The position numbers and the translations under genes were made by a program. A DNA stretch of 64,000 bases from Raoultibacter timonensis (GTDB lineage Bacteria > Actinomycetota > Coriobacteriia > Coriobacteriales > Eggerthellaceae): the NCBI RefSeq assembly GCF_900240215.1, contig NZ_LT964679.1, positions 2,707,322 through 2,771,321 on the forward strand, given 5' to 3'. Shown here in pieces: positions 1-64,000 of this stretch. How positions within the stretch are numbered: the stretch's first letter is position 1; every line of letters starts with the position of its first letter. Below the pieces are notes generated by a model. The model ran no database searches, was not told the origin of the DNA, and saw nothing but the letters and a program-made list of their open reading frames with translations.

Positions 1-1217
1 AAGGGGTAGATGTCGTCGATTCCGAACAGGCCGACATCCATGAAGTTGATCTGCCCGGCACCGGGCTTTCCGAGCTGCTGCATGGTGAGCAGGCAGACTT
101 CCAATCGGGCGGGTTCGCTCGAGTACGCGGCGCGGATGAGGCCGCCGCCCGCGCAGTGGCCGATCGACACGGCATGCTTCGCCCAGTAGCGGGCGAGCGC
201 CTTGATCTGGCGCGCGGAAACGCCGGTGATGGGAGCGGCCCATGCCGGGGTCTTCGCAACGCCGTCCTCCCCGCCCAGAATGTAGCGCTCGAACCAGTCG
301 AATCCGACGGAATGGGATTCGACCCATTCGCGATCGTAGAGGCCTTCCTTCATCCATACGTACGCGATGGCGCACTGCAGCGCGGCATCGGTGTTGGGAA
401 GCACGGGAATCCACTTGTCGGCATGGGCTGCAGCGGCGTAGTTCAGGTCGGGCGTGATGAATATCTGCTTGATGCCGGCTTCGGTGAGAAAGCTTTCGAC
501 TCGGCCGGGCATCATGCCGCCCCATCCCCACGGCGTAGTCTCGGGATCGCCCGACCACATGATCACGCAGTCGCCGTTCTCGGCGATATCCTTGAACAGG
601 TTCTCGGTGTGAGCCTGCTTGCCGACGGGATCCATGCCCCAGATATGCTTGGCTCCCCAGGTCCAGCCTTCCCACGAATCGGGCTGACGGGCTTGCAGGG
701 TATAGCCGCCCAAAAGGTCGAGGAGCTTGCCCGGGCAGCCGTGCGCAGCGTGGATGATCTTCGACTCGCCGTGGCCGTCGATCTGGGCCAGCACGGCGAA
801 GGGACCGTATTCGGCGTAGATGCGCTTCAGCTCCGAGGCAACGATATCGGTTGCCTCATCCCAGCTGATGCGCACGTACTTGGCTTCGCCGCGGGTTTCG
901 GGATGGCGCTCGCCGTTCGGATCCCAATCGACGCGCTTGAGCGGATAGGGCACGCGGTTCTTCGAGTAGACGCGTTTCTTGTAGGCGTACTGCAAAGGCG
1001 TCGGAAGCGTATGGGTCTTCGGTTCGAGCACAGCTCCGTTGCGAGCCGTGATCTTCCAGGGACGCATGCTCTCGTAATCGTATTTCTCGTCATAGTGCAT
1101 AGGGCGTATTCGCAGAATCTTCCCGTCCTTCACATCGACGGCAGCGGAGTTGGATCCCAATCCGAATCCGCATAGACCCAAAGATTTATATACCGTTTTG
1201 CCGCTGGTTTCCGGCAT
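1..1217 (-). CDS. Molybdopterin oxidoreductase, pyrogallol hydroxytransferase / catechol dehydroxylase-like (partial)
   Basis: Large catalytic subunit of the DMSO-reductase superfamily; the C-terminal part lies beyond the left edge. Start ATG at 1217, preceded by an AAGGAGAAG-type ribosome site, giving MPETSGKTVYKSLG. The N-terminus has no Tat signal and no clear four-Cys cluster motif, so a cytoplasmic enzyme without an N-terminal Fe-S cluster is likely. The block DPNGERHPETRG...RISWDEATDIV and then PDSWEGWTWG closely match what I recall of the large subunit of Pelobacter pyrogallol hydroxytransferase, where Asp and Ser of the PDSW segment lie at the molybdenum site. The same family includes the gut catechol dehydroxylases of Eggerthella and Gordonibacter. 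A reductive dehydroxylase or hydroxyl-transferase acting on a phenolic or catechol substrate is inferred. It is divergent from the LuxR gene at 1593, the usual arrangement for these inducible enzymes. The substrate cannot be read from the sequence. Confidence 0.85.
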   Translation of the reverse strand, partial: MPETSGKTVYKSLGLCGFGLGSNSAAVDVKDGKILRIRPMHYDEKYDYESMRPWKITARNGAVLEPKTHTLPTPLQYAYKKRVYSKNRVPYPLKRVDWDPNGERHPETRGEAKYVRISWDEATDIVASELKRIYAEYGPFAVLAQIDGHGESKIIHAAHGCPGKLLDLLGGYTLQARQPDSWEGWTWGAKHIWGMDPVGKQAHTENLFKDIAENGDCVIMWSGDPETTPWGWGGMMPGRVESFLTEAGIKQIFITPDLNYAAAAHADKWIPVLPNTDAALQCAIAYVWMKEGLYDREWVESHSVGFDWFERYILGGEDGVAKTPAWAAPITGVSARQIKALARYWAKHAVSIGHCAGGGLIRAAYSSEPARLEVCLLTMQQLGKPGAGQINFMDVGLFGIDDIYP

Positions 1218-1592
1218 AGCTTCTCCTTCCTCAAGGCTTTCGTTCGCAGGATGCATCCCTACCGCTTTTCGCGCTCAGCGGAAGAAGGTTGCAATCGCCG
1301 TGCACCCCGCATATATTCGAACGCTTGTTTTTCGTGCGCTTTCAAAGCAAACGAATGAAAACGCCGCTCGCGTTGTCGCGAGACAAGAACGCGTCTTCCC
1401 CCTTTCGCCGCCTTGTGTAGTATTATGGTTGTCGGTGCTTTCGCTGAAGCCCGGTGCCATAGGCACGTCTGCCAGGACGGAACCTCGTTTGAGTGTATAG
1501 GCCGGAATTAAAACGGGCTATACCTCGATTCGATTGAAAGACCTCAGACGCATACAGCATGCTGAGGTAGTTGCCGAGTCGAAGGGCGAACT
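1218..1592. promoter_or_regulatory. Divergent control region between molybdoenzyme and LuxR gene
   Basis: Intergenic stretch holding promoters for both flanking genes. Visible elements: a TATTAT -10-like box for the rightward gene at 1422-1427, a perfect dyad GTGCC-ATA-GGCAC just before 1467, the string TCTGCCAGGAC at 1468-1478 that recurs at 3386-3396 upstream of the MFS operon, and a stem-loop at 1542-1567 (CCTCAG/CTGAGG with an inner GCAT/ATGC) in the probable 5' leader of the LuxR gene. No extra gene is visible here. Confidence 0.4.
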
Positions 1593-3269
1593 ATGGAAGC
1601 CAAGAAACCGAAAGACACCCCCGCACGCAAAACCGCCTCATCCGTGCACGATACCGAGAAAAGACCCGTTTCAAATGCCCCCGTCCATACGCTGAGCCAA
1701 ACGGCCGACGACCCCATCGACACCGAGTCAAAACGGGAAAGCGAGCCTCCCTCATGGGCGCGCTACACCAACATCCCCTTCAGGCTTTTGGGCTATGGCG
1801 TCTTGATGGGATGGCATTTTCTGCTCATCTACTTTTCAACGGCGCTCGAGGCAACCGAACCAGATGCGTACGTGCTGCTCCTGCGGCAGCTCACGCTGAA
1901 CGCCGCCCTGGCAGTAACGTTTATCGGCCTCTCGCTGACCGGCCGTAAGCCGAATATGCTGAAACTGCTTCTTTCCCCGCTTGCGATAGCGGGAATAGCG
2001 GTAACGGGCACCGTCGCAACGGCGGGAATCATCTACGCGCAGTTCTGCGATGTGGCCGTCGCCACCGTCGCGTGTATGGCCGTCGCGGGCGCGTCCGAGG
2101 GGTTGCTGCTATTCGCATGGCTGCACTTCTACTCCGAAACGGAGACGAACTACGCAACGCAGTACATCTCGACCTCGATCGTCATCGGCGCGTTGGCTGC
2201 GTTTTTCATCCGCCATCTCACCGTTGAAATAGCTTGGGTCTGCTTCGTAACGCTCCCGGCGATATCGGCCGGCATGCTCGCGATCAGCATCCGCCAAACG
2301 CCCGTTCGCAGCGCCGATAGAGGCGGACGCGGACTGACCGACCACAAAGGCGCCGTGCGCCCGCTTGTCGCCTGCGCGGCAAACCTTGCCGTGTTCAGCG
2401 CGGCGTTCGGCTTCTTACAGGGAAGCGTGCTGCATGACGGCAATCCCGTTTTGGCCGCCTTTACCCCTAATGCGGCCATCGGCGCCGCCGCTGCCGGGGC
2501 GGTCGCCATGCTGATATACCGAAAAATGACGGGCAGGCAGGCACCCGAGCTCTTGCGCCGCGTATCGGTTGTGGTGTTCGTGGCCGGCGTCATAGGCGCG
2601 ATATACCCCTGGCCTGCCACGAAGGAGATCGCAGGAATGGCCATCATGGCCGGGTTCATGATCGTCGACATCACGAGCCTCGTGCACGTCGTGAAGGTCA
2701 TTCGCTCCTACGACATAGCTTCGGCGTTCGCCATCGGGCTCAACCGCGCGGTCGAGTACTCCGCATTCGGCGTGTCGATCGCTGCGGGGGCGTTGCTCGC
2801 CCGCACGGCGGGAGCCGACCCCCTGTACCCCCTGTACGTGTGCGGCGCAGTGACGATACTCACGCTCGGTTACGTTATGGCGTGCATGGGAGGTGGCCCC
2901 CTCGACTGGATCGCCTCCCTGTTTCCGGAAAACGAGCTTGTCGAAGAACACGAGGGGGCGCTTCCCCCCTCCCCCATGGAAGCGTCTGCCCCCAACGCGC
3001 CCCACGATGCCAAGCCCGGGCAGCTGACGCTCGGATACTTCAGGCTGAAATGCCGTGCCGTATGCGAGCAGTCGAATCTTTCGCCGCGCGAATCGGAGGT
3101 GCTCGTGCTCATGGCGAAAGGGCGCAATGCGGAATACATACAGAACGCCTTGACGATATCGAACTACACGGCGAGAACGCACATCGCCAACGTCTATCGC
3201 AAGTGCGACGTTCATTCGCTCCAAGAACTCATCGACAAAGTCGAGCAGATGGAAGTCGAAAACACCTGA
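1593..3269 (+). CDS. Membrane-bound LuxR-family regulator with 12-TM MFS-like sensor domain
   Basis: 558 residues. After a hydrophilic N-terminal tail of about 55 residues come roughly twelve hydrophobic segments (about 58-430), a Pro-rich linker, and a C-terminal LuxR/GerE helix-turn-helix from about residue 490 (LSPRESEVLVLMAKG, then YTARTHIANVYRK). This is the Eggerthellaceae type of one-component regulator in which an MFS-like membrane domain presumably senses a ligand and the tethered HTH binds DNA. The start ATG at 1593 follows GAAGGGCGAA. It is divergent from the molybdoenzyme at 1-1217 and upstream of the MFS/molybdoenzyme operon at 3451-8371. By analogy with catechol dehydroxylase loci it likely induces one or both in response to substrate. 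Ligand unknown. Confidence 0.85.
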   Translation: MEAKKPKDTPARKTASSVHDTEKRPVSNAPVHTLSQTADDPIDTESKRESEPPSWARYTNIPFRLLGYGVLMGWHFLLIYFSTALEATEPDAYVLLLRQLTLNAALAVTFIGLSLTGRKPNMLKLLLSPLAIAGIAVTGTVATAGIIYAQFCDVAVATVACMAVAGASEGLLLFAWLHFYSETETNYATQYISTSIVIGALAAFFIRHLTVEIAWVCFVTLPAISAGMLAISIRQTPVRSADRGGRGLTDHKGAVRPLVACAANLAVFSAAFGFLQGSVLHDGNPVLAAFTPNAAIGAAAAGAVAMLIYRKMTGRQAPELLRRVSVVVFVAGVIGAIYPWPATKEIAGMAIMAGFMIVDITSLVHVVKVIRSYDIASAFAIGLNRAVEYSAFGVSIAAGALLARTAGADPLYPLYVCGAVTILTLGYVMACMGGGPLDWIASLFPENELVEEHEGALPPSPMEASAPNAPHDAKPGQLTLGYFRLKCRAVCEQSNLSPRESEVLVLMAKGRNAEYIQNALTISNYTARTHIANVYRKCDVHSLQELIDKVEQMEVENT

Positions 3270-3450
3270 TCGGAAACCGCGCCTTCTTTCATCTACCGCT
3301 TCTCGCGTGAGGCGAAACCACATTTACCGCAAGCCGCTCGATGCCGTTTCGGCGTAGGGCGGCTATAGTTCTTCCCATGGGTTGCTCTGCCAGGACAGCG
3401 CCGTTGAGTCGCATATCACGACAACGTCACTTTTAAAGCTGGGAGGTACC

Positions 3451-4656
3451 ATGAGCGAGAAAGATCAATCGTTTTCCATGGGTCGTCGATGGTTGGTTTT
3501 CTCCATCGTTTTCATCATCGGGATTCTATCGGCGTACAGCATGTTCAAAGCACCGCCGCTGTTTTCGATAATCATTCCCGAGCTCGGATTCACCGACGAG
3601 AACATCGGATGGGTCATGTCGATGTTCTCGATCATCGGCGTCGTGCTGGCGTTTCCGGCAGGCGCGATCCTCGCAAAGCTGGGCATCAAGAAGAGCCTCA
3701 TCATCACTGCCGCGAGCCTGGCCATCGGCAGCGCCATGGGAGCCATAGCCACCAACGCCCCGATTCTTCTGGCTTCGCGCTTCATCGAGGGAATCGGGAT
3801 GGGCTTGATCTCGGTTGTGGGACCCGCCGCCATTGCGACCATCATCCCCCGCGCAAAGCAGGGCTTGGCTATGGGCATCTGGTCGGTATGGTTCCCCGCA
3901 GGCACCGTGCTTGCATTCAACACCGCCCCCGCACTGGCCGCAGGCCTCGGATGGCGTTCGGTTTGGTGGGTTGCAGCCGCGCTGTGCCTGGCGGCCCTCG
4001 TGTTCGCGCTTGTGTGCTATGCGCAGCCGCCGGCCGAAGAAGCCGAAGGGGAGCAAGCTGCAAGCGGCATCATGCGCAAGCCCGATATGTTCAGCATCAT
4101 TATGGTCGCCGTGGCGTTTATGACATGGAACGCGTTCAACGCCGGTGCCATCAGCAGCTTCTATCCTACGTTCCTCGCGGAGGTCCACGCGATGGATCCC
4201 CAAACATCGGGCTTCGTAGCCAGCATCACCAACCTGTGCGTGCTGGCGCTCGGTCCCATCTCGGGTATCGTGTCCGATAAGCTCGGGACGCGTAAAGGAT
4301 TGCTGGTGTTCGCATTCGTAGGCGCAATCGTGTTTTTGACGTTCGGTTTCTCCAACAACCTCGCCCTCATCTACGTGTTCGTGATCGGATTCGCGTTCTT
4401 CTCGGCATCGTGCGCAACGGGTACGTTCTCCATCGTTCCCGAGCTTACGCACCAGCCTGAGAAAATCGGCTTCAGCATGGCCATCGTCGCTTTCCTGCAG
4501 AATCTCGGCATCGTTATCGGATCGGCCGTCTTCCCGGTGGTCGCCGCCGGCCTTGCCTGGGATTGGAACACCGCCTCGCTCGTGTTCTGCGTACCGTTGG
4601 CCGTCGTCGGCCTGATCTGCGTCATCCTCGTACGCGAGAAGGCGAATCGCAGCTGA
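3451..4656 (+). CDS. MFS transporter, probable substrate carrier of the reductase operon
   Basis: 401 residues with about twelve membrane helices and a CynX/OFA-like major-facilitator pattern. An inter-helix loop at about residues 75-90 reads GAILAKLGIKKS, matching the family's G-x-x-x-D/K-R/K loop. I chose ATG 3451 because GGGAGG lies directly upstream (3441-3446); an in-frame TTG at 3382 exists but has no ribosome site and would add a hydrophilic tail. It begins the run of four same-strand genes ending at 8371. Since the following reductase has no export signal, this carrier probably imports the electron acceptor or exchanges it with the product. Substrate unknown. Confidence 0.85.
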   Translation: MSEKDQSFSMGRRWLVFSIVFIIGILSAYSMFKAPPLFSIIIPELGFTDENIGWVMSMFSIIGVVLAFPAGAILAKLGIKKSLIITAASLAIGSAMGAIATNAPILLASRFIEGIGMGLISVVGPAAIATIIPRAKQGLAMGIWSVWFPAGTVLAFNTAPALAAGLGWRSVWWVAAALCLAALVFALVCYAQPPAEEAEGEQAASGIMRKPDMFSIIMVAVAFMTWNAFNAGAISSFYPTFLAEVHAMDPQTSGFVASITNLCVLALGPISGIVSDKLGTRKGLLVFAFVGAIVFLTFGFSNNLALIYVFVIGFAFFSASCATGTFSIVPELTHQPEKIGFSMAIVAFLQNLGIVIGSAVFPVVAAGLAWDWNTASLVFCVPLAVVGLICVILVREKANRS

Positions 4657-4759
4657 TCAGAACGGCTTCGAACCCCTTGGTCGCTTTGACTGCACGCGAA
4701 GCCGACACGCGCTGTGCAGTCTCGTAGGTTGCATTGGTTTCGACAGAAGGAGGTATTTT

Positions 4760-4993
4760 ATGGACCGAGCTGAATTCATGGCATTGGACCCATCCGAAAA
4801 GGCCGAGAAGCTGAACGGCCTGATCGACGAAGGTAAAACCCAAAAGGAGGCCATGGACGCCTACGGCATCACCATCAGGGATCTCATGGCTACGCAGGTG
4901 CTTTTTTCCAAAGCGGAAGGAAAATTCATCTCCAAAGCAGTAGGCGGCTTTTCGAATTTTCACAGCGATACGACCGGCGAAGCCGCTAAGTAG
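4760..4993 (+). CDS. Small hypothetical protein in the molybdoenzyme operon
   Basis: 77 residues, soluble, no signal peptide. A strong AGGAGG ribosome site sits just before ATG 4760, so translation is credible. The sequence is mostly helical; the segment LIDEGKTQKEAMDAYGIT resembles the first two helices of a resolvase-type helix-turn-helix, but a convincing recognition helix is missing. It sits between the MFS gene and the reductase, separated by 103 and 133 bases. It could be an operon-specific adaptor, a maturation factor for the molybdoenzyme, or a small regulator. I do not recognise a family. Confidence 0.6.
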   Translation: MDRAEFMALDPSEKAEKLNGLIDEGKTQKEAMDAYGITIRDLMATQVLFSKAEGKFISKAVGGFSNFHSDTTGEAAK

Positions 4994-5126
4994 TGTTTTT
5001 TGCGAGCAAGGGCAGTCATACCCGTCGGAACAGGTTGCCTGTGCGCAGCCGCTCGTTTGAGCGAGGGGATCGCCCACATCGCATGAATATTCTTTTTATC
5101 GCATTGTCGATAAGAGAGGAGGCACA

Positions 5127-7628
5127 ATGTCAAGAGAAACGATCGTAGAGAAGCTGAGTGAGCGCCATGAGGGGGTGGAGCATTTTTACACCACGTGCCA
5201 CAACAACGGCTGCTGGGACGCCACCTGCCTCATCAAATGCGGCGTGAAGGATGGGAAGATCGTCTCCATCGAGCCCGACGATTCCGTGAACGCGGGCGTT
5301 GCGCGCGAAGACGACAACGAGGAAGCCGTGCAGACGGGCATGCTTCAGGCTCGCGCGTGCCCCATGGGACACGCATGGCGCCAGGAGCTGTACTCCGAAG
5401 ATCGCCTGCTGTACCCCATGAAGCGGATCGGCGAGAAGGGGGCGGGCAAAGGCCACTTCGAGCGCATCTCCTGGGAAGAAGCACTCGACACCATCGCGAG
5501 CAAGATGAAGCAGATGGCAGATGAGAATCCCGACAACCCGTGGCTGTACTACTGCTACTACGTGGCATTCGAAAGCTCCGACTTCCCGTTCGCGTCCTAC
5601 ATGCCCGGCACCATCACCGGATGGGGCGATCACTCCACCTCCGGCGGCGCTGCAGCGGAGGATTTCCATCTGGGAGTTCGCCTAACCGACATCCTGATCA
5701 AGGGCACGAGCGACGCCTATCCCGGCTTCGAGGCTCCCGATCTGCTCAACTCCAAACTGGTGGTTCTCTGGGGCTTCGACCCCATGGTCGCCTGGTTCGG
5801 CCACGTTCCCTACTACATGAAGTTAGCCCAGGAGCGCGGCTGCAAGTTCATCCTGATCGACCCGGTGTACAACGTCAGCGCCGAATGTTTGGGTGCCCAA
5901 TGGATCCCCATCCGCCCCGGCACCGATACCGCGTTCGGCCTCGCAGTCGCCCATGTCCTCTACACCGAGGATCTCTACGACCACGAATACGTGGCCCAGT
6001 GGGTCGAACCCGAAGGCTTCGAGGAGTGGCGCAAGTACATCGTCGGCGAAGTCGACGGCGTGGAGCACACCCCCGAGTGGGCCGAACCCATCTGCGGTAT
6101 CCCCGCGGAAACCATCCGCGAATTCGCGCGCTACTACGCATCCATGAAGCCCGTCCACCTGCAGCAGATGTACGGCGTATCGAAGCGCAACCTCGGCGAT
6201 TACGCAGCAGCGGTCGCCATGCTCCTTCAGGCCATGACCGGCAACCTGTCCATTCCCGGCGGCTGCGAAGGCGGCGGCGCCTCCTTGGTAACCCAGCCCC
6301 GCGTCTTCCCGCCAGTGCCCGACACCGGCCAGATCAAGGGCGACGTGGTGAACCCCATCACGAATAACAACAACAAGGTTACCGAGATCATGCACTGCCA
6401 GAAGCTCTACGCCGCCGGTGAGATCACCGAGGAAGAGTTCCGCCGTCGCATCGGCTGCCCGAAGGGAAGCCCGCTGCCCAACCTGAAGATGGCCATCATC
6501 CCGAACAACTACATCAACAACCAGCACGACGTTTCCAAGCGCATGGCCGGATTCGCCGACATGGAGTTCTCCTGGGGCTGGCAGTACTACCCCGATCAGC
6601 CGTCCATAGAGTTCTTGGACATCGTGCTCCCCTCCCCGATCATCCAGTTCGAATCCACCGACATGCACTTCTTCGGCATCAACCGCTACTGGGGCGCACC
6701 GGCCGGCATGCAGAACTACTTCCTGTTCGCAGGCAAGGGCGTCAATCCCCCGGGCGAGATTCGCTCGAAGGATTGGGTCTGGATGGAGCTGGCGCGCCGC
6801 CTTGGCTTCGCGGACAAGTACTGCCCGAAGATGCTGGACGTCACCGATTGGCGCGACTGGGACGAGCAGGTCATCGAGCGCATCTACAAGCCCGCGTACG
6901 AGGAATGGGCCAAAGACGAGAACGGCATGCTGGAATACTGCGGGGTCGTGCCGCCCTCGTGGGAGGAGTTCCAGAAGATGCCCATCATCCGCGTTCCCGG
7001 CGAGCCAGGCGAGTGGTTCCACCCCTTCAAGAACACCATACCGTGGGGCCGCTCCCCCTTCAAGACGCCGTCCGGCAAGATCGAGTTCGAGAGCTCGTAC
7101 GTGAAGAACACCGATCTGACCCAAACCCGCTACGGCGGCAAGATGGACGCCTACCCCCGCTGGCAGCCAACCTACCAGGACCTGCCCGCGAACGACAGCT
7201 ACTACCATCCGTGGACGCAGAACTATCCGCTGTCGATGGTCACCCCGGTTTCCACGTACCGCCAGCACTCTTCCAACGACCGGAACCCCTGGCTGAAGGG
7301 CGATTGCTACGATCACATGGTCCGCATGTCCCCGGCCGATGCGGCGGACCGCGGCATCAAGACCGGCGACCGTGTTCTGGTGTACAACCAGTACGGCGAA
7401 GTGGAGATCACGGCATACGTATCCTCGAAGCTGCTTCCCGGCACGGTATCCATCGGCCATGGCGAGTGGTCCCGATTCGACAACGTTCGCAAGTCCAAGC
7501 TCATGCCCTACGGCATCGACACGGCGGGCAACTGCAACCTCCTCATCGGAGACACGCATCTGCCCCATGTTGTGGGCGCGCTGCTGACAGCGGGCCTTGT
7601 GGAAATCAGGAAGGTAGGCGATGAATAA
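5127..7628 (+). CDS. Molybdopterin-dependent oxidoreductase catalytic subunit (DMSO reductase superfamily)
   Basis: 833 residues, start ATG 5127 after GAGAGGAGG. Cysteines near residues 24-38 (C-x4-C-x4-C-x3-C, ending CGVKDGKIV) plus ACPMGHAW further on form the usual N-terminal [4Fe-4S] site, although the spacing is wider than the common C-x2/3-C-x3-C. RISWEEALDTIASK, WGFDPMV and the C-terminal domain (YPLSMVTPVSTYRQHSSN, then PADAADRGIKTGDRVLVYNQYGEVE) are typical of bis-MGD enzymes. There is no Tat signal, so it should work in the cytoplasm. The stop overlaps the next start by one base (TAATG), tying it to the Fe-S subunit. No membrane anchor (DmsC/NrfD) follows, so electrons probably come from a soluble donor. 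Electron acceptor unknown. Confidence 0.88.
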   Translation: MSRETIVEKLSERHEGVEHFYTTCHNNGCWDATCLIKCGVKDGKIVSIEPDDSVNAGVAREDDNEEAVQTGMLQARACPMGHAWRQELYSEDRLLYPMKRIGEKGAGKGHFERISWEEALDTIASKMKQMADENPDNPWLYYCYYVAFESSDFPFASYMPGTITGWGDHSTSGGAAAEDFHLGVRLTDILIKGTSDAYPGFEAPDLLNSKLVVLWGFDPMVAWFGHVPYYMKLAQERGCKFILIDPVYNVSAECLGAQWIPIRPGTDTAFGLAVAHVLYTEDLYDHEYVAQWVEPEGFEEWRKYIVGEVDGVEHTPEWAEPICGIPAETIREFARYYASMKPVHLQQMYGVSKRNLGDYAAAVAMLLQAMTGNLSIPGGCEGGGASLVTQPRVFPPVPDTGQIKGDVVNPITNNNNKVTEIMHCQKLYAAGEITEEEFRRRIGCPKGSPLPNLKMAIIPNNYINNQHDVSKRMAGFADMEFSWGWQYYPDQPSIEFLDIVLPSPIIQFESTDMHFFGINRYWGAPAGMQNYFLFAGKGVNPPGEIRSKDWVWMELARRLGFADKYCPKMLDVTDWRDWDEQVIERIYKPAYEEWAKDENGMLEYCGVVPPSWEEFQKMPIIRVPGEPGEWFHPFKNTIPWGRSPFKTPSGKIEFESSYVKNTDLTQTRYGGKMDAYPRWQPTYQDLPANDSYYHPWTQNYPLSMVTPVSTYRQHSSNDRNPWLKGDCYDHMVRMSPADAADRGIKTGDRVLVYNQYGEVEITAYVSSKLLPGTVSIGHGEWSRFDNVRKSKLMPYGIDTAGNCNLLIGDTHLPHVVGALLTAGLVEIRKVGDE

Positions 7629-8371
7629 TGACGCAGTACGGTTTCTTCTTCGACCAGGGCAGATGCTACGGCTGCAAAGCCTGCTCCGTCGCGTGCAAGG
7701 ATTGGAACGACATCGAGCCCGGACCGGAAAAATGGATGAGCGTGTACATGTGGGAGAAGGGCACATTCCCCAACACCGCCATCGGGATCTTGGCGTTCAG
7801 CTGCGGCCATTGCGATAACGCCGTGTGCATCTCAGCCTGCGACCACGATGCCATATTCAAGGAAGAGAAGTACGGCGCCGTCTTGGTCGACCAAGACCTG
7901 TGCGAAGGCGACCGCAACTGCTTTGCGGCATGCCCCTACGGCGCTCCGAAGTTCGCCAGCGACGATCCCGGCACCAAGATGAGCAAATGCACCATGTGCA
8001 TCGACCGACTGGAGAAGGATCAGTTGCCCGCCTGCGTGGCGGCTTGCCCCATGCGCGCCCTGGATTTTGGCCCTATCGACGAACTGGTTGAGAAGTACGG
8101 CGACGTCCGTCAGATCGAGACGATGCCGTCTGCCGACATCACCACGCCCAACTGGATCGCGAAGCCGAACCCGCCCAAGGAGCAGCTGATTCCCTACGAT
8201 GTGGAAAAAGCCATCGCGCTCACCAAGCCGCGTACGAAGACCGACGACGTGTACTCCGACATCAAGAACCTTACGGAGTTCGAAAGCGACGTTATCTGCG
8301 CGAGCGAACTGCGCATGAAGAACGCCACCGTCGCCGAGGTCATGGCCGCCACATCGAGCGACCAAGGCTAA
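7628..8371 (+). CDS. DmsB-like iron-sulfur electron-transfer subunit
   Basis: 247 residues, translationally coupled to the molybdoenzyme. Four cysteine groups are visible: CYGCKACSVAC, CGHCDNAVCISAC, CEGDRNCFAAC and CTMC...CVAAC, the last with the usual 11-residue insert. Homologues use four [4Fe-4S] clusters to pass electrons to the catalytic subunit. In the third group the second cysteine is replaced by Asp (C-E-G-D where DmsB has C-I-G-C). That site may hold a [3Fe-4S] cluster or an Asp-ligated [4Fe-4S] cluster with altered potential. CPMRALDFGPIDEL matches the end of the DmsB core. No membrane subunit is encoded next to it. Confidence 0.88.
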   Translation: MTQYGFFFDQGRCYGCKACSVACKDWNDIEPGPEKWMSVYMWEKGTFPNTAIGILAFSCGHCDNAVCISACDHDAIFKEEKYGAVLVDQDLCEGDRNCFAACPYGAPKFASDDPGTKMSKCTMCIDRLEKDQLPACVAACPMRALDFGPIDELVEKYGDVRQIETMPSADITTPNWIAKPNPPKEQLIPYDVEKAIALTKPRTKTDDVYSDIKNLTEFESDVICASELRMKNATVAEVMAATSSDQG

Positions 8372-8390
8372 AGCTTTAGCATTCCGTGCA

Positions 8391-8427
8391 GGTAAGGGTG
8401 CGGCCCGGATGGGGCCGCACCCTTACC
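8391..8427. terminator. Bidirectional hairpin between convergent genes
   Basis: Perfect 16-bp stem (GGTAAGGGTGCGGCCC with its complement) and a 5-base loop, 20 bases after the Fe-S subunit stop and 36 bases from the end of the convergent LuxR gene. No strong U-run follows, so it may work with Rho or simply protect the 3' ends. Confidence 0.65.
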
Positions 8428-8462
8428 ACCCTGACAAGCCGTGTGGCTTAGGCGCTACACTC

Positions 8463-9908
8463 TTACCGCCGGCCACCAATCGGTGCGTTGCACGCAGTTA
8501 GGTCTAATTCGCCTTGGACCAAAGAGAGCAGCTCCTGTCTTTTGTGTATATCGAGCTTGCGGTACAGATTTTTAGCATGAGTGCGAACGGTATCGAGGGA
8601 TACGGTCAAATTCTCGGCGGTCGCCCCTAACGTATACCCCTTCGCAAGCAGCAAAGCGACCTCAGCCTCTCTGCTAGATAAAAAATACTGATCAGACAGC
8701 CTATCGATCGCAGCTTTCAGCGCAGCTTCGGGCGATGCTGGATGCTGGTTGACCGAAGCTGCTAGTCTGCTTTTGTAAACGACTACGAGCACTCCTGCGA
8801 TTACAGCAAGAGCCATAATCGCCATCAGTATCGTCGCGGACGTTTCTTGGTAGTTGCTGCTAATTTGAAGATCGTACTGCCTGATGAAAAACGCGATCGT
8901 ATGCGGAATTTGCGAGATAGCCAGCTGCCCCAAGCAAAAAAATGGAATGGCCGGCAGTTTTAGCTGGTAAATGATACTTGCCATGAAAACCCACGCGAAG
9001 ACCATGAGCGTCTTTCGCGTAGCGCTAAGCAAGCTAGAGGCGGCATCGGGAGCAATCGACGAAAAGGAGGAAAACACAAACAGGCCCACGAAGATTATCA
9101 CCATCAGGAAGGGCCAGAGCGTATCGGGATCATTTCGTTTCAGCCCGTAAATCCAAATTAAGTACGCAGAGAAAACCACTAGATTTACGGCGATCGTTAG
9201 GAGTCTATACAATAGGTCGACGTTTGCTTGAGGAGTTTGGCCAACCAAAGCTATTCCGATTGTCGACAGCGCACAAAGAGTCAAAAGGATGATCGGATGA
9301 ATTGGAATTTTCTTCAGCTGTTCTCGCGTAACGGGAGACGAACCGCTTTCAGCGGTTGCAGTCTTCTCGATGGCCCAAAGCAGGCAGAATGCTGCCGCCA
9401 ACGGCAATGCGGACGATACAAACGCAACGGCGTCTGCCGGCACCGAAGAGAAGATTACGGGAAATACCCCAACGAGCACTTCTCCGCCCGCGATCACCAA
9501 CGCCGACTTGATCGGCTCAATCGAGCACAGCAGTCTTCCGAAAGCCAGCAAAAAAACGGAGCTTCCCACGCCTCGAAGGATGAGCGCCACAAGGGCCGAT
9601 TGCTCGTTGCCATAAGCGGGAGAGAACAACAAAAACGACCCTACTGCCTGAAGCGACGCAGCGACGACGAGCACGGCAGATGCTTGTCGGGAGGTGTAAG
9701 AGCAAAAGCGTTCGATAGCCAACAGGAGCACCATCGCGAAAATCTGCACGACGACCTCGTCGAAGCCGTACTGAGCGCTGGACGTGGTAAATATCCCTGA
9801 AGAGGAGAACCAAGACGTCAGCTTGAAGAATGCGATAGAGAGGCAAGATAATAAAAACGTTCCAGACAACAGGAAAGTACTGCGTGGCTCTGCGTCTCGA
9901 AAAGGCAT
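8463..9908 (-). CDS. Membrane-bound LuxR-family regulator with 12-TM sensor domain
   Basis: 481 residues; about twelve hydrophobic helices from residue 12 to about 385, then a LuxR/GerE helix-turn-helix (LSSREAEVALLLAKGYTLG, then LDTVRTHAKNLYRKLDIHKRQEL). Start ATG 9908 follows GAAGGAAT. A TATAAT -10 box lies at 9942-9947 and a small perfect dyad at 9975-9987. It lies downstream of and codirectional with the Old Yellow Enzyme-type reductase at 10080-12608, from which a hairpin separates it, so it probably controls that gene. Codon use is somewhat poorer in G+C than the molybdoenzyme operon. Confidence 0.85.
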   Translation of the reverse strand: MPFRDAEPRSTFLLSGTFLLSCLSIAFFKLTSWFSSSGIFTTSSAQYGFDEVVVQIFAMVLLLAIERFCSYTSRQASAVLVVAASLQAVGSFLLFSPAYGNEQSALVALILRGVGSSVFLLAFGRLLCSIEPIKSALVIAGGEVLVGVFPVIFSSVPADAVAFVSSALPLAAAFCLLWAIEKTATAESGSSPVTREQLKKIPIHPIILLTLCALSTIGIALVGQTPQANVDLLYRLLTIAVNLVVFSAYLIWIYGLKRNDPDTLWPFLMVIIFVGLFVFSSFSSIAPDAASSLLSATRKTLMVFAWVFMASIIYQLKLPAIPFFCLGQLAISQIPHTIAFFIRQYDLQISSNYQETSATILMAIMALAVIAGVLVVVYKSRLAASVNQHPASPEAALKAAIDRLSDQYFLSSREAEVALLLAKGYTLGATAENLTVSLDTVRTHAKNLYRKLDIHKRQELLSLVQGELDLTACNAPIGGRR

Positions 9909-9941
9909 TCGGATTCCTTCGAAGAAAACTGATACCGTCAG

Positions 9942-9987
9942 ATTATATCATTCGAGATCGGCCTTGAAGTAAATCCAGAATTTCTGG
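9942..9987 (-). promoter_or_regulatory. Promoter and candidate operator of the LuxR gene at 8463-9908
   Basis: On the minus strand TATAAT (9942-9947) lies 33 bases upstream of the start codon. About 30 bases further upstream is a 13-base palindrome CCAGAATTTCTGG (9975-9987), positioned like an activator or repressor site near the -35 region. Confidence 0.45.
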
Positions 9988-10014
9988 CACCCGACTCCGA
10001 CGCATACAACATGT

Positions 10015-10055
10015 CGGGATGCGCGTAAGCATTACGATCGCTTGCGCGCATCCCG
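10015..10055. terminator. Hairpin after the OYE-type reductase gene
   Basis: A 16-bp stem CGGGATGCGCGTAAGC paired with GCTTGCGCGCATCCCG (one G-T wobble) and a 9-base loop, 24 bases past the stop of the reductase. On the minus strand no long U-run follows. It separates the reductase from the LuxR promoter. Confidence 0.6.
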
Positions 10056-10079
10056 AAAATCTTACTTACTGAATGGACT

Positions 10080-12608
10080 TCACAGAGCGCGAGCGCACAG
10101 GTTACCGGCAAGCACGGCTTTCTGAATATTGTAGGGCTCTGCGCAATCGCCCACGGCATGGACCTCGATTCCTGCTGCCTCCAGCTCATCTGCCAGCGAC
10201 AAGTTGGGAATCATGTCGTGAAACTCCACGACGCTATCACATGGAATCGTCTTTTCCAACCCAGCATCGGTAGTGATCGTCACGCCCGCGTCGTCAACGC
10301 TCTCGACAACAGATTCGTTCCAGATCTTCACACCTTCCGCATAGAGGTAGGGAAGCATATAGGTTCGGAACCAACCGGATTGCCCTTTGTCAACAGCTTC
10401 GACGCCGTTTGGATTGACAATCGTGACGGTTTTTCCTTGGGCCAAGAGAAAAGCGGTGAAGTCAACTGCCTGCACGCTGGCTCCAAGCACGACTACTCGC
10501 TCCCCTAGCGCAGTGGGGCTGAATGCCTCTTTCGGCGAAAACACGTTGGCTCCCGAAAATCTGCTTTCGCGAGCACCGCCAACTGCGACCACTACGGCAT
10601 CCGGTGCCTGTTCTTTCACGAAAGCAGCATCCACCTTTTTGCTGAGCTGTACGTCGACACCGTTGCTTTCAAGTTGGGCGGTGATGTAGGCAATGTAGTC
10701 GTCGAAGCGTTCGTGGTTGCCTTTTACACCTCTGGCGAAATGGAGAAGGCCTCCGAGTTTTGTTTCCGAGTCGTATATGGTTACGCTGTGTCCTCGCTCC
10801 GCAGCTACTCGGGCGGCCTCCATGCCCGCAGGACCTGCGCCAATGACCATGATATTTCGCTTCGTGGCAACAGGACTGGGAGTCATTCCCTCCGGCATCG
10901 TTTCGGTGAGCGAATTGAAAGACGATGCGTTCATTCGACAGCTGGAAGGAACTGCCCGGTTGGTTCCGATGCTGTCGTGGCAGTGCATGCACTTCATGCA
11001 CGGCCTGACATCTTCCCGGCGACCTTCTTGCATCTTTTTGACCAAGCCGGGATCGCAGTTCAAGGGACGGTTCATGAATGCTAGGTCGATCTGCCCCTGC
11101 TTCAGCGCTTCGTTCAGATAGTCGGGTCCCATACGCAGGTCCATGCATGCCGCGCACCCAACGGGTACGTCCACCGCCTCTTTGATAGCCGCGACCAACG
11201 GAAGGAAGGAAGCAAATCCCGAACGACTGCCATCCACAAGACCCCCGAAGTGGGAGCTGTAATTAAACGTGGTACCGAAACCGGTAAGGCCATCGGCCTT
11301 TGGAGCGATATGCTGCACGTCGGGGGCCCATATGTTCATCTCTTGCGCCTTCGCCCCCACACGAACCTGAATCCAGTCGGCACCAGCAGCAACAAGGGCT
11401 TTTGCGATCTCTTTCGCCTCTTCGTTTGATATGAACTGCGCATCGTCACCCAAGGAGGCATCGTTTTCTTCGATGCCGTTGATCAGAGCTCCCACGGGGA
11501 AGTCGTCGCCATTGACTTCCTTTACCTTTTCGATCATACGACAGAAAAGGCGAGTACGATTTTCGATGCTCTGAGGGCCATACTCGTCTTCGCGCTTATT
11601 GATCCTGCGTGTCAAAAAGCCGTTCAGGCCGTCCGCGCTAGCACCCTTGATTTCTATGCAGTCGAACCCTGCCGTTTTGCCACGCTCGGCCGAAATACCG
11701 ACGCTTTCGATAAATTGGTCGAGCTCCTCAATCGGAGTATCGTTTATCACGGAGTCCGGAACGGTCGGAGCAGCACCCCCAAAGCACATTTGGAATCCAA
11801 TTTTACTGTCAGCATTGTGGACGGCCTCTACGAGGGGCGAGACCAAACCGAGAGCTTCATCGACGGTTCCTTTGATTTTATCGAGCGATTCCGGGAGGAT
11901 TCCGGTATTCGATAAGGCACCTCCCGCGAGGATGATCAGAGGTACGCCATTTTCTGCCATCGAGCCGTACAATTCAGTAGAAACGGTTATCTTGTCGTTA
12001 TTGCTGTCGGCCCACGGGGAGCTACCAGCAGATTTGATGATGCGGTTCGGCAGCTCCATCGTTCCCAACTTAATCGGAGAGAACACTTCTTCGCAGTCTC
12101 CCTCAAAAGTATCGAACCCGTCATTTTGCGGGTTGGGCTCTTGCGCTGCTGCGACGTCCGCCATACCAAGCGCCTGGAGCATGCAAGCATCTACGCCGTC
12201 ATTAATGGCTGAACTGCAGAATGTAGCACCAGTAACAGCGTCGACTTCGCTTGTTTTCCCGTTCTCGACAATAGCGGCACAATAATCGTCGATCGCCGAA
12301 GCATAGACTGGAAAATAATCCATCTCCGAGGAACTGAGTACTTGATACGATACTTTAGTGAGACTCGCCTCATCGAAAGTGCAGGTTATCTCTACAGTTG
12401 CATAAGGCGTTTTCTGTTTACTGGCATAGGTTCCCTTCTCGTAAAGCGCGCTTCCATGAGCAGCTTCGCTTGAGCAACCTACAAGCGAGATCGAAGTAGC
12501 TGAAGCCAGGCCCAAAGCAGTCAGGGCCATACCTTCAACAAAGCCCCTACGCGAAAACTTAGCTCGTCCTTCCGTTTCGCTCGATTGCCCCGTGACGTTG
12601 TTTTCCAT
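10080..12608 (-). CDS. Tat-exported lipoprotein reductase: FMN_bind + Old Yellow Enzyme + Fe-S + dinucleotide-binding domains
   Basis: 842 residues. The Tat signal has SRRGFVEG (residues 19-26) followed by a hydrophobic stretch and a lipobox LVGC with Cys45. An FMN_bind domain (about 50-145) carries DAVTGAT at residues 123-129, the ApbE target pattern in which the last Thr receives covalent FMN. Next is an Old Yellow Enzyme TIM barrel (about 165-520, FSPIKLGTMELPNRI) and a Cys cluster CMKCMHCHDSIG...SC for [4Fe-4S]. The C-terminal FAD/NAD(P)-type fold starts with GAGPAGMEAARVAAERG. The barrel-to-C-terminus part resembles 2,4-dienoyl-CoA and enoate reductases and BaiCD/BaiH. The inferred role is an extracytoplasmic terminal reductase for an enoate-type or other small acceptor, fed through covalent FMN. 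Start ATG 12608 follows GGGAGAGGA. Confidence 0.85.
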   Translation of the reverse strand: MENNVTGQSSETEGRAKFSRRGFVEGMALTALGLASATSISLVGCSSEAAHGSALYEKGTYASKQKTPYATVEITCTFDEASLTKVSYQVLSSSEMDYFPVYASAIDDYCAAIVENGKTSEVDAVTGATFCSSAINDGVDACMLQALGMADVAAAQEPNPQNDGFDTFEGDCEEVFSPIKLGTMELPNRIIKSAGSSPWADSNNDKITVSTELYGSMAENGVPLIILAGGALSNTGILPESLDKIKGTVDEALGLVSPLVEAVHNADSKIGFQMCFGGAAPTVPDSVINDTPIEELDQFIESVGISAERGKTAGFDCIEIKGASADGLNGFLTRRINKREDEYGPQSIENRTRLFCRMIEKVKEVNGDDFPVGALINGIEENDASLGDDAQFISNEEAKEIAKALVAAGADWIQVRVGAKAQEMNIWAPDVQHIAPKADGLTGFGTTFNYSSHFGGLVDGSRSGFASFLPLVAAIKEAVDVPVGCAACMDLRMGPDYLNEALKQGQIDLAFMNRPLNCDPGLVKKMQEGRREDVRPCMKCMHCHDSIGTNRAVPSSCRMNASSFNSLTETMPEGMTPSPVATKRNIMVIGAGPAGMEAARVAAERGHSVTIYDSETKLGGLLHFARGVKGNHERFDDYIAYITAQLESNGVDVQLSKKVDAAFVKEQAPDAVVVAVGGARESRFSGANVFSPKEAFSPTALGERVVVLGASVQAVDFTAFLLAQGKTVTIVNPNGVEAVDKGQSGWFRTYMLPYLYAEGVKIWNESVVESVDDAGVTITTDAGLEKTIPCDSVVEFHDMIPNLSLADELEAAGIEVHAVGDCAEPYNIQKAVLAGNLCARAL

Positions 12609-12855
12609 TCCTCTCCCTTTCTTTCGGTCGGTGTTCGTTTCGCATGTGAACGAGAGAAAAACTAAAGAATGGACTCAGGACAGGCAATCGCATTCAGCGG
12701 GTGAAAGTGGTTTCTCCGGTTCACATCATTGATGTGAACCGGAGAAACGAGGAGATGAGAAGCTATTTACGGATACATTGGAGATGCAAGAAAACGTTCT
12801 TTCGAAGATCACGTAAACGCATCTTGCACAGTTCGACGCATACGCCCGCTCGCCC
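12609..12855. promoter_or_regulatory. Upstream region of the OYE-type reductase with a 37-bp palindrome
   Basis: A perfect inverted repeat of 18 bp per arm around one central base lies at 12711-12747 (arm TTTCTCCGGTTCACATCA). A third copy of its inner half-site ATGTGAAC occurs at 12644-12651, close to the reductase start. The palindrome is about 100 bases upstream of the reductase and 110 bases downstream of the carbamate kinase stop, so it may be an operator for the reductase, a terminator for the upstream operon, or both. No U-run follows it on the minus strand. Confidence 0.5.
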
Positions 12856-13809
12856 CTATGCCCGGATGACGGTTCCCGTCTCGCCCTTGAGGCCCTTGGC
12901 GGCGCACTCGAGGGACGTGATGAGCGCGCGGCCCTCGGGATGGGCCTCCACGAACTCGATGCAGGCCTCGACCTTCGGCAGCATCGAGCCGGGGGCGAAC
13001 TGGCCCTCGGCGATGTACTTCCTCGCCTCGGCCACCGTCATGGAGTCGATCTCCTCCTTCTCGGGCGTGTTGAAGTTGATGGCCACCTTCTCGACCGCCG
13101 TGAGGATCACGAGCATGTCGGCGCGGAAGTCCGCGGCGAGCTTGGCGCTCGAGCGGTCCTTGTCGATGACCGCCGGCACGCCGCGGTAGGAGTCGTCCCG
13201 CTCGATCACGGGGACCCCGCCGCCGCCCGTGGACACGACGATGTAGCCGTCGTCCATGAGGTCCTTGATGGCGTCGAACTCGACGATGCGCTGGGGCTTC
13301 GGCGAGGGGACCACCTGGCGCCAGCCGCGCCCGGAGTCCTCCCTGTAGGTGTAGCCGGTCTCCTCGGCGCGCCTCTTGGCCTCCTCCTCGGTGAGGAAGG
13401 CGCCCACGGGCTTGGTGGGGTTGTCGAACGCCGGGTCCTCGGGGTAGACGACCGTCTGCGTGACGACGCAGGCCGTCGAGCGCATGATGCCGCGGCGCTT
13501 CATCTCGTTGAGGATCGCCTGGGAGAGCTGGTAGCCGATGTAGCCCTGGCTCATGGCGCCGCACTCGGGGAAGGGCATGGCGGGCGTCTTGCCGTCGTGG
13601 GTCGACGCGTAGTCGAACGCGTTGTTGATCATGCCGACCTGCGGGCCGTTGCCGTGGGAGACCACGACGTTGATGCCCTCGGCGACCATGTCCACGATGT
13701 GCTCCGCGGTGTTCTTCACGAGCTCGAGCTGCTCCTGCGGGGAGTCGCCCAGGGCGTTTCCGCCCAGCGCGATGACCACGGACTTGCCTTCGCCTTTTTT
13801 GTATGGCAT
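12856..13809 (-). CDS. arcC: Carbamate kinase
   Basis: 317 residues. Start ATG 13809 is chosen because GAAAGGAA precedes it; the longer in-frame reading adds 16 non-homologous residues. VVIALGGNAL at the N-terminus, NGPQVGMINNAF, and later VVSTGGGGVPV and DKDRSSAKLA are the amino-acid kinase-family motifs. It makes ATP from carbamoyl phosphate and ADP, the energy-conserving last step of the operon that starts at 17669. Its base composition stands out: the 60 bases from 13321 hold 44 G+C, against 32 in the 60 bases from 14761 in the adjacent carrier gene, suggesting separate ancestry. Confidence 0.93.
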   Translation of the reverse strand: MPYKKGEGKSVVIALGGNALGDSPQEQLELVKNTAEHIVDMVAEGINVVVSHGNGPQVGMINNAFDYASTHDGKTPAMPFPECGAMSQGYIGYQLSQAILNEMKRRGIMRSTACVVTQTVVYPEDPAFDNPTKPVGAFLTEEEAKRRAEETGYTYREDSGRGWRQVVPSPKPQRIVEFDAIKDLMDDGYIVVSTGGGGVPVIERDDSYRGVPAVIDKDRSSAKLAADFRADMLVILTAVEKVAINFNTPEKEEIDSMTVAEARKYIAEGQFAPGSMLPKVEACIEFVEAHPEGRALITSLECAAKGLKGETGTVIRA

Positions 13810-13830
13810 GGAAATTCCTTTCTCAAAATC

Positions 13831-13868
13831 AAGAACGCTGGATCGGATCATGACCATCCAGCGTTCTT
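13831..13868. terminator. Intercistronic hairpin upstream of carbamate kinase
   Basis: A 13-bp perfect stem (AAGAACGCTGGAT with ATCCAGCGTTCTT) and a 12-base loop, between the MFS gene and the carbamate kinase ribosome site. It probably sets relative expression or RNA processing rather than ending the transcript. Confidence 0.5.
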
Positions 13869-13902
13869 TCGGATACTGTTCGCCGGTATGGGCAACTGGA
13901 TT

Positions 13903-15183
13903 CTACGGTTCAGGTACCAGTTCGCCTTCCGCGACCGTTTCGGCCGGTTCAGCCGCATGGAGCAGCTTCTTGCCGCTGATGCCAGCACCGATAACAGCCG
14001 CCATAATGACCACAACGGTGACGATGCAGAAGATGAACACCGCTTCGAAGGATCCGGTACCCTCGTACAGCGAGGCGATGATGAAACCGCCTACGGAGCC
14101 GGCTGCGAACCCGAAGATGGTAATGTACGCAAAAATCTTGCCGTAGTCCTTGGTGCCGAACACGGTGGAGGCGACCGAAGCGATACCTACGCCCAGCAGC
14201 ACGTACAGGGTGTCGCCCAAGCCGGCACCCAGATAGGCGATGATCTCGTTGCCGGCGCTCACCATGAGGATGAGCATCGAGAGGATGCCGACGCATGACC
14301 AGGCCACAAACGCTTTGATGGCGCCGAACCTATCGATGGTCATACCGATAACGGGGTTCAGAACTATATCGAATATGAGAGCGACGGAAATCATAATGGC
14401 GCCGACGGCAGGAGCGAATCCCACGCTTTCTGCATACATGGGGAAATAGGCGTTGATGACCGAAACGATCTGGGTGAGCGCTAAGGCCAGCGCAACCAGC
14501 ACGAAGGCGAGCGAGCGCACGGCGCGCCTGGCTGATACGCCGGATTCCGCAACCTCCTCGACAGAAGCATTCGGGTTGTAGCCGTAGGGCTTCATGCCCT
14601 TCTTCTCCGGGCTGTAGGAAACCAGGAACAGAGCAGCGGGAACCGCAAGCACAGCGCCGACGATGGCGAAAACGAGCAGGCTCATGCGCCAGTCCATCAT
14701 CTCCATGAGAGAGACGGTAATGGGGCTCATGATGGCCGAAGCTACACTGGCAAGCGCCCAGGCGAGGCCGATCGCAAAGCCGGTCTTTTTAGAGAACCAG
14801 TTCGTGAGAACGGTAGAAACGAACACGATGCTGGTGAAAGCCATACCCACGCCGATGAGCCAGCCGCCGATCCACCACCATACCACGCTCTGGCTGAACG
14901 ATAGAACGGCGACCACAATCGACTGCAACGCAGCGAAGACAGCGATGCCGATAGGGGGAATCTTCGGTAGCCAGTTGCCCACAAAGGGAAGGCCGCAGGC
15001 GATACCGATGTAGACCAAGGTGGAGTACAGGGAGATGTTAGAGTAATCCGACCCGAGCGCAGCGGCTGCGGGGACGAAGAAGTTGCCGATGACAACGGTG
15101 TAGAACGTCACCGAGCCGGAGATGAGCATGCCGCAGCCCAATACGGTGAGCCAAGCGCGCCTGTTGTTTTTCTTGATGTCCAT
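13903..15183 (-). CDS. MFS transporter of the guanidine-deiminase operon
   Basis: 426 residues with about twelve membrane helices and an OFA-like major facilitator pattern; a helix-loop WFSKKTGFAIGLAWA is visible in the N-terminal half. Start ATG 15183 after GAAAGGATC. It lies between the carbamoyltransferase and carbamate kinase genes on the same strand. Known agmatine and arginine deiminase operons use APC-type antiporters, so an MFS carrier here is unusual. It is the best candidate for uptake of the guanidino substrate or its exchange for the amine product. Confidence 0.85.
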   Translation of the reverse strand: MDIKKNNRRAWLTVLGCGMLISGSVTFYTVVIGNFFVPAAAALGSDYSNISLYSTLVYIGIACGLPFVGNWLPKIPPIGIAVFAALQSIVVAVLSFSQSVVWWWIGGWLIGVGMAFTSIVFVSTVLTNWFSKKTGFAIGLAWALASVASAIMSPITVSLMEMMDWRMSLLVFAIVGAVLAVPAALFLVSYSPEKKGMKPYGYNPNASVEEVAESGVSARRAVRSLAFVLVALALALTQIVSVINAYFPMYAESVGFAPAVGAIMISVALIFDIVLNPVIGMTIDRFGAIKAFVAWSCVGILSMLILMVSAGNEIIAYLGAGLGDTLYVLLGVGIASVASTVFGTKDYGKIFAYITIFGFAAGSVGGFIIASLYEGTGSFEAVFIFCIVTVVVIMAAVIGAGISGKKLLHAAEPAETVAEGELVPEP

Positions 15184-15199
15184 GGAAGGATCCTTTCGA

Positions 15200-15235
15200 A
15201 AGGGGGCCCGCTTTCGGTCGGAAAGAGGGCCCCTT
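15200..15235. terminator. Intercistronic hairpin between carbamoyltransferase and MFS genes
   Basis: AAGGGGGCCC pairs with GGGCCCCTT (one bulged G), and an inner CTTTC/GAAAG extends the stem. It sits 22 bases after the carbamoyltransferase stop and ends shortly before the MFS ribosome site. Confidence 0.5.
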
Positions 15236-15257
15236 GCATCTCTGCAAACGAGCAGAG

Positions 15258-16310
15258 CTAGATGCCCATCGTCGCCGCGAGCACGGCTTTGATGGTGTGC
15301 TGGCGGTTGCCGGCCTCGCGGAAAATCTCCGCCGCATGCTTCTCGAACAGCTCGTCGGAAATCTCCATACCCTCGGTGATGATCTTCTTGGATTCCTCGT
15401 CCGGAGCCTCCGCGAGCAGCTGCTGACCCAGAGAATGGTCGGCGTTATGCAGCGAGGGCAGCATGTGCAGCACCACGCAGTTCGGATTGTCGACCACTTC
15501 CATGAGTTCGCTTGTAAGACGGTACGGGATGAGATCCTTCGCATACGACATCCAGGCATTGTAGCCATGGTCGTCGCCGGTGTTGGAGGTGGTGTACTCC
15601 CATTCTTCGGTGGTCACGATATCCATGCCCTTGAGCAGGTTCACGTCGTCGGAAACGACCAGTTTGTTCTCGGGCGCCCACTTGGCGAACAATCCCTCGA
15701 GCTCCTCGACGTACTCGGGCAGCATCTTATGGTCGTACAGATTGGGGCCGATGGCGTAGCAGTCCATGCCCAGAAGCGCGCACATGCGACCGTACCACAG
15801 GGGGGAGATCGCGCAAGCGCCGGTGTAGGCCAGCTTCTTTCCCTTGCAAGAGCCCGCACCGCCCCAGAGCTCTTCGAGCGTCATGGCATCCGCCAGCATC
15901 TGGGTGGGATGGTCTTCGGTGGTCAGAGCGTTGATGACCGGGATGGTTGCGTACTCGGCGATCTGGTACATGAATTTCTCGGGGCCCTGGGAACGCCACA
16001 CGATGGCGTCGTACATCTCGTTGAACACGCGAATGGTATCCTTGACGGTCTCCTGCACGCCCACGTGGGAATTCGACAGATAGGTGAAGCCGAGGCCCAA
16101 ATCGTGGCAGGAAGTCTCGAAGGCGCAGCGCGTGCGGGTGCTGCCCCATTCGAACTGGGCGATGACGTCTTTGTTCACGAAGCGGCGCTGATCGATGCCT
16201 GCGCGTTTTTCCGCCTTCAGCTCATGAGCCAGATCCAACAGATAGCGGAACTGCTCGGGAGTGTAGTCGCGCAGATTGATGAAGTCTTTTCCGAGTATAG
16301 GGTTTCCCAT
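15258..16310 (-). CDS. Ornithine/putrescine carbamoyltransferase-family enzyme with altered acceptor site
   Basis: 350 residues, start ATG 16310 after AAAGGATCTC. Carbamoyl-phosphate motifs are intact: GSTRTRCAFET near residue 56, DHPTQMLAD near 140, and the C-terminal GNRQHTIKAVLAATMG as in ornithine transcarbamylase. The acceptor site differs. The D-x-x-x-SMG loop that binds ornithine is replaced by TTEEWEYTTSNTGDDHG, and the usual HCLP is HMLP (VVLHMLPSLHN). It neither keeps the ornithine signature nor shows the putrescine-enzyme pattern I know. In this operon it should run in the phosphorolytic direction, splitting a carbamoylated amine into amine and carbamoyl phosphate. The natural amine is uncertain; putrescine is possible, but a different acceptor is quite likely. 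Confidence 0.82.
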   Translation of the reverse strand: MGNPILGKDFINLRDYTPEQFRYLLDLAHELKAEKRAGIDQRRFVNKDVIAQFEWGSTRTRCAFETSCHDLGLGFTYLSNSHVGVQETVKDTIRVFNEMYDAIVWRSQGPEKFMYQIAEYATIPVINALTTEDHPTQMLADAMTLEELWGGAGSCKGKKLAYTGACAISPLWYGRMCALLGMDCYAIGPNLYDHKMLPEYVEELEGLFAKWAPENKLVVSDDVNLLKGMDIVTTEEWEYTTSNTGDDHGYNAWMSYAKDLIPYRLTSELMEVVDNPNCVVLHMLPSLHNADHSLGQQLLAEAPDEESKKIITEGMEISDELFEKHAAEIFREAGNRQHTIKAVLAATMGI

Positions 16311-16421
16311 GATGAGATCCTTTCTTGAAGCGGTTGATTGGGTAAAACGCACAAGGGACGAGCGGCGAAGCGCCTCTGTTTACCGGGACGAACGCACTCC
16401 GCCTTCCGAAAGCAGAACGAG

Positions 16422-17669
16422 CTATTCCGCCTTGGGAACGAAGACGTTTTTCGTCCAGCAGTGGATGCCGCCACCAGCCATGTTGAGGGCCAGCGAATCG
16501 AGCATGACCACCTTGCGGTCGGGGAAGGCCGCCTGCAGCGCGGCTTCCGCCTGCTGGTCCTTCTCGCGAATGGCCTCGTCCATGCCCTCTTGCCAGTAGC
16601 GCTGGCCCAACACGATGCCGTTGCATACGAGGAAGTTGCAATAGCTGGTAGCGCCGAACAGGTGCAACTCGTCCTCAGGCCAAGGGGTGCCGTCCATGAA
16701 GGCGTCGCCCACCAGCTCATGGTAGTAGTCGTACAGGTCGTCGCCGGGGCGTTGCACGTACTGGATGTGAGCGGATGCCGGGATGCGCAGGATCTTGTAG
16801 GGATTGCCATCGACGTCGGTGGCCTTGGAAACCACCTCGTAGGCGGCATCGAGACGACGCTTGTTCTCGGCGGAGATGGCGTTTTCAGCCGCTTCCTCTT
16901 CGGTCACCTCGGCCAAAAGTATGGTATCGCGAGCTACGAAGCGACACATCTCGTCGGTATGAGCGGCGAAGCTGGCACCCACGATAGGGGTTCCGTCTTC
17001 CATGTAGTCGAGCGGAGCCATGCGGAAATCGTCGTCATCGTAAAGAGGCTGGGGCAGCCAGATGATCTTTTCCACGTTCCAGATGCGCTTGAACTCTTCT
17101 TCCACCTGATCGCGAGTAAAACCGGGATTGCGCTTGCGCACCTCGGTATCTTCGATGCACATCAGCACGCCGGCACCGTCGAACTCGCGGTCGCCGCCCT
17201 CGGAGACCATATCGGAGCTGATGATATCGTAGCAGCCCAGACCGACGGCGGAGTGCACGCCGATCTTACGGGAGAGGTCGCGCAATCCTTCGTTTTTCTC
17301 GTAACGCCCGTAGAAGCTCCAGCTCGGGTTTACCACCAACGCGTGTCCCTGGTCGTCCACCATGACGTTGGGGCCGTTATCGCGAAAATAGAAGGAATTG
17401 GGATCTTCGGGATACTGGGTGAAGTCGATCTTCTCGATATCCACTCCTGCAAAGGAAAGGGTTTCCTTGCAGTTCTGCTCCAAACCCTCAACCATAGGAC
17501 AGCAGTTGACGTGCACTTGCACATCACCGTATTCGATAAGGTTGCGGACCACCTCGGTCACCGGCTTCAAGGCATCGAACCCTTTGATGGGTTCGCCGTA
17601 AGGAAGCCATTCCACGAAGACATCGGTTTGCGGCTCGAATTCGCCCGGATATCTAAATGCACTAGCCAT
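16422..17669 (-). CDS. Agmatine deiminase-family guanidino hydrolase
   Basis: 415 residues, start ATG 17669 after a strong AGGAGG. It belongs to the agmatine deiminase/PAD_porph amidinotransferase-fold family. The N-terminus RYPGEFEPQTDVFVEWL aligns with EFEPQ...W of agmatine deiminase. Catalytic elements are all present: Asp in YFRDNGP, EGGDREFDG, His and Asp in AAHTDEM, and the nucleophilic Cys in AGGGIHCWTK at the C-terminus. The NNDAW segment next to the first Asp in enterococcal agmatine deiminase is NSFYF here, so specificity may differ. Reaction: guanidino compound to N-carbamoyl amine plus ammonia. It is first in the operon, followed by carbamoyltransferase, carrier and carbamate kinase. 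Confidence 0.85.
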   Translation of the reverse strand: MASAFRYPGEFEPQTDVFVEWLPYGEPIKGFDALKPVTEVVRNLIEYGDVQVHVNCCPMVEGLEQNCKETLSFAGVDIEKIDFTQYPEDPNSFYFRDNGPNVMVDDQGHALVVNPSWSFYGRYEKNEGLRDLSRKIGVHSAVGLGCYDIISSDMVSEGGDREFDGAGVLMCIEDTEVRKRNPGFTRDQVEEEFKRIWNVEKIIWLPQPLYDDDDFRMAPLDYMEDGTPIVGASFAAHTDEMCRFVARDTILLAEVTEEEAAENAISAENKRRLDAAYEVVSKATDVDGNPYKILRIPASAHIQYVQRPGDDLYDYYHELVGDAFMDGTPWPEDELHLFGATSYCNFLVCNGIVLGQRYWQEGMDEAIREKDQQAEAALQAAFPDRKVVMLDSLALNMAGGGIHCWTKNVFVPKAE

Positions 17670-17928
17670 GTTTCCTCCTACGTATGTAAAGGACGGCGTC
17701 CTTCTTTTCAGACGCCCATTGCCGCGAACTCTATGCCGTGCGAGTCCGTTTGCGAAGATAGAACCGGGTTGATTTTCCCGCTGACGAAATATCAACCGGA
17801 ATAAACCCGTATGTTATTGCCCAAGATCGGCCATAAGTACTAGAATGAGCGATCGCATTTATGCAGGCTCGCTCTTCTTGCGTAGAACCGCAGCGCTAGA
17901 ACAGCGCTCAACAGAAAATGGAGCACGT
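17670..17928. promoter_or_regulatory. Divergent control region of the guanidine operon and its LuxR gene
   Basis: Contains a small perfect dyad AAGGACG-G-CGTCCTT (17689-17703) in the leader of the deiminase gene. A wider dyad follows, CCGGGTTGAT (17764-17773) facing ATCAACCGG (17791-17799), placed between the two genes as expected for a shared operator. Promoter boxes are not clear enough to assign. Confidence 0.4.
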
Positions 17929-18888
17929 ATGGCCGCCGCAACATACTCCATCGCTATCTGCCTTGTCGCTGCTTGCATCGCGTCGTCCTTCGTGGCAATC
18001 TCCGCCTACATCGCTTCACGCAAGAAAACCTTGGCATATTTGGGGACCTTTTCTGCCATATACGGGGTGGAGCAGGCGCTTATCCTCTACAACGAGTACC
18101 TGACCCAAAACCTTCCCTTCAATGCGGAATGGGGTGCCATGGAGGACCCGTTTTCCCATATCGTGTTCGGGGCGGCGCTTTGCCAGTCTTTGTGGCTGGT
18201 AATACTCGATTTCACCAACGAGAATCGCTGGCAGTGGAAATACGGTCCCGTCCTCGGGTTTACCGCCATCTCGCTTTTGTTCTATGCGGCACCGGGCATC
18301 GATGACGCCATGCGCAAATGGGCCCTCTACAGCCTGCGGCAGTTTTTCCTTCTCGGAGGCAGCATCTTTTTCTGGCTGCGCTATCTAACCGTCGATTCTG
18401 CGCCGGAAAAAATCCGGTATCGCCGCAAAGCCCCTTACGTCCTCGTGTTCACCGTATTGGTGGTTTTGATCTTCTTGGAGGATGCGGTGGTTATGCTGCT
18501 CGTCAAAGAACCCGACCTCCACAACATCTTCTTGACGGAGTTTCTCTATCGGCGCAACATTTTCGAGATCGCGCTCTGCCTGTGCGCGATCGGCTATGCT
18601 ATTCGCAGCGCTCTGCGGATGCTGGAATTGAAGCGCAACGATGCGTATGCAACAGCCGATCAGCATCGAACGCGTGAGGCTTCCTCGTACTTTTCGCATC
18701 GTTACGGGCTTTCTTCTCGCGAGGAGGAGATTCTCGTTCTTGTGCTAGACGGCATGGACAACCAGCGCATCGCTTCTCATCTTCAGGTTTCGGTGGGCAC
18801 GATAAAAACCCATACCCATCATATATTCGAGAAGACCGGCACGGCGAACCGGGGCCAGCTGATCGAGAAGTTCTGGTCGGAATCTTAG
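17929..18888 (+). CDS. Membrane-bound LuxR-family regulator with 7-TM sensor domain
   Basis: 319 residues from ATG 17929, chosen for the GGAG seven bases upstream; an in-frame ATG at 17845 lacks a ribosome site. About seven hydrophobic helices (about residues 5-220) precede a LuxR/GerE helix-turn-helix (LSSREEEILVLVLDG, then VSVGTIKTHTHHIFEKTG). It is divergent from the deiminase operon and so is its likely local regulator. The membrane domain is shorter than the 12-TM form of the other three LuxR proteins in this window. Confidence 0.85.
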   Translation: MAAATYSIAICLVAACIASSFVAISAYIASRKKTLAYLGTFSAIYGVEQALILYNEYLTQNLPFNAEWGAMEDPFSHIVFGAALCQSLWLVILDFTNENRWQWKYGPVLGFTAISLLFYAAPGIDDAMRKWALYSLRQFFLLGGSIFFWLRYLTVDSAPEKIRYRRKAPYVLVFTVLVVLIFLEDAVVMLLVKEPDLHNIFLTEFLYRRNIFEIALCLCAIGYAIRSALRMLELKRNDAYATADQHRTREASSYFSHRYGLSSREEEILVLVLDGMDNQRIASHLQVSVGTIKTHTHHIFEKTGTANRGQLIEKFWSES

Positions 18889-18913
18889 CGGATGGAAGGC
18901 GGGAGCCGGGCCG

Positions 18914-19096
18914 ATAGCCAAAGCCGCAGCCATCGAGATTCACCGCCGTCAGATAGAACGGCACGAAGGCGCGGACACTATACGGGACGAGGGATTGCTC
19001 GAAGCTTCACTCACCCAATCGTGGCAGGGCTTCGGCGATATCGGCTACGATGATCCGCTCGCCTTCATCGGGACAGATAAACCGTCCGACACATAA
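18914..19096 (+). pseudogene. Remnant of a Doc (death-on-curing) toxin gene
   Basis: This frame reads IAKAAAIEIHRRQIERHEG then ADTIRDEGLLEASL, which matches the N-terminal helices of Doc/Fic-family toxins (H-x-RQI-x-x-HGG-x-x-GIRDEGLLESAL). It has no start codon of its own, runs out of similarity after about 40 codons, and stops at TAA 19094-19096 without the HPFxxGNKR catalytic motif. No antitoxin gene is seen. It is a decayed fragment just after the LuxR gene. Confidence 0.55.
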
Positions 19097-19099
19097 CGG

Positions 19100-19128
19100 T
19101 TGACGGGCTTGCTAAATTCCCCTATTAT
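19100..19128 (+). promoter_or_regulatory. Sigma-70-type promoter of the magnesium transport operon
   Basis: TTGACG (19100-19105), exactly 17 bases, then TATTAT (19123-19128). The predicted start near 19135 leaves an untranslated leader of about 265 bases before the gene at 19401. Confidence 0.7.
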
Positions 19129-19134
19129 CAACGG

Positions 19135-19400
19135 TGCCTTTGAACAGGCCTTGTCCGCAACGATTGGTAAAACCCAGCACGTGCGGCTTTTTTATTGCTT
19201 AAAGGAAAGGAAGTTACTTGAAGGTTCGAAAACCGAAACCTCACAGTAATTAGCCTTCGACTTCCCTTGTCGGCAGTCGAAGGACGACTGCGACAAAAAC
19301 ATCGGTACGCGACACATCCTATAAACGCACAGTTTGACCTGCGCGTTTTTCCATGGTTACGATGCGACGGATACCGATGCCGAAACGGTAAGGGAAAAGC
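19135..19400 (+). promoter_or_regulatory. Structured 5' leader, candidate attenuator or riboswitch
   Basis: The leader of the magnesium operon contains several hairpins. Near its start CCGCA (19155-19159) pairs with TGCGG (19182-19186), followed by a T-run (19188-19193), a terminator-like unit. Then TTACT (19214-19218) faces AGTAA (19245-19249) around an inner GGTT-CGAA-AACC. Last come two mutually exclusive stems sharing AGTCG: CCTTCGACT (19254-19262) with AGTCGAAGG (19275-19283), or GCAGTCG (19273-19279) with CGACTGC (19285-19291). This looks like a switching leader. It does not match the M-box or Mn riboswitch consensus as far as I can tell. Confidence 0.45.
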
Positions 19401-20753
19401 ATGCTCTATTTGTCACAAATGCTCGGCCGCCCTGTGGTCGACTCAACCGGCGAGAAAATCGGCACCATCGCCGATCTCGCCATCTCAACCGGCGAGGTAT
19501 TCCCCCGCATCACCAGCCTAGCCTTCTTAGGTCCCGGCAAGACGCCGTTCATGATCTCGTGGCGCAAGTACGTCGAGGAGTTCGACGAGGACGGCATCAC
19601 GCTCGGCGTCGAAAGCCACAACATCCGCTTCAGCTACCTGCAGCCCGACGAGATCCTACTCGCCCGCGACCTGCTGAACCGCCAGATCGTCGACACGCAG
19701 GGCATGAAGGTCGTTCGGGTCAACGATCTCAAGCTCTCCGAATCGGGATCGCAGCTGCGCCTGCTGGGTGCCGAGGTGGGTTTCCGCGGCATCCTTCGAG
19801 GGCTCGCCCCCTGGCTCGAGCGTGCGGTCGTCGCCGTGTCCAAGGTGTTCGGGAAAAAAATCGACGAGCAGATCATCGCTTGGAACTACATGGATCTCTT
19901 GGACCGCGACCTCTCCGAGGTGCAGCTTTCCGTCACGCACAAGCGCCTTGACGAGTTGCACCCCGCAGACGTTGCCGACATCCTCGAGCAGCTCGATCCG
20001 CAACAGCGCGCGAACGTCTTCCAACACCTCGACGACGCGCAGGCAACCGAGGCCATCTCCGAGATGGAAGACGAATACCAGGCCGATTTCATCGAAGACC
20101 TCGACGAAGCCCGCGCGGCGGGCCTGCTCGGCCAGATGGATCCGGACGATGCAGCCGATATCGTACGCGACCTTCCCTATGAAAAAGCCGAAGCGCTCTT
20201 GCGCCTCATGGGCGTCGAAGACGCAACCGAGATACGCAGGCTCTTAGGCTACAAGGACGGCACCGCAGGCGGCATGATGACCACCCAGTACGTGGCCGTT
20301 CCCGAAACCTATACGGTCGGCGAAACCATCGAGGTCCTGCGCGAGCTCGACGAGGACCACCCCACCGTCCACTACGTCTACGTGCTCGACGATTACGAGA
20401 AGCTCGTCGGCGTGCTTTCGCTGCGCACGCTCGTGCTCACCGACGATAGAACGCTCATCAAGGATGTCGCCTACGAAGACATTATCAGCGTGCCGCCCGA
20501 CGAAACCGAAGAAGACGTTGCAGCCGACATCTTCAAATACGACATTCCCGCCATGCCGGTTGTCGACGAGCACGGCAGCCTGCTCGGCATCGTCACGGTC
20601 GACGACGCCTGGGATGCCATCGAAGAGGACGTCAGCGGAGACAAGGCGAAGAAGCTCGGCCTCAAGATTGCGGGCGTCGCGCTCGTCGCAGTGCTCGTAT
20701 TGGCCCTGTACACCCTGGTCCTGTTCCAGATCATCGGATACGATTGGAGCTAG
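19401..20753 (+). CDS. PRC-barrel / MgtE N-domain / CBS-pair protein with one membrane helix
   Basis: 450 residues. Two PRC-barrel-like segments occupy about 1-160 (MLYLSQMLGRPVVDSTGEKI; LLNRQIVDTQGMKVVRVNDL). The MgtE N-terminal superhelical domain is about 175-290 (LHPADVADILEQLDPQQRANVFQHL) and a CBS pair about 300-420 (GTAGGMMTTQYVAVPETYTV; DIPAMPVVDEHGSLLGIVTV). A single C-terminal membrane helix is about 425-445. In MgtE the N and CBS domains sense cytosolic Mg2+ and gate a five-helix pore; that pore is absent here. Three bases downstream is an NRAMP-related transporter, so this protein is probably a separate Mg2+-sensing partner of it. Start ATG 19401. Confidence 0.82.
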   Translation: MLYLSQMLGRPVVDSTGEKIGTIADLAISTGEVFPRITSLAFLGPGKTPFMISWRKYVEEFDEDGITLGVESHNIRFSYLQPDEILLARDLLNRQIVDTQGMKVVRVNDLKLSESGSQLRLLGAEVGFRGILRGLAPWLERAVVAVSKVFGKKIDEQIIAWNYMDLLDRDLSEVQLSVTHKRLDELHPADVADILEQLDPQQRANVFQHLDDAQATEAISEMEDEYQADFIEDLDEARAAGLLGQMDPDDAADIVRDLPYEKAEALLRLMGVEDATEIRRLLGYKDGTAGGMMTTQYVAVPETYTVGETIEVLRELDEDHPTVHYVYVLDDYEKLVGVLSLRTLVLTDDRTLIKDVAYEDIISVPPDETEEDVAADIFKYDIPAMPVVDEHGSLLGIVTVDDAWDAIEEDVSGDKAKKLGLKIAGVALVAVLVLALYTLVLFQIIGYDWS

Positions 20754-20756
20754 ACC

Positions 20757-22136
20757 ATGACGCCCAAGAACCGTTCCGATAAGACGACGCGGGAATGGGG
20801 CATCTTCCGTATGGGAAGAATCGATTCCCCGAAGGCTCAGACCGACGCGCCCCTCGCAGCAACCGACGACGCCAACGCAACCGAACACGCTGGGAAAAAG
20901 CCGAGCAAGCTCTGGCTTCTGCTTGCGGCGATGGGTCCCGGCATCATCACCGCCATGGCCGGCAACGACGCTGGCGGCATCTCAACGTACTCGACCGTCG
21001 GAGCGAAGTTCGGCTTCGCAACGCTGTGGGTCATCCCCGTCATGTGCGTGCTGCTTGCCGTCGTGCAGATGACCGCCGCCCGCATGGGCGCCGTCACCGG
21101 CAAAGGGTTCGCCGCGCTCATCCGCGAGCGATTCGGTATCCGGCTTACGGCACTCGCCATGCTCGCACTGCTCATCGGCAACGTGGCCACCACGTTCTCC
21201 GAATTCGCCGGCATCGCCAGCGGCATGGAGATGTTCGGCGTGTCGAAGTTCATCTCGGTGCCCATAGCCGCCATCGCCGTATGGCTGCTTGTGGTAGGCG
21301 GCAGCTACAAGCGCGTCGAAAAGGTGTTCCTCATTCTCTCGCTCGTGTTCGTCACCTACATCATCGCGGCGTTCATGGCAAAGCCGAACTGGGATGAAGC
21401 TCTGCTTTCGACGGTGGTGCCCCATGTGGTGAACGATACGAGTTTCATATCGCTCGTCATCGCGATGATCGGCACGACCATCGCTCCCTGGATGATGTTC
21501 TTCTCGCAGAGCAACGTGGTAGAAAAGGGCGTGGGCGTGAAGGATTTCTTCTCGCAGAAAGTCGATGTGATATCGGGCACCGTGGCCGCCTGCCTCGTGG
21601 CCTGGTTCATCATCGTGACCACGGGCGCAACGCTCTTTCCCGAGGGAATCGAGATCACAAGCGCTGCCGACGCGGCCCACGCGCTCGCGCCGTTCGCGGG
21701 GCAGTACGCCGAGGCGCTCTTCGCCATCGGGCTCATCGCGGCATCGTTTCTCGCCGCATGCGTGCTGCCGCTTACAACCTCGTTCGTCATCTGCGAGGCA
21801 TTCGGCTGGGAGGCCGGGGTGAGCTTCAAGTGGAAGGAAGCGCCGCTGTTCAAGGGCATCCTCACGTTCGTCATCATCTTCTCGGCCGCCGTCGTCATCA
21901 TCCCGAACATCGATCTTCTGGGCGTCATGCTCACGGCGCAGTTCGTCAACGGCATCATCCTGCCGGTGCTGCTCGTGTTCATGGCGATTATCGCCGCCGA
22001 CAAGCGTGTCATGGGCGCCTACAAGAGCAAGCCCGTCACCCGCATCCTCATCTGGGCGACGGTGGCCATCGTGACCGTGCTTACCGTGGCGCTCCTCGTC
22101 ATGCAGGTGCTCGGCATCGGGGACGTGGCGGTGTAA
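20757..22136 (+). CDS. NRAMP-related magnesium transporter (NRMT type)
   Basis: 459 residues with about eleven membrane helices after a hydrophilic N-terminal tail of 50 residues. Helix 1 reads GPGIITAMAGNDAGG, where classical NRAMP proteins have the DPGN motif. Helix 6 reads TTIAPWMMFF where they have MPH. Loss of the helix-6 Met removes the thioether ligand that favours Mn2+ and Fe2+. These substitutions are the hallmark of the NRMT branch, whose characterised member is from Eggerthella lenta and carries Mg2+. The gene is coupled to the MgtE_N/CBS protein upstream (3-base gap), supporting Mg2+ as substrate. ATG 20757 is the likely start; an in-frame ATG at 20811 is possible. Confidence 0.82.
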   Translation: MTPKNRSDKTTREWGIFRMGRIDSPKAQTDAPLAATDDANATEHAGKKPSKLWLLLAAMGPGIITAMAGNDAGGISTYSTVGAKFGFATLWVIPVMCVLLAVVQMTAARMGAVTGKGFAALIRERFGIRLTALAMLALLIGNVATTFSEFAGIASGMEMFGVSKFISVPIAAIAVWLLVVGGSYKRVEKVFLILSLVFVTYIIAAFMAKPNWDEALLSTVVPHVVNDTSFISLVIAMIGTTIAPWMMFFSQSNVVEKGVGVKDFFSQKVDVISGTVAACLVAWFIIVTTGATLFPEGIEITSAADAAHALAPFAGQYAEALFAIGLIAASFLAACVLPLTTSFVICEAFGWEAGVSFKWKEAPLFKGILTFVIIFSAAVVIIPNIDLLGVMLTAQFVNGIILPVLLVFMAIIAADKRVMGAYKSKPVTRILIWATVAIVTVLTVALLVMQVLGIGDVAV

Positions 22137-22207
22137 GGGCGGCAATACGCCGCGCCCCTGCGGCAGCCACGCTGAACGAGCAGACCGTCCGCCTCGATGC
22201 GCACAGA

Positions 22208-22261
22208 TTGTCGGCCCAAAAACACGGTTTCGCGGCGAAAACCGTGTTTTTGGGCCGACAA
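22208..22261. terminator. Long hairpin after the magnesium transport operon
   Basis: A perfect 23-bp stem (TTGTCGGCCCAAAAACACGG plus TTT) with an 8-base loop CGCGGCGA, starting 71 bases after the transporter stop. It probably ends the operon. The length and perfection also suit a small dispersed palindromic repeat; no second copy occurs in this window. Confidence 0.6.
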
Positions 22262-22332
22262 TGTTTATTGTGCGCTCGATTCCGTCTGACAGCGGGAAAA
22301 AGCAGGCGCATGAGACAATGCGATGAGACCGT

Positions 22333-23403
22333 GTGGGCTTAGATGGCGGTGATGCGCAGGTGAAAACCAATGACACCGAATTGATTCGGCTTTTTCAACA
22401 GGCCGAACATGGGAGAATGTGCCTGACTCCCCCTAACCAGCGCCTTCGCGAAGCGCTTCGACGCCGAGTCGAACGCGAGGAAGTCATCCGGCCGGCACGG
22501 GGCATGTACGCACGCGCCCCGTACTGGAACGCGCTTACGAGACCCCAGCAAACTCTCTGCATCTTGCGTACGCTGCAGAGCCAGCATCCTACCTGGACGT
22601 TCTGCCACGAATCGGCCGCCGTAGTATTCGGTTTGCCGGTTTCGTACAGAAGACTGGACTCTGTCTGCGTCGCAACATCGCGAGCGAACCGCAATCCCCG
22701 ATCGGGGAGCATCCGTTGGCATATCGTCGAAGGCGACGAACCGGTCACGGTACAGGGCCTTCGCGTGACATCGCTGCAAAGAACTGCTTTCGACTGCATG
22801 CGAACCGTCGATTTCGGGCAAGCGCTCGCCATCGCGGACGGCGCACTGCGCGTAAGCGGATGTTCGGCGAGTTCGTTCATCTCACATTTCAGGCGAATCG
22901 GCGGCAGCCACACGGGGAAGGCTCATGCCATGAGAACGATGCGCTATGCTGATGCCCTCAGCGAAAGCGGTGGCGAATCCATTGCACGCGCAGCGATGAT
23001 CCAACAGGGATTCGCACTTCCCGAGCTTCAGGTCGCGTTCCCTCAGCCTTTGCACCGGGGACGCACCTACCGCGTCGATTTTCTTTGGACCCGGCTGGAC
23101 GGAAGCAAGGTCATCGGCGAGTTCGACGGCATGCAGAAGTACGAAGATGAGACGATGCTCAAAGGGCGCTCCATGCTGCGCTCGCTCGTCGATGAACGGC
23201 ATCGGGAAGCACAACTCACCTTGTACGGAATGCCAATTGTACGGCTCTCGTACAACGACGTGGTTCACGCGAACCGTTTCACAAAGCTGTTGAGGCAATA
23301 CGGCATTCCACAAAGCGACGAAGTCGCTCGATTTGTGCGGCGTGCAGCCCGATCCCGATCGACGGCAGCGCAGATATTCACTGTATGCAATCTGGCCGAC
23401 TGA
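22333..23403 (+). CDS. AbiEi-like / PD-(D/E)XK-like orphan protein
   Basis: 356 residues from GTG 22333; the exact start is uncertain because no clear ribosome site is present and a second in-frame GTG lies at 22360. The N-terminal half (about 35-200) resembles the winged-helix and following domain of AbiEi-type antitoxin proteins common in actinobacteria (TPPNQRLREALRRRVEREEV, then RPARGMYARAPYW). The C-terminal half has YRVDFLWTRLDGSKVIGEFD followed by GRSMLRSLVDERHREAQLTL and PIVRLSYNDVV, a DUF559/VSR-like endonuclease-fold pattern. No AbiEii-type toxin is adjacent. Function unknown; a solitary antitoxin-like or nuclease-like defence protein is possible. Confidence 0.6.
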   Translation: MGLDGGDAQVKTNDTELIRLFQQAEHGRMCLTPPNQRLREALRRRVEREEVIRPARGMYARAPYWNALTRPQQTLCILRTLQSQHPTWTFCHESAAVVFGLPVSYRRLDSVCVATSRANRNPRSGSIRWHIVEGDEPVTVQGLRVTSLQRTAFDCMRTVDFGQALAIADGALRVSGCSASSFISHFRRIGGSHTGKAHAMRTMRYADALSESGGESIARAAMIQQGFALPELQVAFPQPLHRGRTYRVDFLWTRLDGSKVIGEFDGMQKYEDETMLKGRSMLRSLVDERHREAQLTLYGMPIVRLSYNDVVHANRFTKLLRQYGIPQSDEVARFVRRAARSRSTAAQIFTVCNLAD

Positions 23404-23444
23404 ACGCTTCCCTGCCGTCCGATTGCACGGGTGATTAATGACGA

Positions 23445-23476
23445 GGGTCCCCCGATCCCGCAAGATCGAGGGACCC
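23445..23476. terminator. Hairpin between convergent genes
   Basis: GGGTCCC-C-CGATC pairs with GATCG-A-GGGACCC around CGCA. It lies between the AbiEi-like gene and the convergent giant surface-protein gene and probably serves both. Confidence 0.6.
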
Positions 23477-23518
23477 CATGCAGAGCCGAACAATGAAAAC
23501 TCACCAACGCCCCTGCAA

Positions 23519-26500
23519 CTACCTCATGTCGCGCCTGCGCTTCTTGTGCGCGGCCGCAGCGCCCAGGGCAAGAGCAAGCGCCGCGATCGCGCCGACGAGC
23601 ACCACCGTCACAACAAGCGGATCACCCGTGCGCACGATGTTCGAGATCAGGCCGATACCCGCAGGCGTTTGCGGCGCGATGCGAACATCGACGGTGTTCG
23701 AGCGGTACTCGGCCTCGATACCGTTCGCACCCGCAGCAGATACGAGCGCGGTGTTCGAAATGATCGAACCGCCCGGGGCCGAAGTGTCCACCCTGACCTT
23801 GAAGCTATACACGGTTTCGCCGACGGCCGTGGGATCGATGGTCCATACGATCGCATGCCGTGCCTCATCGTAGGTGCCGCCCTCGGTGGCTGAGCCGTTC
23901 ACGTACGACACGGAGGCCGGCAGCGGGTCGACGAGCGTCGCGCTCGTGAACGCCAGCGGGTCGGACAGGTCAACCTTGAGCGTGTACTCGAGTTCCTGAC
24001 CCGGCTTCACCTCTTCGCCTTCTTCCACGTTTACCGTCTTCTCAACGCCCATCCACATCGCATGAAGCGTCACATCGCCGTGCATGGCAATCGTATCGCC
24101 CGGCTTGAAATGGGTGCCGGTGCCGTCGGGCTCGGTGTTCCACCCAACAAAGTGCGATTTCTCCTTGGCGAGCGGCGAGCCGTCGCCGAGCAGCGCACGC
24201 GTCATGGTGTCGGGCGTGCCGACGTTGTCGAGCACGGTGGCGACCTCGTCGTCGTCGTAGATGACCGCATCGACGGGAGCCGAGCCCGTATCGGCCGCAC
24301 CTTCACGGTAGATCACCCGATACTCGTTGATGGTCACCTCGTCTTCGACGGTGTTCGATTCGTAGGCCCCGCTTGCCACCGTAACCTCGGCGGTGTTCTC
24401 AACGAGCGCACCCGTTTGCGCATCCGCATCGACGATCACCTCGAAGGTGAGCGTGATGGTTCCGGGACCGCTGGGATTGAGCGTCCAGACAACCTCGTCG
24501 CCAACCAGCTGGCCTCCCATGTTCGCGCTGCTTCCCTCATAGGACGTCCCCGCAGGCACCGCATCGGACACAGTGATCGCCTGGGCATCGGGAACGGCAA
24601 CCTCGATGGTGTAGCGCAGCTTCTCATTCGGCTTAAGCGGCGCCGTCGGCTCGTCTTCCGCCGAGCTTTTCTCTATACCGAGCCATTGGGCGTAGAGGTC
24701 GAGCCCGCCCTCGGGTACAGCCGCCGCATCGCCCGCGTCGTAGTGCGCGCCCGTACCGTCCGCTTGGGTGTTCCATCCGGCGAAGTGCATGCCGTCGGCA
24801 ACGAGCGCGGGAGCGCCTTTGTTGTCGAGCACCGTGGCGTCCGCGTCGACGAGGTAGTAGCCCTCGTCGACAGGCGCGGTGCCGCCCGTAGCACCGTTTC
24901 CGTGGTAGGTTACCTGCGCGGTCAGGGCAGCGGTGTCGTTGGTTTCCGTGGAATCGTAGCTGCCCCACTCGTCTGCCGCGATGGAGGCCTTGTTCTTAAC
25001 CGGCAGCTGCGTGGTCCCCGAGACGATGTCGGCATCGGCGGTGGCTGTGAAGCCCACCGTCACCACATCGCCCGCGCTCACGTTGCTGATGGTCCACACG
25101 ATGGTCCGCGTGCCGTCGGTGTACACGGCCTGCGAACCGGCGCTGTCGTCGTCGTAGGTGAGTCCCGCAGGAACCACATCGGTGATCTTCAGATCGCCCG
25201 CAAGGCCCATCGGCACCGTTACCGCAATCGAGTAGGCAATCTGCTCACCGGGCTGCAGGTAGGTGTCATCCGCGTTTTCCTTCGCCGATGTTTTCACCGC
25301 CTGCGACCACATGGCATACAGGTCGAGATCCGCCGACAGGTTGAGCGTTGCTGCAGGCGCATAGTGCGTACCCGATCCGTCGGCCGCGGTGTTCCAGCCG
25401 ACGAACGTCCAGCCGTCCTTCGCAAGCGATGCGCGCCCGAGCACAACCACCTGCTCGGTCGGAAGGTAATTGTTCGGATCGCTCGGCGCCGTGCCCTCAT
25501 CGGAGCCGTTGCCGTGGTAGGTGACCGTGTACGACGTGCCCACAGGATCCTTCTTCAGGTTGGTCTGGTAGGTCGATCCGCCGTACGCGACGTCGGCTAC
25601 GTTGGTAATCTCGTCTACGCTCTCGGCATCCTCGCCAAGCGTCACCGTGAACGAAACCGTGAGCTGCGTGTCCTTGGCAAGCGTGCCGATGGTCCAGGTG
25701 ACCTTCTTATCGATCGCGTTGTAGGCTCCCTTAAGCCCCGCATCAGCCCCGTTGACAAGCAGGCTTCCCGCTTTGAACGAGGTCTCGGCCGGTACGAGAT
25801 CGGAAATTACGAGATCGGTCGCATCTTCAGGCAGCGTGACTGCAATCGTGTAGGTGAGCTCTTCGCCGCGTTTGAGATCGGTATTGCCCGTATGCTCCTT
25901 GGCCGAGGTCTTACTGGCCACGAGCCACATAGCCCACAGCGTCATGTTATCGGTAGGCGTTATGTTCTCACCCGCCTTGTAATGGGTGCCGGTGCCGTCG
26001 GCTTTCGTGTTCCAGCCTGCGAACACCTTGCCGCTATAGGCGAGCGGTACGGTCTGATCGTTTGCTGCCGCCGCCGCAGAAGAGCCCATCACGACGGTCT
26101 GATCGTCGGGCACATCGCCTACGGCCCCGTTCGCCTCGTAATCGATCGTGAGCTTCTGAGCGTTCTTCAGCGCGAAGCCCGTCGCCGCAGAACCCGTTAC
26201 CGAGGGGTTCCAGAGCGTATCGGCCACATCGGTGTTGTCGACCTTGGTCTCGACGAGCTCGTAGGCGATCGGATCGGTGTAGCCCGAAGCGCTTTCGTAG
26301 CCGCTCACGTGCCCCACCTGGATCGTCCACGATCCGTCGCCGTTCACCGTGACCGTACCGTCCGAACAGGTCGGGTTTCCGAGAGCGGGCACGTCCACCC
26401 ACACGCTCTTAGTCGTCTGGTCGCCGTCCTCGTCGGTGTTGCGCAGTTCGAACTCGATGCGCGAACCCGCGCTTGCACCCGTGGGCATCACCCACGTCTT

Positions 26501-29500
26501 GGTCACGCCGACCGAAATCCAATCCTGCAGCTCGATCGTGTCGGCGAACACGAGCGACTGTTCCATCTTGAGGTTCGCGGGCACCGTGGCTCCGAGCTTG
26601 AAGTGCTCGCGTTCGGCGGCGACCGAGCCTGCATAGGTGCCAACGTCGAATTCTGCGATGGGGCGGGTGCGCTCGGCACGGTCGACGTTGACGAGCAGGG
26701 CACCCGTCCCCGACACGGCTCCGGGAAGCTCCTTCGTCACCTCGATGGCGCGGTCGGCCCATACGGGGGTTTCCGACGTACCCGTGTTAGCCGAGGCAAG
26801 ATAGATCTCATGGCCTGCGAAGCTCGCATCGGTGATGCTGGCCAGTTCGAACTTCGCACCGTCGTGGTAAACGCCCGAGCCGCGCGCAGCCTCGTTGCCC
26901 GCAAGCGTCGCATCCTCGAATCGGACGGTCGCGCGGTTGGACACCGCTCCGCCGAACACCGTCGCTGATACGTTCTTGTTGTTCTGCAGCACCGCTCCCC
27001 CGTAGAGCTGGAGGTTGCCGCTGCCGCTCGTTACGATGAGCGGAGCCTCGGCGGATACGCCGTTCGCGGTTGCCTTCGGGCCGATATCAGAGCCTGCCAC
27101 ACGATTCTTGTGGCCGTCGATCACGAGATCGTCCACCGCGAGCACGCCGCCCGTCACTTCGATGAGGGTTCCCGTATGGCTTTCCTTATCGAAGCCGGGA
27201 AGGCTCGCGTAGGCGTCAGGCCGCGAGTAGCGCTCGATGGTGATGGAGTTGCCCGTGAGCACCGTTTCCTCGGGATCGCCCATGAGCCCCGCCGTGTACG
27301 AGGTCGAGGTGATGTACGCCGAAGCGTCCATGGTGACGGTGTTCACCACGTAGATCGTGCCGGCGTTCTCCTGCTCGGCAACCTTGTAGGCCTGCGAGAG
27401 CGTTTCGACTGCGTTCTCGGGATCGAATCCCGTGTTCGTGTTCAACCCGTTTACACCGTCGACGTACACGCCCGCAACGAACTGCAGCTCGAGCATGTTT
27501 TCGGCTCCGCTGCGGTTGCCAAGCGAGTACACGGCGCTCACCTGATCCTCAAGGCGGTACAGCTTCTTGTCGGTCGCACCGGGGTTCGTGCCGCTTGCGG
27601 GGTATTCTACAACCGGCCGACCTCGGTACACATCTTCGAGCGTGATGGAAAACGGCGTGCCGCCCGAATTCATGATGCCGCGCTCGCGCGCCGTAATGAA
27701 CGCGCTGTTCTGCGGCGCGGACGTGCTGCCCGTGCCCGCGAGATAGATTTCGTCGGTGAGACCCAGGTAGCCGCCCGCCAACTCGAGCGTGCCGGCCTGA
27801 TAGATCGAATCGCCGAATTCGGCCTGCGTGTTGGTGGTCGAAGCGTTCGTCAAGAGGGCGCTTCCGCCCTTCTCGACGCGCACCGCGCCGCCCTTGCCGC
27901 CTGATGCGACGTTGTCGTTGTTGACGACCGTCGTAAACGAACCGGCAAACGATCCGCCGTCCGCAACGGATATCACCGGATCCAGCGCGTCGACGCCGTC
28001 GGCAGCGAAGGGAGCGGTACCCGAGAAGGGTTCGCTGTGGCCGTCGAAGGGCATGCCCTGGCACTCGAAGGTTCCGGCCACGTTGAACAGCGTGCCGTAG
28101 TGCGTTGGCGCGGTGTAGCCGACAAGCGTGTTGTGCGCCGTCGGTTGGGCGTAGCGGCGGATGTACACTGTGCCTGCGGTTTCCACCTCATCGGATTTGC
28201 CTTTGTTGTACACCGACAGCTCGTCGGTCGCGTTGTTGGTCAGCGAGAAAGAATCGCCCGGCTGCACCGTCACCGTGTTGACCACGATGATGACGCCGCC
28301 GCCCGACCCGTCGGGGCTGAACGCCTCGGCGGCCTTGAGCAGCTCGTAAGCGTGCTCGAGCGTGTCGACCGCCGTGTCGGGCGTTTCGCCGTTGTTGCCG
28401 GGAAGCCCGTTCACGCCGTCGAGGTAGACGACGCCCTTCTGCTGGAGTTCGAGGATGTTGCCCGCAAGGTTGCGGTTGCCGAGCTTGAACAGCGCGGCCA
28501 CGTCGGGTTCGAGCCCGAAGTAGGCCGCCTGCGCGGTTGTCGGCACAGAACCGCCCGGATACTCCACCACCTCGCGGTGGTTGTAGGGGTTCTCGAGCGC
28601 GATCGAAAGCTGGCCGGAGGGCACGTAGGCGTCTTCGACGTTCACGATCGAGCTGAAGCCCGCGCTGACATCCGACGTCTTGGTGCCGGTCAGATACACC
28701 GATCCGCTGATCGACGAAGTACCCGCCAGCATGGTGAGCGTGCCGTTCTGGTATATCGCCGCTCCCTTGCCCGCCTTGGTCTGCGCGATCGCAGCGGTGT
28801 CAGCGATCGTGGTTGCGCCCTCGTTGAAGATGGCGCCGCCCTTGCCGCCCGTGGTGTAGTACGTCCCGGATGCGGAACCGTCGGTGTTGTCGTTGAGCGA
28901 AAGCGCCGCGTTCACACCGAGCTTGAAAGAGGCGCCCAACTCGACCTTCACGAGCGAGCCGCCCGTGATCTCGTCGATGTCGCGGCGTCCGTCGATGGCG
29001 ATATCGGTGAGCTCGAACGAGCCGCCCGACTCGACCGTAACCAGTTCGCCGAGGTAGGCCGGATACGCCGTACCAGTCAGCGAGAAGCCCGTATAGCGAA
29101 TGATACGCGAGGTCATCTCGACAATACCGTCGCCATCGGTGTCGATGAGACCCTCGGAAAGCGTCCACGTCTCGCTGCCCGTCACGATCATGGGGCCGCT
29201 GACGAAGAACACGGTATGCGTCAGATCGTTACCAGCCGCAAGCTCCTTGGACTTCGCCTCGGCAAACGACTGGTACGGCGTTGCCGGCGTTGCGCCGTCG
29301 CGCTGCCCGGAAGGCACCGAGGTCGTGGAGTCCATGAAGATGTACGCCTTGAGCACAAGGTTCGGCGCCTGCTTCTCAAGCACGAAACCGGGAGCGCTCA
29401 CCTCGAAGTAGCGGTAGTACGCCGTTGCCGTTCGGATGACGTCGCCATCGGGCACGACCACGGCATCGCCCTTCCTGAACGGACTTGACGACAGGCTGGT

Positions 29501-32500
29501 CGTTGTGGGAACGTCAACCTTGTACAGGCGGTCCTTCTGATAGATGCTGCCCGCAAGCGTGATGGCGTTGTCGCGCGTCGTGAGGAAGATGCGGTCTTCA
29601 ACGGTCGTGCGACCGCCCTTGAGGGTGAAGTTCGGCGAATCGACATAGATTGCCGCGTTCTGCTTTGACGCTTCGGCGCCGGTAACAGTGCGATTGTTCT
29701 TGATCGTGCCGCCCGCAAGCGTGAAAGCGCCGTTCTTGTCAACGTACACCGCCGACCCCCAGGTGGCTGCATTGCCCTCGATGGTGCCGTCGGCCATGAC
29801 GAAGGTGCCGTTGCCGACCATCACCGCGCCGCCGCGGAAGTAGCGCAGGTTGGTCGCCGTATCTTCGATGGAGCCGCCGTTCATGGTGAGCGTGACATTC
29901 GCCGCCGCAAGGTGGAAGCCCGCTCCGTACACCCAGGAATTGTTCGGCTGACCCTCGTTCTTTACCTCGTTGTTGCGAATGGTCGCGCCAGCTATGGTTG
30001 CATCGGTCGCCACCGTGTTCGACGCGGTAAGATACACCAGTCCGCCGTAGATTGAACCCGTGCCAACCTGCGAGACCACGTTGTCCTCGACAACGGTCGT
30101 GCCTGAAAGCGTGAAAGCAGACTGCGAAATGTAGAACAGCCCGCCCTGCACCTGGGAATCGGTGCTCAGGTGGTTGTCGCGAATGTGCGTGTCGTGGATC
30201 GTCAGGCTTCCCCCAGCCGACCGGAACAGGCCGCCCATCAGCGAGTATGATCTCGTCCCCTCAGAGATGATGCCGTGGATCGACGAGTCAGTCACGCTCA
30301 TGGTTCCCTGGTTGGAGAACAACGGTGCCACACCCGTCACATGCACATCGGTCACCTCGACGTTACTCATCCTCAGCGTTCCGGCGTTGTTGATCACAAA
30401 CGCGCTGCCGCCTGCAGAATTAGATGTTCTGATATCCCTGAAGCCACCCCCGTTCATGGTGACCGTTCCCGTGGCACCCACGCTGAGTGCACCGCCGTAG
30501 GACGAATGGGTCAGAGCGTTGGTGAACTCCACATTCGTGAGGTTCGCGACCCCAAGCCCGTCCACGGTCATGATCTGCTGCCGGGTATCCTGAACCGCCG
30601 GCCTGGCATCATCGAACGTCAGATTGGCCGCAACGAATGGCGTCGGCGTAGCGGTAACCGAGATCAGTATGCCTTTGTAGTTCTCTTCGCGCTTGATCAA
30701 GGGCTGCCACGTATCGCCCTTGTCGTTGGTGAACAATCCGCCTTCCGGAAGGCTCCAATCAAGATCGTTGATGCCCTTGGAGGCAAGGTACGGCTCGACC
30801 ATGTAGTTGCAGATGTAGATATCGCCGCCCTTCTCACGGGTCTTCAATATCTCGAGCGCTCGCGCGAACGTGCGTACCGGGGTGCTCGGGCTTGCCCCGT
30901 TGTTCGCATCGTCGCCCTCGGCTGCCGCACCGTAACTGTTGTTGCCCGCGATATACACGTCGCGTCCCGGAATGACCACGATGTACGTCTCGTCGGCATC
31001 GGTTCCGTGCACGATGCCGTAATCCCTTGGGATGTTGTCGGTCGTCTGGTACAGGTCGTAATAGTCGGTCGCATCAGCCACGCCGCGCGCCGCATCGGGC
31101 CCGACAACGCGATGGCCGACGAACGCCTGGATGTAGGCGAGTTTGAACTTGCCCGCCGACAGCTCGTCGATCGGGGTGCCGAGCTCGTTGGTCAGCGTGA
31201 TGATGTTGCCCTCGTACGCCAGATACGTCTCATCGTCGATCTCGGCGTTGGCATCGATGAACAGAGCGCCCTTCGTCCAGATGGACATGCCCTTCGTTAT
31301 CGTGCCGCCTTGGTTGTTGCGCAGGATCGAGGTGCCCGGCCCCATGGAAAGCGTGGGTCCCTGATCGAGTCGGACGCCGTTTTGCCCGTTATCGGATATC
31401 GATGCCGAACCGGTCATGACGATATCATAGTCTGAGAGCCTCTCGGTCGTGTAATCGGTGATGTATATGCCGCTGTTCTTGTACCCGCTGATCGTCGCCT
31501 GATCGGTCAGCGTGATCGTGCCGGCGGTGTAGTAGGGGATGTCGCTTGCCCTCCTCACGTACACGCCCTGCGACTGCCCGTTCGAGAAGCGGGCGTTGTC
31601 GGAAAGCGTCAAATTCGTGCCCGAAGCATAATCCTCGTACGCAGGGCCGCTCATCGCGTTGTCGATGTAACTGTCCCCAGAAAACGTCACGTTTGCGGCA
31701 GGACCGCTCGCCGCTTCGCGCAGATCCATGAACACGCCTCGATCGCACGAGTCGATGCCGGCGTCGTCGGTAAACGTGACGGCGAGGTCGGTGTACGCGA
31801 GCGAGCCCGACCCGCCCGCATAGATGCCAAACTGAGAGAGATCGATCTTCGTCCGTCCGGAGAGATCTGCCGAAACGCCCTTGCTCGATCCGAATCGCAG
31901 GGCGCTGGAGAACCCGCTGATCGTCACGTCGTCTTTCGCCGTGAGCTTCGGTCCCGCAATCGCATCGGATCCGCCTGCGGCATGGTAGCCCACGCCCCGT
32001 TTCGCCGTGATCGATTCGATGCGCGCAAACCCCTGCAAGATCACCTCGGCATCGTTTGCCGCATAGATGCCCGTGCCGCCATCGACAATGATGGTCGGAT
32101 GGGAAGCATCGGTATCGGACGACGTTCCCACAACGGCTTTCGCGCCGTCCAGCACCTCGATGCCGAGCGACCCTTTCGCCTCGATCACGCTTTCGTCTTC
32201 CATGACCACCGAGGTCTTCATGAGCGGCCCGTTCGAACCTGATACCGAAACGCCCGCCCGTCCGGCATAACCGAGGTTCGATGTCGTCTCGCAGGTGATA
32301 CGCGCCTGATCAGCCAGACGCGCCGTCGATCCTGCGGTAAGGGTGATGGCATCGTTGCGGTGGCTGCTCAAAACGCTGTCGCCCTGCATGACGATCGACG
32401 ACTGGCCTTTCATCCTGATGCCGTATTGGAAGTTGTTGGACACGACGCTGCCGCTGTCGAGCACGACCGATGCGCCCAAATCGATATCGATGATCGCATC

Positions 32501-35500
32501 GACGCCACCGGCGGTCGATGAGGTGACGTTGGGGTTCTCAGGGCTCACCGCCTCGGCCATGCCGTTGACCACGATGTTCTCGAGCGTCAGGCTTCCTGAG
32601 CCGCCAAGCGCGGTCACCATGGTTCCGTAGTAGCTCGCAAAGCGTTTGACCTGCGGGAACCATTCGGAATCGTACGCCTTGTGCTGCTGGGTGTACGCGG
32701 AGTCGTTCTGGTAGTCGAGCGACCACACCTGCGCGTCGATCACGCGAACCTCGCCGCATATGTAGATGAACGGCTCGAACGTCTGGGCGGCGGGAACGCT
32801 CGCCGCGTTGGCGTCGGCGATGCGCTCACGCAGAATCTGCTCGGCCCGCGCATAGGTTGCAACCGCATCGTCGGGACTCGTGCCCCCGTTGGTAACGTCG
32901 TTGCCGCCCATGCCGTCGACGTAGACGCCCTCGCCGACGAGAATGATGTTCTTGTTGAAGCCGCCCAATGTCGTCTTAGGAGGAATGGTGCCGCCCTCGA
33001 ACGTCGCAACATAGGGCGAGGCGTCCTCGAGTTCGTAGGTCTGCCCCGCAACCGTCACCGATCCCACCGGCTCGACCACCGTCGATCCCACTTCGAACAC
33101 CTCGGTGTTGACCGAGATGGGCAGACTCACCGAAGAGCCGGGTGCATCGAGCAAGAGCAGGCGGCTGAGCGCCGTGTTCAAGAAGAAGTTGTTGTTGTCG
33201 AGCGTGAGCTGGTTCGCATCGACGTACACCTTGCGCGCATGGTTCGCTGGGATGTCTACGAACACCCCGCCCGTCGTCGGCGCAGACGCCCCGAACCGCC
33301 CGCCGAGCAGATAGGCCTCGTCGGCAAAATACGCGTTGGAAGAAGCACCATCGGTGCACAGGTTGTCGGTTACGTCGCCCGATTTCATGGTGAAGGAGCC
33401 GCCCTGGAGCGAGATGCCGCCACCTTCCGAAACGGCCTCGTTGCGCGCCGTCGTCGTTGCGCCGTCCATGGTTACCGTTCCCGCCGCCACGTAGAGACCG
33501 CCGCCCGAACCGGTGGCTACGTTGTCGGTTATGGTGCAGTCGGTCAGCTTGAGAACGCCGCTGGCGGTGTGGATGCCCGCACCGAGGGGGGCACTACCCT
33601 TCTCGATTACGACACCCCCGAGGATAACGTCTCCCCGGGATTCGTACGTCGAAAGGTTTCCACCGTAGCGCGTTGCGATGTTTGAGGTGAACACGATGGA
33701 GCCCGGAGAAGAAGCAATGGCCTTGATGTTCGATCCGTGGATCGCGCCGCCGTATTCAGCTTTGTTGCTATCGAACGTTGCCGCCGTCAGATCCATGGTA
33801 ACCGTCGAGCCGGTTCCGACGGCACCTGCGTAGGTTCCGGTGTTCGATTTGAAAGTCGCGCCTGTAATGCGCAAGCTCGCATCGTCGGTAGCATAGACAG
33901 CTCCGCCGTTGCGTCCGTAATTCGATTCGAATAACGCGCCTCCCGAAATGTCGACGGAGCTGTACCTGTACGCGGCAATGGCGCCGCCGAGACCGTACTC
34001 GCCGACCTGGTTGCTCTTCATGGTGCCGCCGGTCATGATGAATTTTGCATTCTCATGCAGGCTCACGGCTCCACCGCCACCCGAGCGCGAAGTAGCCTTG
34101 TTGGCCTCGAACGTGCCGCCCGACATGGTGACGGTGGATGCCCCTTTCGCATACAGTCCGCCACCATGGCTGGACGTCGACGAGGACGAACCCGAGGTGT
34201 TGTACGACTGGTTGCCCGTGATCAAAGCCGTGCCGCTGATCGCCACCGTCGCATCGCCCACGGATATGCCCGCTCCGTAATCGCCGGAAATCGGGGCGCC
34301 GCGGCTGTACTGGTAGTTGTTCAGAACCGCGCCGCCCGACATGGCAAACACGGTGTTTGCAGGCTGGTACGACACGCCCTTGATGCGCACGCCCTGCGAA
34401 CGGTAGCCGATCTCGCCGCCGGTCATGGTGAACGTCGTCTTCTTGCCAGCTGCGCCCTGAACATCAACGCCGATACCCACAACGGCTGTCGAAGTCGTCT
34501 CGGAACCGAGTATGCGGGTGCCGTCGTTCATGTTGAACGTCGCGCCTGGCTGCACGAGCACCGTGCGGCTGTCCGCCGAAGGCGATGTGTCCATCTGGAT
34601 CGTGATGTCGGATGTGGTGAGCGTCGCGCCCGCGGGAACGCGGATCATGTTCGAAGTCAGCGTTGCCGCCTGCGCGGATTCGTTGTGCTTGTGGTCGGGG
34701 TCTCTGCAGATCAACACCCTGGCATCGGGGAAGGTGGCCACAGGAAGCGACCAGGTTTCTGATCCGTCGATCGTCACGGTGTCGCAGATGTAGATGACAC
34801 CGCGACCTTGCAGGTTCGTGTGCTCGAGCAGCTCCTTGGCACGGTCGAACGTCTTCACCGGGAAGCGGCAGTTGCCGCCGAAATTCTCGTCGTCGCCCTT
34901 GCCCGACAGGTAGATGGCTTCGTACTGGAAACTGCAGTACAGCTCGAGCTTCGTTATGTCGAACACGCCAGCAGGGTCGCCCGCCAAAGTCGGGCCCTCG
35001 TTGTCGTATACGAGCTGCCAGTTGTATGCGGTGTTGCCGCTGTTGAGCTGGAAGTACGGCTTGATATCGAGTCCCGGGACCGTCGTTTCGACCACGTTGA
35101 GGTACTGGTAGTTCAGGTTGTCGGCGATGCCCGAGTAGTACAGCGTGTACACGGTGCCGGGGTTCGGCGTGGCCGTGAGCTGCAAGGGGTTGTAGATGGC
35201 GCCTGTGCCCGCATCGCTTCGGCCCCAATCGTCGAGGTCGGTCTGGATCGCTCCTTCAACGCTGACGTTCTGGCCGATGTTGAGCTGACCGCCCGTGTTT
35301 TCGATGCCTCCGATGATGCGCATCGTACCCACCACCGGATCGCCGACGATCTTCACGTCCTTCAGGGTGAGCGTTGCCGCGCTCGATCCGTCGCCCTCGT
35401 CGGGCACGAGGAACAGCTCCTCGACCGTCTTGTCCCAGAACGTGAAGGTGACATCGTTGTTGAGCGTCGATTGGGGATCGATGCCGTCGATGGTCATGTT

Positions 35501-36313
35501 CTGCGGCGCAATGACCGTGCCGTTTGTGGCTGTCGATCCGAGCTGCACGGTGGTCATGACCACGACGGTCGCCCCCGTCGTAAGGCGGAAGAGCTCTTGG
35601 ACGCGATCGTAGGTGAGCACCGGGTAATCGGCGCTTGCGCCTGTGTTCGTATCGTCGCCCGCAGCCGCGATGATGCGCTGATCGTCGGGGTCGCGGATCG
35701 GCACGTCGGAAGGGTTCCAGTAGATGAGCTTGTTGTCCGAAAGCGGGATGATGCCATCAGCGGCTGCCGCAGCGGCGAGGGCCGCTTCGTCATCGAGCCC
35801 GTCGGCTTCGACATCGCCTGCGCCTGCTCCCTCGCCGAGACCGTCGCCTGCGCCCTCGGGACCCTCGGCGCCTTCGCTTCCGCTTGCGCCGCCCGTGTCA
35901 CCGTCGTCCGAACTGTTTCCGCTTTCGCCGTCAGACGAGCCTTCGGCAGAACTGCCAGCCGCTTCGTCGGTCGAGCCGGCCGTCGCTTCGCCCGATCCGC
36001 TCGATCCATTCGAGTCTCCCGCGGTTTGCGGGAGCGCAGCGAGCCCATTGCCCGATTGCGCACCCGAAGCGTCCGCAACAAGCGGGCCAGCGGCGTTCGC
36101 CAGAGGAACAATCGCGGATGCCTCGCCCGTCGACGTTGGAGCAGCGCTCCCGCTCGGTTCGGCTGACGCAAACGACGGCACCCCTAACGACGTTACTACG
36201 AGCAGGATCGACAGGGCCAGCGATACCGCTTTGCGCATTGCGGGCACCCCGCCTCCCTTTTCCCGCCGTTTCGCAGCCTGGATATGCTCGATGCCCCCGG
36301 AAGCTTTGCCCAT
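23519..36313 (-). CDS. Giant surface protein with beta-helix modules, Cna-B domain and InlB-like/DUF11 repeats
   Basis: 4264 residues from ATG 36313, preferred for GGGAG six bases upstream; ATG 36238 would start right at the signal peptide but its GGGAGG is 13 bases away. The signal peptide (MRKAVSLALSILLVVTSL, residues 26-43, ending FASA) follows a 25-residue extension, then a Ser/Gly/Glu-rich low-complexity segment. Most of the protein is parallel beta-helix, with Pmp-like GGAI and F-x-x-N repeats. Seven copies of a module of the form Y-V-D-G-x-N-G...N-x-G-x-x-P-x-x-A-V-x-T start near 35740, 34920, 32920, 30960, 29340, 28430 and 27470. A Cna-B-like domain (about 26520-26160) and four InlB-like/DUF11 pairs follow. 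The end is IVRTGD (23621-23638), a hydrophobic helix and a basic tail. Inferred role: cell-surface adhesin. Confidence 0.85.
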   Translation of the reverse strand: MGKASGGIEHIQAAKRREKGGGVPAMRKAVSLALSILLVVTSLGVPSFASAEPSGSAAPTSTGEASAIVPLANAAGPLVADASGAQSGNGLAALPQTAGDSNGSSGSGEATAGSTDEAAGSSAEGSSDGESGNSSDDGDTGGASGSEGAEGPEGAGDGLGEGAGAGDVEADGLDDEAALAAAAAADGIIPLSDNKLIYWNPSDVPIRDPDDQRIIAAAGDDTNTGASADYPVLTYDRVQELFRLTTGATVVVMTTVQLGSTATNGTVIAPQNMTIDGIDPQSTLNNDVTFTFWDKTVEELFLVPDEGDGSSAATLTLKDVKIVGDPVVGTMRIIGGIENTGGQLNIGQNVSVEGAIQTDLDDWGRSDAGTGAIYNPLQLTATPNPGTVYTLYYSGIADNLNYQYLNVVETTVPGLDIKPYFQLNSGNTAYNWQLVYDNEGPTLAGDPAGVFDITKLELYCSFQYEAIYLSGKGDDENFGGNCRFPVKTFDRAKELLEHTNLQGRGVIYICDTVTIDGSETWSLPVATFPDARVLICRDPDHKHNESAQAATLTSNMIRVPAGATLTTSDITIQMDTSPSADSRTVLVQPGATFNMNDGTRILGSETTSTAVVGIGVDVQGAAGKKTTFTMTGGEIGYRSQGVRIKGVSYQPANTVFAMSGGAVLNNYQYSRGAPISGDYGAGISVGDATVAISGTALITGNQSYNTSGSSSSTSSHGGGLYAKGASTVTMSGGTFEANKATSRSGGGGAVSLHENAKFIMTGGTMKSNQVGEYGLGGAIAAYRYSSVDISGGALFESNYGRNGGAVYATDDASLRITGATFKSNTGTYAGAVGTGSTVTMDLTAATFDSNKAEYGGAIHGSNIKAIASSPGSIVFTSNIATRYGGNLSTYESRGDVILGGVVIEKGSAPLGAGIHTASGVLKLTDCTITDNVATGSGGGLYVAAGTVTMDGATTTARNEAVSEGGGISLQGGSFTMKSGDVTDNLCTDGASSNAYFADEAYLLGGRFGASAPTTGGVFVDIPANHARKVYVDANQLTLDNNNFFLNTALSRLLLLDAPGSSVSLPISVNTEVFEVGSTVVEPVGSVTVAGQTYELEDASPYVATFEGGTIPPKTTLGGFNKNIILVGEGVYVDGMGGNDVTNGGTSPDDAVATYARAEQILRERIADANAASVPAAQTFEPFIYICGEVRVIDAQVWSLDYQNDSAYTQQHKAYDSEWFPQVKRFASYYGTMVTALGGSGSLTLENIVVNGMAEAVSPENPNVTSSTAGGVDAIIDIDLGASVVLDSGSVVSNNFQYGIRMKGQSSIVMQGDSVLSSHRNDAITLTAGSTARLADQARITCETTSNLGYAGRAGVSVSGSNGPLMKTSVVMEDESVIEAKGSLGIEVLDGAKAVVGTSSDTDASHPTIIVDGGTGIYAANDAEVILQGFARIESITAKRGVGYHAAGGSDAIAGPKLTAKDDVTISGFSSALRFGSSKGVSADLSGRTKIDLSQFGIYAGGSGSLAYTDLAVTFTDDAGIDSCDRGVFMDLREAASGPAANVTFSGDSYIDNAMSGPAYEDYASGTNLTLSDNARFSNGQSQGVYVRRASDIPYYTAGTITLTDQATISGYKNSGIYITDYTTERLSDYDIVMTGSASISDNGQNGVRLDQGPTLSMGPGTSILRNNQGGTITKGMSIWTKGALFIDANAEIDDETYLAYEGNIITLTNELGTPIDELSAGKFKLAYIQAFVGHRVVGPDAARGVADATDYYDLYQTTDNIPRDYGIVHGTDADETYIVVIPGRDVYIAGNNSYGAAAEGDDANNGASPSTPVRTFARALEILKTREKGGDIYICNYMVEPYLASKGINDLDWSLPEGGLFTNDKGDTWQPLIKREENYKGILISVTATPTPFVAANLTFDDARPAVQDTRQQIMTVDGLGVANLTNVEFTNALTHSSYGGALSVGATGTVTMNGGGFRDIRTSNSAGGSAFVINNAGTLRMSNVEVTDVHVTGVAPLFSNQGTMSVTDSSIHGIISEGTRSYSLMGGLFRSAGGSLTIHDTHIRDNHLSTDSQVQGGLFYISQSAFTLSGTTVVEDNVVSQVGTGSIYGGLVYLTASNTVATDATIAGATIRNNEVKNEGQPNNSWVYGAGFHLAAANVTLTMNGGSIEDTATNLRYFRGGAVMVGNGTFVMADGTIEGNAATWGSAVYVDKNGAFTLAGGTIKNNRTVTGAEASKQNAAIYVDSPNFTLKGGRTTVEDRIFLTTRDNAITLAGSIYQKDRLYKVDVPTTTSLSSSPFRKGDAVVVPDGDVIRTATAYYRYFEVSAPGFVLEKQAPNLVLKAYIFMDSTTSVPSGQRDGATPATPYQSFAEAKSKELAAGNDLTHTVFFVSGPMIVTGSETWTLSEGLIDTDGDGIVEMTSRIIRYTGFSLTGTAYPAYLGELVTVESGGSFELTDIAIDGRRDIDEITGGSLVKVELGASFKLGVNAALSLNDNTDGSASGTYYTTGGKGGAIFNEGATTIADTAAIAQTKAGKGAAIYQNGTLTMLAGTSSISGSVYLTGTKTSDVSAGFSSIVNVEDAYVPSGQLSIALENPYNHREVVEYPGGSVPTTAQAAYFGLEPDVAALFKLGNRNLAGNILELQQKGVVYLDGVNGLPGNNGETPDTAVDTLEHAYELLKAAEAFSPDGSGGGVIIVVNTVTVQPGDSFSLTNNATDELSVYNKGKSDEVETAGTVYIRRYAQPTAHNTLVGYTAPTHYGTLFNVAGTFECQGMPFDGHSEPFSGTAPFAADGVDALDPVISVADGGSFAGSFTTVVNNDNVASGGKGGAVRVEKGGSALLTNASTTNTQAEFGDSIYQAGTLELAGGYLGLTDEIYLAGTGSTSAPQNSAFITARERGIMNSGGTPFSITLEDVYRGRPVVEYPASGTNPGATDKKLYRLEDQVSAVYSLGNRSGAENMLELQFVAGVYVDGVNGLNTNTGFDPENAVETLSQAYKVAEQENAGTIYVVNTVTMDASAYITSTSYTAGLMGDPEETVLTGNSITIERYSRPDAYASLPGFDKESHTGTLIEVTGGVLAVDDLVIDGHKNRVAGSDIGPKATANGVSAEAPLIVTSGSGNLQLYGGAVLQNNKNVSATVFGGAVSNRATVRFEDATLAGNEAARGSGVYHDGAKFELASITDASFAGHEIYLASANTGTSETPVWADRAIEVTKELPGAVSGTGALLVNVDRAERTRPIAEFDVGTYAGSVAAEREHFKLGATVPANLKMEQSLVFADTIELQDWISVGVTKTWVMPTGASAGSRIEFELRNTDEDGDQTTKSVWVDVPALGNPTCSDGTVTVNGDGSWTIQVGHVSGYESASGYTDPIAYELVETKVDNTDVADTLWNPSVTGSAATGFALKNAQKLTIDYEANGAVGDVPDDQTVVMGSSAAAAANDQTVPLAYSGKVFAGWNTKADGTGTHYKAGENITPTDNMTLWAMWLVASKTSAKEHTGNTDLKRGEELTYTIAVTLPEDATDLVISDLVPAETSFKAGSLLVNGADAGLKGAYNAIDKKVTWTIGTLAKDTQLTVSFTVTLGEDAESVDEITNVADVAYGGSTYQTNLKKDPVGTSYTVTYHGNGSDEGTAPSDPNNYLPTEQVVVLGRASLAKDGWTFVGWNTAADGSGTHYAPAATLNLSADLDLYAMWSQAVKTSAKENADDTYLQPGEQIAYSIAVTVPMGLAGDLKITDVVPAGLTYDDDSAGSQAVYTDGTRTIVWTISNVSAGDVVTVGFTATADADIVSGTTQLPVKNKASIAADEWGSYDSTETNDTAALTAQVTYHGNGATGGTAPVDEGYYLVDADATVLDNKGAPALVADGMHFAGWNTQADGTGAHYDAGDAAAVPEGGLDLYAQWLGIEKSSAEDEPTAPLKPNEKLRYTIEVAVPDAQAITVSDAVPAGTSYEGSSANMGGQLVGDEVVWTLNPSGPGTITLTFEVIVDADAQTGALVENTAEVTVASGAYESNTVEDEVTINEYRVIYREGAADTGSAPVDAVIYDDDEVATVLDNVGTPDTMTRALLGDGSPLAKEKSHFVGWNTEPDGTGTHFKPGDTIAMHGDVTLHAMWMGVEKTVNVEEGEEVKPGQELEYTLKVDLSDPLAFTSATLVDPLPASVSYVNGSATEGGTYDEARHAIVWTIDPTAVGETVYSFKVRVDTSAPGGSIISNTALVSAAGANGIEAEYRSNTVDVRIAPQTPAGIGLISNIVRTGDPLVVTVVLVGAIAALALALGAAAAHKKRRRDMR
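23680..26158 (-). repeat. Four tandem InlB-like + DUF11-like domain pairs
   Basis: Within the giant protein, four InlB/Listeria-Bacteroides-type units (each ending GWNT-x-x-DGTG-x-H...L-x-A-x-W) alternate with four DUF11-like stalk domains (K-T/S-S-A...YTI-x-V...D-x-V-P-A-G). The units are clearly homologous but diverged, so this is an old duplication. Confidence 0.75.
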
Positions 36314-36408
36314 CGGAATCTCCCTTCGAAAGATCGTCGCACGCCGAATCGCGATCAAGCCCCCAGAGCCTTCGTGGTCGACGCGGATCGGTCTGATCTA
36401 TCGTTCAC

Positions 36409-36480
36409 TTGATAGCGCAGTATCAATGTAATAACTTGCGTAAGTGGGGAAATTGTAGCTTCGTCGGTAGGATATTACAA
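36409..36480 (-). promoter_or_regulatory. Promoter and candidate operator of the giant surface-protein gene
   Basis: On the minus strand TTGTAA (36475-36480), exactly 17 bases, then TACAAT (36452-36457). The predicted start near 36445 gives a leader of about 130 bases. Just inside the transcript is a perfect dyad TTGATA-N6-TATCAA (36409-36426), a good place for a repressor. Confidence 0.6.
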
Positions 36481-36636
36481 TACTTTCTCAGCGCAGCGGC
36501 AGTATTTGTATGGAAAAATTCATTAGTTGAACTGGTATAAGGAACTTATTATGAATTATCCTACCAAATAGAGGCGAAAATACGAGGTTTGGGTTCCTCG
36601 TTTTAAAACAGAGACTTTTCGTAAAAAACGAACAGA

Positions 36637-36652
36637 TGTTTCACGTGAAACA
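36637..36652. promoter_or_regulatory. parS: parS site, perfect 16-bp consensus
   Basis: TGTTTCACGTGAAACA, identical to the conserved bacterial ParB-binding palindrome. It lies in the intergenic region between the giant surface-protein gene and the Rrf2 gene. parS sites cluster around the chromosomal origin, so this places the window in the origin-proximal region. Confidence 0.9.
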
Positions 36653-36660
36653 CTCTGCAG

Positions 36661-36695
36661 AAAAAGAAACCGACCCCGGATATTTCCGGGGTCGG
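36661..36695 (-). terminator. Rho-independent terminator of the Rrf2 gene
   Basis: On the minus strand a stem CCGACCCCGGA/TCCGGGGTCGG with a 4-base loop (36670-36695) is followed by TTTCTTTTT (36661-36669). It lies 77 bases beyond the Rrf2 stop and next to parS. Confidence 0.8.
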
Positions 36696-36772
36696 CAATC
36701 GTTCGGTTCGCGGCGTTATTCACAGCCGCTCGCAGCCGCCGATCTGCCTGCGCAGTTCGCAGGTGCTGTTCG

Positions 36773-37312
36773 CTATGCCACCATCGCAGAAAGCCGTTTG
36801 CTTTCTTCAGAAAGCTTCTTCGACAGATACTCGACGCTGCAATGCGCTTCGCGCGCACAGTCGAGCAGAAGGTCGACCGTCAGGCTGTTGAGGTACGCGT
36901 TGAAGCTTTCCTGGATGAGCGCATAGGAGCGGCGCACCTTGCATGCCTTTTCGCTGTTCTCGCTCTTGCCCGACGAATCTTCCTCCGGGTAGAACTGGTT
37001 GCAATCAGCGGGATCGCGATCGCAGGTGTTTTGATCACCCGAGCACTCCTCTACTTTGATGGCATCTTCCATAGCGGCGATGACCTCGAGAAGCGTGATA
37101 TCGGATGCGTCGCGCGCAAGAGCGTACCCACCGTGCTTGCCCGGCTTCGCCTCGATGAGGCCGGCGTTACGCAACAGCTGCGCAAGCTGGATGAGGTAAT
37201 CTCGAGGTATCGACATTTCACGGGCGATCTCCTTCGAGGAACGTACGTCTTTTTCCGCCGCTAAATAGAGGATGGTGCGGATTCCGTAATCCGTAGAAGC
37301 CTTCAACTGCAT
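36773..37312 (-). CDS. Rrf2-family transcriptional regulator with a three-cysteine cluster
   Basis: 179 residues from ATG 37312 (MQLKASTDYGIRTILYLA, the typical family start); the longer open frame upstream is not homologous. Winged helix at about residues 1-80 (SSKEIAREMSIPRDYLIQLAQLLRNAGLI, then GKHGGYALAR). Cysteines in ECSGDQNTCDRDPADC give C-x6-C-x6-C, close to the [2Fe-2S]-binding triad of IscR and NsrR. It is therefore likely to sense iron-sulfur status, NO or redox stress. It stands alone with its own terminator; no suf or isc genes are adjacent. Confidence 0.85.
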   Translation of the reverse strand: MQLKASTDYGIRTILYLAAEKDVRSSKEIAREMSIPRDYLIQLAQLLRNAGLIEAKPGKHGGYALARDASDITLLEVIAAMEDAIKVEECSGDQNTCDRDPADCNQFYPEEDSSGKSENSEKACKVRRSYALIQESFNAYLNSLTVDLLLDCAREAHCSVEYLSKKLSEESKRLSAMVA

Positions 37313-37823
37313 CCTTTCCCCACTTTCTGTCGTTTCCGACTTAGGCCGTTGCGCACCGCCTCTTCCCGGGCGGGCACAGTTTCCGCGCTGAGCGCGGAAG
37401 AGCTTTCGTTTCGGTTGCACGACAACGCCAACTATAAGCGTTTCACTAATCGTTATCCTGAAATGAAGGAAGACGCCGCAGCGTCTTCTTCCTTCCATCC
37501 GAGACCCTCGATGCGGGTGCTTTCGGCACTGCCCTCCGGCCTGCGGTCTTGCCAACGATCAACAACCTTTTTCCTTACCGTATCGCAGTCTACACGGAAT
37601 GTAAGTTCTTCCGCAAGCAATTTCCCTCATTTTGGCGCAAATAGATGGGAAAGGGTTACATTATTGCCAATTTCTCCATAATTCTGACCTGTTTAGTATG
37701 ATTTTTCGCCTCGCAACAAGACCGTACGACGCGAAAGGTCCGCCTTGCAACCGATGACGACGAATCGAGGGGTACCCCGCTCCGACAAAGCGTTATCCTA
37801 ATGCAAGCACAACGGAGGTGGAT
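37313..37823. other. Intergenic region between Rrf2 and 5-FCL genes
   Basis: No convincing gene. Two compact hairpins are visible: TTCCGCGC-TGA-GCGCGGAA at 37381-37399, and GAAGACGC-CGCA-GCGTCTTC followed by TTCCTTCC around 37470-37497. The part from about 37600 is A+T-richer and probably contains the promoter of the 5-FCL gene, but I cannot assign its boxes. Confidence 0.4.
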
Positions 37824-38468
37824 GTGGAAAAAAGCGAAGCAAGGGCATTCGTCCTGGAACGCCGGGACGGCATCGAGACACGCGTGCATGCGGAAAAGTG
37901 CACAACCATATGCGGCGTCCTCACCGAAATGCTCGACGACATACGCTTAGCCCGCGAAAACGTTTCGAGCGCTGCGGGTGTATGCTATCGGCAGGAGCCG
38001 CTTGCCGTCGCGCTCTACCAAGCGATGAAGAGCGAGGTATCGCTCGATTGCTTCATCGAAGAGGTGTACGAGCGCGGGCTCACGGCATGCTTTCCCTGCA
38101 TGGTGAAACACCCCACCGAAACGGGCCGGAACACCTCGATGACGTTTCGGGCGGTCTCGCGCGAGCAGTACGAGCACGGCGGCGTTGCGTTTCTCGATCA
38201 TCCCCTCAGATCGTTTGCGGACGACGATCCCGCCCTTGCATCCTACCCCCTCGTCGATACGCCGATGCTCGACGTGGTCATTGTTCCCCTCGTTGCATTC
38301 GACGGCGAGAACAACCGCCTCGGCTACGGGGGCGGCAATTACGATCGGCTCATCGACGACCTCCGCGACGACGCAGTGGCCATCGGGGTTGCATTCGAGG
38401 AGCAGCGCATCGATTCGGTACCGTGCGAACCGCACGACAAACAACTCCCCGCAATCGTATCGGCTTGA
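37824..38468 (+). CDS. 5-formyltetrahydrofolate cyclo-ligase family protein
   Basis: 214 residues. GTG 37824 is preferred because GGAGG lies six bases upstream; GTG 37818 in the same frame overlaps that site. The family signature NNRLGYGGGNYDR is present near residue 165, with DVVIVPLVAFD before it and AFEEQRIDSVPCEPHDKQLP after it. The enzyme uses ATP to convert 5-formyl-THF to 5,10-methenyl-THF in the cytoplasm, recycling an inhibitory folate. It is followed by a LuxR gene on the same strand 104 bases later, with no obvious functional link. Confidence 0.88.
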   Translation: MEKSEARAFVLERRDGIETRVHAEKCTTICGVLTEMLDDIRLARENVSSAAGVCYRQEPLAVALYQAMKSEVSLDCFIEEVYERGLTACFPCMVKHPTETGRNTSMTFRAVSREQYEHGGVAFLDHPLRSFADDDPALASYPLVDTPMLDVVIVPLVAFDGENNRLGYGGGNYDRLIDDLRDDAVAIGVAFEEQRIDSVPCEPHDKQLPAIVSA

Positions 38469-38572
38469 AGGTTTCGGCATGGCAAGGAAACTCCCCCGGC
38501 ATCAAAACCTATGCTACACTCAGCGCCGTGCGTTCAGACGCCGTCCGGAAAAACTCAGCGACAGGCATTAGC

Positions 38573-40009
38573 GTGGAACAGCAAAAGCTCTTCGACAAAA
38601 AGATGATGACGCTCGCCATCGTGGCGACCGTCGGCTTCGGCTTCCTGCAGGGAGCACGTCTGCTCGATCTCAATTCGGGGCCGTACAATCCCGGACCTTT
38701 CGCCCTCGCAGGACTCGCTTTCGACGGCTGCACGTTTCTCGCCGTCGCGCTCCTCTCGTATTTCGTCCGCATCGAGAACACAAGGAAGCTCTTCTGGGCG
38801 GGAATCGGCGTCGCGGTGGCCTACGCCCTGCTCATCGCATCGGGGAATCAGTCCGACATCGCGCTGTTCCTCATGCAGGCCGCATCGGGTATGGGATGGT
38901 CGCTCATGATCCTGTGCTGGATGCAGGTGTTCACGAGCTACCGACCATTCCATTCGCTGCTCATGATAGCGCTCGGGTATTTCATCGACACGCTCATCCA
39001 GCCGATTTCGAGCGCGCTGTTCCCCGGGTCTCGGCAAATCGTCTTGCTGATCGTGTTTGCAGCCTCCGCCGCTATGCTGTTCTATTGCCTTGCCAACAAC
39101 GAATCGGTCGCGCAACGTATGAAAGAAGCCGTCGCGCCGAAAACCTCGATGGCCGAAGCCTTCTCGCGCACGCGCCGCGCGGTGGCGGGAACGCTCGTGT
39201 TCTCCGCCGTCTGCGGGTTCATCATCCAGATGGACATCTTCGCCGATCTGCAATACGCGCAAACCGACCTGACCGCATGGATCGCCATCGGCGTTGCGCT
39301 TGCCATGTGCGCCATTCTGGCCGTGCTGAAGCTCAAGAAGGCGAACATCGACTACATCTGCCCGATCGCCGCGCTCTGTCTTGCGTCGATCCTCTTGTAC
39401 CGAAGCTTCGACGCCGGCGACAACTTCCTCGCCGGCGCGATGATGACGACGTTCCTCATGTCGTTTTACGTGCTTCTGTGGCTCACGTTCATCAGCGAGG
39501 CCTACGAGCGCAAGCTGCCGGCGTTTTTCCTGCTCGGACTTGCTCTGGGAGTTGCGCGCCTCTCGATCGCCGGCGGACGGCTGCTGGCTCAGGTACTCTA
39601 CGAACCGCTCGCTCTCGAGCTGCATACCGTACTCATCGTTTCCATTTGGATTCTCGTCGTTACGGTATCTCTCATTTTCGCAAGCTACCTGCGTTACTCT
39701 TCGAAGCAGAAAGAGCATCGCCTCGACGATGCGCCCGACGAGCTGGCCGATCCTGCCGCCGCGCAAGCCGATGCCACCGAGGCGGCTCTCGGGCTGCTTC
39801 GCGAAACCTACAACCTGTCAGATCGGGAAGTCGAGATCATCCGCGAGTTCTCCGCCGGACGCAGCGCCCGCTACATCGCCGACTACTTCGTGCTGTCCGA
39901 GCACACCGTGAAAACCCACCTGCGCAGAACCTACGCCAAGCTGGGCATCCACTCGCGCCAAGAGCTCCTCGACCTCATCGAAGAGATGGAAGCGCGGCTT
40001 TTGCGGTAG
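38573..40009 (+). CDS. Membrane-bound LuxR-family regulator with 12-TM sensor domain
   Basis: 478 residues from GTG 38573; an in-frame ATG at 38603 is an alternative. About twelve membrane helices (about residues 12-385), a charged linker, then a LuxR/GerE helix-turn-helix (LSDREVEIIREFSAGRSARY, then SEHTVKTHLRRTYAKLGIHS). A TATGCTACACT box lies at about 38511-38521, between this start and the upstream gene. It is convergent with the Tat-exported flavoprotein at 40400-41950, the most likely local target. Confidence 0.83.
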   Translation: MEQQKLFDKKMMTLAIVATVGFGFLQGARLLDLNSGPYNPGPFALAGLAFDGCTFLAVALLSYFVRIENTRKLFWAGIGVAVAYALLIASGNQSDIALFLMQAASGMGWSLMILCWMQVFTSYRPFHSLLMIALGYFIDTLIQPISSALFPGSRQIVLLIVFAASAAMLFYCLANNESVAQRMKEAVAPKTSMAEAFSRTRRAVAGTLVFSAVCGFIIQMDIFADLQYAQTDLTAWIAIGVALAMCAILAVLKLKKANIDYICPIAALCLASILLYRSFDAGDNFLAGAMMTTFLMSFYVLLWLTFISEAYERKLPAFFLLGLALGVARLSIAGGRLLAQVLYEPLALELHTVLIVSIWILVVTVSLIFASYLRYSSKQKEHRLDDAPDELADPAAAQADATEAALGLLRETYNLSDREVEIIREFSAGRSARYIADYFVLSEHTVKTHLRRTYAKLGIHSRQELLDLIEEMEARLLR

Positions 40010-40028
40010 GCTTTCGCGGTAGGCTTTC
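40003..40028 (+). repeat. Two 13-base tandem repeats across a stop codon
   Basis: GCGGTAGGCTTTC occurs twice in direct succession; the stop codon of the LuxR gene lies inside the first copy and a short AGGCTT/AAGCCT hairpin follows at about 40021-40039. It looks like a slippage duplication. Confidence 0.6.
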
Positions 40029-40115
40029 GCGATAAGCCTCGGCGGGCCGTTGAGACGGACTTCGGGGGATTACGGAATTCTTTCGGCTAAGCGGCACGCT
40101 AAGCCAGACGCAGCT

Positions 40116-40274
40116 GGCAGAAAAACCGAGCAATTCGTCATCGGGCATCTCAAAACGCAGCGCTGGATAGTGATCTTGCCCCCAAGCTTTACGGGACGCC
40201 AGATCAGAAGCCTTTTCATGGAAAACGCTGCAGAAACCACTCCGCAAAATGACGAATTACTCGGTTTTTCTGCC
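40116..40274. repeat. 159-bp element bounded by 26-bp inverted repeats
   Basis: The left end (40116-40141, GGCAGAAAAACCGAGCAATT then CGTCAT) and the right end (40249-40274) are inverted copies with one mismatch in 26 bases. The 107 bases between contain no credible gene. It lies between the convergent LuxR and flavoprotein genes. It may be a miniature inverted-repeat element or a very long hairpin terminator. No target-site duplication is evident. Confidence 0.6.
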
Positions 40275-40399
40275 GCGAAGAAGCGGATTTGACGCACAAG
40301 CACCCACGCGAGACGCCCGCGCACAACGAGAGCCGCCGCGACGGGGATGTCGCAGCGGCTCTCGTACGGGAGGAGGCAAGGGTCGGTGCTGTTGCGGAT

Positions 40400-41950
40400 T
40401 TACGCTTCGGCGAGCGCGGCGCCGGTCAAACGGCCCATCGTGAGCGCACTCGAATTGGAGCAATGGCGCACGAAGCTGCGGTTGTACATGAAGCGATGCG
40501 TGCATTCGCCGATCGCGTACAGGCCGTCGATAGCCGATTCGTCCTCGCGGATGGCCTGACAGTCGCCGTTGGTGCGCACGCCGCCCATCGTGGCCACGAA
40601 CGAGGGCACGAACGAAACGAGGTAGTACGGACCGTCCTGATACGGCACGAGCATCTCGGCCTTCTTGTTGAACTCGTTATCGACACCGGCTTCGACGGCC
40701 GCCTGGTAGGCAGCGAACGTCTCGGCAAGCGATGCCGCGTTCGCAGCAGTCGCAAGCTCTTCGATGCTGTCGGCCTTGAACACGTCACCCGTATCGAGGC
40801 CCTTTTCGATAAGCGCTACCACATCAGCATTCGAGCTGTCGAACAGCACGTAGTACGGGCCGGCCGCGTTGTCGGTCATGGACGTCGCGAGCGCGGTCGT
40901 CGGGCCGGCTTCGTTGACGAAGCGCTTGCCCGAAGCATCCACGAGCATCTTCGAGGACGTTGCCGCACCCTCGATGCCCGTATCGCAGAGCTTCGCGAAT
41001 CCAGGCTCCGCTTCGGTGAGCGTGCGGGTGGGCATGATGACGTTTGGTATGACCCAGCAGTCGTCATAGGTGGCGGCGCCGATGGCCGTCGCCATGGTCA
41101 TACCGTCGCCGGTGTTCATCGCATTGCCGAGGTACTGGAAGCCCATCTTGTTGATGGCGGGCACCAGCTCGTCGCGGTAGGCATCGCTGCCGCCGAATCC
41201 GCCGGTAGCCAACACGACGGCCTTCGCCTTGATGTCCTGCTCCTGCTTGCCTTCTTTGACCGTTACGCCGACGACCGTATCGCCGTCCTGCAAAAGCTTG
41301 GTCGCTTCAGTTGAAAGCATGATCTCGACACCGAGCTTCTCAAGCTCGGCCTGGAAGGCGTCGGCAACGTTCTGCCCCGCTTTGATGGAGGTGTCGGCCG
41401 GGGCATCCGGTTTCACCGTATCGGTTCCCACCTGCTCTTTGGTGAACGACTCTTTGAACCCGATGCCCATTTCGTTCGCCCAGGTGATGGTCTCGCAGCT
41501 CTCTTCCATCATGCGCTGCATGCGCTCGTAATCCGGATACGGTGCATTGACTTTACCGATCTCGGTAGCCGCCTTGTAGCGCTCGGTAAACGCCTCCATC
41601 GTGTCAGCCTCGCCGTCCTCGAACAGCCAAAACTCTTTGTTCTCGGGAACCTGGGCGATCGATACGTTGCCGAGCGACGTGAGAAACGTCGACATGTAGA
41701 ACGGCGCCTTGTCGACGAGCGTCACCTTAGCTCCGCCGAGCGCCGCCGCACGGGCGCATGCCGAGCCGGCAAGACCCGATCCGATAACGATGATGTCGGT
41801 TTCCTTAGCCTCGGCGCCCGAACCGCCCTCGCCGCCCGTCGTGCTCTCGGGCTTCGGGTTCGCACCGCACGCAGTAAGCGCCAGCGTGCCTCCGAGCACC
41901 GCGACGCCCGCAACGAACTGCCTTCTGCTGAATAGTTTCCTCTCCCCCAT
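40400..41950 (-). CDS. Tat-exported lipoprotein flavoprotein reductase (fumarate reductase/urocanate reductase family)
   Basis: 516 residues from ATG 41950 (GAGAGGAGC upstream). Tat-type N-terminus FSRRQFVAG with hydrophobic segment and lipobox LTAC (Cys28). FAD-binding DIIVIGSGLAGSACARAAALGG (about 52-73), then the flavin reductase/FrdA-type core with VVLATGGFGG and the C-terminal TMGGVRTNGDCQAI and IDGLYAIGEC segments. This family reduces alkenes such as fumarate, urocanate or other enoates at the cell surface. There is no built-in FMN_bind domain, so electrons must come from a separate donor. Eggerthellaceae carry many paralogues, and the acceptor cannot be told from sequence. Confidence 0.85.
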   Translation of the reverse strand: MGERKLFSRRQFVAGVAVLGGTLALTACGANPKPESTTGGEGGSGAEAKETDIIVIGSGLAGSACARAAALGGAKVTLVDKAPFYMSTFLTSLGNVSIAQVPENKEFWLFEDGEADTMEAFTERYKAATEIGKVNAPYPDYERMQRMMEESCETITWANEMGIGFKESFTKEQVGTDTVKPDAPADTSIKAGQNVADAFQAELEKLGVEIMLSTEATKLLQDGDTVVGVTVKEGKQEQDIKAKAVVLATGGFGGSDAYRDELVPAINKMGFQYLGNAMNTGDGMTMATAIGAATYDDCWVIPNVIMPTRTLTEAEPGFAKLCDTGIEGAATSSKMLVDASGKRFVNEAGPTTALATSMTDNAAGPYYVLFDSSNADVVALIEKGLDTGDVFKADSIEELATAANAASLAETFAAYQAAVEAGVDNEFNKKAEMLVPYQDGPYYLVSFVPSFVATMGGVRTNGDCQAIREDESAIDGLYAIGECTHRFMYNRSFVRHCSNSSALTMGRLTGAALAEA

Positions 41951-42159
41951 GGAAGCTCCTCTCAATTTGCTGTATGTAGAAGCTGCCTATGCGACCGTTT
42001 TGCCGCGGCAGCGAAGCAAACTATATACATCCAGGGGAACGCTTCTGTCGCACGAAAAGGTTCAAGGGTGTCGCACGAAACGTGGTAATCGCTAAATCTG
42101 TATTATCGTGCCTGTCCAAGAGCTTATCTTGCCTCCAGATGCGACAGCGCGAAAGCGAA

Positions 42160-42187
42160 GCGGCCGCCGAATCGATTCGGCGGCCGC
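42160..42187. terminator. Perfect 28-bp palindrome after the NhaC gene
   Basis: GCGGCCGCCGAATCGATTCG followed by GCGGCCGC, 30 bases past the NhaC stop. Probably the 3' hairpin of that transcript; no U-run. Confidence 0.55.
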
Positions 42188-42217
42188 TGAGGTTCGCAAC
42201 GAGAGGCGCTACTTTTT

Positions 42218-43894
42218 CTACGCGGCCTTCTTCTTCCCGGGCAGTTTCACGCCAGTTTTCGCCAGAACAACGACGGCGATCACCGTAACAATCGCACCGA
42301 TGACAAGCGGTATCCACGGGTTGCCCACGAACGCAGCGATGATGTAGCAGAAGAAGCAGACGACCATCACAAGCGTCGCATACGGGATCTGCGTGGCAAC
42401 GTGGCGCAGGTGGTTGCACTGCGCACCTGCAGACGAGAGAATAGTCGTATCCGAGATGGGCGAGATGTGGTCGCCGTATACCGCGCCGCCGAGCGTTGCG
42501 CCTACCGCCACGAGGAACAGCGGGCCGTCAGCCGGGAACACGCCGATCACGATGGGCAGGATGAGCGCGATCGTACCCCACGAGGTGCCCATCGAGAAGC
42601 CGATGAACGCCGCAACAAGGAAGATGACCGCTGGCAGAAGCGCCAGATCTACGCCGATGGTGTTGAGGAAGTTGCTCACGAACTCGCCCGTACCGAGCAT
42701 ATAGCGGCACGTGCCGCCCAAGCTCCACGCGAGCACGAGGATCATGATAGCCCCCACCATCGAGCGCACGCCCTCGGCGATGCCCTCCATGTAGCCCGCA
42801 AGCGTAGTGAGTCCGCGCGGCAGGAACATAGCCGCTGCCACCACGAGCGCAACGCATACGCCGATGCACAGGCCCGATACCGGGTCCGCGCCGACCGCTT
42901 CAGCGAAGTCAACGCCTTCGAAGAAACCGCCTACGTACAACATCCCTGCAATCGAGAAGATTATGAGCACAACGATCGGGATGATAAGGTCGAAAACCCT
43001 GCCCTTATCTGACACCTTGATACCCTTGAAGTCGTCAATCGTCTGCGCAGCAGCATCGAGCACTTCGCTTTCCTCGGCAACCACCGTCGGAAGGTCGTTT
43101 TCGTAGGGCGGGGTGTTGTCGGGATCGGTTCCTTTCGGAATGCCGGCCGTCGCCACCGACTTGAGCACCTTGGCGCCGGGGATACGCTGCTTTTCGGCCA
43201 TAGAACGATGCGCTTCGAGCTCGGCGGTTTTCATCGGGCCGAAATCGAGGTTGGTCGCGCACATGAAGAAAACGAACGCGATGGTCAGAAGCGCATAAAA
43301 ATTGTACGGAATTGATGCGACAAACGTGGAGAAACCGCCCTCGCCGAGGTAGCCGCCGACGGCAACCGCCCACGAGGAGACCGGTGCGATGATGCACACC
43401 GGTGCGGCCGTAGAGTCGATGATCCATGCGAGCTTTTCACGGCTGATGTTGAATCGGTCCGTCACCGGACGCATGACCGCACCGACGGTCAGGCAGTTGA
43501 AGTAATCGTCGACGAAGATGATAATGCCGAGCCCCGCTGTAAGGATCTGGGCCATCTTCGCGTTCTTGATGTGGGTCGATACCCATTCGCCGTACGCCTT
43601 GGAGCCGCCTGCCGTCGCAATGACTACGACGAGCGCCCCCAGCAACGCAAGGAATAGGATCAGCGCCCCGTTCCCGGCTATCTGTTCAGCCATCATCTGC
43701 GGCACCATCGTAAACGACGAGATGAGCTGTTCGAAGCCGGCACCGTTCAACGTAAATTGGTAGATGATCATTCCCACGAATACGCCGATCGCAAGCGAAG
43801 AATACACTTCCTTCGTAATCAGCGCGAGGCCCAAGGCCAAGATGGGAGGAACGATCGACCATACACCAGTTGAGATGAGGTCAAAACCTTCCAT
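42218..43894 (-). CDS. NhaC-family Na+/H+ antiporter
   Basis: 558 residues from ATG 43894, preceded by AAGGGGATTCGT; the open frame extends upstream but without homology. About twelve to thirteen membrane helices with a hydrophilic loop at about residues 230-300. IIIFVDDYFNCLTVGAVMRPVTD, APVCIIAPVSSWA and GDHISPISDTTILSSAG are characteristic NhaC-family segments. The protein exchanges Na+ for H+ or Na+/substrate for another ion at the membrane. Substrates in this family include malate/lactate and amino acids, so ion specificity is not certain. Confidence 0.85.
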   Translation of the reverse strand: MEGFDLISTGVWSIVPPILALGLALITKEVYSSLAIGVFVGMIIYQFTLNGAGFEQLISSFTMVPQMMAEQIAGNGALILFLALLGALVVVIATAGGSKAYGEWVSTHIKNAKMAQILTAGLGIIIFVDDYFNCLTVGAVMRPVTDRFNISREKLAWIIDSTAAPVCIIAPVSSWAVAVGGYLGEGGFSTFVASIPYNFYALLTIAFVFFMCATNLDFGPMKTAELEAHRSMAEKQRIPGAKVLKSVATAGIPKGTDPDNTPPYENDLPTVVAEESEVLDAAAQTIDDFKGIKVSDKGRVFDLIIPIVVLIIFSIAGMLYVGGFFEGVDFAEAVGADPVSGLCIGVCVALVVAAAMFLPRGLTTLAGYMEGIAEGVRSMVGAIMILVLAWSLGGTCRYMLGTGEFVSNFLNTIGVDLALLPAVIFLVAAFIGFSMGTSWGTIALILPIVIGVFPADGPLFLVAVGATLGGAVYGDHISPISDTTILSSAGAQCNHLRHVATQIPYATLVMVVCFFCYIIAAFVGNPWIPLVIGAIVTVIAVVVLAKTGVKLPGKKKAA

Positions 43895-44253
43895 ACGAAT
43901 CCCCTTAATCGATGCGGTACCAAAACGCGAACCCCCGATATCGGTCCCCTTTTCGGATGCCCCTGGCACGCGTGCCGCACGTGCCAGGCCATGCCATCCG
44001 AAACGAAGAACGGTCGCACGGCGGGATTCGCACAGTTCAATGGGCATTAGTATAGCGGGGACGGCGCTTCCGAAGAAGGGGAAACGCGCTTTAATTTGGC
44101 GAACGACCGCAAAGGCGAGCGAGCCGAGCCTCGTCAAGCACGCCGAACCGCCACTCGACGCGGGTGCCGAACGGAGGCTCCCGCAATCGGTTCGATACGC
44201 GCGGTCAGATGCATCGGCGACAACGGCTTGCATCCGACCGCGCGCTCTTCTGC
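43895..44253. terminator. Intergenic region with two strong hairpins between SSS and NhaC genes
   Basis: The first hairpin (44198-44244, CGCGCGGTC-A-GATGC with its complement) begins 9 bases after the symporter stop. The second (43951-44003) has nested arms TTTCGGATG/CATCCGAAA and CCTGGCACG/CGTGCCAGG. They separate two same-strand transport genes. The NhaC promoter should lie between 43895 and 43950. No gene seen. Confidence 0.5.
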
Positions 44254-45777
44254 TTACTGCTCTTCGAGTTCGTGCACATATTCGCGATCGATCGCGCCCT
44301 CGGGATGCGGAGGATCGACGTCGAAGGGAACTTTGGGCGTAACCAAGCTCACGAGCGGAACGATGACGAGCGAAAGCACCATCGCAAGGGCACCGCAGTT
44401 GATGGGCGATATCGGGGAGCCGAGCGCCATGTTGCCCACCGTAAGCCCCACGCCCACGACGAAGCTCGCCCACACCGACGATTTCGAGATGCGCCCGCTG
44501 AACAGGCCCCAGAAAAACGGACCGAGAAACGAGCCCGCAAGCGCTCCCCAGGAAATGGACATGAGCTGCGCGATGAACGTGATCGACGAGTTGTACTGCA
44601 CGAGCGCCATCACCGCCGAGATGATAACGAATACCACGAGCAGCACGCGCATGTAAGAAAGCTGCTTCTTCTCGCTCATGTTCTTCACGATGTTGTCTTT
44701 GATGAGGTCGAGCGTGAGCGTCGACGACGAGGTGAGCACAAGCGAGGAAAGCGTCGACATCGAAGCCGAGAGCACGAGTACGATCACGATGCCGATAAGC
44801 AGATCGGGAAGCGTCGAGAGCATGGTGGGAATGATGCTGTCGTACACCGGCGTACCGGCGGCAGTCATCTCGATTTCCCCGCCGTACAAACGGCCGAACC
44901 CGCCGAGGAAGTAGCTGCCGCCCGCCACCACGAGCGCGAACACCGTCGAGATGATGGCACCCTGCTTGACCGCAGGTCCGCTTTTGATCGCGTAGAACTT
45001 CTGCACCATCTGGGGCAGGCCCCAGGTACCGAGGCTCGTGAGGATGATGACGCCCATCAGGTTAAACAGATCGGGCCCGAAGAAGCTTACGAAAGGTCCG
45101 GCCATTTCGGACGTCTCCGAGGGGATGAACGACAACTGGTTGATGGCTTCGGTGAAACCACCGTTGTTGACGAGCACCGCAACGATCACCGCCACGATGC
45201 CGAACAGCATGACGATGCCCTGGATGAAGTCGTTCATAACTGTGGCCATATACCCGCCGAGAACCACGTAGATGCAGGTAACCGCCGCCATGCCGATCAC
45301 GCACACCTCGTAGGGCAGGCCGAACGCCATGCCGAACAACCGCGATAAGCCGTTGTAGACGCTCGCCGTGTAGGGGATCAGAAACACGAAGATGATGGCT
45401 GCCGCAGCGATGCGCAGCGGTTTGCTCTTATAGCGTGCACCGAAGAATTCGGGCATGGTCGCCGCTTTCAGCCGATGAGTCACCTCGCGCGTACGCGGTC
45501 CGAGCACCCACCAGGCAAGCAGACTGCCGAGAATCGCGTTACCCACGCCGATCCACGTTGCCGCCAATCCGTACTTCCATCCGAACTGCCCGGCGTAGCC
45601 GACGAATATTACCGCCGAGAAGTAACTCGTACCGAAGGCGAACGCCGAAAGCCACGGGCCGACGTTGCGCCCGCCGAGCACGAAGCCGTCGACGCTCGAC
45701 GTATGTTTTCGGCAGTAGATGCCGACGCCGACTGCGACGCCGACGAATATGAGGACCATGCAGATTTTCTCGATCAT
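44254..45777 (-). CDS. Sodium:solute symporter (SSS family)
   Basis: 507 residues from ATG 45777 (AAAAGGAAC upstream), about thirteen membrane helices. The N-terminus (SVDGFVLGGRNVGPWLSAFAFGTSYFSAVIFVGYAG) and the helix-5/6 region (YVVLGGYMATVMNDFIQGIVMLFG) are typical of pantothenate/proline-type Na+ symporters. It uses the Na+ gradient that a neighbouring NhaC protein could help maintain. Substrate unknown. Confidence 0.87.
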   Translation of the reverse strand: MIEKICMVLIFVGVAVGVGIYCRKHTSSVDGFVLGGRNVGPWLSAFAFGTSYFSAVIFVGYAGQFGWKYGLAATWIGVGNAILGSLLAWWVLGPRTREVTHRLKAATMPEFFGARYKSKPLRIAAAAIIFVFLIPYTASVYNGLSRLFGMAFGLPYEVCVIGMAAVTCIYVVLGGYMATVMNDFIQGIVMLFGIVAVIVAVLVNNGGFTEAINQLSFIPSETSEMAGPFVSFFGPDLFNLMGVIILTSLGTWGLPQMVQKFYAIKSGPAVKQGAIISTVFALVVAGGSYFLGGFGRLYGGEIEMTAAGTPVYDSIIPTMLSTLPDLLIGIVIVLVLSASMSTLSSLVLTSSSTLTLDLIKDNIVKNMSEKKQLSYMRVLLVVFVIISAVMALVQYNSSITFIAQLMSISWGALAGSFLGPFFWGLFSGRISKSSVWASFVVGVGLTVGNMALGSPISPINCGALAMVLSLVIVPLVSLVTPKVPFDVDPPHPEGAIDREYVHELEEQ

Positions 45778-45832
45778 GTTGCGTTCCTTTTCATGTCACC
45801 GTCCATGCTTGCCGCATGCCCGGTCAATTGCT

Positions 45833-45848
45833 TGTTTCACGTGAAATA
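45833..45848. promoter_or_regulatory. parS: parS site, one mismatch to consensus
   Basis: TGTTTCACGTGAAATA differs from the 16-bp ParB-binding consensus only at position 15. It lies 9.2 kb from the perfect copy at 36637-36652 and between the symporter start and the end of the CoA ligase gene, so both copies are intergenic. Confidence 0.8.
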
Positions 45849-46015
45849 CCTGTTCGCGTTCTTGTTTTCTCACAGGGGATTCCGATTGCGATCCGCTGAG
45901 GCGAATCAGCCGCCTCGATGCAGCTATTCGGAAGATGAAAGCGCACATGGCCTCGTCGGAACTTTGCGCAGGGGCCTTTTGGCTTTGCGAAAAGCTCTGA
46001 TGAACCCATGTGCTA

Positions 46016-47251
46016 TTAATATCGATTATCGAAGATGCGCTGCGTCTTTTTCTCGGAGCGCGGAAGCTCCCCGATGGCAACGCCTTTAGCGACCGGCGTG
46101 CAGCCGATCTTTCCCTTGAAGATGAAAGCGAGCTCTTCTTCGACGCGTTTCTTATCGTCGCCCGTGGCGGTGGTCTCGAAGAACACGGTGATGATATCCT
46201 TGCCGAACAGGTGGTCGATCATGACCTGGTATTCGGACGAGGCGCCGTCGGTGAACTTGATGACTTCCTCGATCTGCGCGGGGAACATGTTGACGCCCTT
46301 AACCTTAACCATGTCGTCGGTACGGCCGATGAGGATGTCGATGCGCGGATGATGCGAGCCGCAGGCGCACTCGCCTGGGATGATGCGCGTAAGGTCGTGC
46401 GTGCGGTAGCGGATGAGCGGCGCGCCCTGCTTGCGCAGCGTGGTTAGCACGAGCTCGCCCGATTCGCCGTCGGGAACGTTCTTTCCCGTTTTCGGATCGA
46501 TGATCTCGCAGTATACATAGTCGTCCCAAATATGCATGCCGGAATGCTCGTCGCAAGAAATGCCGATGCCAGGCCCGTAGATTTCGGTCAGGCCGTAGAT
46601 GTCGTAGAGCTCGACGCCCAGCTCGTCGGCGATGCGGTTGCGCATCTTATCGCCCCAGCGCTCGGAGCCGATGACGCCTTTGCGCAAATGGAGCTTGTCG
46701 CGGAGGCCCTTCTCGGCAATGGCCTCGGCGAGAAGCAGCGCGTACGAGCTCGTCGCGCACAGAACAGTGGACTGCAAATCCTCCATCATGCGCAGCTGTT
46801 TTTCGGTGTTGCCCGGCCCCATGGGGATAGCCATAGCGCCCAGCCGCTCGGCACCCAGCTGAAAGCCGATGCCCGCAGTCCACAGACCGTAACCGGGAGT
46901 GATCTGGATGCGGTCGAGGTTCGTGATCCCCGCCATCTCGTAGCAGCGTGCGAACTGGATGGCCCAGTCGGTCACGTCCTGCTGCGTGTAGGGGATGATG
47001 ACCGGCGTGCCGGTCGTGCCGCTCGAGGAATGGATGCGTACGATCTCCTCGTCGGGAACGGCCTGGAGCCCGAGCGGGTACACCTTGCGCAGATCGTCTT
47101 TCTCGGAGAACGGTAGCTTCTCGAAATCCTCCTGCGTCTGCACGTCGCTCAAGTCGATGCCCTCGAATTTTCGGGCATAGAATTCAGAGCGCTCCTTAAG
47201 CGTTTTGAACTGCTCTTTGATGAGCTCGAATTGTTCAGGCGCGATGTTCAT
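46016..47251 (-). CDS. paaK: Phenylacetate-CoA ligase family (aryl-CoA ligase)
   Basis: 411 residues, a little shorter than proteobacterial PaaK, as is usual for the anaerobe/archaeal form. The AMP-binding signature HSSSGTTGTPVIIPYT is at about residue 73; YDIYGLTEIYGPGIG and RTDDMVKVKGVNMFPAQIEE are the A5 and A8 motifs of the ANL family. It activates an aryl acetate (phenylacetate, indoleacetate or hydroxyphenylacetate) with ATP and CoA. With IorAB upstream on the same strand it fits the common ior-paaK pairing for interconversion of aromatic 2-oxo acids, aryl acetates and their CoA esters. It also has its own promoter. Confidence 0.9.
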   Translation of the reverse strand: MNIAPEQFELIKEQFKTLKERSEFYARKFEGIDLSDVQTQEDFEKLPFSEKDDLRKVYPLGLQAVPDEEIVRIHSSSGTTGTPVIIPYTQQDVTDWAIQFARCYEMAGITNLDRIQITPGYGLWTAGIGFQLGAERLGAMAIPMGPGNTEKQLRMMEDLQSTVLCATSSYALLLAEAIAEKGLRDKLHLRKGVIGSERWGDKMRNRIADELGVELYDIYGLTEIYGPGIGISCDEHSGMHIWDDYVYCEIIDPKTGKNVPDGESGELVLTTLRKQGAPLIRYRTHDLTRIIPGECACGSHHPRIDILIGRTDDMVKVKGVNMFPAQIEEVIKFTDGASSEYQVMIDHLFGKDIITVFFETTATGDDKKRVEEELAFIFKGKIGCTPVAKGVAIGELPRSEKKTQRIFDNRY

Positions 47252-47275
47252 AGCGATTCGTTACTTTATCATAAT

Positions 47276-47304
47276 AGAGTATGGAGCATCGTGAGATTTT
47301 TCAA
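47276..47304 (-). promoter_or_regulatory. Promoter of the paaK-like gene
   Basis: On the minus strand TTGAAA (47299-47304), 17 bases, TACTCT (47276-47281). It lies in the 67-base gap after the GGDEF gene, so paaK can be expressed independently. Confidence 0.45.
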
Positions 47305-47318
47305 CTTGGCAGGATATA

Positions 47319-48311
47319 TCATTCGAACCAGGCGCATCGCCCTTTGCCGTTTCGTTTGCTGGTATACAGCGCCTCATCGGCCGCACGGTAGAGCACCGGG
47401 AAATCCCGTGTGCCGGCAACCCGCGCCATACCGACCGAACAGCTAAAGGCAATGGGCTTATCCGAGCCGCGCTCGGCCCATTGCTCGATGAGCTTTCCCG
47501 CTTTCGCTTCGGCCTCCTCGACGCTCGCCCGATCGCCTACCAGCACCGCAAACTCATCGCCGCCCATACGTCCGATCACCGCATCACGGAGAAAAACGCT
47601 TCTGAGCTCGTCGGCGAAATCCATGATGACGCGATCGCCCGCGAGGTGACCGAGCGTATCGTTGACCGATTTGAAGTTATCCAGGTCGATCATGAACAGC
47701 ACCGCATCGGGTACGCCGCGCACAAGCCGCTCCTCGACCGTTCGCTCGAACGCCATACGGTTGAGAAGCCCGGTCATCGAATCGAGGTCGGCGCGACGTT
47801 CAAGCTCTTTCGAGTATTCGAGCGCAGCGTTCGCACGCTCGGTGGCGGTTTTCGGATAGAACTCGTTGAGCCTTTGATCGGCGTTCGGCGTGGAATGGTG
47901 CAGATGGACGACTTTCAGTTCGCCGTCCATCCGATGGATCAGAATGCTGAAGCGCGTATCCATCTCAACGAGCAAGAGCTTCGGTTCTTTCGGACGCTCG
48001 CGAACCCATAGCGTACCGAACACCAAGCACACTTCGGCATCGATAATGCGCGCCTCGTAGTATTCGTCGAGAATCTCGAACGCAACGTCTTCGGCCTCCG
48101 ATCGATCGTTTCCGAGATTCTCGAAGAACTGCTCGGCCGTCGAGCAGAACTCATGACGGCCCGTTCCGATAACGGAAAGCGCTTCCATATCGAGGGAGTT
48201 CGCGATGTAGGCATCGCCCGCCTCGGACTGGTCGATAAGGTAGGAGCGCCATAGGTTGCGCGCGAGCTCGATTGCCTTGTCCTTAAAAGCCTGCTCTTCG
48301 GCTATCGCCAT
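47319..48311 (-). CDS. Diguanylate cyclase with N-terminal SnoaL/NTF2-like domain
   Basis: 330 residues, soluble, start ATG 48311. Residues about 1-145 look like an NTF2/SnoaL-type small-molecule fold (TARGET-like IVTGRHEF-type loops; VCLVFGTLWVRE; MDTRFSILIHRMDGELKVVHLHHS). A GGDEF domain follows from about 165 (DSMTGLLNRMAFERTVEERL) with an intact active site IGRMGGDEFAVLV near residue 250. It should make c-di-GMP from GTP. The RxxD inhibitory site five residues before GGDEF is not present. It lies between iorB and paaK on the same strand (gaps of 95 and 67 bases), so it may sense an aromatic metabolite or merely be a neighbour. No EAL domain nearby. Confidence 0.87.
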   Translation of the reverse strand: MAIAEEQAFKDKAIELARNLWRSYLIDQSEAGDAYIANSLDMEALSVIGTGRHEFCSTAEQFFENLGNDRSEAEDVAFEILDEYYEARIIDAEVCLVFGTLWVRERPKEPKLLLVEMDTRFSILIHRMDGELKVVHLHHSTPNADQRLNEFYPKTATERANAALEYSKELERRADLDSMTGLLNRMAFERTVEERLVRGVPDAVLFMIDLDNFKSVNDTLGHLAGDRVIMDFADELRSVFLRDAVIGRMGGDEFAVLVGDRASVEEAEAKAGKLIEQWAERGSDKPIAFSCSVGMARVAGTRDFPVLYRAADEALYTSKRNGKGRCAWFE

Positions 48312-48406
48312 GGTGCCACCTGTCTCGCATTTCGCCCGACCCGAGCGAAGCCATCTATGACTTCTCCGCTCATAATAACAGGATCGATCGTGAAAGCGCT
48401 CCTGCT

Positions 48407-49003
48407 TTAACGCGCAATTGAAAGATCGATGGCCCGTAAATTCATGTCGACGAACCGCTCCTTCACGCAGGCGGGAATGGCACGGCGTAAATCATCGACC
48501 GTAACGGCCAAGCCCCCCTCGGCCAAAGCACAGGCCAGAAGCATCACGTTGAGAGACTTACGTCCACCTGCCTTTTCGACCAGCGAAGCATCGTCGACGG
48601 CAAAGAACGAACCGCCCGCTTGCTCTATCTCGCCCGCAAGGTTTTGAAGTACTTCGCTCGCAACATAGGGCGTACTCGAAAGCGCCGCCGATACCGGCTG
48701 GATGGCCGTCGAGGCGCAAACCATCGTTCCACCGGGCTTGAGGTACCCAAGCACGCGAGCCGCTTCAGCAGGCTCGAAGGCAACGATCAGGTCGGCGGTA
48801 CCACGCGCGATGAGCGGAGCGTATACCGGCTCGCCCTCGTCGCCCATGCGAACATGGGAAACGACGTTGCCGCCGCGTTGCGCCATACCGATCGTTTCGG
48901 CAGTGCGCACTTGCCATCCTTTTGCCTCGGCCGCCTGCGCGAGCAACTTGGCTGCAAGCACGGTTCCTTGGCCGCCGACTCCGGCAAGCAGTATGTTAAG
49001 CAT
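48407..49003 (-). CDS. iorB: Indolepyruvate ferredoxin oxidoreductase, beta subunit
   Basis: 198 residues from ATG 49003, with GGGGGGAGG just upstream; the start overlaps the iorA stop by eight bases, showing translational coupling. Starts MLNILLAGVGGQGTVLAAKLLA, the conserved gamma/beta domain of 2-oxoacid:ferredoxin oxidoreductases, with GMAQRGGNVVSHVRMG further on. With IorA it oxidatively decarboxylates aryl pyruvates to aryl-acetyl-CoA, reducing ferredoxin. Confidence 0.92.
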   Translation of the reverse strand: MLNILLAGVGGQGTVLAAKLLAQAAEAKGWQVRTAETIGMAQRGGNVVSHVRMGDEGEPVYAPLIARGTADLIVAFEPAEAARVLGYLKPGGTMVCASTAIQPVSAALSSTPYVASEVLQNLAGEIEQAGGSFFAVDDASLVEKAGGRKSLNVMLLACALAEGGLAVTVDDLRRAIPACVKERFVDMNLRAIDLSIAR

Positions 49004-50972
49004 CGGTGCCTCCCCCCGCCCGAGAACCACTGGCAGAATCATTCGGCGATTCCGGAAGCCGTATCGCATGGAACGGGCACACCTGCACGCACAGGCCGCA
49101 CCCGTTGCACAGGCTTCGGTCGATGAACGCCTGACCCCTGCCGCCGCTCGCCGGACCGCACGCACCCGCATCGAAGCCGATGCCCGGGCACCCTATCTCG
49201 GTGATGCACTTCTTGCAGCCCGTGCAGACCGCAGCATCGATGGATACCGGCTCGCCCGGTTTTGAAAGCGATATGCACGGGCCCTCGTAGATGATCGCCG
49301 ACGGGCCGTCGAACCCGATAGCCACCTTAGCAGCCGCGACGCTCTCCTCGAGAACAAACGGATTGGCGTGCACGATGCACTCGAATCCCACGGCCTTGAG
49401 TACCGCCTCGATCGAAACCGGCGCGCTCTTCGGGCCCATCATCGTCACGCCCGTTCCCGGATGGGGCTGCGAACCGGTCATTGCGGTCGTTGCGTTATCG
49501 AGCACCGCAACCGTGATGTCGTGCTGGTTGTACACGGCGTTCACGATGCCGGTCAAGCCCGAGGCAAAGAACGTCGAATCGCCCACGAAGGCGACGGTTT
49601 TCTTTTCTGGTTCAACGATCGAAAAACCCTGCGCCATCGTAATGCCCGCGCCCATGCACAAGCACGTATCGACCGCATCGAGCGGCATGGCGTTGCCAAG
49701 CGTATAGCATCCGATATCGCCGCAGAGCACGGCGGGCGTCTTGCCGAGCGCGCGCTTGATCGCGTAGAAGCTTCCCCGGTGAGGGCACCCCGCGCACAGC
49801 ACCGGGGGCCTCATGGGCAGCGGCCCGTCGTAGGCAAGCGGAGCCGTTTCGGATTCGGATGAGCCCACCGCCTCGAGCACTCGCTCGAGGCCCAGATAGC
49901 GGGCAATGCGATCGAAGATGTCATCGACCGTGTTCTCGCCGCGGTCACGCGCGTAGCCGTTCAGCTTGCCGAACACATCGTAGCCCGCATGCAGCTTGCC
50001 GCACAGCGCGAGCAGGCCGTCTTCGATCACGTGGTCGAGCTCCTCGAACACGATGATCTGGTCGAGTCCCTCGGCGAACGTCTCGACCGCCTTTTCAGGG
50101 AACGGATACGGCGTTCCGATCTGCATGAAACGGTACGCGGGCACCTCGATCCCCGCAGCGTCGCAACGCTCGGCGAGCATTCGCAGCGCCTCGCGGGCAT
50201 ACATGGTGCTCACGCCTCCAGCAACGATGCCGAGCCGCGGCCTTTGCCCCTGGACGCTACCGCCTTCTTCGACGGGGTTGAACGCAGCAAGCGCACCGGT
50301 GGAGTAGTCGTCGGCAATCTGCACAAGCCGCTCGTTGATCTCACCGTGGGCTTCAAAGGCCCGTTTGGGGAAAATGACCCATTTGGAACTGCGCACGAAA
50401 CCCTCGGCTGGAATATCGCGCGCCGTAGTGGTTTCGGGAAACGCGAGAAACGTCGAAGCATGGCAGACGCGGGTGGTCGGGCGAACGATCACCGGCGTGC
50501 GGTAGGCCTCGGAAAGCTCGTAGGCGGCTTCGATCATATCGCAACCCTGGTCGGGCGTGGCGGGGTCAAACACCGGCACCTTCGCGAAGCTGCCGAACCG
50601 TCGGGTGTCCTGCTCGGTCTGCGACGAGATGGGGCCCGGATCGTCGGCAACGAACAACACCGTTCCGCCCTTGACGCCGACGTAGTTCAAGCTCATGAGC
50701 GCATCGCTCGCCACGTTGAGACCGACCTGCTTGCACGTGAACAGCGTGCGGGCGCCCGCATACGCCGCACCCGCCAAAAGCTCGAGCGCCGCCTTTTCGT
50801 TGGTCGACCATTCCACATGGACGCCCCGAGCGCGGCCCGCCGCATGCTCCTCAGCGATCGCCTCGATGACTTCCGACGAGGGGGTGCCCGGATAACCGGC
50901 CGCCACGCGGATGCCGGCATTGAGTGCGGCGTGGGCGAACGCCTCGTTGCCCATCAGTAGTTGCTTCTGCAT
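48996..50972 (-). CDS. iorA: Indolepyruvate ferredoxin oxidoreductase, alpha subunit
   Basis: 658 residues from ATG 50972 (MQKQLLMGNEAFAHAALNAG); the 56 residues upstream in frame are not homologous. Order: pyrimidine-binding domain (GYPGTPSSEVIEAI; EKAALELLAGAAYAG), a linker domain, a TPP-binding domain with AGCPHRGSFYAIKRAL and GDSTFFASGLTGIVNAVYNQ, and a C-terminal 2[4Fe-4S] ferredoxin module (CTGCKKCITEIGCP; CNGCGLCVQVCP). It catalyses CoA- and ferredoxin-dependent decarboxylation of indolepyruvate and phenylpyruvate from aromatic amino acids, or the reverse. It forms a complex with IorB. Confidence 0.93.
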   Translation of the reverse strand: MQKQLLMGNEAFAHAALNAGIRVAAGYPGTPSSEVIEAIAEEHAAGRARGVHVEWSTNEKAALELLAGAAYAGARTLFTCKQVGLNVASDALMSLNYVGVKGGTVLFVADDPGPISSQTEQDTRRFGSFAKVPVFDPATPDQGCDMIEAAYELSEAYRTPVIVRPTTRVCHASTFLAFPETTTARDIPAEGFVRSSKWVIFPKRAFEAHGEINERLVQIADDYSTGALAAFNPVEEGGSVQGQRPRLGIVAGGVSTMYAREALRMLAERCDAAGIEVPAYRFMQIGTPYPFPEKAVETFAEGLDQIIVFEELDHVIEDGLLALCGKLHAGYDVFGKLNGYARDRGENTVDDIFDRIARYLGLERVLEAVGSSESETAPLAYDGPLPMRPPVLCAGCPHRGSFYAIKRALGKTPAVLCGDIGCYTLGNAMPLDAVDTCLCMGAGITMAQGFSIVEPEKKTVAFVGDSTFFASGLTGIVNAVYNQHDITVAVLDNATTAMTGSQPHPGTGVTMMGPKSAPVSIEAVLKAVGFECIVHANPFVLEESVAAAKVAIGFDGPSAIIYEGPCISLSKPGEPVSIDAAVCTGCKKCITEIGCPGIGFDAGACGPASGGRGQAFIDRSLCNGCGLCVQVCPFHAIRLPESPNDSASGSRAGGGTDA

Positions 50973-51155
50973 AATCTCGCCTGCTTCGCCTTGATTGTTT
51001 ACGGCAGGCTCGCGGCAGTGCACCCGAGCCGAGCCGCCCAAGATTCGATTCGCCCATTGTACCGCAGATGTGTTTTTGAACGAGCCGCACGGCGCATCGG
51101 GTCGGTAAGGCGCCCGCTGGTATAATCCGAAAAACCGCACCCGACACGAGAGCAG
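50973..51155. promoter_or_regulatory. Divergent promoters of iorA and zinc-ribbon gene
   Basis: For the rightward gene TGGTATAAT (51118-51126) is an extended -10 box about 30 bases before the start. For iorA the minus-strand TACAAT (51056-51061) is a plausible -10 with a weak -35. Confidence 0.45.
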
Positions 51156-51506
51156 GTGGTTTTCCTGAAGTGCCCCTTATGCAACGTCGATTTGGTCATG
51201 AGCGAGCGACAGGGCATCGAGATCGACTATTGCCCGCAATGCCGAGGCGTTTGGCTCGATCGCGGCGAGCTCGATAAGATCATCGAACGTTCAGCCGAAA
51301 GCATGCCCGCAGCGCAAGCAGCGCCGCGGCCCCAACGCGCAGAAGCTCGCTACGACGAGCGCCCTTATGACGACCGCTCGTACGACAAGCGAAAATACGA
51401 GGATCGTCGCCATGACGATCGCCGCTGCGACGATGACTACTACAAGAAAGGCAAGAAAAAGAAGCGGGAAAGCTTCCTCGGCGACCTCTTCGATTTCGGG
51501 GATTAA
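51156..51506 (+). CDS. TFIIB-type zinc-ribbon protein with charged tail
   Basis: 116 residues from GTG 51156; start uncertain because the ribosome site is weak. The first 40 residues form a zf-TFIIB domain: CPLC near residue 6, then YCPQCRGVWLDRGELDKIIE. This fold binds zinc through four cysteines. Residues about 65-100 are a run of mixed-charge Asp/Arg/Tyr units (YDERPYDDRSYDKRKYEDR), then KKGKKKKRESFLGDLFDFGD. Homologues are widespread small cytoplasmic proteins of unknown function. Confidence 0.8.
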   Translation: MVFLKCPLCNVDLVMSERQGIEIDYCPQCRGVWLDRGELDKIIERSAESMPAAQAAPRPQRAEARYDERPYDDRSYDKRKYEDRRHDDRRCDDDYYKKGKKKKRESFLGDLFDFGD

Positions 51507-51563
51507 GAGCATCGAACGGCGCTGGGCCGCTGGGCATTCGCCCGCAGCCCAGCATGCCTTTTC

Positions 51564-54500
51564 CTATCGCTTCGCGTCGCGCGTTCGCATCCTGTTGCGC
51601 GATGCACGGGTGGCGCCCGTCGCCAAACCACCCGCCAACAGCGCAACGAGGGCTATCAGCGAAACGAGATTGCCGTTCATGTCGCCCGAACGCGCAAGAG
51701 CGGTGGGATTCCACGGAACAAGCGGCTTCGCGATCGATGCGCCGCCTTCGACGGACGGATCGTTGTCGGAGCCCCCCGGCTCCCCGCCCACGGCAACCAC
51801 GTGATTGACCACATCGCCCGTACCGAGCGAGAAGTCGAGCGTACAGGCATACGACAGCACGTAGGTTTCCCCGCCGTACACGTCCCCTATCGGCACGACG
51901 AGCTTTCGCGTGGCTTCGTCGTAACAGGTGGATGCCACGTCGGAGAACACCTTATCGGGGCCGGCGAACCTGATCGATCGAACGTCGAGCTTAAGGCCAA
52001 GCGGAATGGTGTCGGTCACTTCCACGCCGTACCACACCGAACCTGTTCGGTTGTTTGCAACCGTAACCGTATAGAGCACCTCGTCGCCGTTATCGTACGA
52101 ACCGTCTCCATCGAGATCCGCAACGACCTTGTCAATCGAAGGATCGGGGTCGGCCAAGAGCACCGACCCATCGCCGTTGGGCACAACGGGATCGGTCGGC
52201 CCGGGGTTCGGGTTTATCGGATCGTCGTCGGGTGCGGGTTCGGCAGGGTTGGGGACGCTGTCGATACCGGGTTTTCCCGGTTGCTCGGGCACCGTCGGAT
52301 CGACGGACTCGAGGGTTCCCACCAAAGCAACGTTTGCGATGTCTTGCCCGACGGCGCTTAGGGGAATCGTCGCCTCGAACTCGACCGTTGCAGCGCTGCC
52401 ACCGAAAATCGGTCCCGCCGAAACGACGATCTCACGTGTTTCGGGATCGAAGCAATCGGAGACGCTATACGTTCTTCCATCGGAGGCGACGAGCTTCAGG
52501 GTTGCCGTATCGACGTCAAGGCCTTCGGGCACGCGATCGTACACGTAAGCGTTCTTCCAAATCGATCGGGGGTTCGGCTCGCAATTCGTCGCGGTGACGG
52601 TATAGCGGATGCGATCGCCCACCTGCAAGACATCACCGGAGGGATCGGTCAGATTCACCGCCCGCTTCGTCAGCTCCTTGACGGCCAGCGGCTCGGGCGT
52701 GGGCACGGACACCGTCGATTCCTCGATCACTTCGGTGCCCCCATCGGGTACGTAACCCGCCGCTTGCACGCGATTGCGCAGCTGTGCATCGACCGAATAA
52801 TCATCTCCCGCGCTGATCCGGGCACGATATGACAGCGATGCCTGCTGGCCGCCGGAAATATCTCCCGTTTCCACGCGTATCGCGTGCGATCCTTCATCGT
52901 AGGCCCCCTCGAGCTCGCTCGCATCAGCAGCGCCGGGAGCGGTGTATCGGATGGGCTTTTCTGCAACAAGCTCGAGACCGTCGGGCAGTACGTCGGAAAG
53001 CACGACCTCGCGCCACGTTGAGTTCGCTTTCGCGTTCGCCGCCACGATCGCGTATTCGAGCACGTCGCCGTCGCGCCACGTTGCCATATCGTCGGCACCG
53101 TCCCGACCTTCCGTTTCGGCCGTCACGTTCCGCACGGTCTTCGACACGGATGCTTCAGGATCGGCCTCGGTAATCTCATCGGTAACCGAGGTAGCGATGG
53201 CGGGAATGCTCGACTCGCTTTTCCCGTCGTACGTTTCAGTGGCGACGTTCACAAGCGTGCCCGATAGCGCTTCAACCTTAACTGCAAGGGTTATCTGCTT
53301 GGTTTGGCCAGCGGCAACATCGACCGACCACAGCACCTTGTTGGTTTTCTGGTCATAGGTGCCGCCATCGCTCGCCTCCATGAACGAGGTGTTCATGGGC
53401 AGCTTGTCGGAAACGGCAACACCCGTCGCATCCCCGTCGCCGGTGTTGGTCAGCGTGATAAGATACACGAGCCGTCCGCCTGCGGGCGCGCTGTCGGTTT
53501 TAGCCGACTTGGATATGTGCATGTCGGCCCGCTTCTCAGGGTCGGTTACATCGACGGGCGGATCGACGGGCGGCGTCACGGCCCCATTGCCATCGGGATC
53601 GGTCACGGTCACGCTGTTCTTGACGGTCGAACCGATTTCGCCGGTCACCTTCGCGATAACCGTACGGGTAACCGAGGTGCCCTTCGGAACATCGACGGTC
53701 CACACGACTTCCTGGCCGTGCACGGTTGCCGCAGGCGTGCTCGACACATACGTGAGCCCCTCGGGCAGCACATCGACGATCCGATACCCCAAAGCGTCCC
53801 CGTCGCCGGTGTTGGTCACCGTAACGATGTAGGGAATCTCGGAACCCTGTGCGGCCTGCGCGACGGGCGTTGTTTTGGTAACCGACATATCGGGTGCGCC
53901 CGCGCCGCCGGAAGGATCGGAAGAAACCGACGTGCTAACGGGATCGGATGAAACCGTTGCACCGTTATAGGCAGCGCGCGCGATGTTCGAAAGCGTACCG
54001 CTCTTCGAGGCCACCTTCGCTCTAAAAGCACGCTCGACCGTCTTTCCAGCAGGTACGTCAACCGTCCAGGAAACCGTGCCCTCCGCGCATGCGCCTCCGT
54101 CGGCCGCCTCGACGAACTCAAGGCCTTTTGGAAGCGCGTCGGTAACCGCCACACCTTTCGCATCGGCTGTTCCCGTGTTGGAAACGGTCACGGTGTAGGT
54201 GATTTCGTCGTTGTATTTGACGGCATCCGCACTTGCCGATTTCGCTATGCCGAGAAGCGGTTTCGCTTCGTCGGCCGGATCGACCACGGGCGTATCGGGA
54301 ATCGAGGGAGGGGCTATCGGGGTATCGGGGTTGGCCGGATCGATCACTTCGACGTTGTTCTCGATGCTTCCCGTCGCACCATCGTTCACCTGGGCGATAA
54401 TGGTACGCGTTATCGTCTGCCCCGCATCCAGCGCAGGAATGGTCCAGCTCACTTCGTGCGAGCCTCCGTCGTAGGATCCCCCCGCACTGCTCGACACGTA

Positions 54501-57500
54501 GGTCAGCGAATCCGGAAGCTTATCCGAAACGACCAGGTTAGACGCTTTGCCGTCGCCGGTATTGCGCACGGTTATGGTGTAGGGAATCTGGGATCTCGGC
54601 GCCGCCTGAGATACCGTCGTTGTTTTCGACACGCTGATCTTGGGCGTGCCGGATGCCGATCCGTCCACCGGCACGACGGTCGATACGGGGTTCGCCGCAA
54701 TCGTCTTGCCCCCGTGTATCAAGTCGGCCGTGCTCACGAGTGTACCGCTCTGCGCCGTAACTTTAGCCGAAACCACACGCGACACCGACGTTCCAGCGGG
54801 AACATCCATGGTCCACGTAACGGTTCCGGCATCGTTTTCCGCTTCATCCGCAGCCTCTGCATCGAGCATCGCCATCGAAGCGGCGGCACCGTCGGGCGTA
54901 TAGCTCCCCTCATCGCTCGCGGTCTTGAAGCTCACGCCTACGGGCAGCTTGTGAACGGCCCGCACGCCCGTCGCGTCGGCCTTGGTAGCGTTGGTGACGG
55001 TGAGCGTGTAGCGGATGGTGTCTCCCGTTGCAGCCGTTCCCGTATCAACCGTGAGGACGCCGGTTACGGTTCCCTGCTCGGGAATGTCGATCGTAGGATC
55101 GGTAGGCGGTACGACGGGATTGTCGGGATCCGTCGGATCGACGACCGTCACGCTGTTCGCAATGCTCTGTCCTGCAGCCCCCGTCACGCGAGCGCTGATG
55201 ATACGCGTAACCGATCCGCCCGCCTTCACGGTCGCTTTCCAGGTAACCTTGTTTCCTTCAACTTTGCCAGCAGGGTTGCTCGACACGTAGGCAAGCCCTG
55301 CAGGAAGTTCGTCAACGATCTCGACATCGGTCGCATCGGCATCGCCGGTATTGGAAACGGTTATGGTGTAGGGAACAACCGATCCGGGCATCGCTTGAGA
55401 GACCGAGGTGGATTTGGATACCGACAGTTCGGCTTTTCCCGTACCGCCCGTCGCCTCTTCCTTGACGGCCGTAGTTACCGTGTCGGACTTCACCGTTTCA
55501 TCGCCCAGCTGCGCCTGGGCCGTGTTCAGCATGCTGCCGCTCGACGAGGGGGCGTTGACCGTGAAGGTCAGCTCCTTCTGTTCTCCCGCAGGCACGTCGA
55601 CAATCCAGTGCACCGTATTGTTTTCGCAGGTCGCTCCATCGCTCGCCATAACGAAACTCGATCCCGCAGGCAGCGCGTCGGTTACGGCCACGCCGCTTGC
55701 ATCGGCCTGTCCGGTGTTGGTAAGCGTGAGGGTATAGGTGATCTGGCCACCGGGTACCGTAGTCGAAGCGCTGGCCGACTTCGCAAGCGATACGCTTGCA
55801 CCCTCGTCGGGATCGGGATCGGTAACGTCTACCGAAGGCTTATCGGGCGGCGTGACGGGATTGTCGGGGTCGCCGGGGTCGGTCACCTCGACGGAATTCT
55901 CTATCGCCCCCGCAGCAGTCTCGGCAACGCGGGCGGTGATGACGCACACCGCCTGTCCGCCGGCTGCGACATCGAGGTTCCACGTGACCGTATGGGCATC
56001 CTTGTCGTACGTTCCCGAAGGCGTGCTCGACACGTACTCCAAACCGGACGGCAGCGTATCGACGATCGGCACGTCCGCAGCATCGCCGTCGCCTGTATTC
56101 GACACGGTGATGGTATAGGGGATGAGAGAGCCCGGCGATGCGCTCGTGGCACTCGTGGTTTTCGTAACCGCAAGCTTCGGCTTCTTATCGCCGCCAGCAG
56201 GCTCTGTAGCCACAGCCACCGTTATCGGCTCCGAGGAAACGCGGCTCCCCTCGTATTCAGCAACCGCCGTGTTGACCAGCGTCGCATTTTTTGCCGTTAC
56301 TTCCGCCACGAACCGGAAAGACGCATTGCCCTGCGCGGGCACGCTCCCCTTCCACGAAACCGCACCGTTCGCAGCCGTAACGCCCGCATCGCCCGACGTG
56401 AACGAAAGCCCCGCCGGCAGCGCATCGGAAACCGTCACATCGGCAGCTTCTTTTCCGCCTTTGTTGTACACGGTGATGGTGTAGGTAACCGCATCGCCGA
56501 ACTGGGCCGAATCGGCATCTGCCGCCTTCGCTATGGAAAGATCGACCACATCTTTGCTGTCGTCGGGATCGGTTACGTCGATAGAAGGCTTGTCGGGCGG
56601 TGCGATCGGATCACCGCCGTCGGGATTCGTAACGCTCACCCCGTTCTCGATGCTCGAACCCACGTCTCCCGTCACCTCCACGGTAAGCGTGCGTTCGACC
56701 GTCTGCCCCGACGCAACGTCGACCGTCCAACTGACGGTGTTGCCTTCGACCTTCGTAGCGTCGGGGGAGCTCGACACGTACGCAAGGCCCTCGGGCAGCG
56801 CATCGACGATCTCGATGTTCTTCGCATCGCCCTTGCCCGAATTCGTAACCGTGATGGTATACGGGATCTGGCTTCCCTTCGCCACCGAAGTCGCATCGGT
56901 TGTTTTCGTTACCGAGAGCCGCGGTTTGTCTTCGACGACGGGCGCTTGCGAAATGGAAGTCTGCACCGGGTCGCTCACGTCGGCCGAACCCCCGTGCACG
57001 GCTGTCGCCATGTTCACGAGAGTCCCGGTCTTGGATTGAACCTTGACCGTCAAGTCGATCTGCTTGGTTTGGCCGGCCGGTACGTCAACGGTCCAAAGGG
57101 CCACCCCGTTGCGGTACGTTCCCCCGTTGCTCGCGCTGATGAACAGCGTGCCTGCGGGAAGCTGGTCGGTCACGACGACGTTTTTCGCATCGGCCGATCC
57201 GCTGTTGCTGACAAAGAGCGCATACGTGAGCTGACTGCCGGTAATCGCCGTGTCGGCACTCGATGTTTTCGCAATGTGCACATCGGGCTTATCGCTTCCG
57301 GGAACCACCTCGATGGGAGGATTGACCGGCGGGTTCACGGGATTGTCGGGATCGGCTGGATCGGTAACGGTGACGCCGTTTTCGATGGTTGCGCCCACAT
57401 CGCCGGTCACGCGAGCCATAACGGTACGCGTGACGCTCATGCCCGCAGGCACCGTGAGCGTCCACGAAACCGTTTGTCCGCTGACCTGTGCCGCCGGAAC

Positions 57501-60500
57501 CGACGAAACGTACGAAAGCCCTTCGGGCAACTCGTCGGTGACAACAATATCTTTAGCGTGGGCGTCGCCCGCATTCGATACGGTGATGGTATAGGGGATG
57601 ATGCTGCCCGGCGACGCTTCGGTCACATTGGTCGATTTCGCCACGCTCAGCTGCGATTTGCCTTCGCCGCCCGGACCAACCGGATCCGTGGGGTCGGGAT
57701 CGGGGCTATCGGGGTCGGGATTGTCGGGATCGGGCTTGGGCGGGTTCACCACATCGCCTGGGTTGTCGGGCGGATCGGTGGGGTTTTCTTTGCCGTCGGT
57801 AACCGCCCATGCGGTGTTTTTAATCGATTGCCCAACCGCATCCGACGTAACGATCACCTTAAACGTAAGCGTCGCTTTCTCTCCCGCCTTGAGCACGCCG
57901 GCGGATACGGAAATCTCGCCCGTGCTCGGATCGTAGCCCGTCGGCACAATGTGCTCATGCGTCGCACCGGATCCGTCTTCGATGGGGTGAGTCATCGCAA
58001 TGCTCGCGGTTTCCACCGCGAGCCCCGACGGGACCTTATCGTAGAACCAAGCATTTTCCCAACGAGAATTGGAATCGTCGCTCTTGTTGCCGATCTCGAT
58101 AGCGTATTGAATGATGTCGCCGACCTGAGCCGTGGGAGCACCGGGGTCGGTAAGATTCGAGGCATTCTTGGTAACCCATTTATCGGCAGGCGTAAACGAC
58201 ACGAATCCCGTTCCGGGCAGTTTTGCCTCGCCGGTCGTCGCCGCAACTTCGTCACCGTCGGCGTCGGTGCCGTCAACGGTTGCGGAATTCAGTATGCCCA
58301 CGCCGGCACCCGAGCTCACATACGGCGCATCCTCGTTTATCTTCACCTGAAACGACAGATGGTACTCATCGTCGGTGGCGAGGGGCACATCCATCGTATG
58401 GACGATGGATCCGTTCTCCCCTCTCGTCTCGTCGTAAACCGTATCGGGCAGCTTAACGGGCTTTTCGCCTGCCTTGGAAAGCGTAATGCTGTCAGCCACC
58501 ACATCGATGCCGTTTGGCAGCTCATCGAGAATAGTCGCGTTGTGCCACTCCAATCCCGGTGAGCTGTTTTTGATCGAAATCGTGTACGTAACGAGATCGC
58601 CCACGCGATTGGTCACGTGTCCGCCGATATCACCCTGCGTTTCGTTGTATGCGCTTATGTTGGCCGAAACCACCGTTCCAAACGACGGATACACCACTAT
58701 ATCGTTGTCGGGAACCGTATCGGTTGCCGAAACGTAGGTGCCCATGCGGGTCTCTCCCATACCGCTCTCGATACGCCATCCAAGAAACTCCGATTTTCCC
58801 GGATCGACGCGGTCGTTGAACAGACTTTCTTTGCCGGCGAGCTCGCTTAGCACGCCTCTATCGAAAGCCGAGTTGATCGTTTCCTTCTCGCTTCCGCCCT
58901 TAGCGTCTTTGATCACGATGTTGTGCGAATGAGCCAACCAAGTGGCCAATATCGAGATATCGGTTTCGGTGCGGCCCGACGAATCCGTTACCGCCGTAAT
59001 GGGGGTATCGGCCGTAAACGATTGGCTTTTATCTCGGTTGTAAACCCACCCGGTAAAGTCGTAGCCGAAGCGTACGGGCTGCTCGGGAAGCTTGGCCGTC
59101 TCCGGGAAAGCGACTGCTTTCTCGTTGATGGTTTGCGTGTTTTGGTAGGCGCCCGGATCCTTTGCGTAAAGATCGTCGGACGATCCCGACGGAACGTAGT
59201 CGAGATGATAGGAAAGCGAGAGAGGCGGCACCACCGTCAGGTATTTCGTTCCCTCGGCCTGCGTTGATGTTTTCGTCGGATCCATCCACGAATAGCTGAG
59301 GAGATACGTTCCCGTTTCGCTCATTTCCGCTGAACGTTGATCGGTGAACAGCTTGACAAGCGAATCGGTCCACTCAAGCGGCACAGAATACGTGGGGGGC
59401 TGGCCCTCGACATCGCTCGGTATGACTTTCCGCACCGACAGACGAACGACTTGCTCGAGTTCCCCGCCTCCGGCGTTTTTCAACTTGATGTCGTAGTCAA
59501 GATTGGTTTTGCCAACGATTGTCGTCGTCACATTGAGATTCGGATCGGCAAAGTCAGTGCAGCCGATACCGTGCGCCGCCATCTTATCTTCAATCGACGC
59601 ATATCCGCCATCTCCCACCGGCTTGCTATCGTCCATGTACTCTTGAAGATTGACTGACGTAGCAATGATGAATTTAATGCCTTCGCGATGATCGAACAGC
59701 GTAAGATCATCTTCAAGCGGCTTGTACTGAGGGTCTGTACTTGTCGCTTGCGCGTACACGGTTGCGTCGGAACCGACGATGGCCGTATTGTCGGTTCCGA
59801 TCGCAACCGACGTGGTTGGAACGAGACGCAGGTTTCGCGTGCCCACCACCCCATCGTAGTCCGAATACACACGCAGCCATCCAATACCCGAGGCAACCGC
59901 AGTCACGCTCACCTCGTCCATAGCGGGTTCGCCTTGGGCGGCAGAGAGCGTGATGATCTTCGTTCCCGGGTTGAGCGGACTGTCATTGGGGTAATACGCT
60001 TTGTTGTCGGGATCGTACACCCACGAGGTATCGATGGACGCATTGTTGACCATCTTATTGTTGGTCAGGGGGAACGCGTACCGAATCTTGCGTACGGTAT
60101 CGTAATCCGTTGCAGCGGGATCGAATGCATCGTTATTGCACGGGTAAAGGAACACCGTTGACACCGATGCTTGGGAATAGGCCCGTGCAAGTTCTCCGAG
60201 CTTCGCGCTCCCGCCCCATGTGCCCGTGGTAAACGCAGACAGTTGAGGATATGTGCTGCCGTTCGAGGTAGACCACCCAGCACCCATATTCTTTGTTGTG
60301 AGTGATTTGGTGAGAAGCCCCGACACCATGGGCGAAGGTGCATCATTGATGCCCTTTTCTGCCGATCCCGTTGTCTGCTTATCGTAATAGCAGTTCGTCA
60401 TCGTTGTCGTCGGGCCAACTCCACCCGCAAAGCCGCCCGTGGTCGTCACCACGTTTCCCGAATCATCGACAGCCGTCCCATCGGGCTTTGACTTCAAAGT

Positions 60501-62312
60501 ACCAACTTCGCCCGCAGCGTAGCAGTTTTCAAATGCTATGGCAGGGGAGGTCGACGTTATCGGTGCAGTTGAACCGACAAAGCCACCCATGTTTTGAGCG
60601 GCGGCACCCATGCCGACCATCGCTGTAGAGTAGCAGTTTTTGAAAGTTGATTGATGGGTGTCGTACGCATCGACTCCGCTCACAAACCCACCGCTGTAGC
60701 TTACGCCTTCGACTTTTCCACTTGACCAACAGTTTTCGATGTCAACCCAGTTATGGATTACGCCGCAGAACGGAGCTGTAGTCTTAGCACCGTAACAATC
60801 AAGGTTCGCAAAACTGTTGGTGCACTTAGTGACTCCCGTGCACGATAGAAAACCACCTGAATGACCGGATGACGCGATAACCGTACCGTCGATTGCCGCG
60901 CAGTTGTCGATGGTTATGAGAGATTTATCACCATACGTGTCCCGACGTCCCCAACCACCTTCGAAAAAATTAGCGACGCAATCGGTCCCTCGCACATGAA
61001 CGTTTTTCGTATAGGTGTTGGTGATGAATACCTGTCCCTCAGGAGCTTTGTTCGAAGAAGTGAACATGCCTCCAACACCATGCAAGCTATTGATGACCGC
61101 ATCGCCGCCCACGTAGTTCCTAGGGCCGACGAGAGCATTCTCCAAAGCGCAATTATCTACATGGCCAGCGCGGAAACTTCCAATCACTGTTGCCATGCGA
61201 GCATTCGACTGAGTAACTGCTTCGCATTTCGTATTAGACATCGTAAGGTTCTTGAGGTAAAAATCCTCAACGGTTACATCGCCAAGAAATCCTACGGGGT
61301 CATCATTTCCACTTGTGGCGTTATCGCTATACGAATACATATTCCAGACGGTATGTCCGTTACCGTCAACAACAATCGGTGTCGTAATCGAGACAGCAAC
61401 CCAGTTGCGACCCTGCAGCCCGCCAAGATCGATGTCCTGCATAAGCTTGCATGATTTCTGATTCACCAAAGCGTATCGCAACTCTTCGGCAGAATAGATT
61501 TGGTACGGATCATCGACCGATCCGGTTCCACCATGCAATGGAGTAGCACCAGCAAGATCGCCGTTCCACGGAACGAGCGCGCTGCCGTCATTTGATTTAA
61601 CCGACGTATCGGCGAATTCGGTTCCGGAAACGCCAGTTGCTTTCACTTTTGCAATCGCATCGTCCCATCGCGCATTGTAATACCGAGGTTTGCCTGGAAC
61701 CATTTCCGGATCCGAAGAAGCGTATATTTCTGCAAGCTGGGCTGATGCAACTTCGCTCTCATCGCCCTCTACAGACAGCGCTGCAATCGCATTTCCGCCC
61801 GCGACCTGCTCAATATATTCTTCGAGCGTTGGCATTCCATGCTCAAACGGCTCTTCGTTTAAACCGATCGCATCGTCTCCATCAACCTGAATGGTAACGC
61901 TCGCCGAAGCCTCCTCTTGCATCGCGGTGCCCGAGCCGTCGCCCGCAGCATCCCCCGATTCCTCACCACGAGCAAGCTGAAGGGAACTAGGGAATAGGCA
62001 CCCACACACAAGAACAACGGCAAGAAGGGCGGAAATTCCACCCCCCCCCGAAATATTCACCGTCTCGCACGTGTGCCGCAAGCCTTGGCGGATTTGCGCA
62101 ATCCGCTCGCAGAACCGATTCTTTGTAGTGCCGGTTCCCGATGAATCCTTGACACCGACCTTGTTGACCCCATAGCAAAACAGGCCGAATGCGACCAATA
62201 AGACTGCGCTCGCAATCTTCACATCTGAGATTTGCACGTCTGCAACTTTCTCTTCTGTTATGTATATAATCCCAAAAGTCAAGACACCACAAGTCTGCCT
62301 CAACTTAATCAT
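51564..62312 (-). CDS. Giant DUF11-repeat surface protein with GLUG-type head
   Basis: Up to 3582 residues; ATG 62312 has no clear ribosome site and GTG codons further in may be the true start. Two hydrophobic segments occur near the N-terminus: about 32-50 and, after a G9 tract coding GGGG, the signal-like ISALLAVVLVCGCLFPSSLQ (about 89-108). The head (about 200-650) has GLUG-like motifs (GGFVGS...FENCYAAGEV; GGFAGG...MTNCYYD) as in M26-type surface proteins. An InlB-like unit follows (FGYDFTGWVYNR), then about seventeen DUF11-like stalk domains. The end is LARSGD (51681-51698), a hydrophobic helix and an Arg-rich tail. Inferred as a long stalked surface adhesin. Confidence 0.82.
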   Translation of the reverse strand: MIKLRQTCGVLTFGIIYITEEKVADVQISDVKIASAVLLVAFGLFCYGVNKVGVKDSSGTGTTKNRFCERIAQIRQGLRHTCETVNISGGGGISALLAVVLVCGCLFPSSLQLARGEESGDAAGDGSGTAMQEEASASVTIQVDGDDAIGLNEEPFEHGMPTLEEYIEQVAGGNAIAALSVEGDESEVASAQLAEIYASSDPEMVPGKPRYYNARWDDAIAKVKATGVSGTEFADTSVKSNDGSALVPWNGDLAGATPLHGGTGSVDDPYQIYSAEELRYALVNQKSCKLMQDIDLGGLQGRNWVAVSITTPIVVDGNGHTVWNMYSYSDNATSGNDDPVGFLGDVTVEDFYLKNLTMSNTKCEAVTQSNARMATVIGSFRAGHVDNCALENALVGPRNYVGGDAVINSLHGVGGMFTSSNKAPEGQVFITNTYTKNVHVRGTDCVANFFEGGWGRRDTYGDKSLITIDNCAAIDGTVIASSGHSGGFLSCTGVTKCTNSFANLDCYGAKTTAPFCGVIHNWVDIENCWSSGKVEGVSYSGGFVSGVDAYDTHQSTFKNCYSTAMVGMGAAAQNMGGFVGSTAPITSTSPAIAFENCYAAGEVGTLKSKPDGTAVDDSGNVVTTTGGFAGGVGPTTTMTNCYYDKQTTGSAEKGINDAPSPMVSGLLTKSLTTKNMGAGWSTSNGSTYPQLSAFTTGTWGGSAKLGELARAYSQASVSTVFLYPCNNDAFDPAATDYDTVRKIRYAFPLTNNKMVNNASIDTSWVYDPDNKAYYPNDSPLNPGTKIITLSAAQGEPAMDEVSVTAVASGIGWLRVYSDYDGVVGTRNLRLVPTTSVAIGTDNTAIVGSDATVYAQATSTDPQYKPLEDDLTLFDHREGIKFIIATSVNLQEYMDDSKPVGDGGYASIEDKMAAHGIGCTDFADPNLNVTTTIVGKTNLDYDIKLKNAGGGELEQVVRLSVRKVIPSDVEGQPPTYSVPLEWTDSLVKLFTDQRSAEMSETGTYLLSYSWMDPTKTSTQAEGTKYLTVVPPLSLSYHLDYVPSGSSDDLYAKDPGAYQNTQTINEKAVAFPETAKLPEQPVRFGYDFTGWVYNRDKSQSFTADTPITAVTDSSGRTETDISILATWLAHSHNIVIKDAKGGSEKETINSAFDRGVLSELAGKESLFNDRVDPGKSEFLGWRIESGMGETRMGTYVSATDTVPDNDIVVYPSFGTVVSANISAYNETQGDIGGHVTNRVGDLVTYTISIKNSSPGLEWHNATILDELPNGIDVVADSITLSKAGEKPVKLPDTVYDETRGENGSIVHTMDVPLATDDEYHLSFQVKINEDAPYVSSGAGVGILNSATVDGTDADGDEVAATTGEAKLPGTGFVSFTPADKWVTKNASNLTDPGAPTAQVGDIIQYAIEIGNKSDDSNSRWENAWFYDKVPSGLAVETASIAMTHPIEDGSGATHEHIVPTGYDPSTGEISVSAGVLKAGEKATLTFKVIVTSDAVGQSIKNTAWAVTDGKENPTDPPDNPGDVVNPPKPDPDNPDPDSPDPDPTDPVGPGGEGKSQLSVAKSTNVTEASPGSIIPYTITVSNAGDAHAKDIVVTDELPEGLSYVSSVPAAQVSGQTVSWTLTVPAGMSVTRTVMARVTGDVGATIENGVTVTDPADPDNPVNPPVNPPIEVVPGSDKPDVHIAKTSSADTAITGSQLTYALFVSNSGSADAKNVVVTDQLPAGTLFISASNGGTYRNGVALWTVDVPAGQTKQIDLTVKVQSKTGTLVNMATAVHGGSADVSDPVQTSISQAPVVEDKPRLSVTKTTDATSVAKGSQIPYTITVTNSGKGDAKNIEIVDALPEGLAYVSSSPDATKVEGNTVSWTVDVASGQTVERTLTVEVTGDVGSSIENGVSVTNPDGGDPIAPPDKPSIDVTDPDDSKDVVDLSIAKAADADSAQFGDAVTYTITVYNKGGKEAADVTVSDALPAGLSFTSGDAGVTAANGAVSWKGSVPAQGNASFRFVAEVTAKNATLVNTAVAEYEGSRVSSEPITVAVATEPAGGDKKPKLAVTKTTSATSASPGSLIPYTITVSNTGDGDAADVPIVDTLPSGLEYVSSTPSGTYDKDAHTVTWNLDVAAGGQAVCVITARVAETAAGAIENSVEVTDPGDPDNPVTPPDKPSVDVTDPDPDEGASVSLAKSASASTTVPGGQITYTLTLTNTGQADASGVAVTDALPAGSSFVMASDGATCENNTVHWIVDVPAGEQKELTFTVNAPSSSGSMLNTAQAQLGDETVKSDTVTTAVKEEATGGTGKAELSVSKSTSVSQAMPGSVVPYTITVSNTGDADATDVEIVDELPAGLAYVSSNPAGKVEGNKVTWKATVKAGGSVTRIISARVTGAAGQSIANSVTVVDPTDPDNPVVPPTDPTIDIPEQGTVTGVLTVDTGTAATGDTIRYTLTVTNATKADATGVRAVHKLPVGVSFKTASDEGSYTPDGAAASMAMLDAEAADEAENDAGTVTWTMDVPAGTSVSRVVSAKVTAQSGTLVSTADLIHGGKTIAANPVSTVVPVDGSASGTPKISVSKTTTVSQAAPRSQIPYTITVRNTGDGKASNLVVSDKLPDSLTYVSSSAGGSYDGGSHEVSWTIPALDAGQTITRTIIAQVNDGATGSIENNVEVIDPANPDTPIAPPSIPDTPVVDPADEAKPLLGIAKSASADAVKYNDEITYTVTVSNTGTADAKGVAVTDALPKGLEFVEAADGGACAEGTVSWTVDVPAGKTVERAFRAKVASKSGTLSNIARAAYNGATVSSDPVSTSVSSDPSGGAGAPDMSVTKTTPVAQAAQGSEIPYIVTVTNTGDGDALGYRIVDVLPEGLTYVSSTPAATVHGQEVVWTVDVPKGTSVTRTVIAKVTGEIGSTVKNSVTVTDPDGNGAVTPPVDPPVDVTDPEKRADMHISKSAKTDSAPAGGRLVYLITLTNTGDGDATGVAVSDKLPMNTSFMEASDGGTYDQKTNKVLWSVDVAAGQTKQITLAVKVEALSGTLVNVATETYDGKSESSIPAIATSVTDEITEADPEASVSKTVRNVTAETEGRDGADDMATWRDGDVLEYAIVAANAKANSTWREVVLSDVLPDGLELVAEKPIRYTAPGAADASELEGAYDEGSHAIRVETGDISGGQQASLSYRARISAGDDYSVDAQLRNRVQAAGYVPDGGTEVIEESTVSVPTPEPLAVKELTKRAVNLTDPSGDVLQVGDRIRYTVTATNCEPNPRSIWKNAYVYDRVPEGLDVDTATLKLVASDGRTYSVSDCFDPETREIVVSAGPIFGGSAATVEFEATIPLSAVGQDIANVALVGTLESVDPTVPEQPGKPGIDSVPNPAEPAPDDDPINPNPGPTDPVVPNGDGSVLLADPDPSIDKVVADLDGDGSYDNGDEVLYTVTVANNRTGSVWYGVEVTDTIPLGLKLDVRSIRFAGPDKVFSDVASTCYDEATRKLVVPIGDVYGGETYVLSYACTLDFSLGTGDVVNHVVAVGGEPGGSDNDPSVEGGASIAKPLVPWNPTALARSGDMNGNLVSLIALVALLAGGLATGATRASRNRMRTRDAKR
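53185..57660 (-). repeat. Six tandem A/B pairs of DUF11 domains
   Basis: A-type domains (K-x-x-L-S-V-x-K-T-T...PGS-x-IPYTITV) alternate strictly with B-type domains (VDxSIAKSA-x-A...YTLTV-x-N-x-G). A units start near 57660, 56930, 56187, 55440, 54650 and 53905, so the period is about 720-790 bases. A Pro/Asp-rich linker (DPDNPVTPPDKPSVDVTDP) joins A to B in each pair. The fourth pair has an Ala/Glu-rich insertion. Confidence 0.85.
62041..62049 (-). repeat. Nine-G homopolymer in the 5' coding part of the giant gene
   Basis: G9 on the coding strand encodes part of NISGGGGISALL immediately before the signal-peptide core. A change of one base would separate the upstream start from the rest of the protein. 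Such tracts are known slippage sites for phase variation; it could also be an assembly artefact. Confidence 0.8.
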
Positions 62313-62536
62313 GAGTATATCAATTATAGTTTAGAAATAAAGTATTTTGCCTTGTGAAGCGTAAATTCCTATTTGGAATTCCTTGAATTCGGCGATTATC
62401 GCCGCGAGCAGCGCCCGTTCTTCTTACCTCGCATTCAAATCCGATAGCGAGTGGCAGCCCGGCTCGAGCCCTTTCACCCAACAAGGCCCCCGCCCTTGTT
62501 GGGTGGAGGCCAGTAACCTATCGTTCGGCCAAACGA
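62313..62536. promoter_or_regulatory. Control region upstream of the giant gene, with hairpin
   Basis: On the minus strand TATAAT lies only ten bases before ATG 62312, which would leave almost no leader and favours either leaderless translation or an internal start. A hairpin CACCCAACAAGG/CCTTGTTGGGTG (62475-62505) lies 31 bases after the stop of the PRC-barrel gene and probably terminates it. Confidence 0.5.
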
Positions 62537-63484
62537 TTATTCGTCAACGCTCATCGTAAGAAGCAGCACCGCATCGCACTTCTGGGCTTCGGCGAACACC
62601 TGCTCGGTTATCTCTTCGCCCGCTTCGATAACGAAAGAGCCGTCCTGGCTCACAACGCGCTCGTTGAGTTTCTTTCCCACAAGAAAGGAACGCAGCTCGG
62701 CGTCGGGATCGGATTCTTCCTCAACCGACTCGGCGCTATCAGCCTCCAACTCAGCTGCAACGGGCTCCTCGGTGACGTCATCGGAAGGATCATCTTCGAA
62801 ATCGCCTTCAGCAACACACTCCGCTTCGTCCTCAGCCGCAGCCTCTTCCTCAGCTTCTTCGGCTTCGTAGATGGCCTCATCGGCTTCATCGCTTTCGAGA
62901 ACCCCTTCGACTACCTCTTCGCTCTCCGGCTCGACAGCCACCTCATCGTCGGCCGGTTCAGCTAAAGGGGCTGCTTCCCCCTCGGTTTCCCCTGCAGTCG
63001 GCTCGACGGCCGCAACGCGGATGTCGGCGTCGATCTCGGTCCCGTCATCAACGAATACGAACTCGCGAGCGAAGAACACATAGGACTCGCTCTCGAACGA
63101 GTCACCGTCTTCAAGATCGATTTTCGTAACGTTTCCGAACGCAGTATCGATGTCGAATCCTTTGATAACGCCCAGATGACTGCCGGCACGCGAATACACC
63201 TCAAGGCCCACCAGGTCGAAATTATCTTCGAGGGCACCGCGCGCGGTCAGATCGGTGGTCGAAAGGAAATCATCGCGGCTTTGGATCGTCATAAACGTAT
63301 CGCCTACTGCAAGCGATTTCTCGAATGGTAGGACGAGCGAGGAATTCGTGCTCGCGCTCGAAACGATGTAGTGGCTTACTCCGCACGCATCGCAATCGAT
63401 GATAACGCCCTTGACCTTTCCCACCTGCTTGCGATCGTCGATCGAAACAACTCCCTTGGTCAGTATCGATTCGTTCGTTTCCAT
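62537..63484 (-). CDS. PRC-barrel protein with acidic low-complexity region
   Basis: 315 residues from ATG 63484, with GGAAAGGAAG upstream; no signal peptide or membrane helix. Residues 1-80 and 85-160 look like two PRC-barrel units (ILTKGVVSIDDRKQVGKVKG; LVGLEVYSRAGSHLGVIKGF). A strongly acidic Glu/Ala/Asp-rich stretch follows (about 160-260), then a short C-terminal domain (LRSFLVGKKLNERVVSQDGSF, then EAQKCDAVLLLTMSVDE). PRC barrels occur in RNA maturation, photosynthetic reaction-centre and cytoskeleton-linked proteins, so no specific role can be assigned. It is followed by the giant surface protein on the same strand. Confidence 0.8.
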   Translation of the reverse strand: METNESILTKGVVSIDDRKQVGKVKGVIIDCDACGVSHYIVSSASTNSSLVLPFEKSLAVGDTFMTIQSRDDFLSTTDLTARGALEDNFDLVGLEVYSRAGSHLGVIKGFDIDTAFGNVTKIDLEDGDSFESESYVFFAREFVFVDDGTEIDADIRVAAVEPTAGETEGEAAPLAEPADDEVAVEPESEEVVEGVLESDEADEAIYEAEEAEEEAAAEDEAECVAEGDFEDDPSDDVTEEPVAAELEADSAESVEEESDPDAELRSFLVGKKLNERVVSQDGSFVIEAGEEITEQVFAEAQKCDAVLLLTMSVDE

Positions 63485-63565
63485 GTTCTTCCTTTCCGGG
63501 CAGCGCACCGCGCAACCCATACCGCTACCCACTTTTGCACCTTACTGATTCTCTATCGGCAACGC

Positions 63566-64000
63566 CTACTTGGCAGGATCGACCCCGCCCTCGCCAACAA
63601 GCACACCAGACTGAACCGACACCTGATAGGTGTCGGTTGACAGCAGATCGTTCGAAACCATCGTCCCATCGCGGTACAGCACGCGATACGATTCGGCCAC
63701 GTAGAACGTTACGGGATCGTCGGGATTCAACCCGAGCAGCCCCGGATCGTCGTACACGTCTGCCGCAGGAAGATCGAATCGATCGATAATCTTCGACGTA
63801 GCATCGATCGATTCGCCATCGACTCCCGCGGTGCCGTATAGCTTCACATCGACGGTCTGTCCGAGCGCCGTGGCTCGTATGAACACGCTCTTTTCGGTAT
63901 TGTTCTTGATGCGAAGATCCTTCTGCCCATACGCGAGCGTCGCATCGAGGCCGATCGGAGCGTAATCGGATACGATAGTATGGGGATAGCGTTCCACTAT
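63566..64000 (-). CDS. VanW family protein (C-terminal part; start beyond window)
   Basis: The C-terminal 144 residues of a VanW-like protein: HTIVSDYAPIGLDATLAYGQ and DLRIKNNTEKSVFIRA match the conserved VanW domain end (YAPxGLDATVAYG...FKNNT...I). A tail follows with FYVAESYRVLYRDGTMVSND. VanW-domain proteins are exported, cell-wall-associated proteins of unclear function, first seen next to vancomycin-resistance genes; most have nothing to do with resistance. The N-terminal part, including any membrane anchor or G5/peptidoglycan-binding domain, lies outside the window. Confidence 0.82.
   Translation of the reverse strand: MVERYPHTIVSDYAPIGLDATLAYGQKDLRIKNNTEKSVFIRATALGQTVDVKLYGTAGVDGESIDATSKIIDRFDLPAADVYDDPGLLGLNPDDPVTFYVAESYRVLYRDGTMVSNDLLSTDTYQVSVQSGVLVGEGGVDPAK

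Follow-up and report, generated by a model that had tools for sequence, protein, structure and literature searches.

An MgtE-like sensor gene beside an NRMT magnesium transporter gene in Raoultibacter timonensis: a candidate regulatory subunit and a candidate leader switch

The sensor and NRMT genes

The window, the whole 64,000-nucleotide stretch of Raoultibacter timonensis DNA that was analysed, carries two adjacent genes on the forward strand (Table 1). The upstream gene encodes a protein here called the sensor, the downstream gene NRMT, an SLC11/NRAMP-related Mg2+ transporter. In Pfam searches the sensor matches the PRC barrel (PF05239, two stretches, E 4.6e-12), the MgtE_N domain (PF03448, E 1.2e-29) and the CBS pair (PF00571, E 3.7e-17), and the MgtE structures 2oux and 2yvx in the PDB are matched at E 1e-39. 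The MgtE pore domain (PF01769) gave no match in the Pfam search of the protein and was not found anywhere in the source genome, nor was a second MgtE_N protein. Where the MgtE pore domain has five helices the sensor has a single one, and the AlphaFold model of the read-through chain places a helix at residues 400-444. The preliminary description had read PRC barrels, MgtE_N and CBS domains without an MgtE pore in this protein and had called it a one-helix protein; the Pfam matches and the single predicted transmembrane segment bear this out.

Table 1. Coordinates of the operon and of its leader, counted from the first letter of the window
Feature	Positions	Strand	Description
Sigma-70-like promoter	19100..19128	+	TTGACG-17-TATTAT; 10/12 consensus; candidate operon transcript start
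uORF Shine-Dalgarno (SD) segment	19201-19211	+	AAAGGAAAGGA; purine-rich
Leader uORF	19218..19253	+	TTG...TAG; peptide MKVRKPKPHSN
Stem A	19254..19283	+	CCTTCGACT (19254-19262) with AGTCGAAGG (19275-19283); first arm abuts the uORF stop
Anti-SD arm	19262..19272	+	TTCCCTTGTCG; predicted to pair with 19386-19396; lies between the arms of stem A
Stem B	19273..19291	+	GCAGTCG (19273-19279) with CGACTGC (19285-19291); excludes stem A
SD segment of the sensor	19386..19396	+	CGGTAAGGGAA; contains GTAAGGG; predicted to be sequestered by the anti-SD arm
Sensor gene	19401..20753	+	450 aa; two PRC barrels, MgtE_N, CBS pair, one C-terminal transmembrane helix
MgtE_N domain of the sensor	19956..20258	+	Residues 186-286; E217, D249, D253 correspond to TtMgtE E59, D91, D95
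CBS pair of the sensor	20277..20606	+	About residues 293-402; D381, D402 correspond to TtMgtE D226, D247
Single transmembrane helix of the sensor	20667..20735	+	About residues 423-445, by hydropathy
NRMT gene	20757..22136	+	459 aa; NDAGG and GTTIAPW; ortholog of EleNRMT
Near-perfect inverted repeat	22207..22262	.	After NRMT; likely (bidirectional) operon terminator

NRMT matches the Nramp family (PF01566, E 8.9e-84). Its best PDB match is 7qia (E 4e-233), a structure of EleNRMT from Eggerthella lenta, with which it shares 364/418 residues (87% identity). NDAGG replaces DPGN and GTTIAPW replaces MPH, so that the substitutions and the NRAMP relationship described earlier were found as stated. 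The NRMT signature, given as DxxG-TxxA/T in excerpts of the EleNRMT paper (PMC8806188), is present as D71-A-G-G74 in helix 1 and T240-T-I-A243 in helix 6. Mg2+ transport without proton coupling has been demonstrated for EleNRMT only (PMC8806188, excerpts). On the shared DxxG-TxxA site and the identity to EleNRMT (PDB 7qia and others), the NRMT of this locus is very probably a Mg2+ transporter.

The two genes are separated by 3 nt (ACC), as had also been noted, and both open reading frames lie in one frame. The likely SD of NRMT (GGAG, 20746-20749) is located within the sensor gene. A promoter consensus scan returned two promoter-like sites against 1.0 expected, so that the site at 19100..19128 is weak when taken alone. 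Rfam matches to mir-999, on the terminator repeat, and to Hrs10 stayed under the gathering score and were dismissed as chance. The source genome, which its relatives place in the Eggerthellaceae, also holds a separate canonical Nramp gene and two CorA genes.

Linkage of the pair and shapes of the partner

An NRMT alignment was searched against 84,980 species genomes, blind to the neighbouring genes. The best 80 loci were kept, 77 of which had enough upstream sequence to be informative. They cover about ten phyla and one archaeon. Among these best 80, the gene immediately before NRMT encodes, on the same strand, a sensor in 71/77 informative loci, the two genes frequently overlapping or standing 30 bases or less apart; one further locus has the sensor 1.4 kb upstream. 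The paired loci include Acidobacteriota, Bacillota, Chloroflexota, Thermodesulfobacteriota, Omnitrophota and an archaeon. The sensor is absent from five of the 77, two of them being Clostridium loci where NRMT directly follows an M-box, and no fusion of the two genes was seen among the best 80. In 60 relatives of the source genome both genes were found in 48, neither in 10, the sensor alone in two and NRMT alone in none (Fisher p 9e-10, which overstates independence as the genomes are kin to each other). The pairing is well beyond chance.

A functional tie between sensor and NRMT is highly likely from these data. A quite improbable alternative gives the sensor a target other than NRMT, either a different Mg2+ protein or one in signalling, and explains the linkage by shared Mg2+ regulation. 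It would accommodate the two sensor-only genomes, which belong to one family (f2) and hold a long partner without any NRMT, as well as other long forms with no NRMT nearby, the soluble PRC-MgtE_N-CBS proteins that other Actinomycetota encode next to DUF1003-like and mrp genes, and the presence of CorA in the source genome. It fits poorly with a Coriobacteriia NRMT that never occurs without the sensor (48/48 NRMT genomes among the 60 relatives) and with a gene order and spacing fixed over many phyla.

The partner takes several shapes. Outside Coriobacteriia it is mostly soluble (about 410-440 residues, no anchor; among the best 80 loci), and in Eggerthellaceae it has one helix. Most other Coriobacteriia and two other Actinomycetota pairs have a long partner of about 600-650 residues, the C-terminal domain of which has five helices and is not recognised by Pfam; PF01769 is absent in 59/60 relatives of the source genome. 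A profile comparison of this membrane domain with true MgtE gave 97.7% probability (E 1.9e-12, 166 columns), against 0.1-0.3% for the controls (NRMT, shuffled, reversed). The AlphaFold model of a long form aligned to full-length MgtE (2zy9) over residues 182-615 with Z 26.8 and rmsd 8.3, a deviation that in the model is due to a differing angle between the halves. The pore residue Asp432, present in 6/6 true MgtEs, occurs in 0/42 long forms, mostly replaced by Met or Val. The GGN(T/S)G(S/T)Q motif is lost as well, with GG in 0/42. A mutation at this Mg1 site eliminates conduction in MgtE (PMC5882242). The long partner is called a pseudo-pore here, since the MgtE fold is kept while Asp432 and the GGN motif are lost and Mg1 mutation abolishes conduction; on its sequence it is most likely non-conducting.

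The relatives of 600-660 residues were at one stage considered as intact MgtE channels, with a pore swapped for NRMT in Eggerthellaceae. This was rejected because the long forms precede NRMT too, give no PF01769 match and miss the pore residues. Conduction through a changed pore in the long relatives is very improbable: the operon would then encode a pair of Mg2+ importers, with the one-helix form left as a decayed remnant. The five helices, the retained MgtE fold and the f2 genomes that keep a long form without NRMT speak for it; against it stand the loss of both Asp432 and the GGN(T/S)G(S/T)Q motif from 42/42 long forms and the good conservation of the one-helix form across a whole family (65-100% identity), which would be surprising in a remnant.

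A tree built on the MgtE_N-CBS region unites the Coriobacteriia partners in one clade (100/99), with the long Actinomycetota forms joining next to it (95/83) and the true MgtEs as sister group at weak support (82/42). The one-helix Eggerthellaceae proteins are a single clade (100/99) nested among the long-form Coriobacteriia partners. This position is most simply explained by a pseudo-pore protein that was shortened to one helix, the sensor having arisen by truncation. One-helix forms also occur in some other families (loci L040, L041 and L043), which suggests that the shortening occurred more than once. The preliminary description had spoken of sensor domains detached from MgtE. That wording holds for the one-helix end state and not for most Coriobacteriia partners, which keep a degenerate MgtE membrane domain.

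The ligands of the MgtE Mg4-Mg7 sites, with numbering and roles from PMC5882242, have equivalents in the window sensor at E217, D249, D253, D381, D402 and D405; the last, matching TtMgtE D250, stands just after the CBS pair. Seven of the eight cytosolic TtMgtE ligands (E59, D91, D95, D226, D247, D250, E258, D259) are kept in it, and E258 is a G. An acidic residue stands at the positions of E59, D91, D95, D247 and D250 in 85-96% of 73 detached sensors, against a mean of 54% for the remaining acidic TtMgtE columns (rank test p 0.007); D226 is poorly retained (40% acidic). The long Coriobacteriia forms (22/22) retain the plug-helix ligands E258/D259 and the one-helix or soluble forms do not, a loss to be expected if the plug no longer faced a pore. 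By alignment, the cytosolic Mg2+ ligands are retained in the sensor. Loss of the ATP pocket was discarded as a hallmark of detached sensors, as F227 and D188 vary among true MgtEs too.

The leader of the sensor gene

A very short upstream open reading frame (uORF) with its own SD precedes the sensor gene. It was found in 70/78 non-redundant Coriobacteriia sensor leaders, compared with 0-5/78 shuffled ones, and in 0/34 sensor leaders outside Coriobacteriia. A pattern search allowing up to 3 mismatches found its sequence in a single copy in the source genome. The uORF spans 7-13 codons across species, and the length differences are whole codons. Its peptide reads MKVRK[P/S/Q/H]KPHSx in Eggerthellaceae and MK(x)PRPHS[R/S/C] in Atopobiaceae and Coriobacteriaceae; MSGLDHPHSC and MNEHPHSN occur elsewhere. 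The P and H residues are constant while the third positions of their codons vary.

Leader helices were identified by a helix search with permutation controls, since a MAFFT alignment misplaced stem A on account of variable loop lengths. Covariation exceeded the values permuted across species for stem A (21.4 vs 16.2 +/- 0.64), stem B (14.5 vs 12.7 +/- 0.38) and the anti-SD/SD helix (18.9 vs 14.7 +/- 0.34 permuted; 69 leaders). In the minimum free energy fold of the whole leader the sensor SD is hidden (z -4.4, 0/200 shuffles), and the first 44 leader bases folded alone prefer stem A. Masking the first arm of stem A left the predicted SD pairing unchanged in this static calculation, so that any leader switch must be kinetic. 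The leader is probably a real translational regulator. The same leader stands before an orphan long sensor of family f2 (locus L049), and it is therefore an element of the sensor gene, not of NRMT.

A mechanism may be proposed in which stem A folds first, with the anti-SD strand confined to the loop between its arms. Once at the uORF end (...PHS-x-stop), a ribosome would cover the first arm of stem A, allowing stem B and the SD helix to form. The sensor SD would be exposed with stem A formed, and hidden, giving low translation, with stem B and the anti-SD helix. By enterobacterial precedent, expression would be expected at low Mg2+. The logic would be that of mgtQ in Salmonella, an 8-codon ORF whose translation governs exposure of the mgtB ribosome-binding site (PMC8092293). 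The leader described here shares with mgtQ and mgtL/mgtP a very short ORF, alternative stems, a sequestered ribosome-binding site and a downstream gene for Mg2+ transport. It differs in a basic peptide that ends in PHS-x and has no early Asp/Glu, and in its position on an unrelated operon in Actinomycetota.

The M-box riboswitch (RF00380) had no match in the region 18800-22500 of the window or in the source genome. It occurs upstream of the sensor-NRMT operon in Bacillota and Thermodesulfobacteriota, and in three Coriobacteriia it precedes the uORF in one leader, in tandem. The same type of operon is under M-box control in these groups; the uORF leader is a separate element. The operon controlled and this tandem tie the leader to Mg2+, and a response to Mg2+ is slightly favoured. 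No work on a Mg2+ leader of Coriobacteriia was found in the open-access literature.

A probable Mg2+-dependent regulator of NRMT

The gene pair may be read as a two-gene Mg2+-import operon in which NRMT is the transporter and the sensor a non-conducting regulatory subunit derived from MgtE. By analogy with MgtE, the MgtE_N-CBS module would bind cytosolic Mg2+ and compact when Mg2+ is high. The helix would keep the sensor at the membrane, where it could restrain NRMT, probably by favouring one conformation of the cytosolic gate. We assign a probability of roughly 0.6 to the sensor being a Mg2+-dependent negative regulator of NRMT activity. Domains, NRMT orthology, adjacency, co-occurrence, retained Mg2+ ligands, pseudo-pore homology with the lost pore residues, the conserved uORF and the co-varying stems are what the sequences provide; physical interaction of the two proteins, the direction of gating, and the Mg2+ response of the leader with its direction are inferred.

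As the two genes share a frame, a read-through chain of sensor and NRMT could be modelled. AlphaFold (88 aligned rows) returned pLDDT 87.5 and pTM 0.71 for it, in a model that lacks the expected sensor dimer and offers pTM as its only measure of the inter-chain arrangement. The long form alone gave pTM 0.50, and two unrelated halves are expected nearer 0.5. The read-through model hints at a preferred sensor-NRMT arrangement and carries little weight.

The preliminary description had proposed a gating subunit for a different transporter fold. This stands as the best explanation of co-occurrence, adjacency, ligands and pseudo-pores; its novelty does not, as the gating idea was published as speculation in 2014. 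According to excerpts of Shin et al. (2014; PMC4072509), most NrmT genes adjoin a gene for the MgtE cytosolic domain, and this MgtE fragment was proposed to serve cytoplasmic feedback, with a chaperone as alternative. The operons described there (CA_C0685 of Clostridium acetobutylicum; Acp2976-2977 of Acidobacterium capsulatum) resemble the present one in that NRMT lies directly downstream of the MgtE cytosolic-domain gene. Here, the partner has a transmembrane helix (a five-helix pseudo-pore in relatives) and two PRC barrels, and there is a candidate leader-peptide switch and no M-box; the excerpts mention neither helix or pseudo-pore nor PRC barrels nor leader switch. The NRMT of C. acetobutylicum sufficed, in the absence of its partner, to rescue a Mg2+-starved strain, and in a single test co-expression of the A. 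capsulatum partner added no rescue; that pair mainly transported manganese (PMC4072509, excerpts). EleNRMT was characterised alone, transporting Mg2+ in liposomes and being rather unstable in detergent, and the excerpts of that report leave the adjacent sensor gene unmentioned (PMC8806188). Since NRMT functions without a partner in both studies, the partner is at most modulatory. Later functional work on the NrmT-linked MgtE fragment was not found in the open-access literature.

An obligate helper of NRMT, acting as Mg2+ buffer, chaperone or assembly/stability factor that binds NRMT or hands over ions without closing the transporter, would equally suit the strict linkage. The chaperone named by Shin et al., the instability of EleNRMT alone and the soluble, anchorless partners of most phyla are in line with such a role. 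It is nevertheless unlikely, as NRMT folds and transports without the sensor, and as the ligands of the MgtE gating sites are kept above other acidic positions, a retention that a stabiliser would not need. Counting against the gating subunit itself are the A. capsulatum result, the f2 long partners without NRMT, the loss of E258 and the poor retention of D226.

We know of no other SLC11 proteins with sensor subunits. The MgtE channel (PDB 2zy9, 5x9h) has the MgtE_N-CBS module and the same Mg2+ ligands in common with the sensor, and the membrane fold in common with the long relatives. The sensor differs from it by N-terminal PRC barrels, the lack of a conducting pore and a separate transporter as partner. 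What is new is the series of pseudo-pores, the finding that the ligands are retained, the linkage put into numbers, and the candidate leader switch. The complete sequence of events, from an MgtE channel over a pseudo-pore in Coriobacteriia and a sensor that gates NRMT, an unrelated transporter of the LeuT fold, to a sensor with one helix in Eggerthellaceae, together with an undescribed PHS-x-stop leader switch, is tentative and stands slightly short of an even chance.

To the question, raised in 2014, of how the MgtE fragment serves its NrmT neighbour, the series contributes protein pairs, among them EleNRMT, whose structure is solved, with its partner. The passage from a conducting MgtE over a degenerate membrane domain to one helix would represent a natural route from a channel to a regulator of another transporter fold. 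In the leader, common gut bacteria would have a candidate Mg2+ switch that works through translation and lies outside the enterobacteria. If both the channel-to-regulator reading and the leader switch are true, Mg2+ would control both the synthesis and the activity of the system.

Leader elements

An upstream ORF (uORF) with a conserved ...PHSx-stop end, competing stems and a hidden ribosome-binding site constitute the leader of the sensor gene in the window, and the same arrangement occurs in 70 Coriobacteriia leaders. The element has no Rfam entry, and the papers found do not describe it. At three loci from other genomes (L033, L034 and L036), a single leader holds an M-box riboswitch and the uORF switch in tandem.

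In several Eggerthellaceae, a tRNA gene is located just 5' of the leader (L103, L109; leaders of L006, L010, L014, L018). The window has no tRNA gene before the leader, though a terminator-like remnant is kept.

Neighbouring genes

Three genes around the sensor-NRMT operon are listed in the table. Repeats of the giant surface protein were judged by eye as beta-helix-like and InlB/DUF11-like.

Features of the window and of loci from other genomes
Feature	Location	Coordinates	Strand	Remark
Agmatine/peptidyl-arginine deiminase family protein	window	16422-17795	minus	PF04371
LuxR-type regulator with membrane helices	window	17845-18888		directly upstream of the operon
Terminator-like remnant	window	about 19155-19192		
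uORF leader	window	19218-19396		
Giant surface protein	window	23519-36358	minus	single 4279-aa ORF; repeats, C-terminal membrane segment
M-box/uORF tandem leader	L033	756-964		
M-box/uORF tandem leader	L034	1202-1410		
M-box/uORF tandem leader	L036 (genome G043, contig C27)	76027-76219		
tRNA gene before leader	L103	3406-3479		
tRNA gene before leader	L109	3346-3419		
Long pseudo-pore sensor	L049	4028-5851		family f2
Long pseudo-pore sensor	L050	103-2031		family f2
PRC-only protein	L181	6214-6819		after NRMT

Separated sensors and transporters

The short protein following NRMT in L181 corresponds to the sensor's PRC portion alone. Family f2, a group of related genomes, possesses the long pseudo-pore sensor and lacks NRMT; in L049 the uORF leader accompanies this sensor. 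Another actinomycetal lineage harbors long pseudo-pore sensors in L065, L073, L075 and L080 (L089, L093, L094, L097), and the few kilobases around them contain no NRMT. Orphan soluble PRC-MgtE_N-CBS proteins are present in other Actinomycetota (L061, L063, L064, L067, L074, L079, L098-L102, L088), often near mrp genes. In L102, the stop codon of the orphan gene is the start point of a DUF1003-like two-helix gene.
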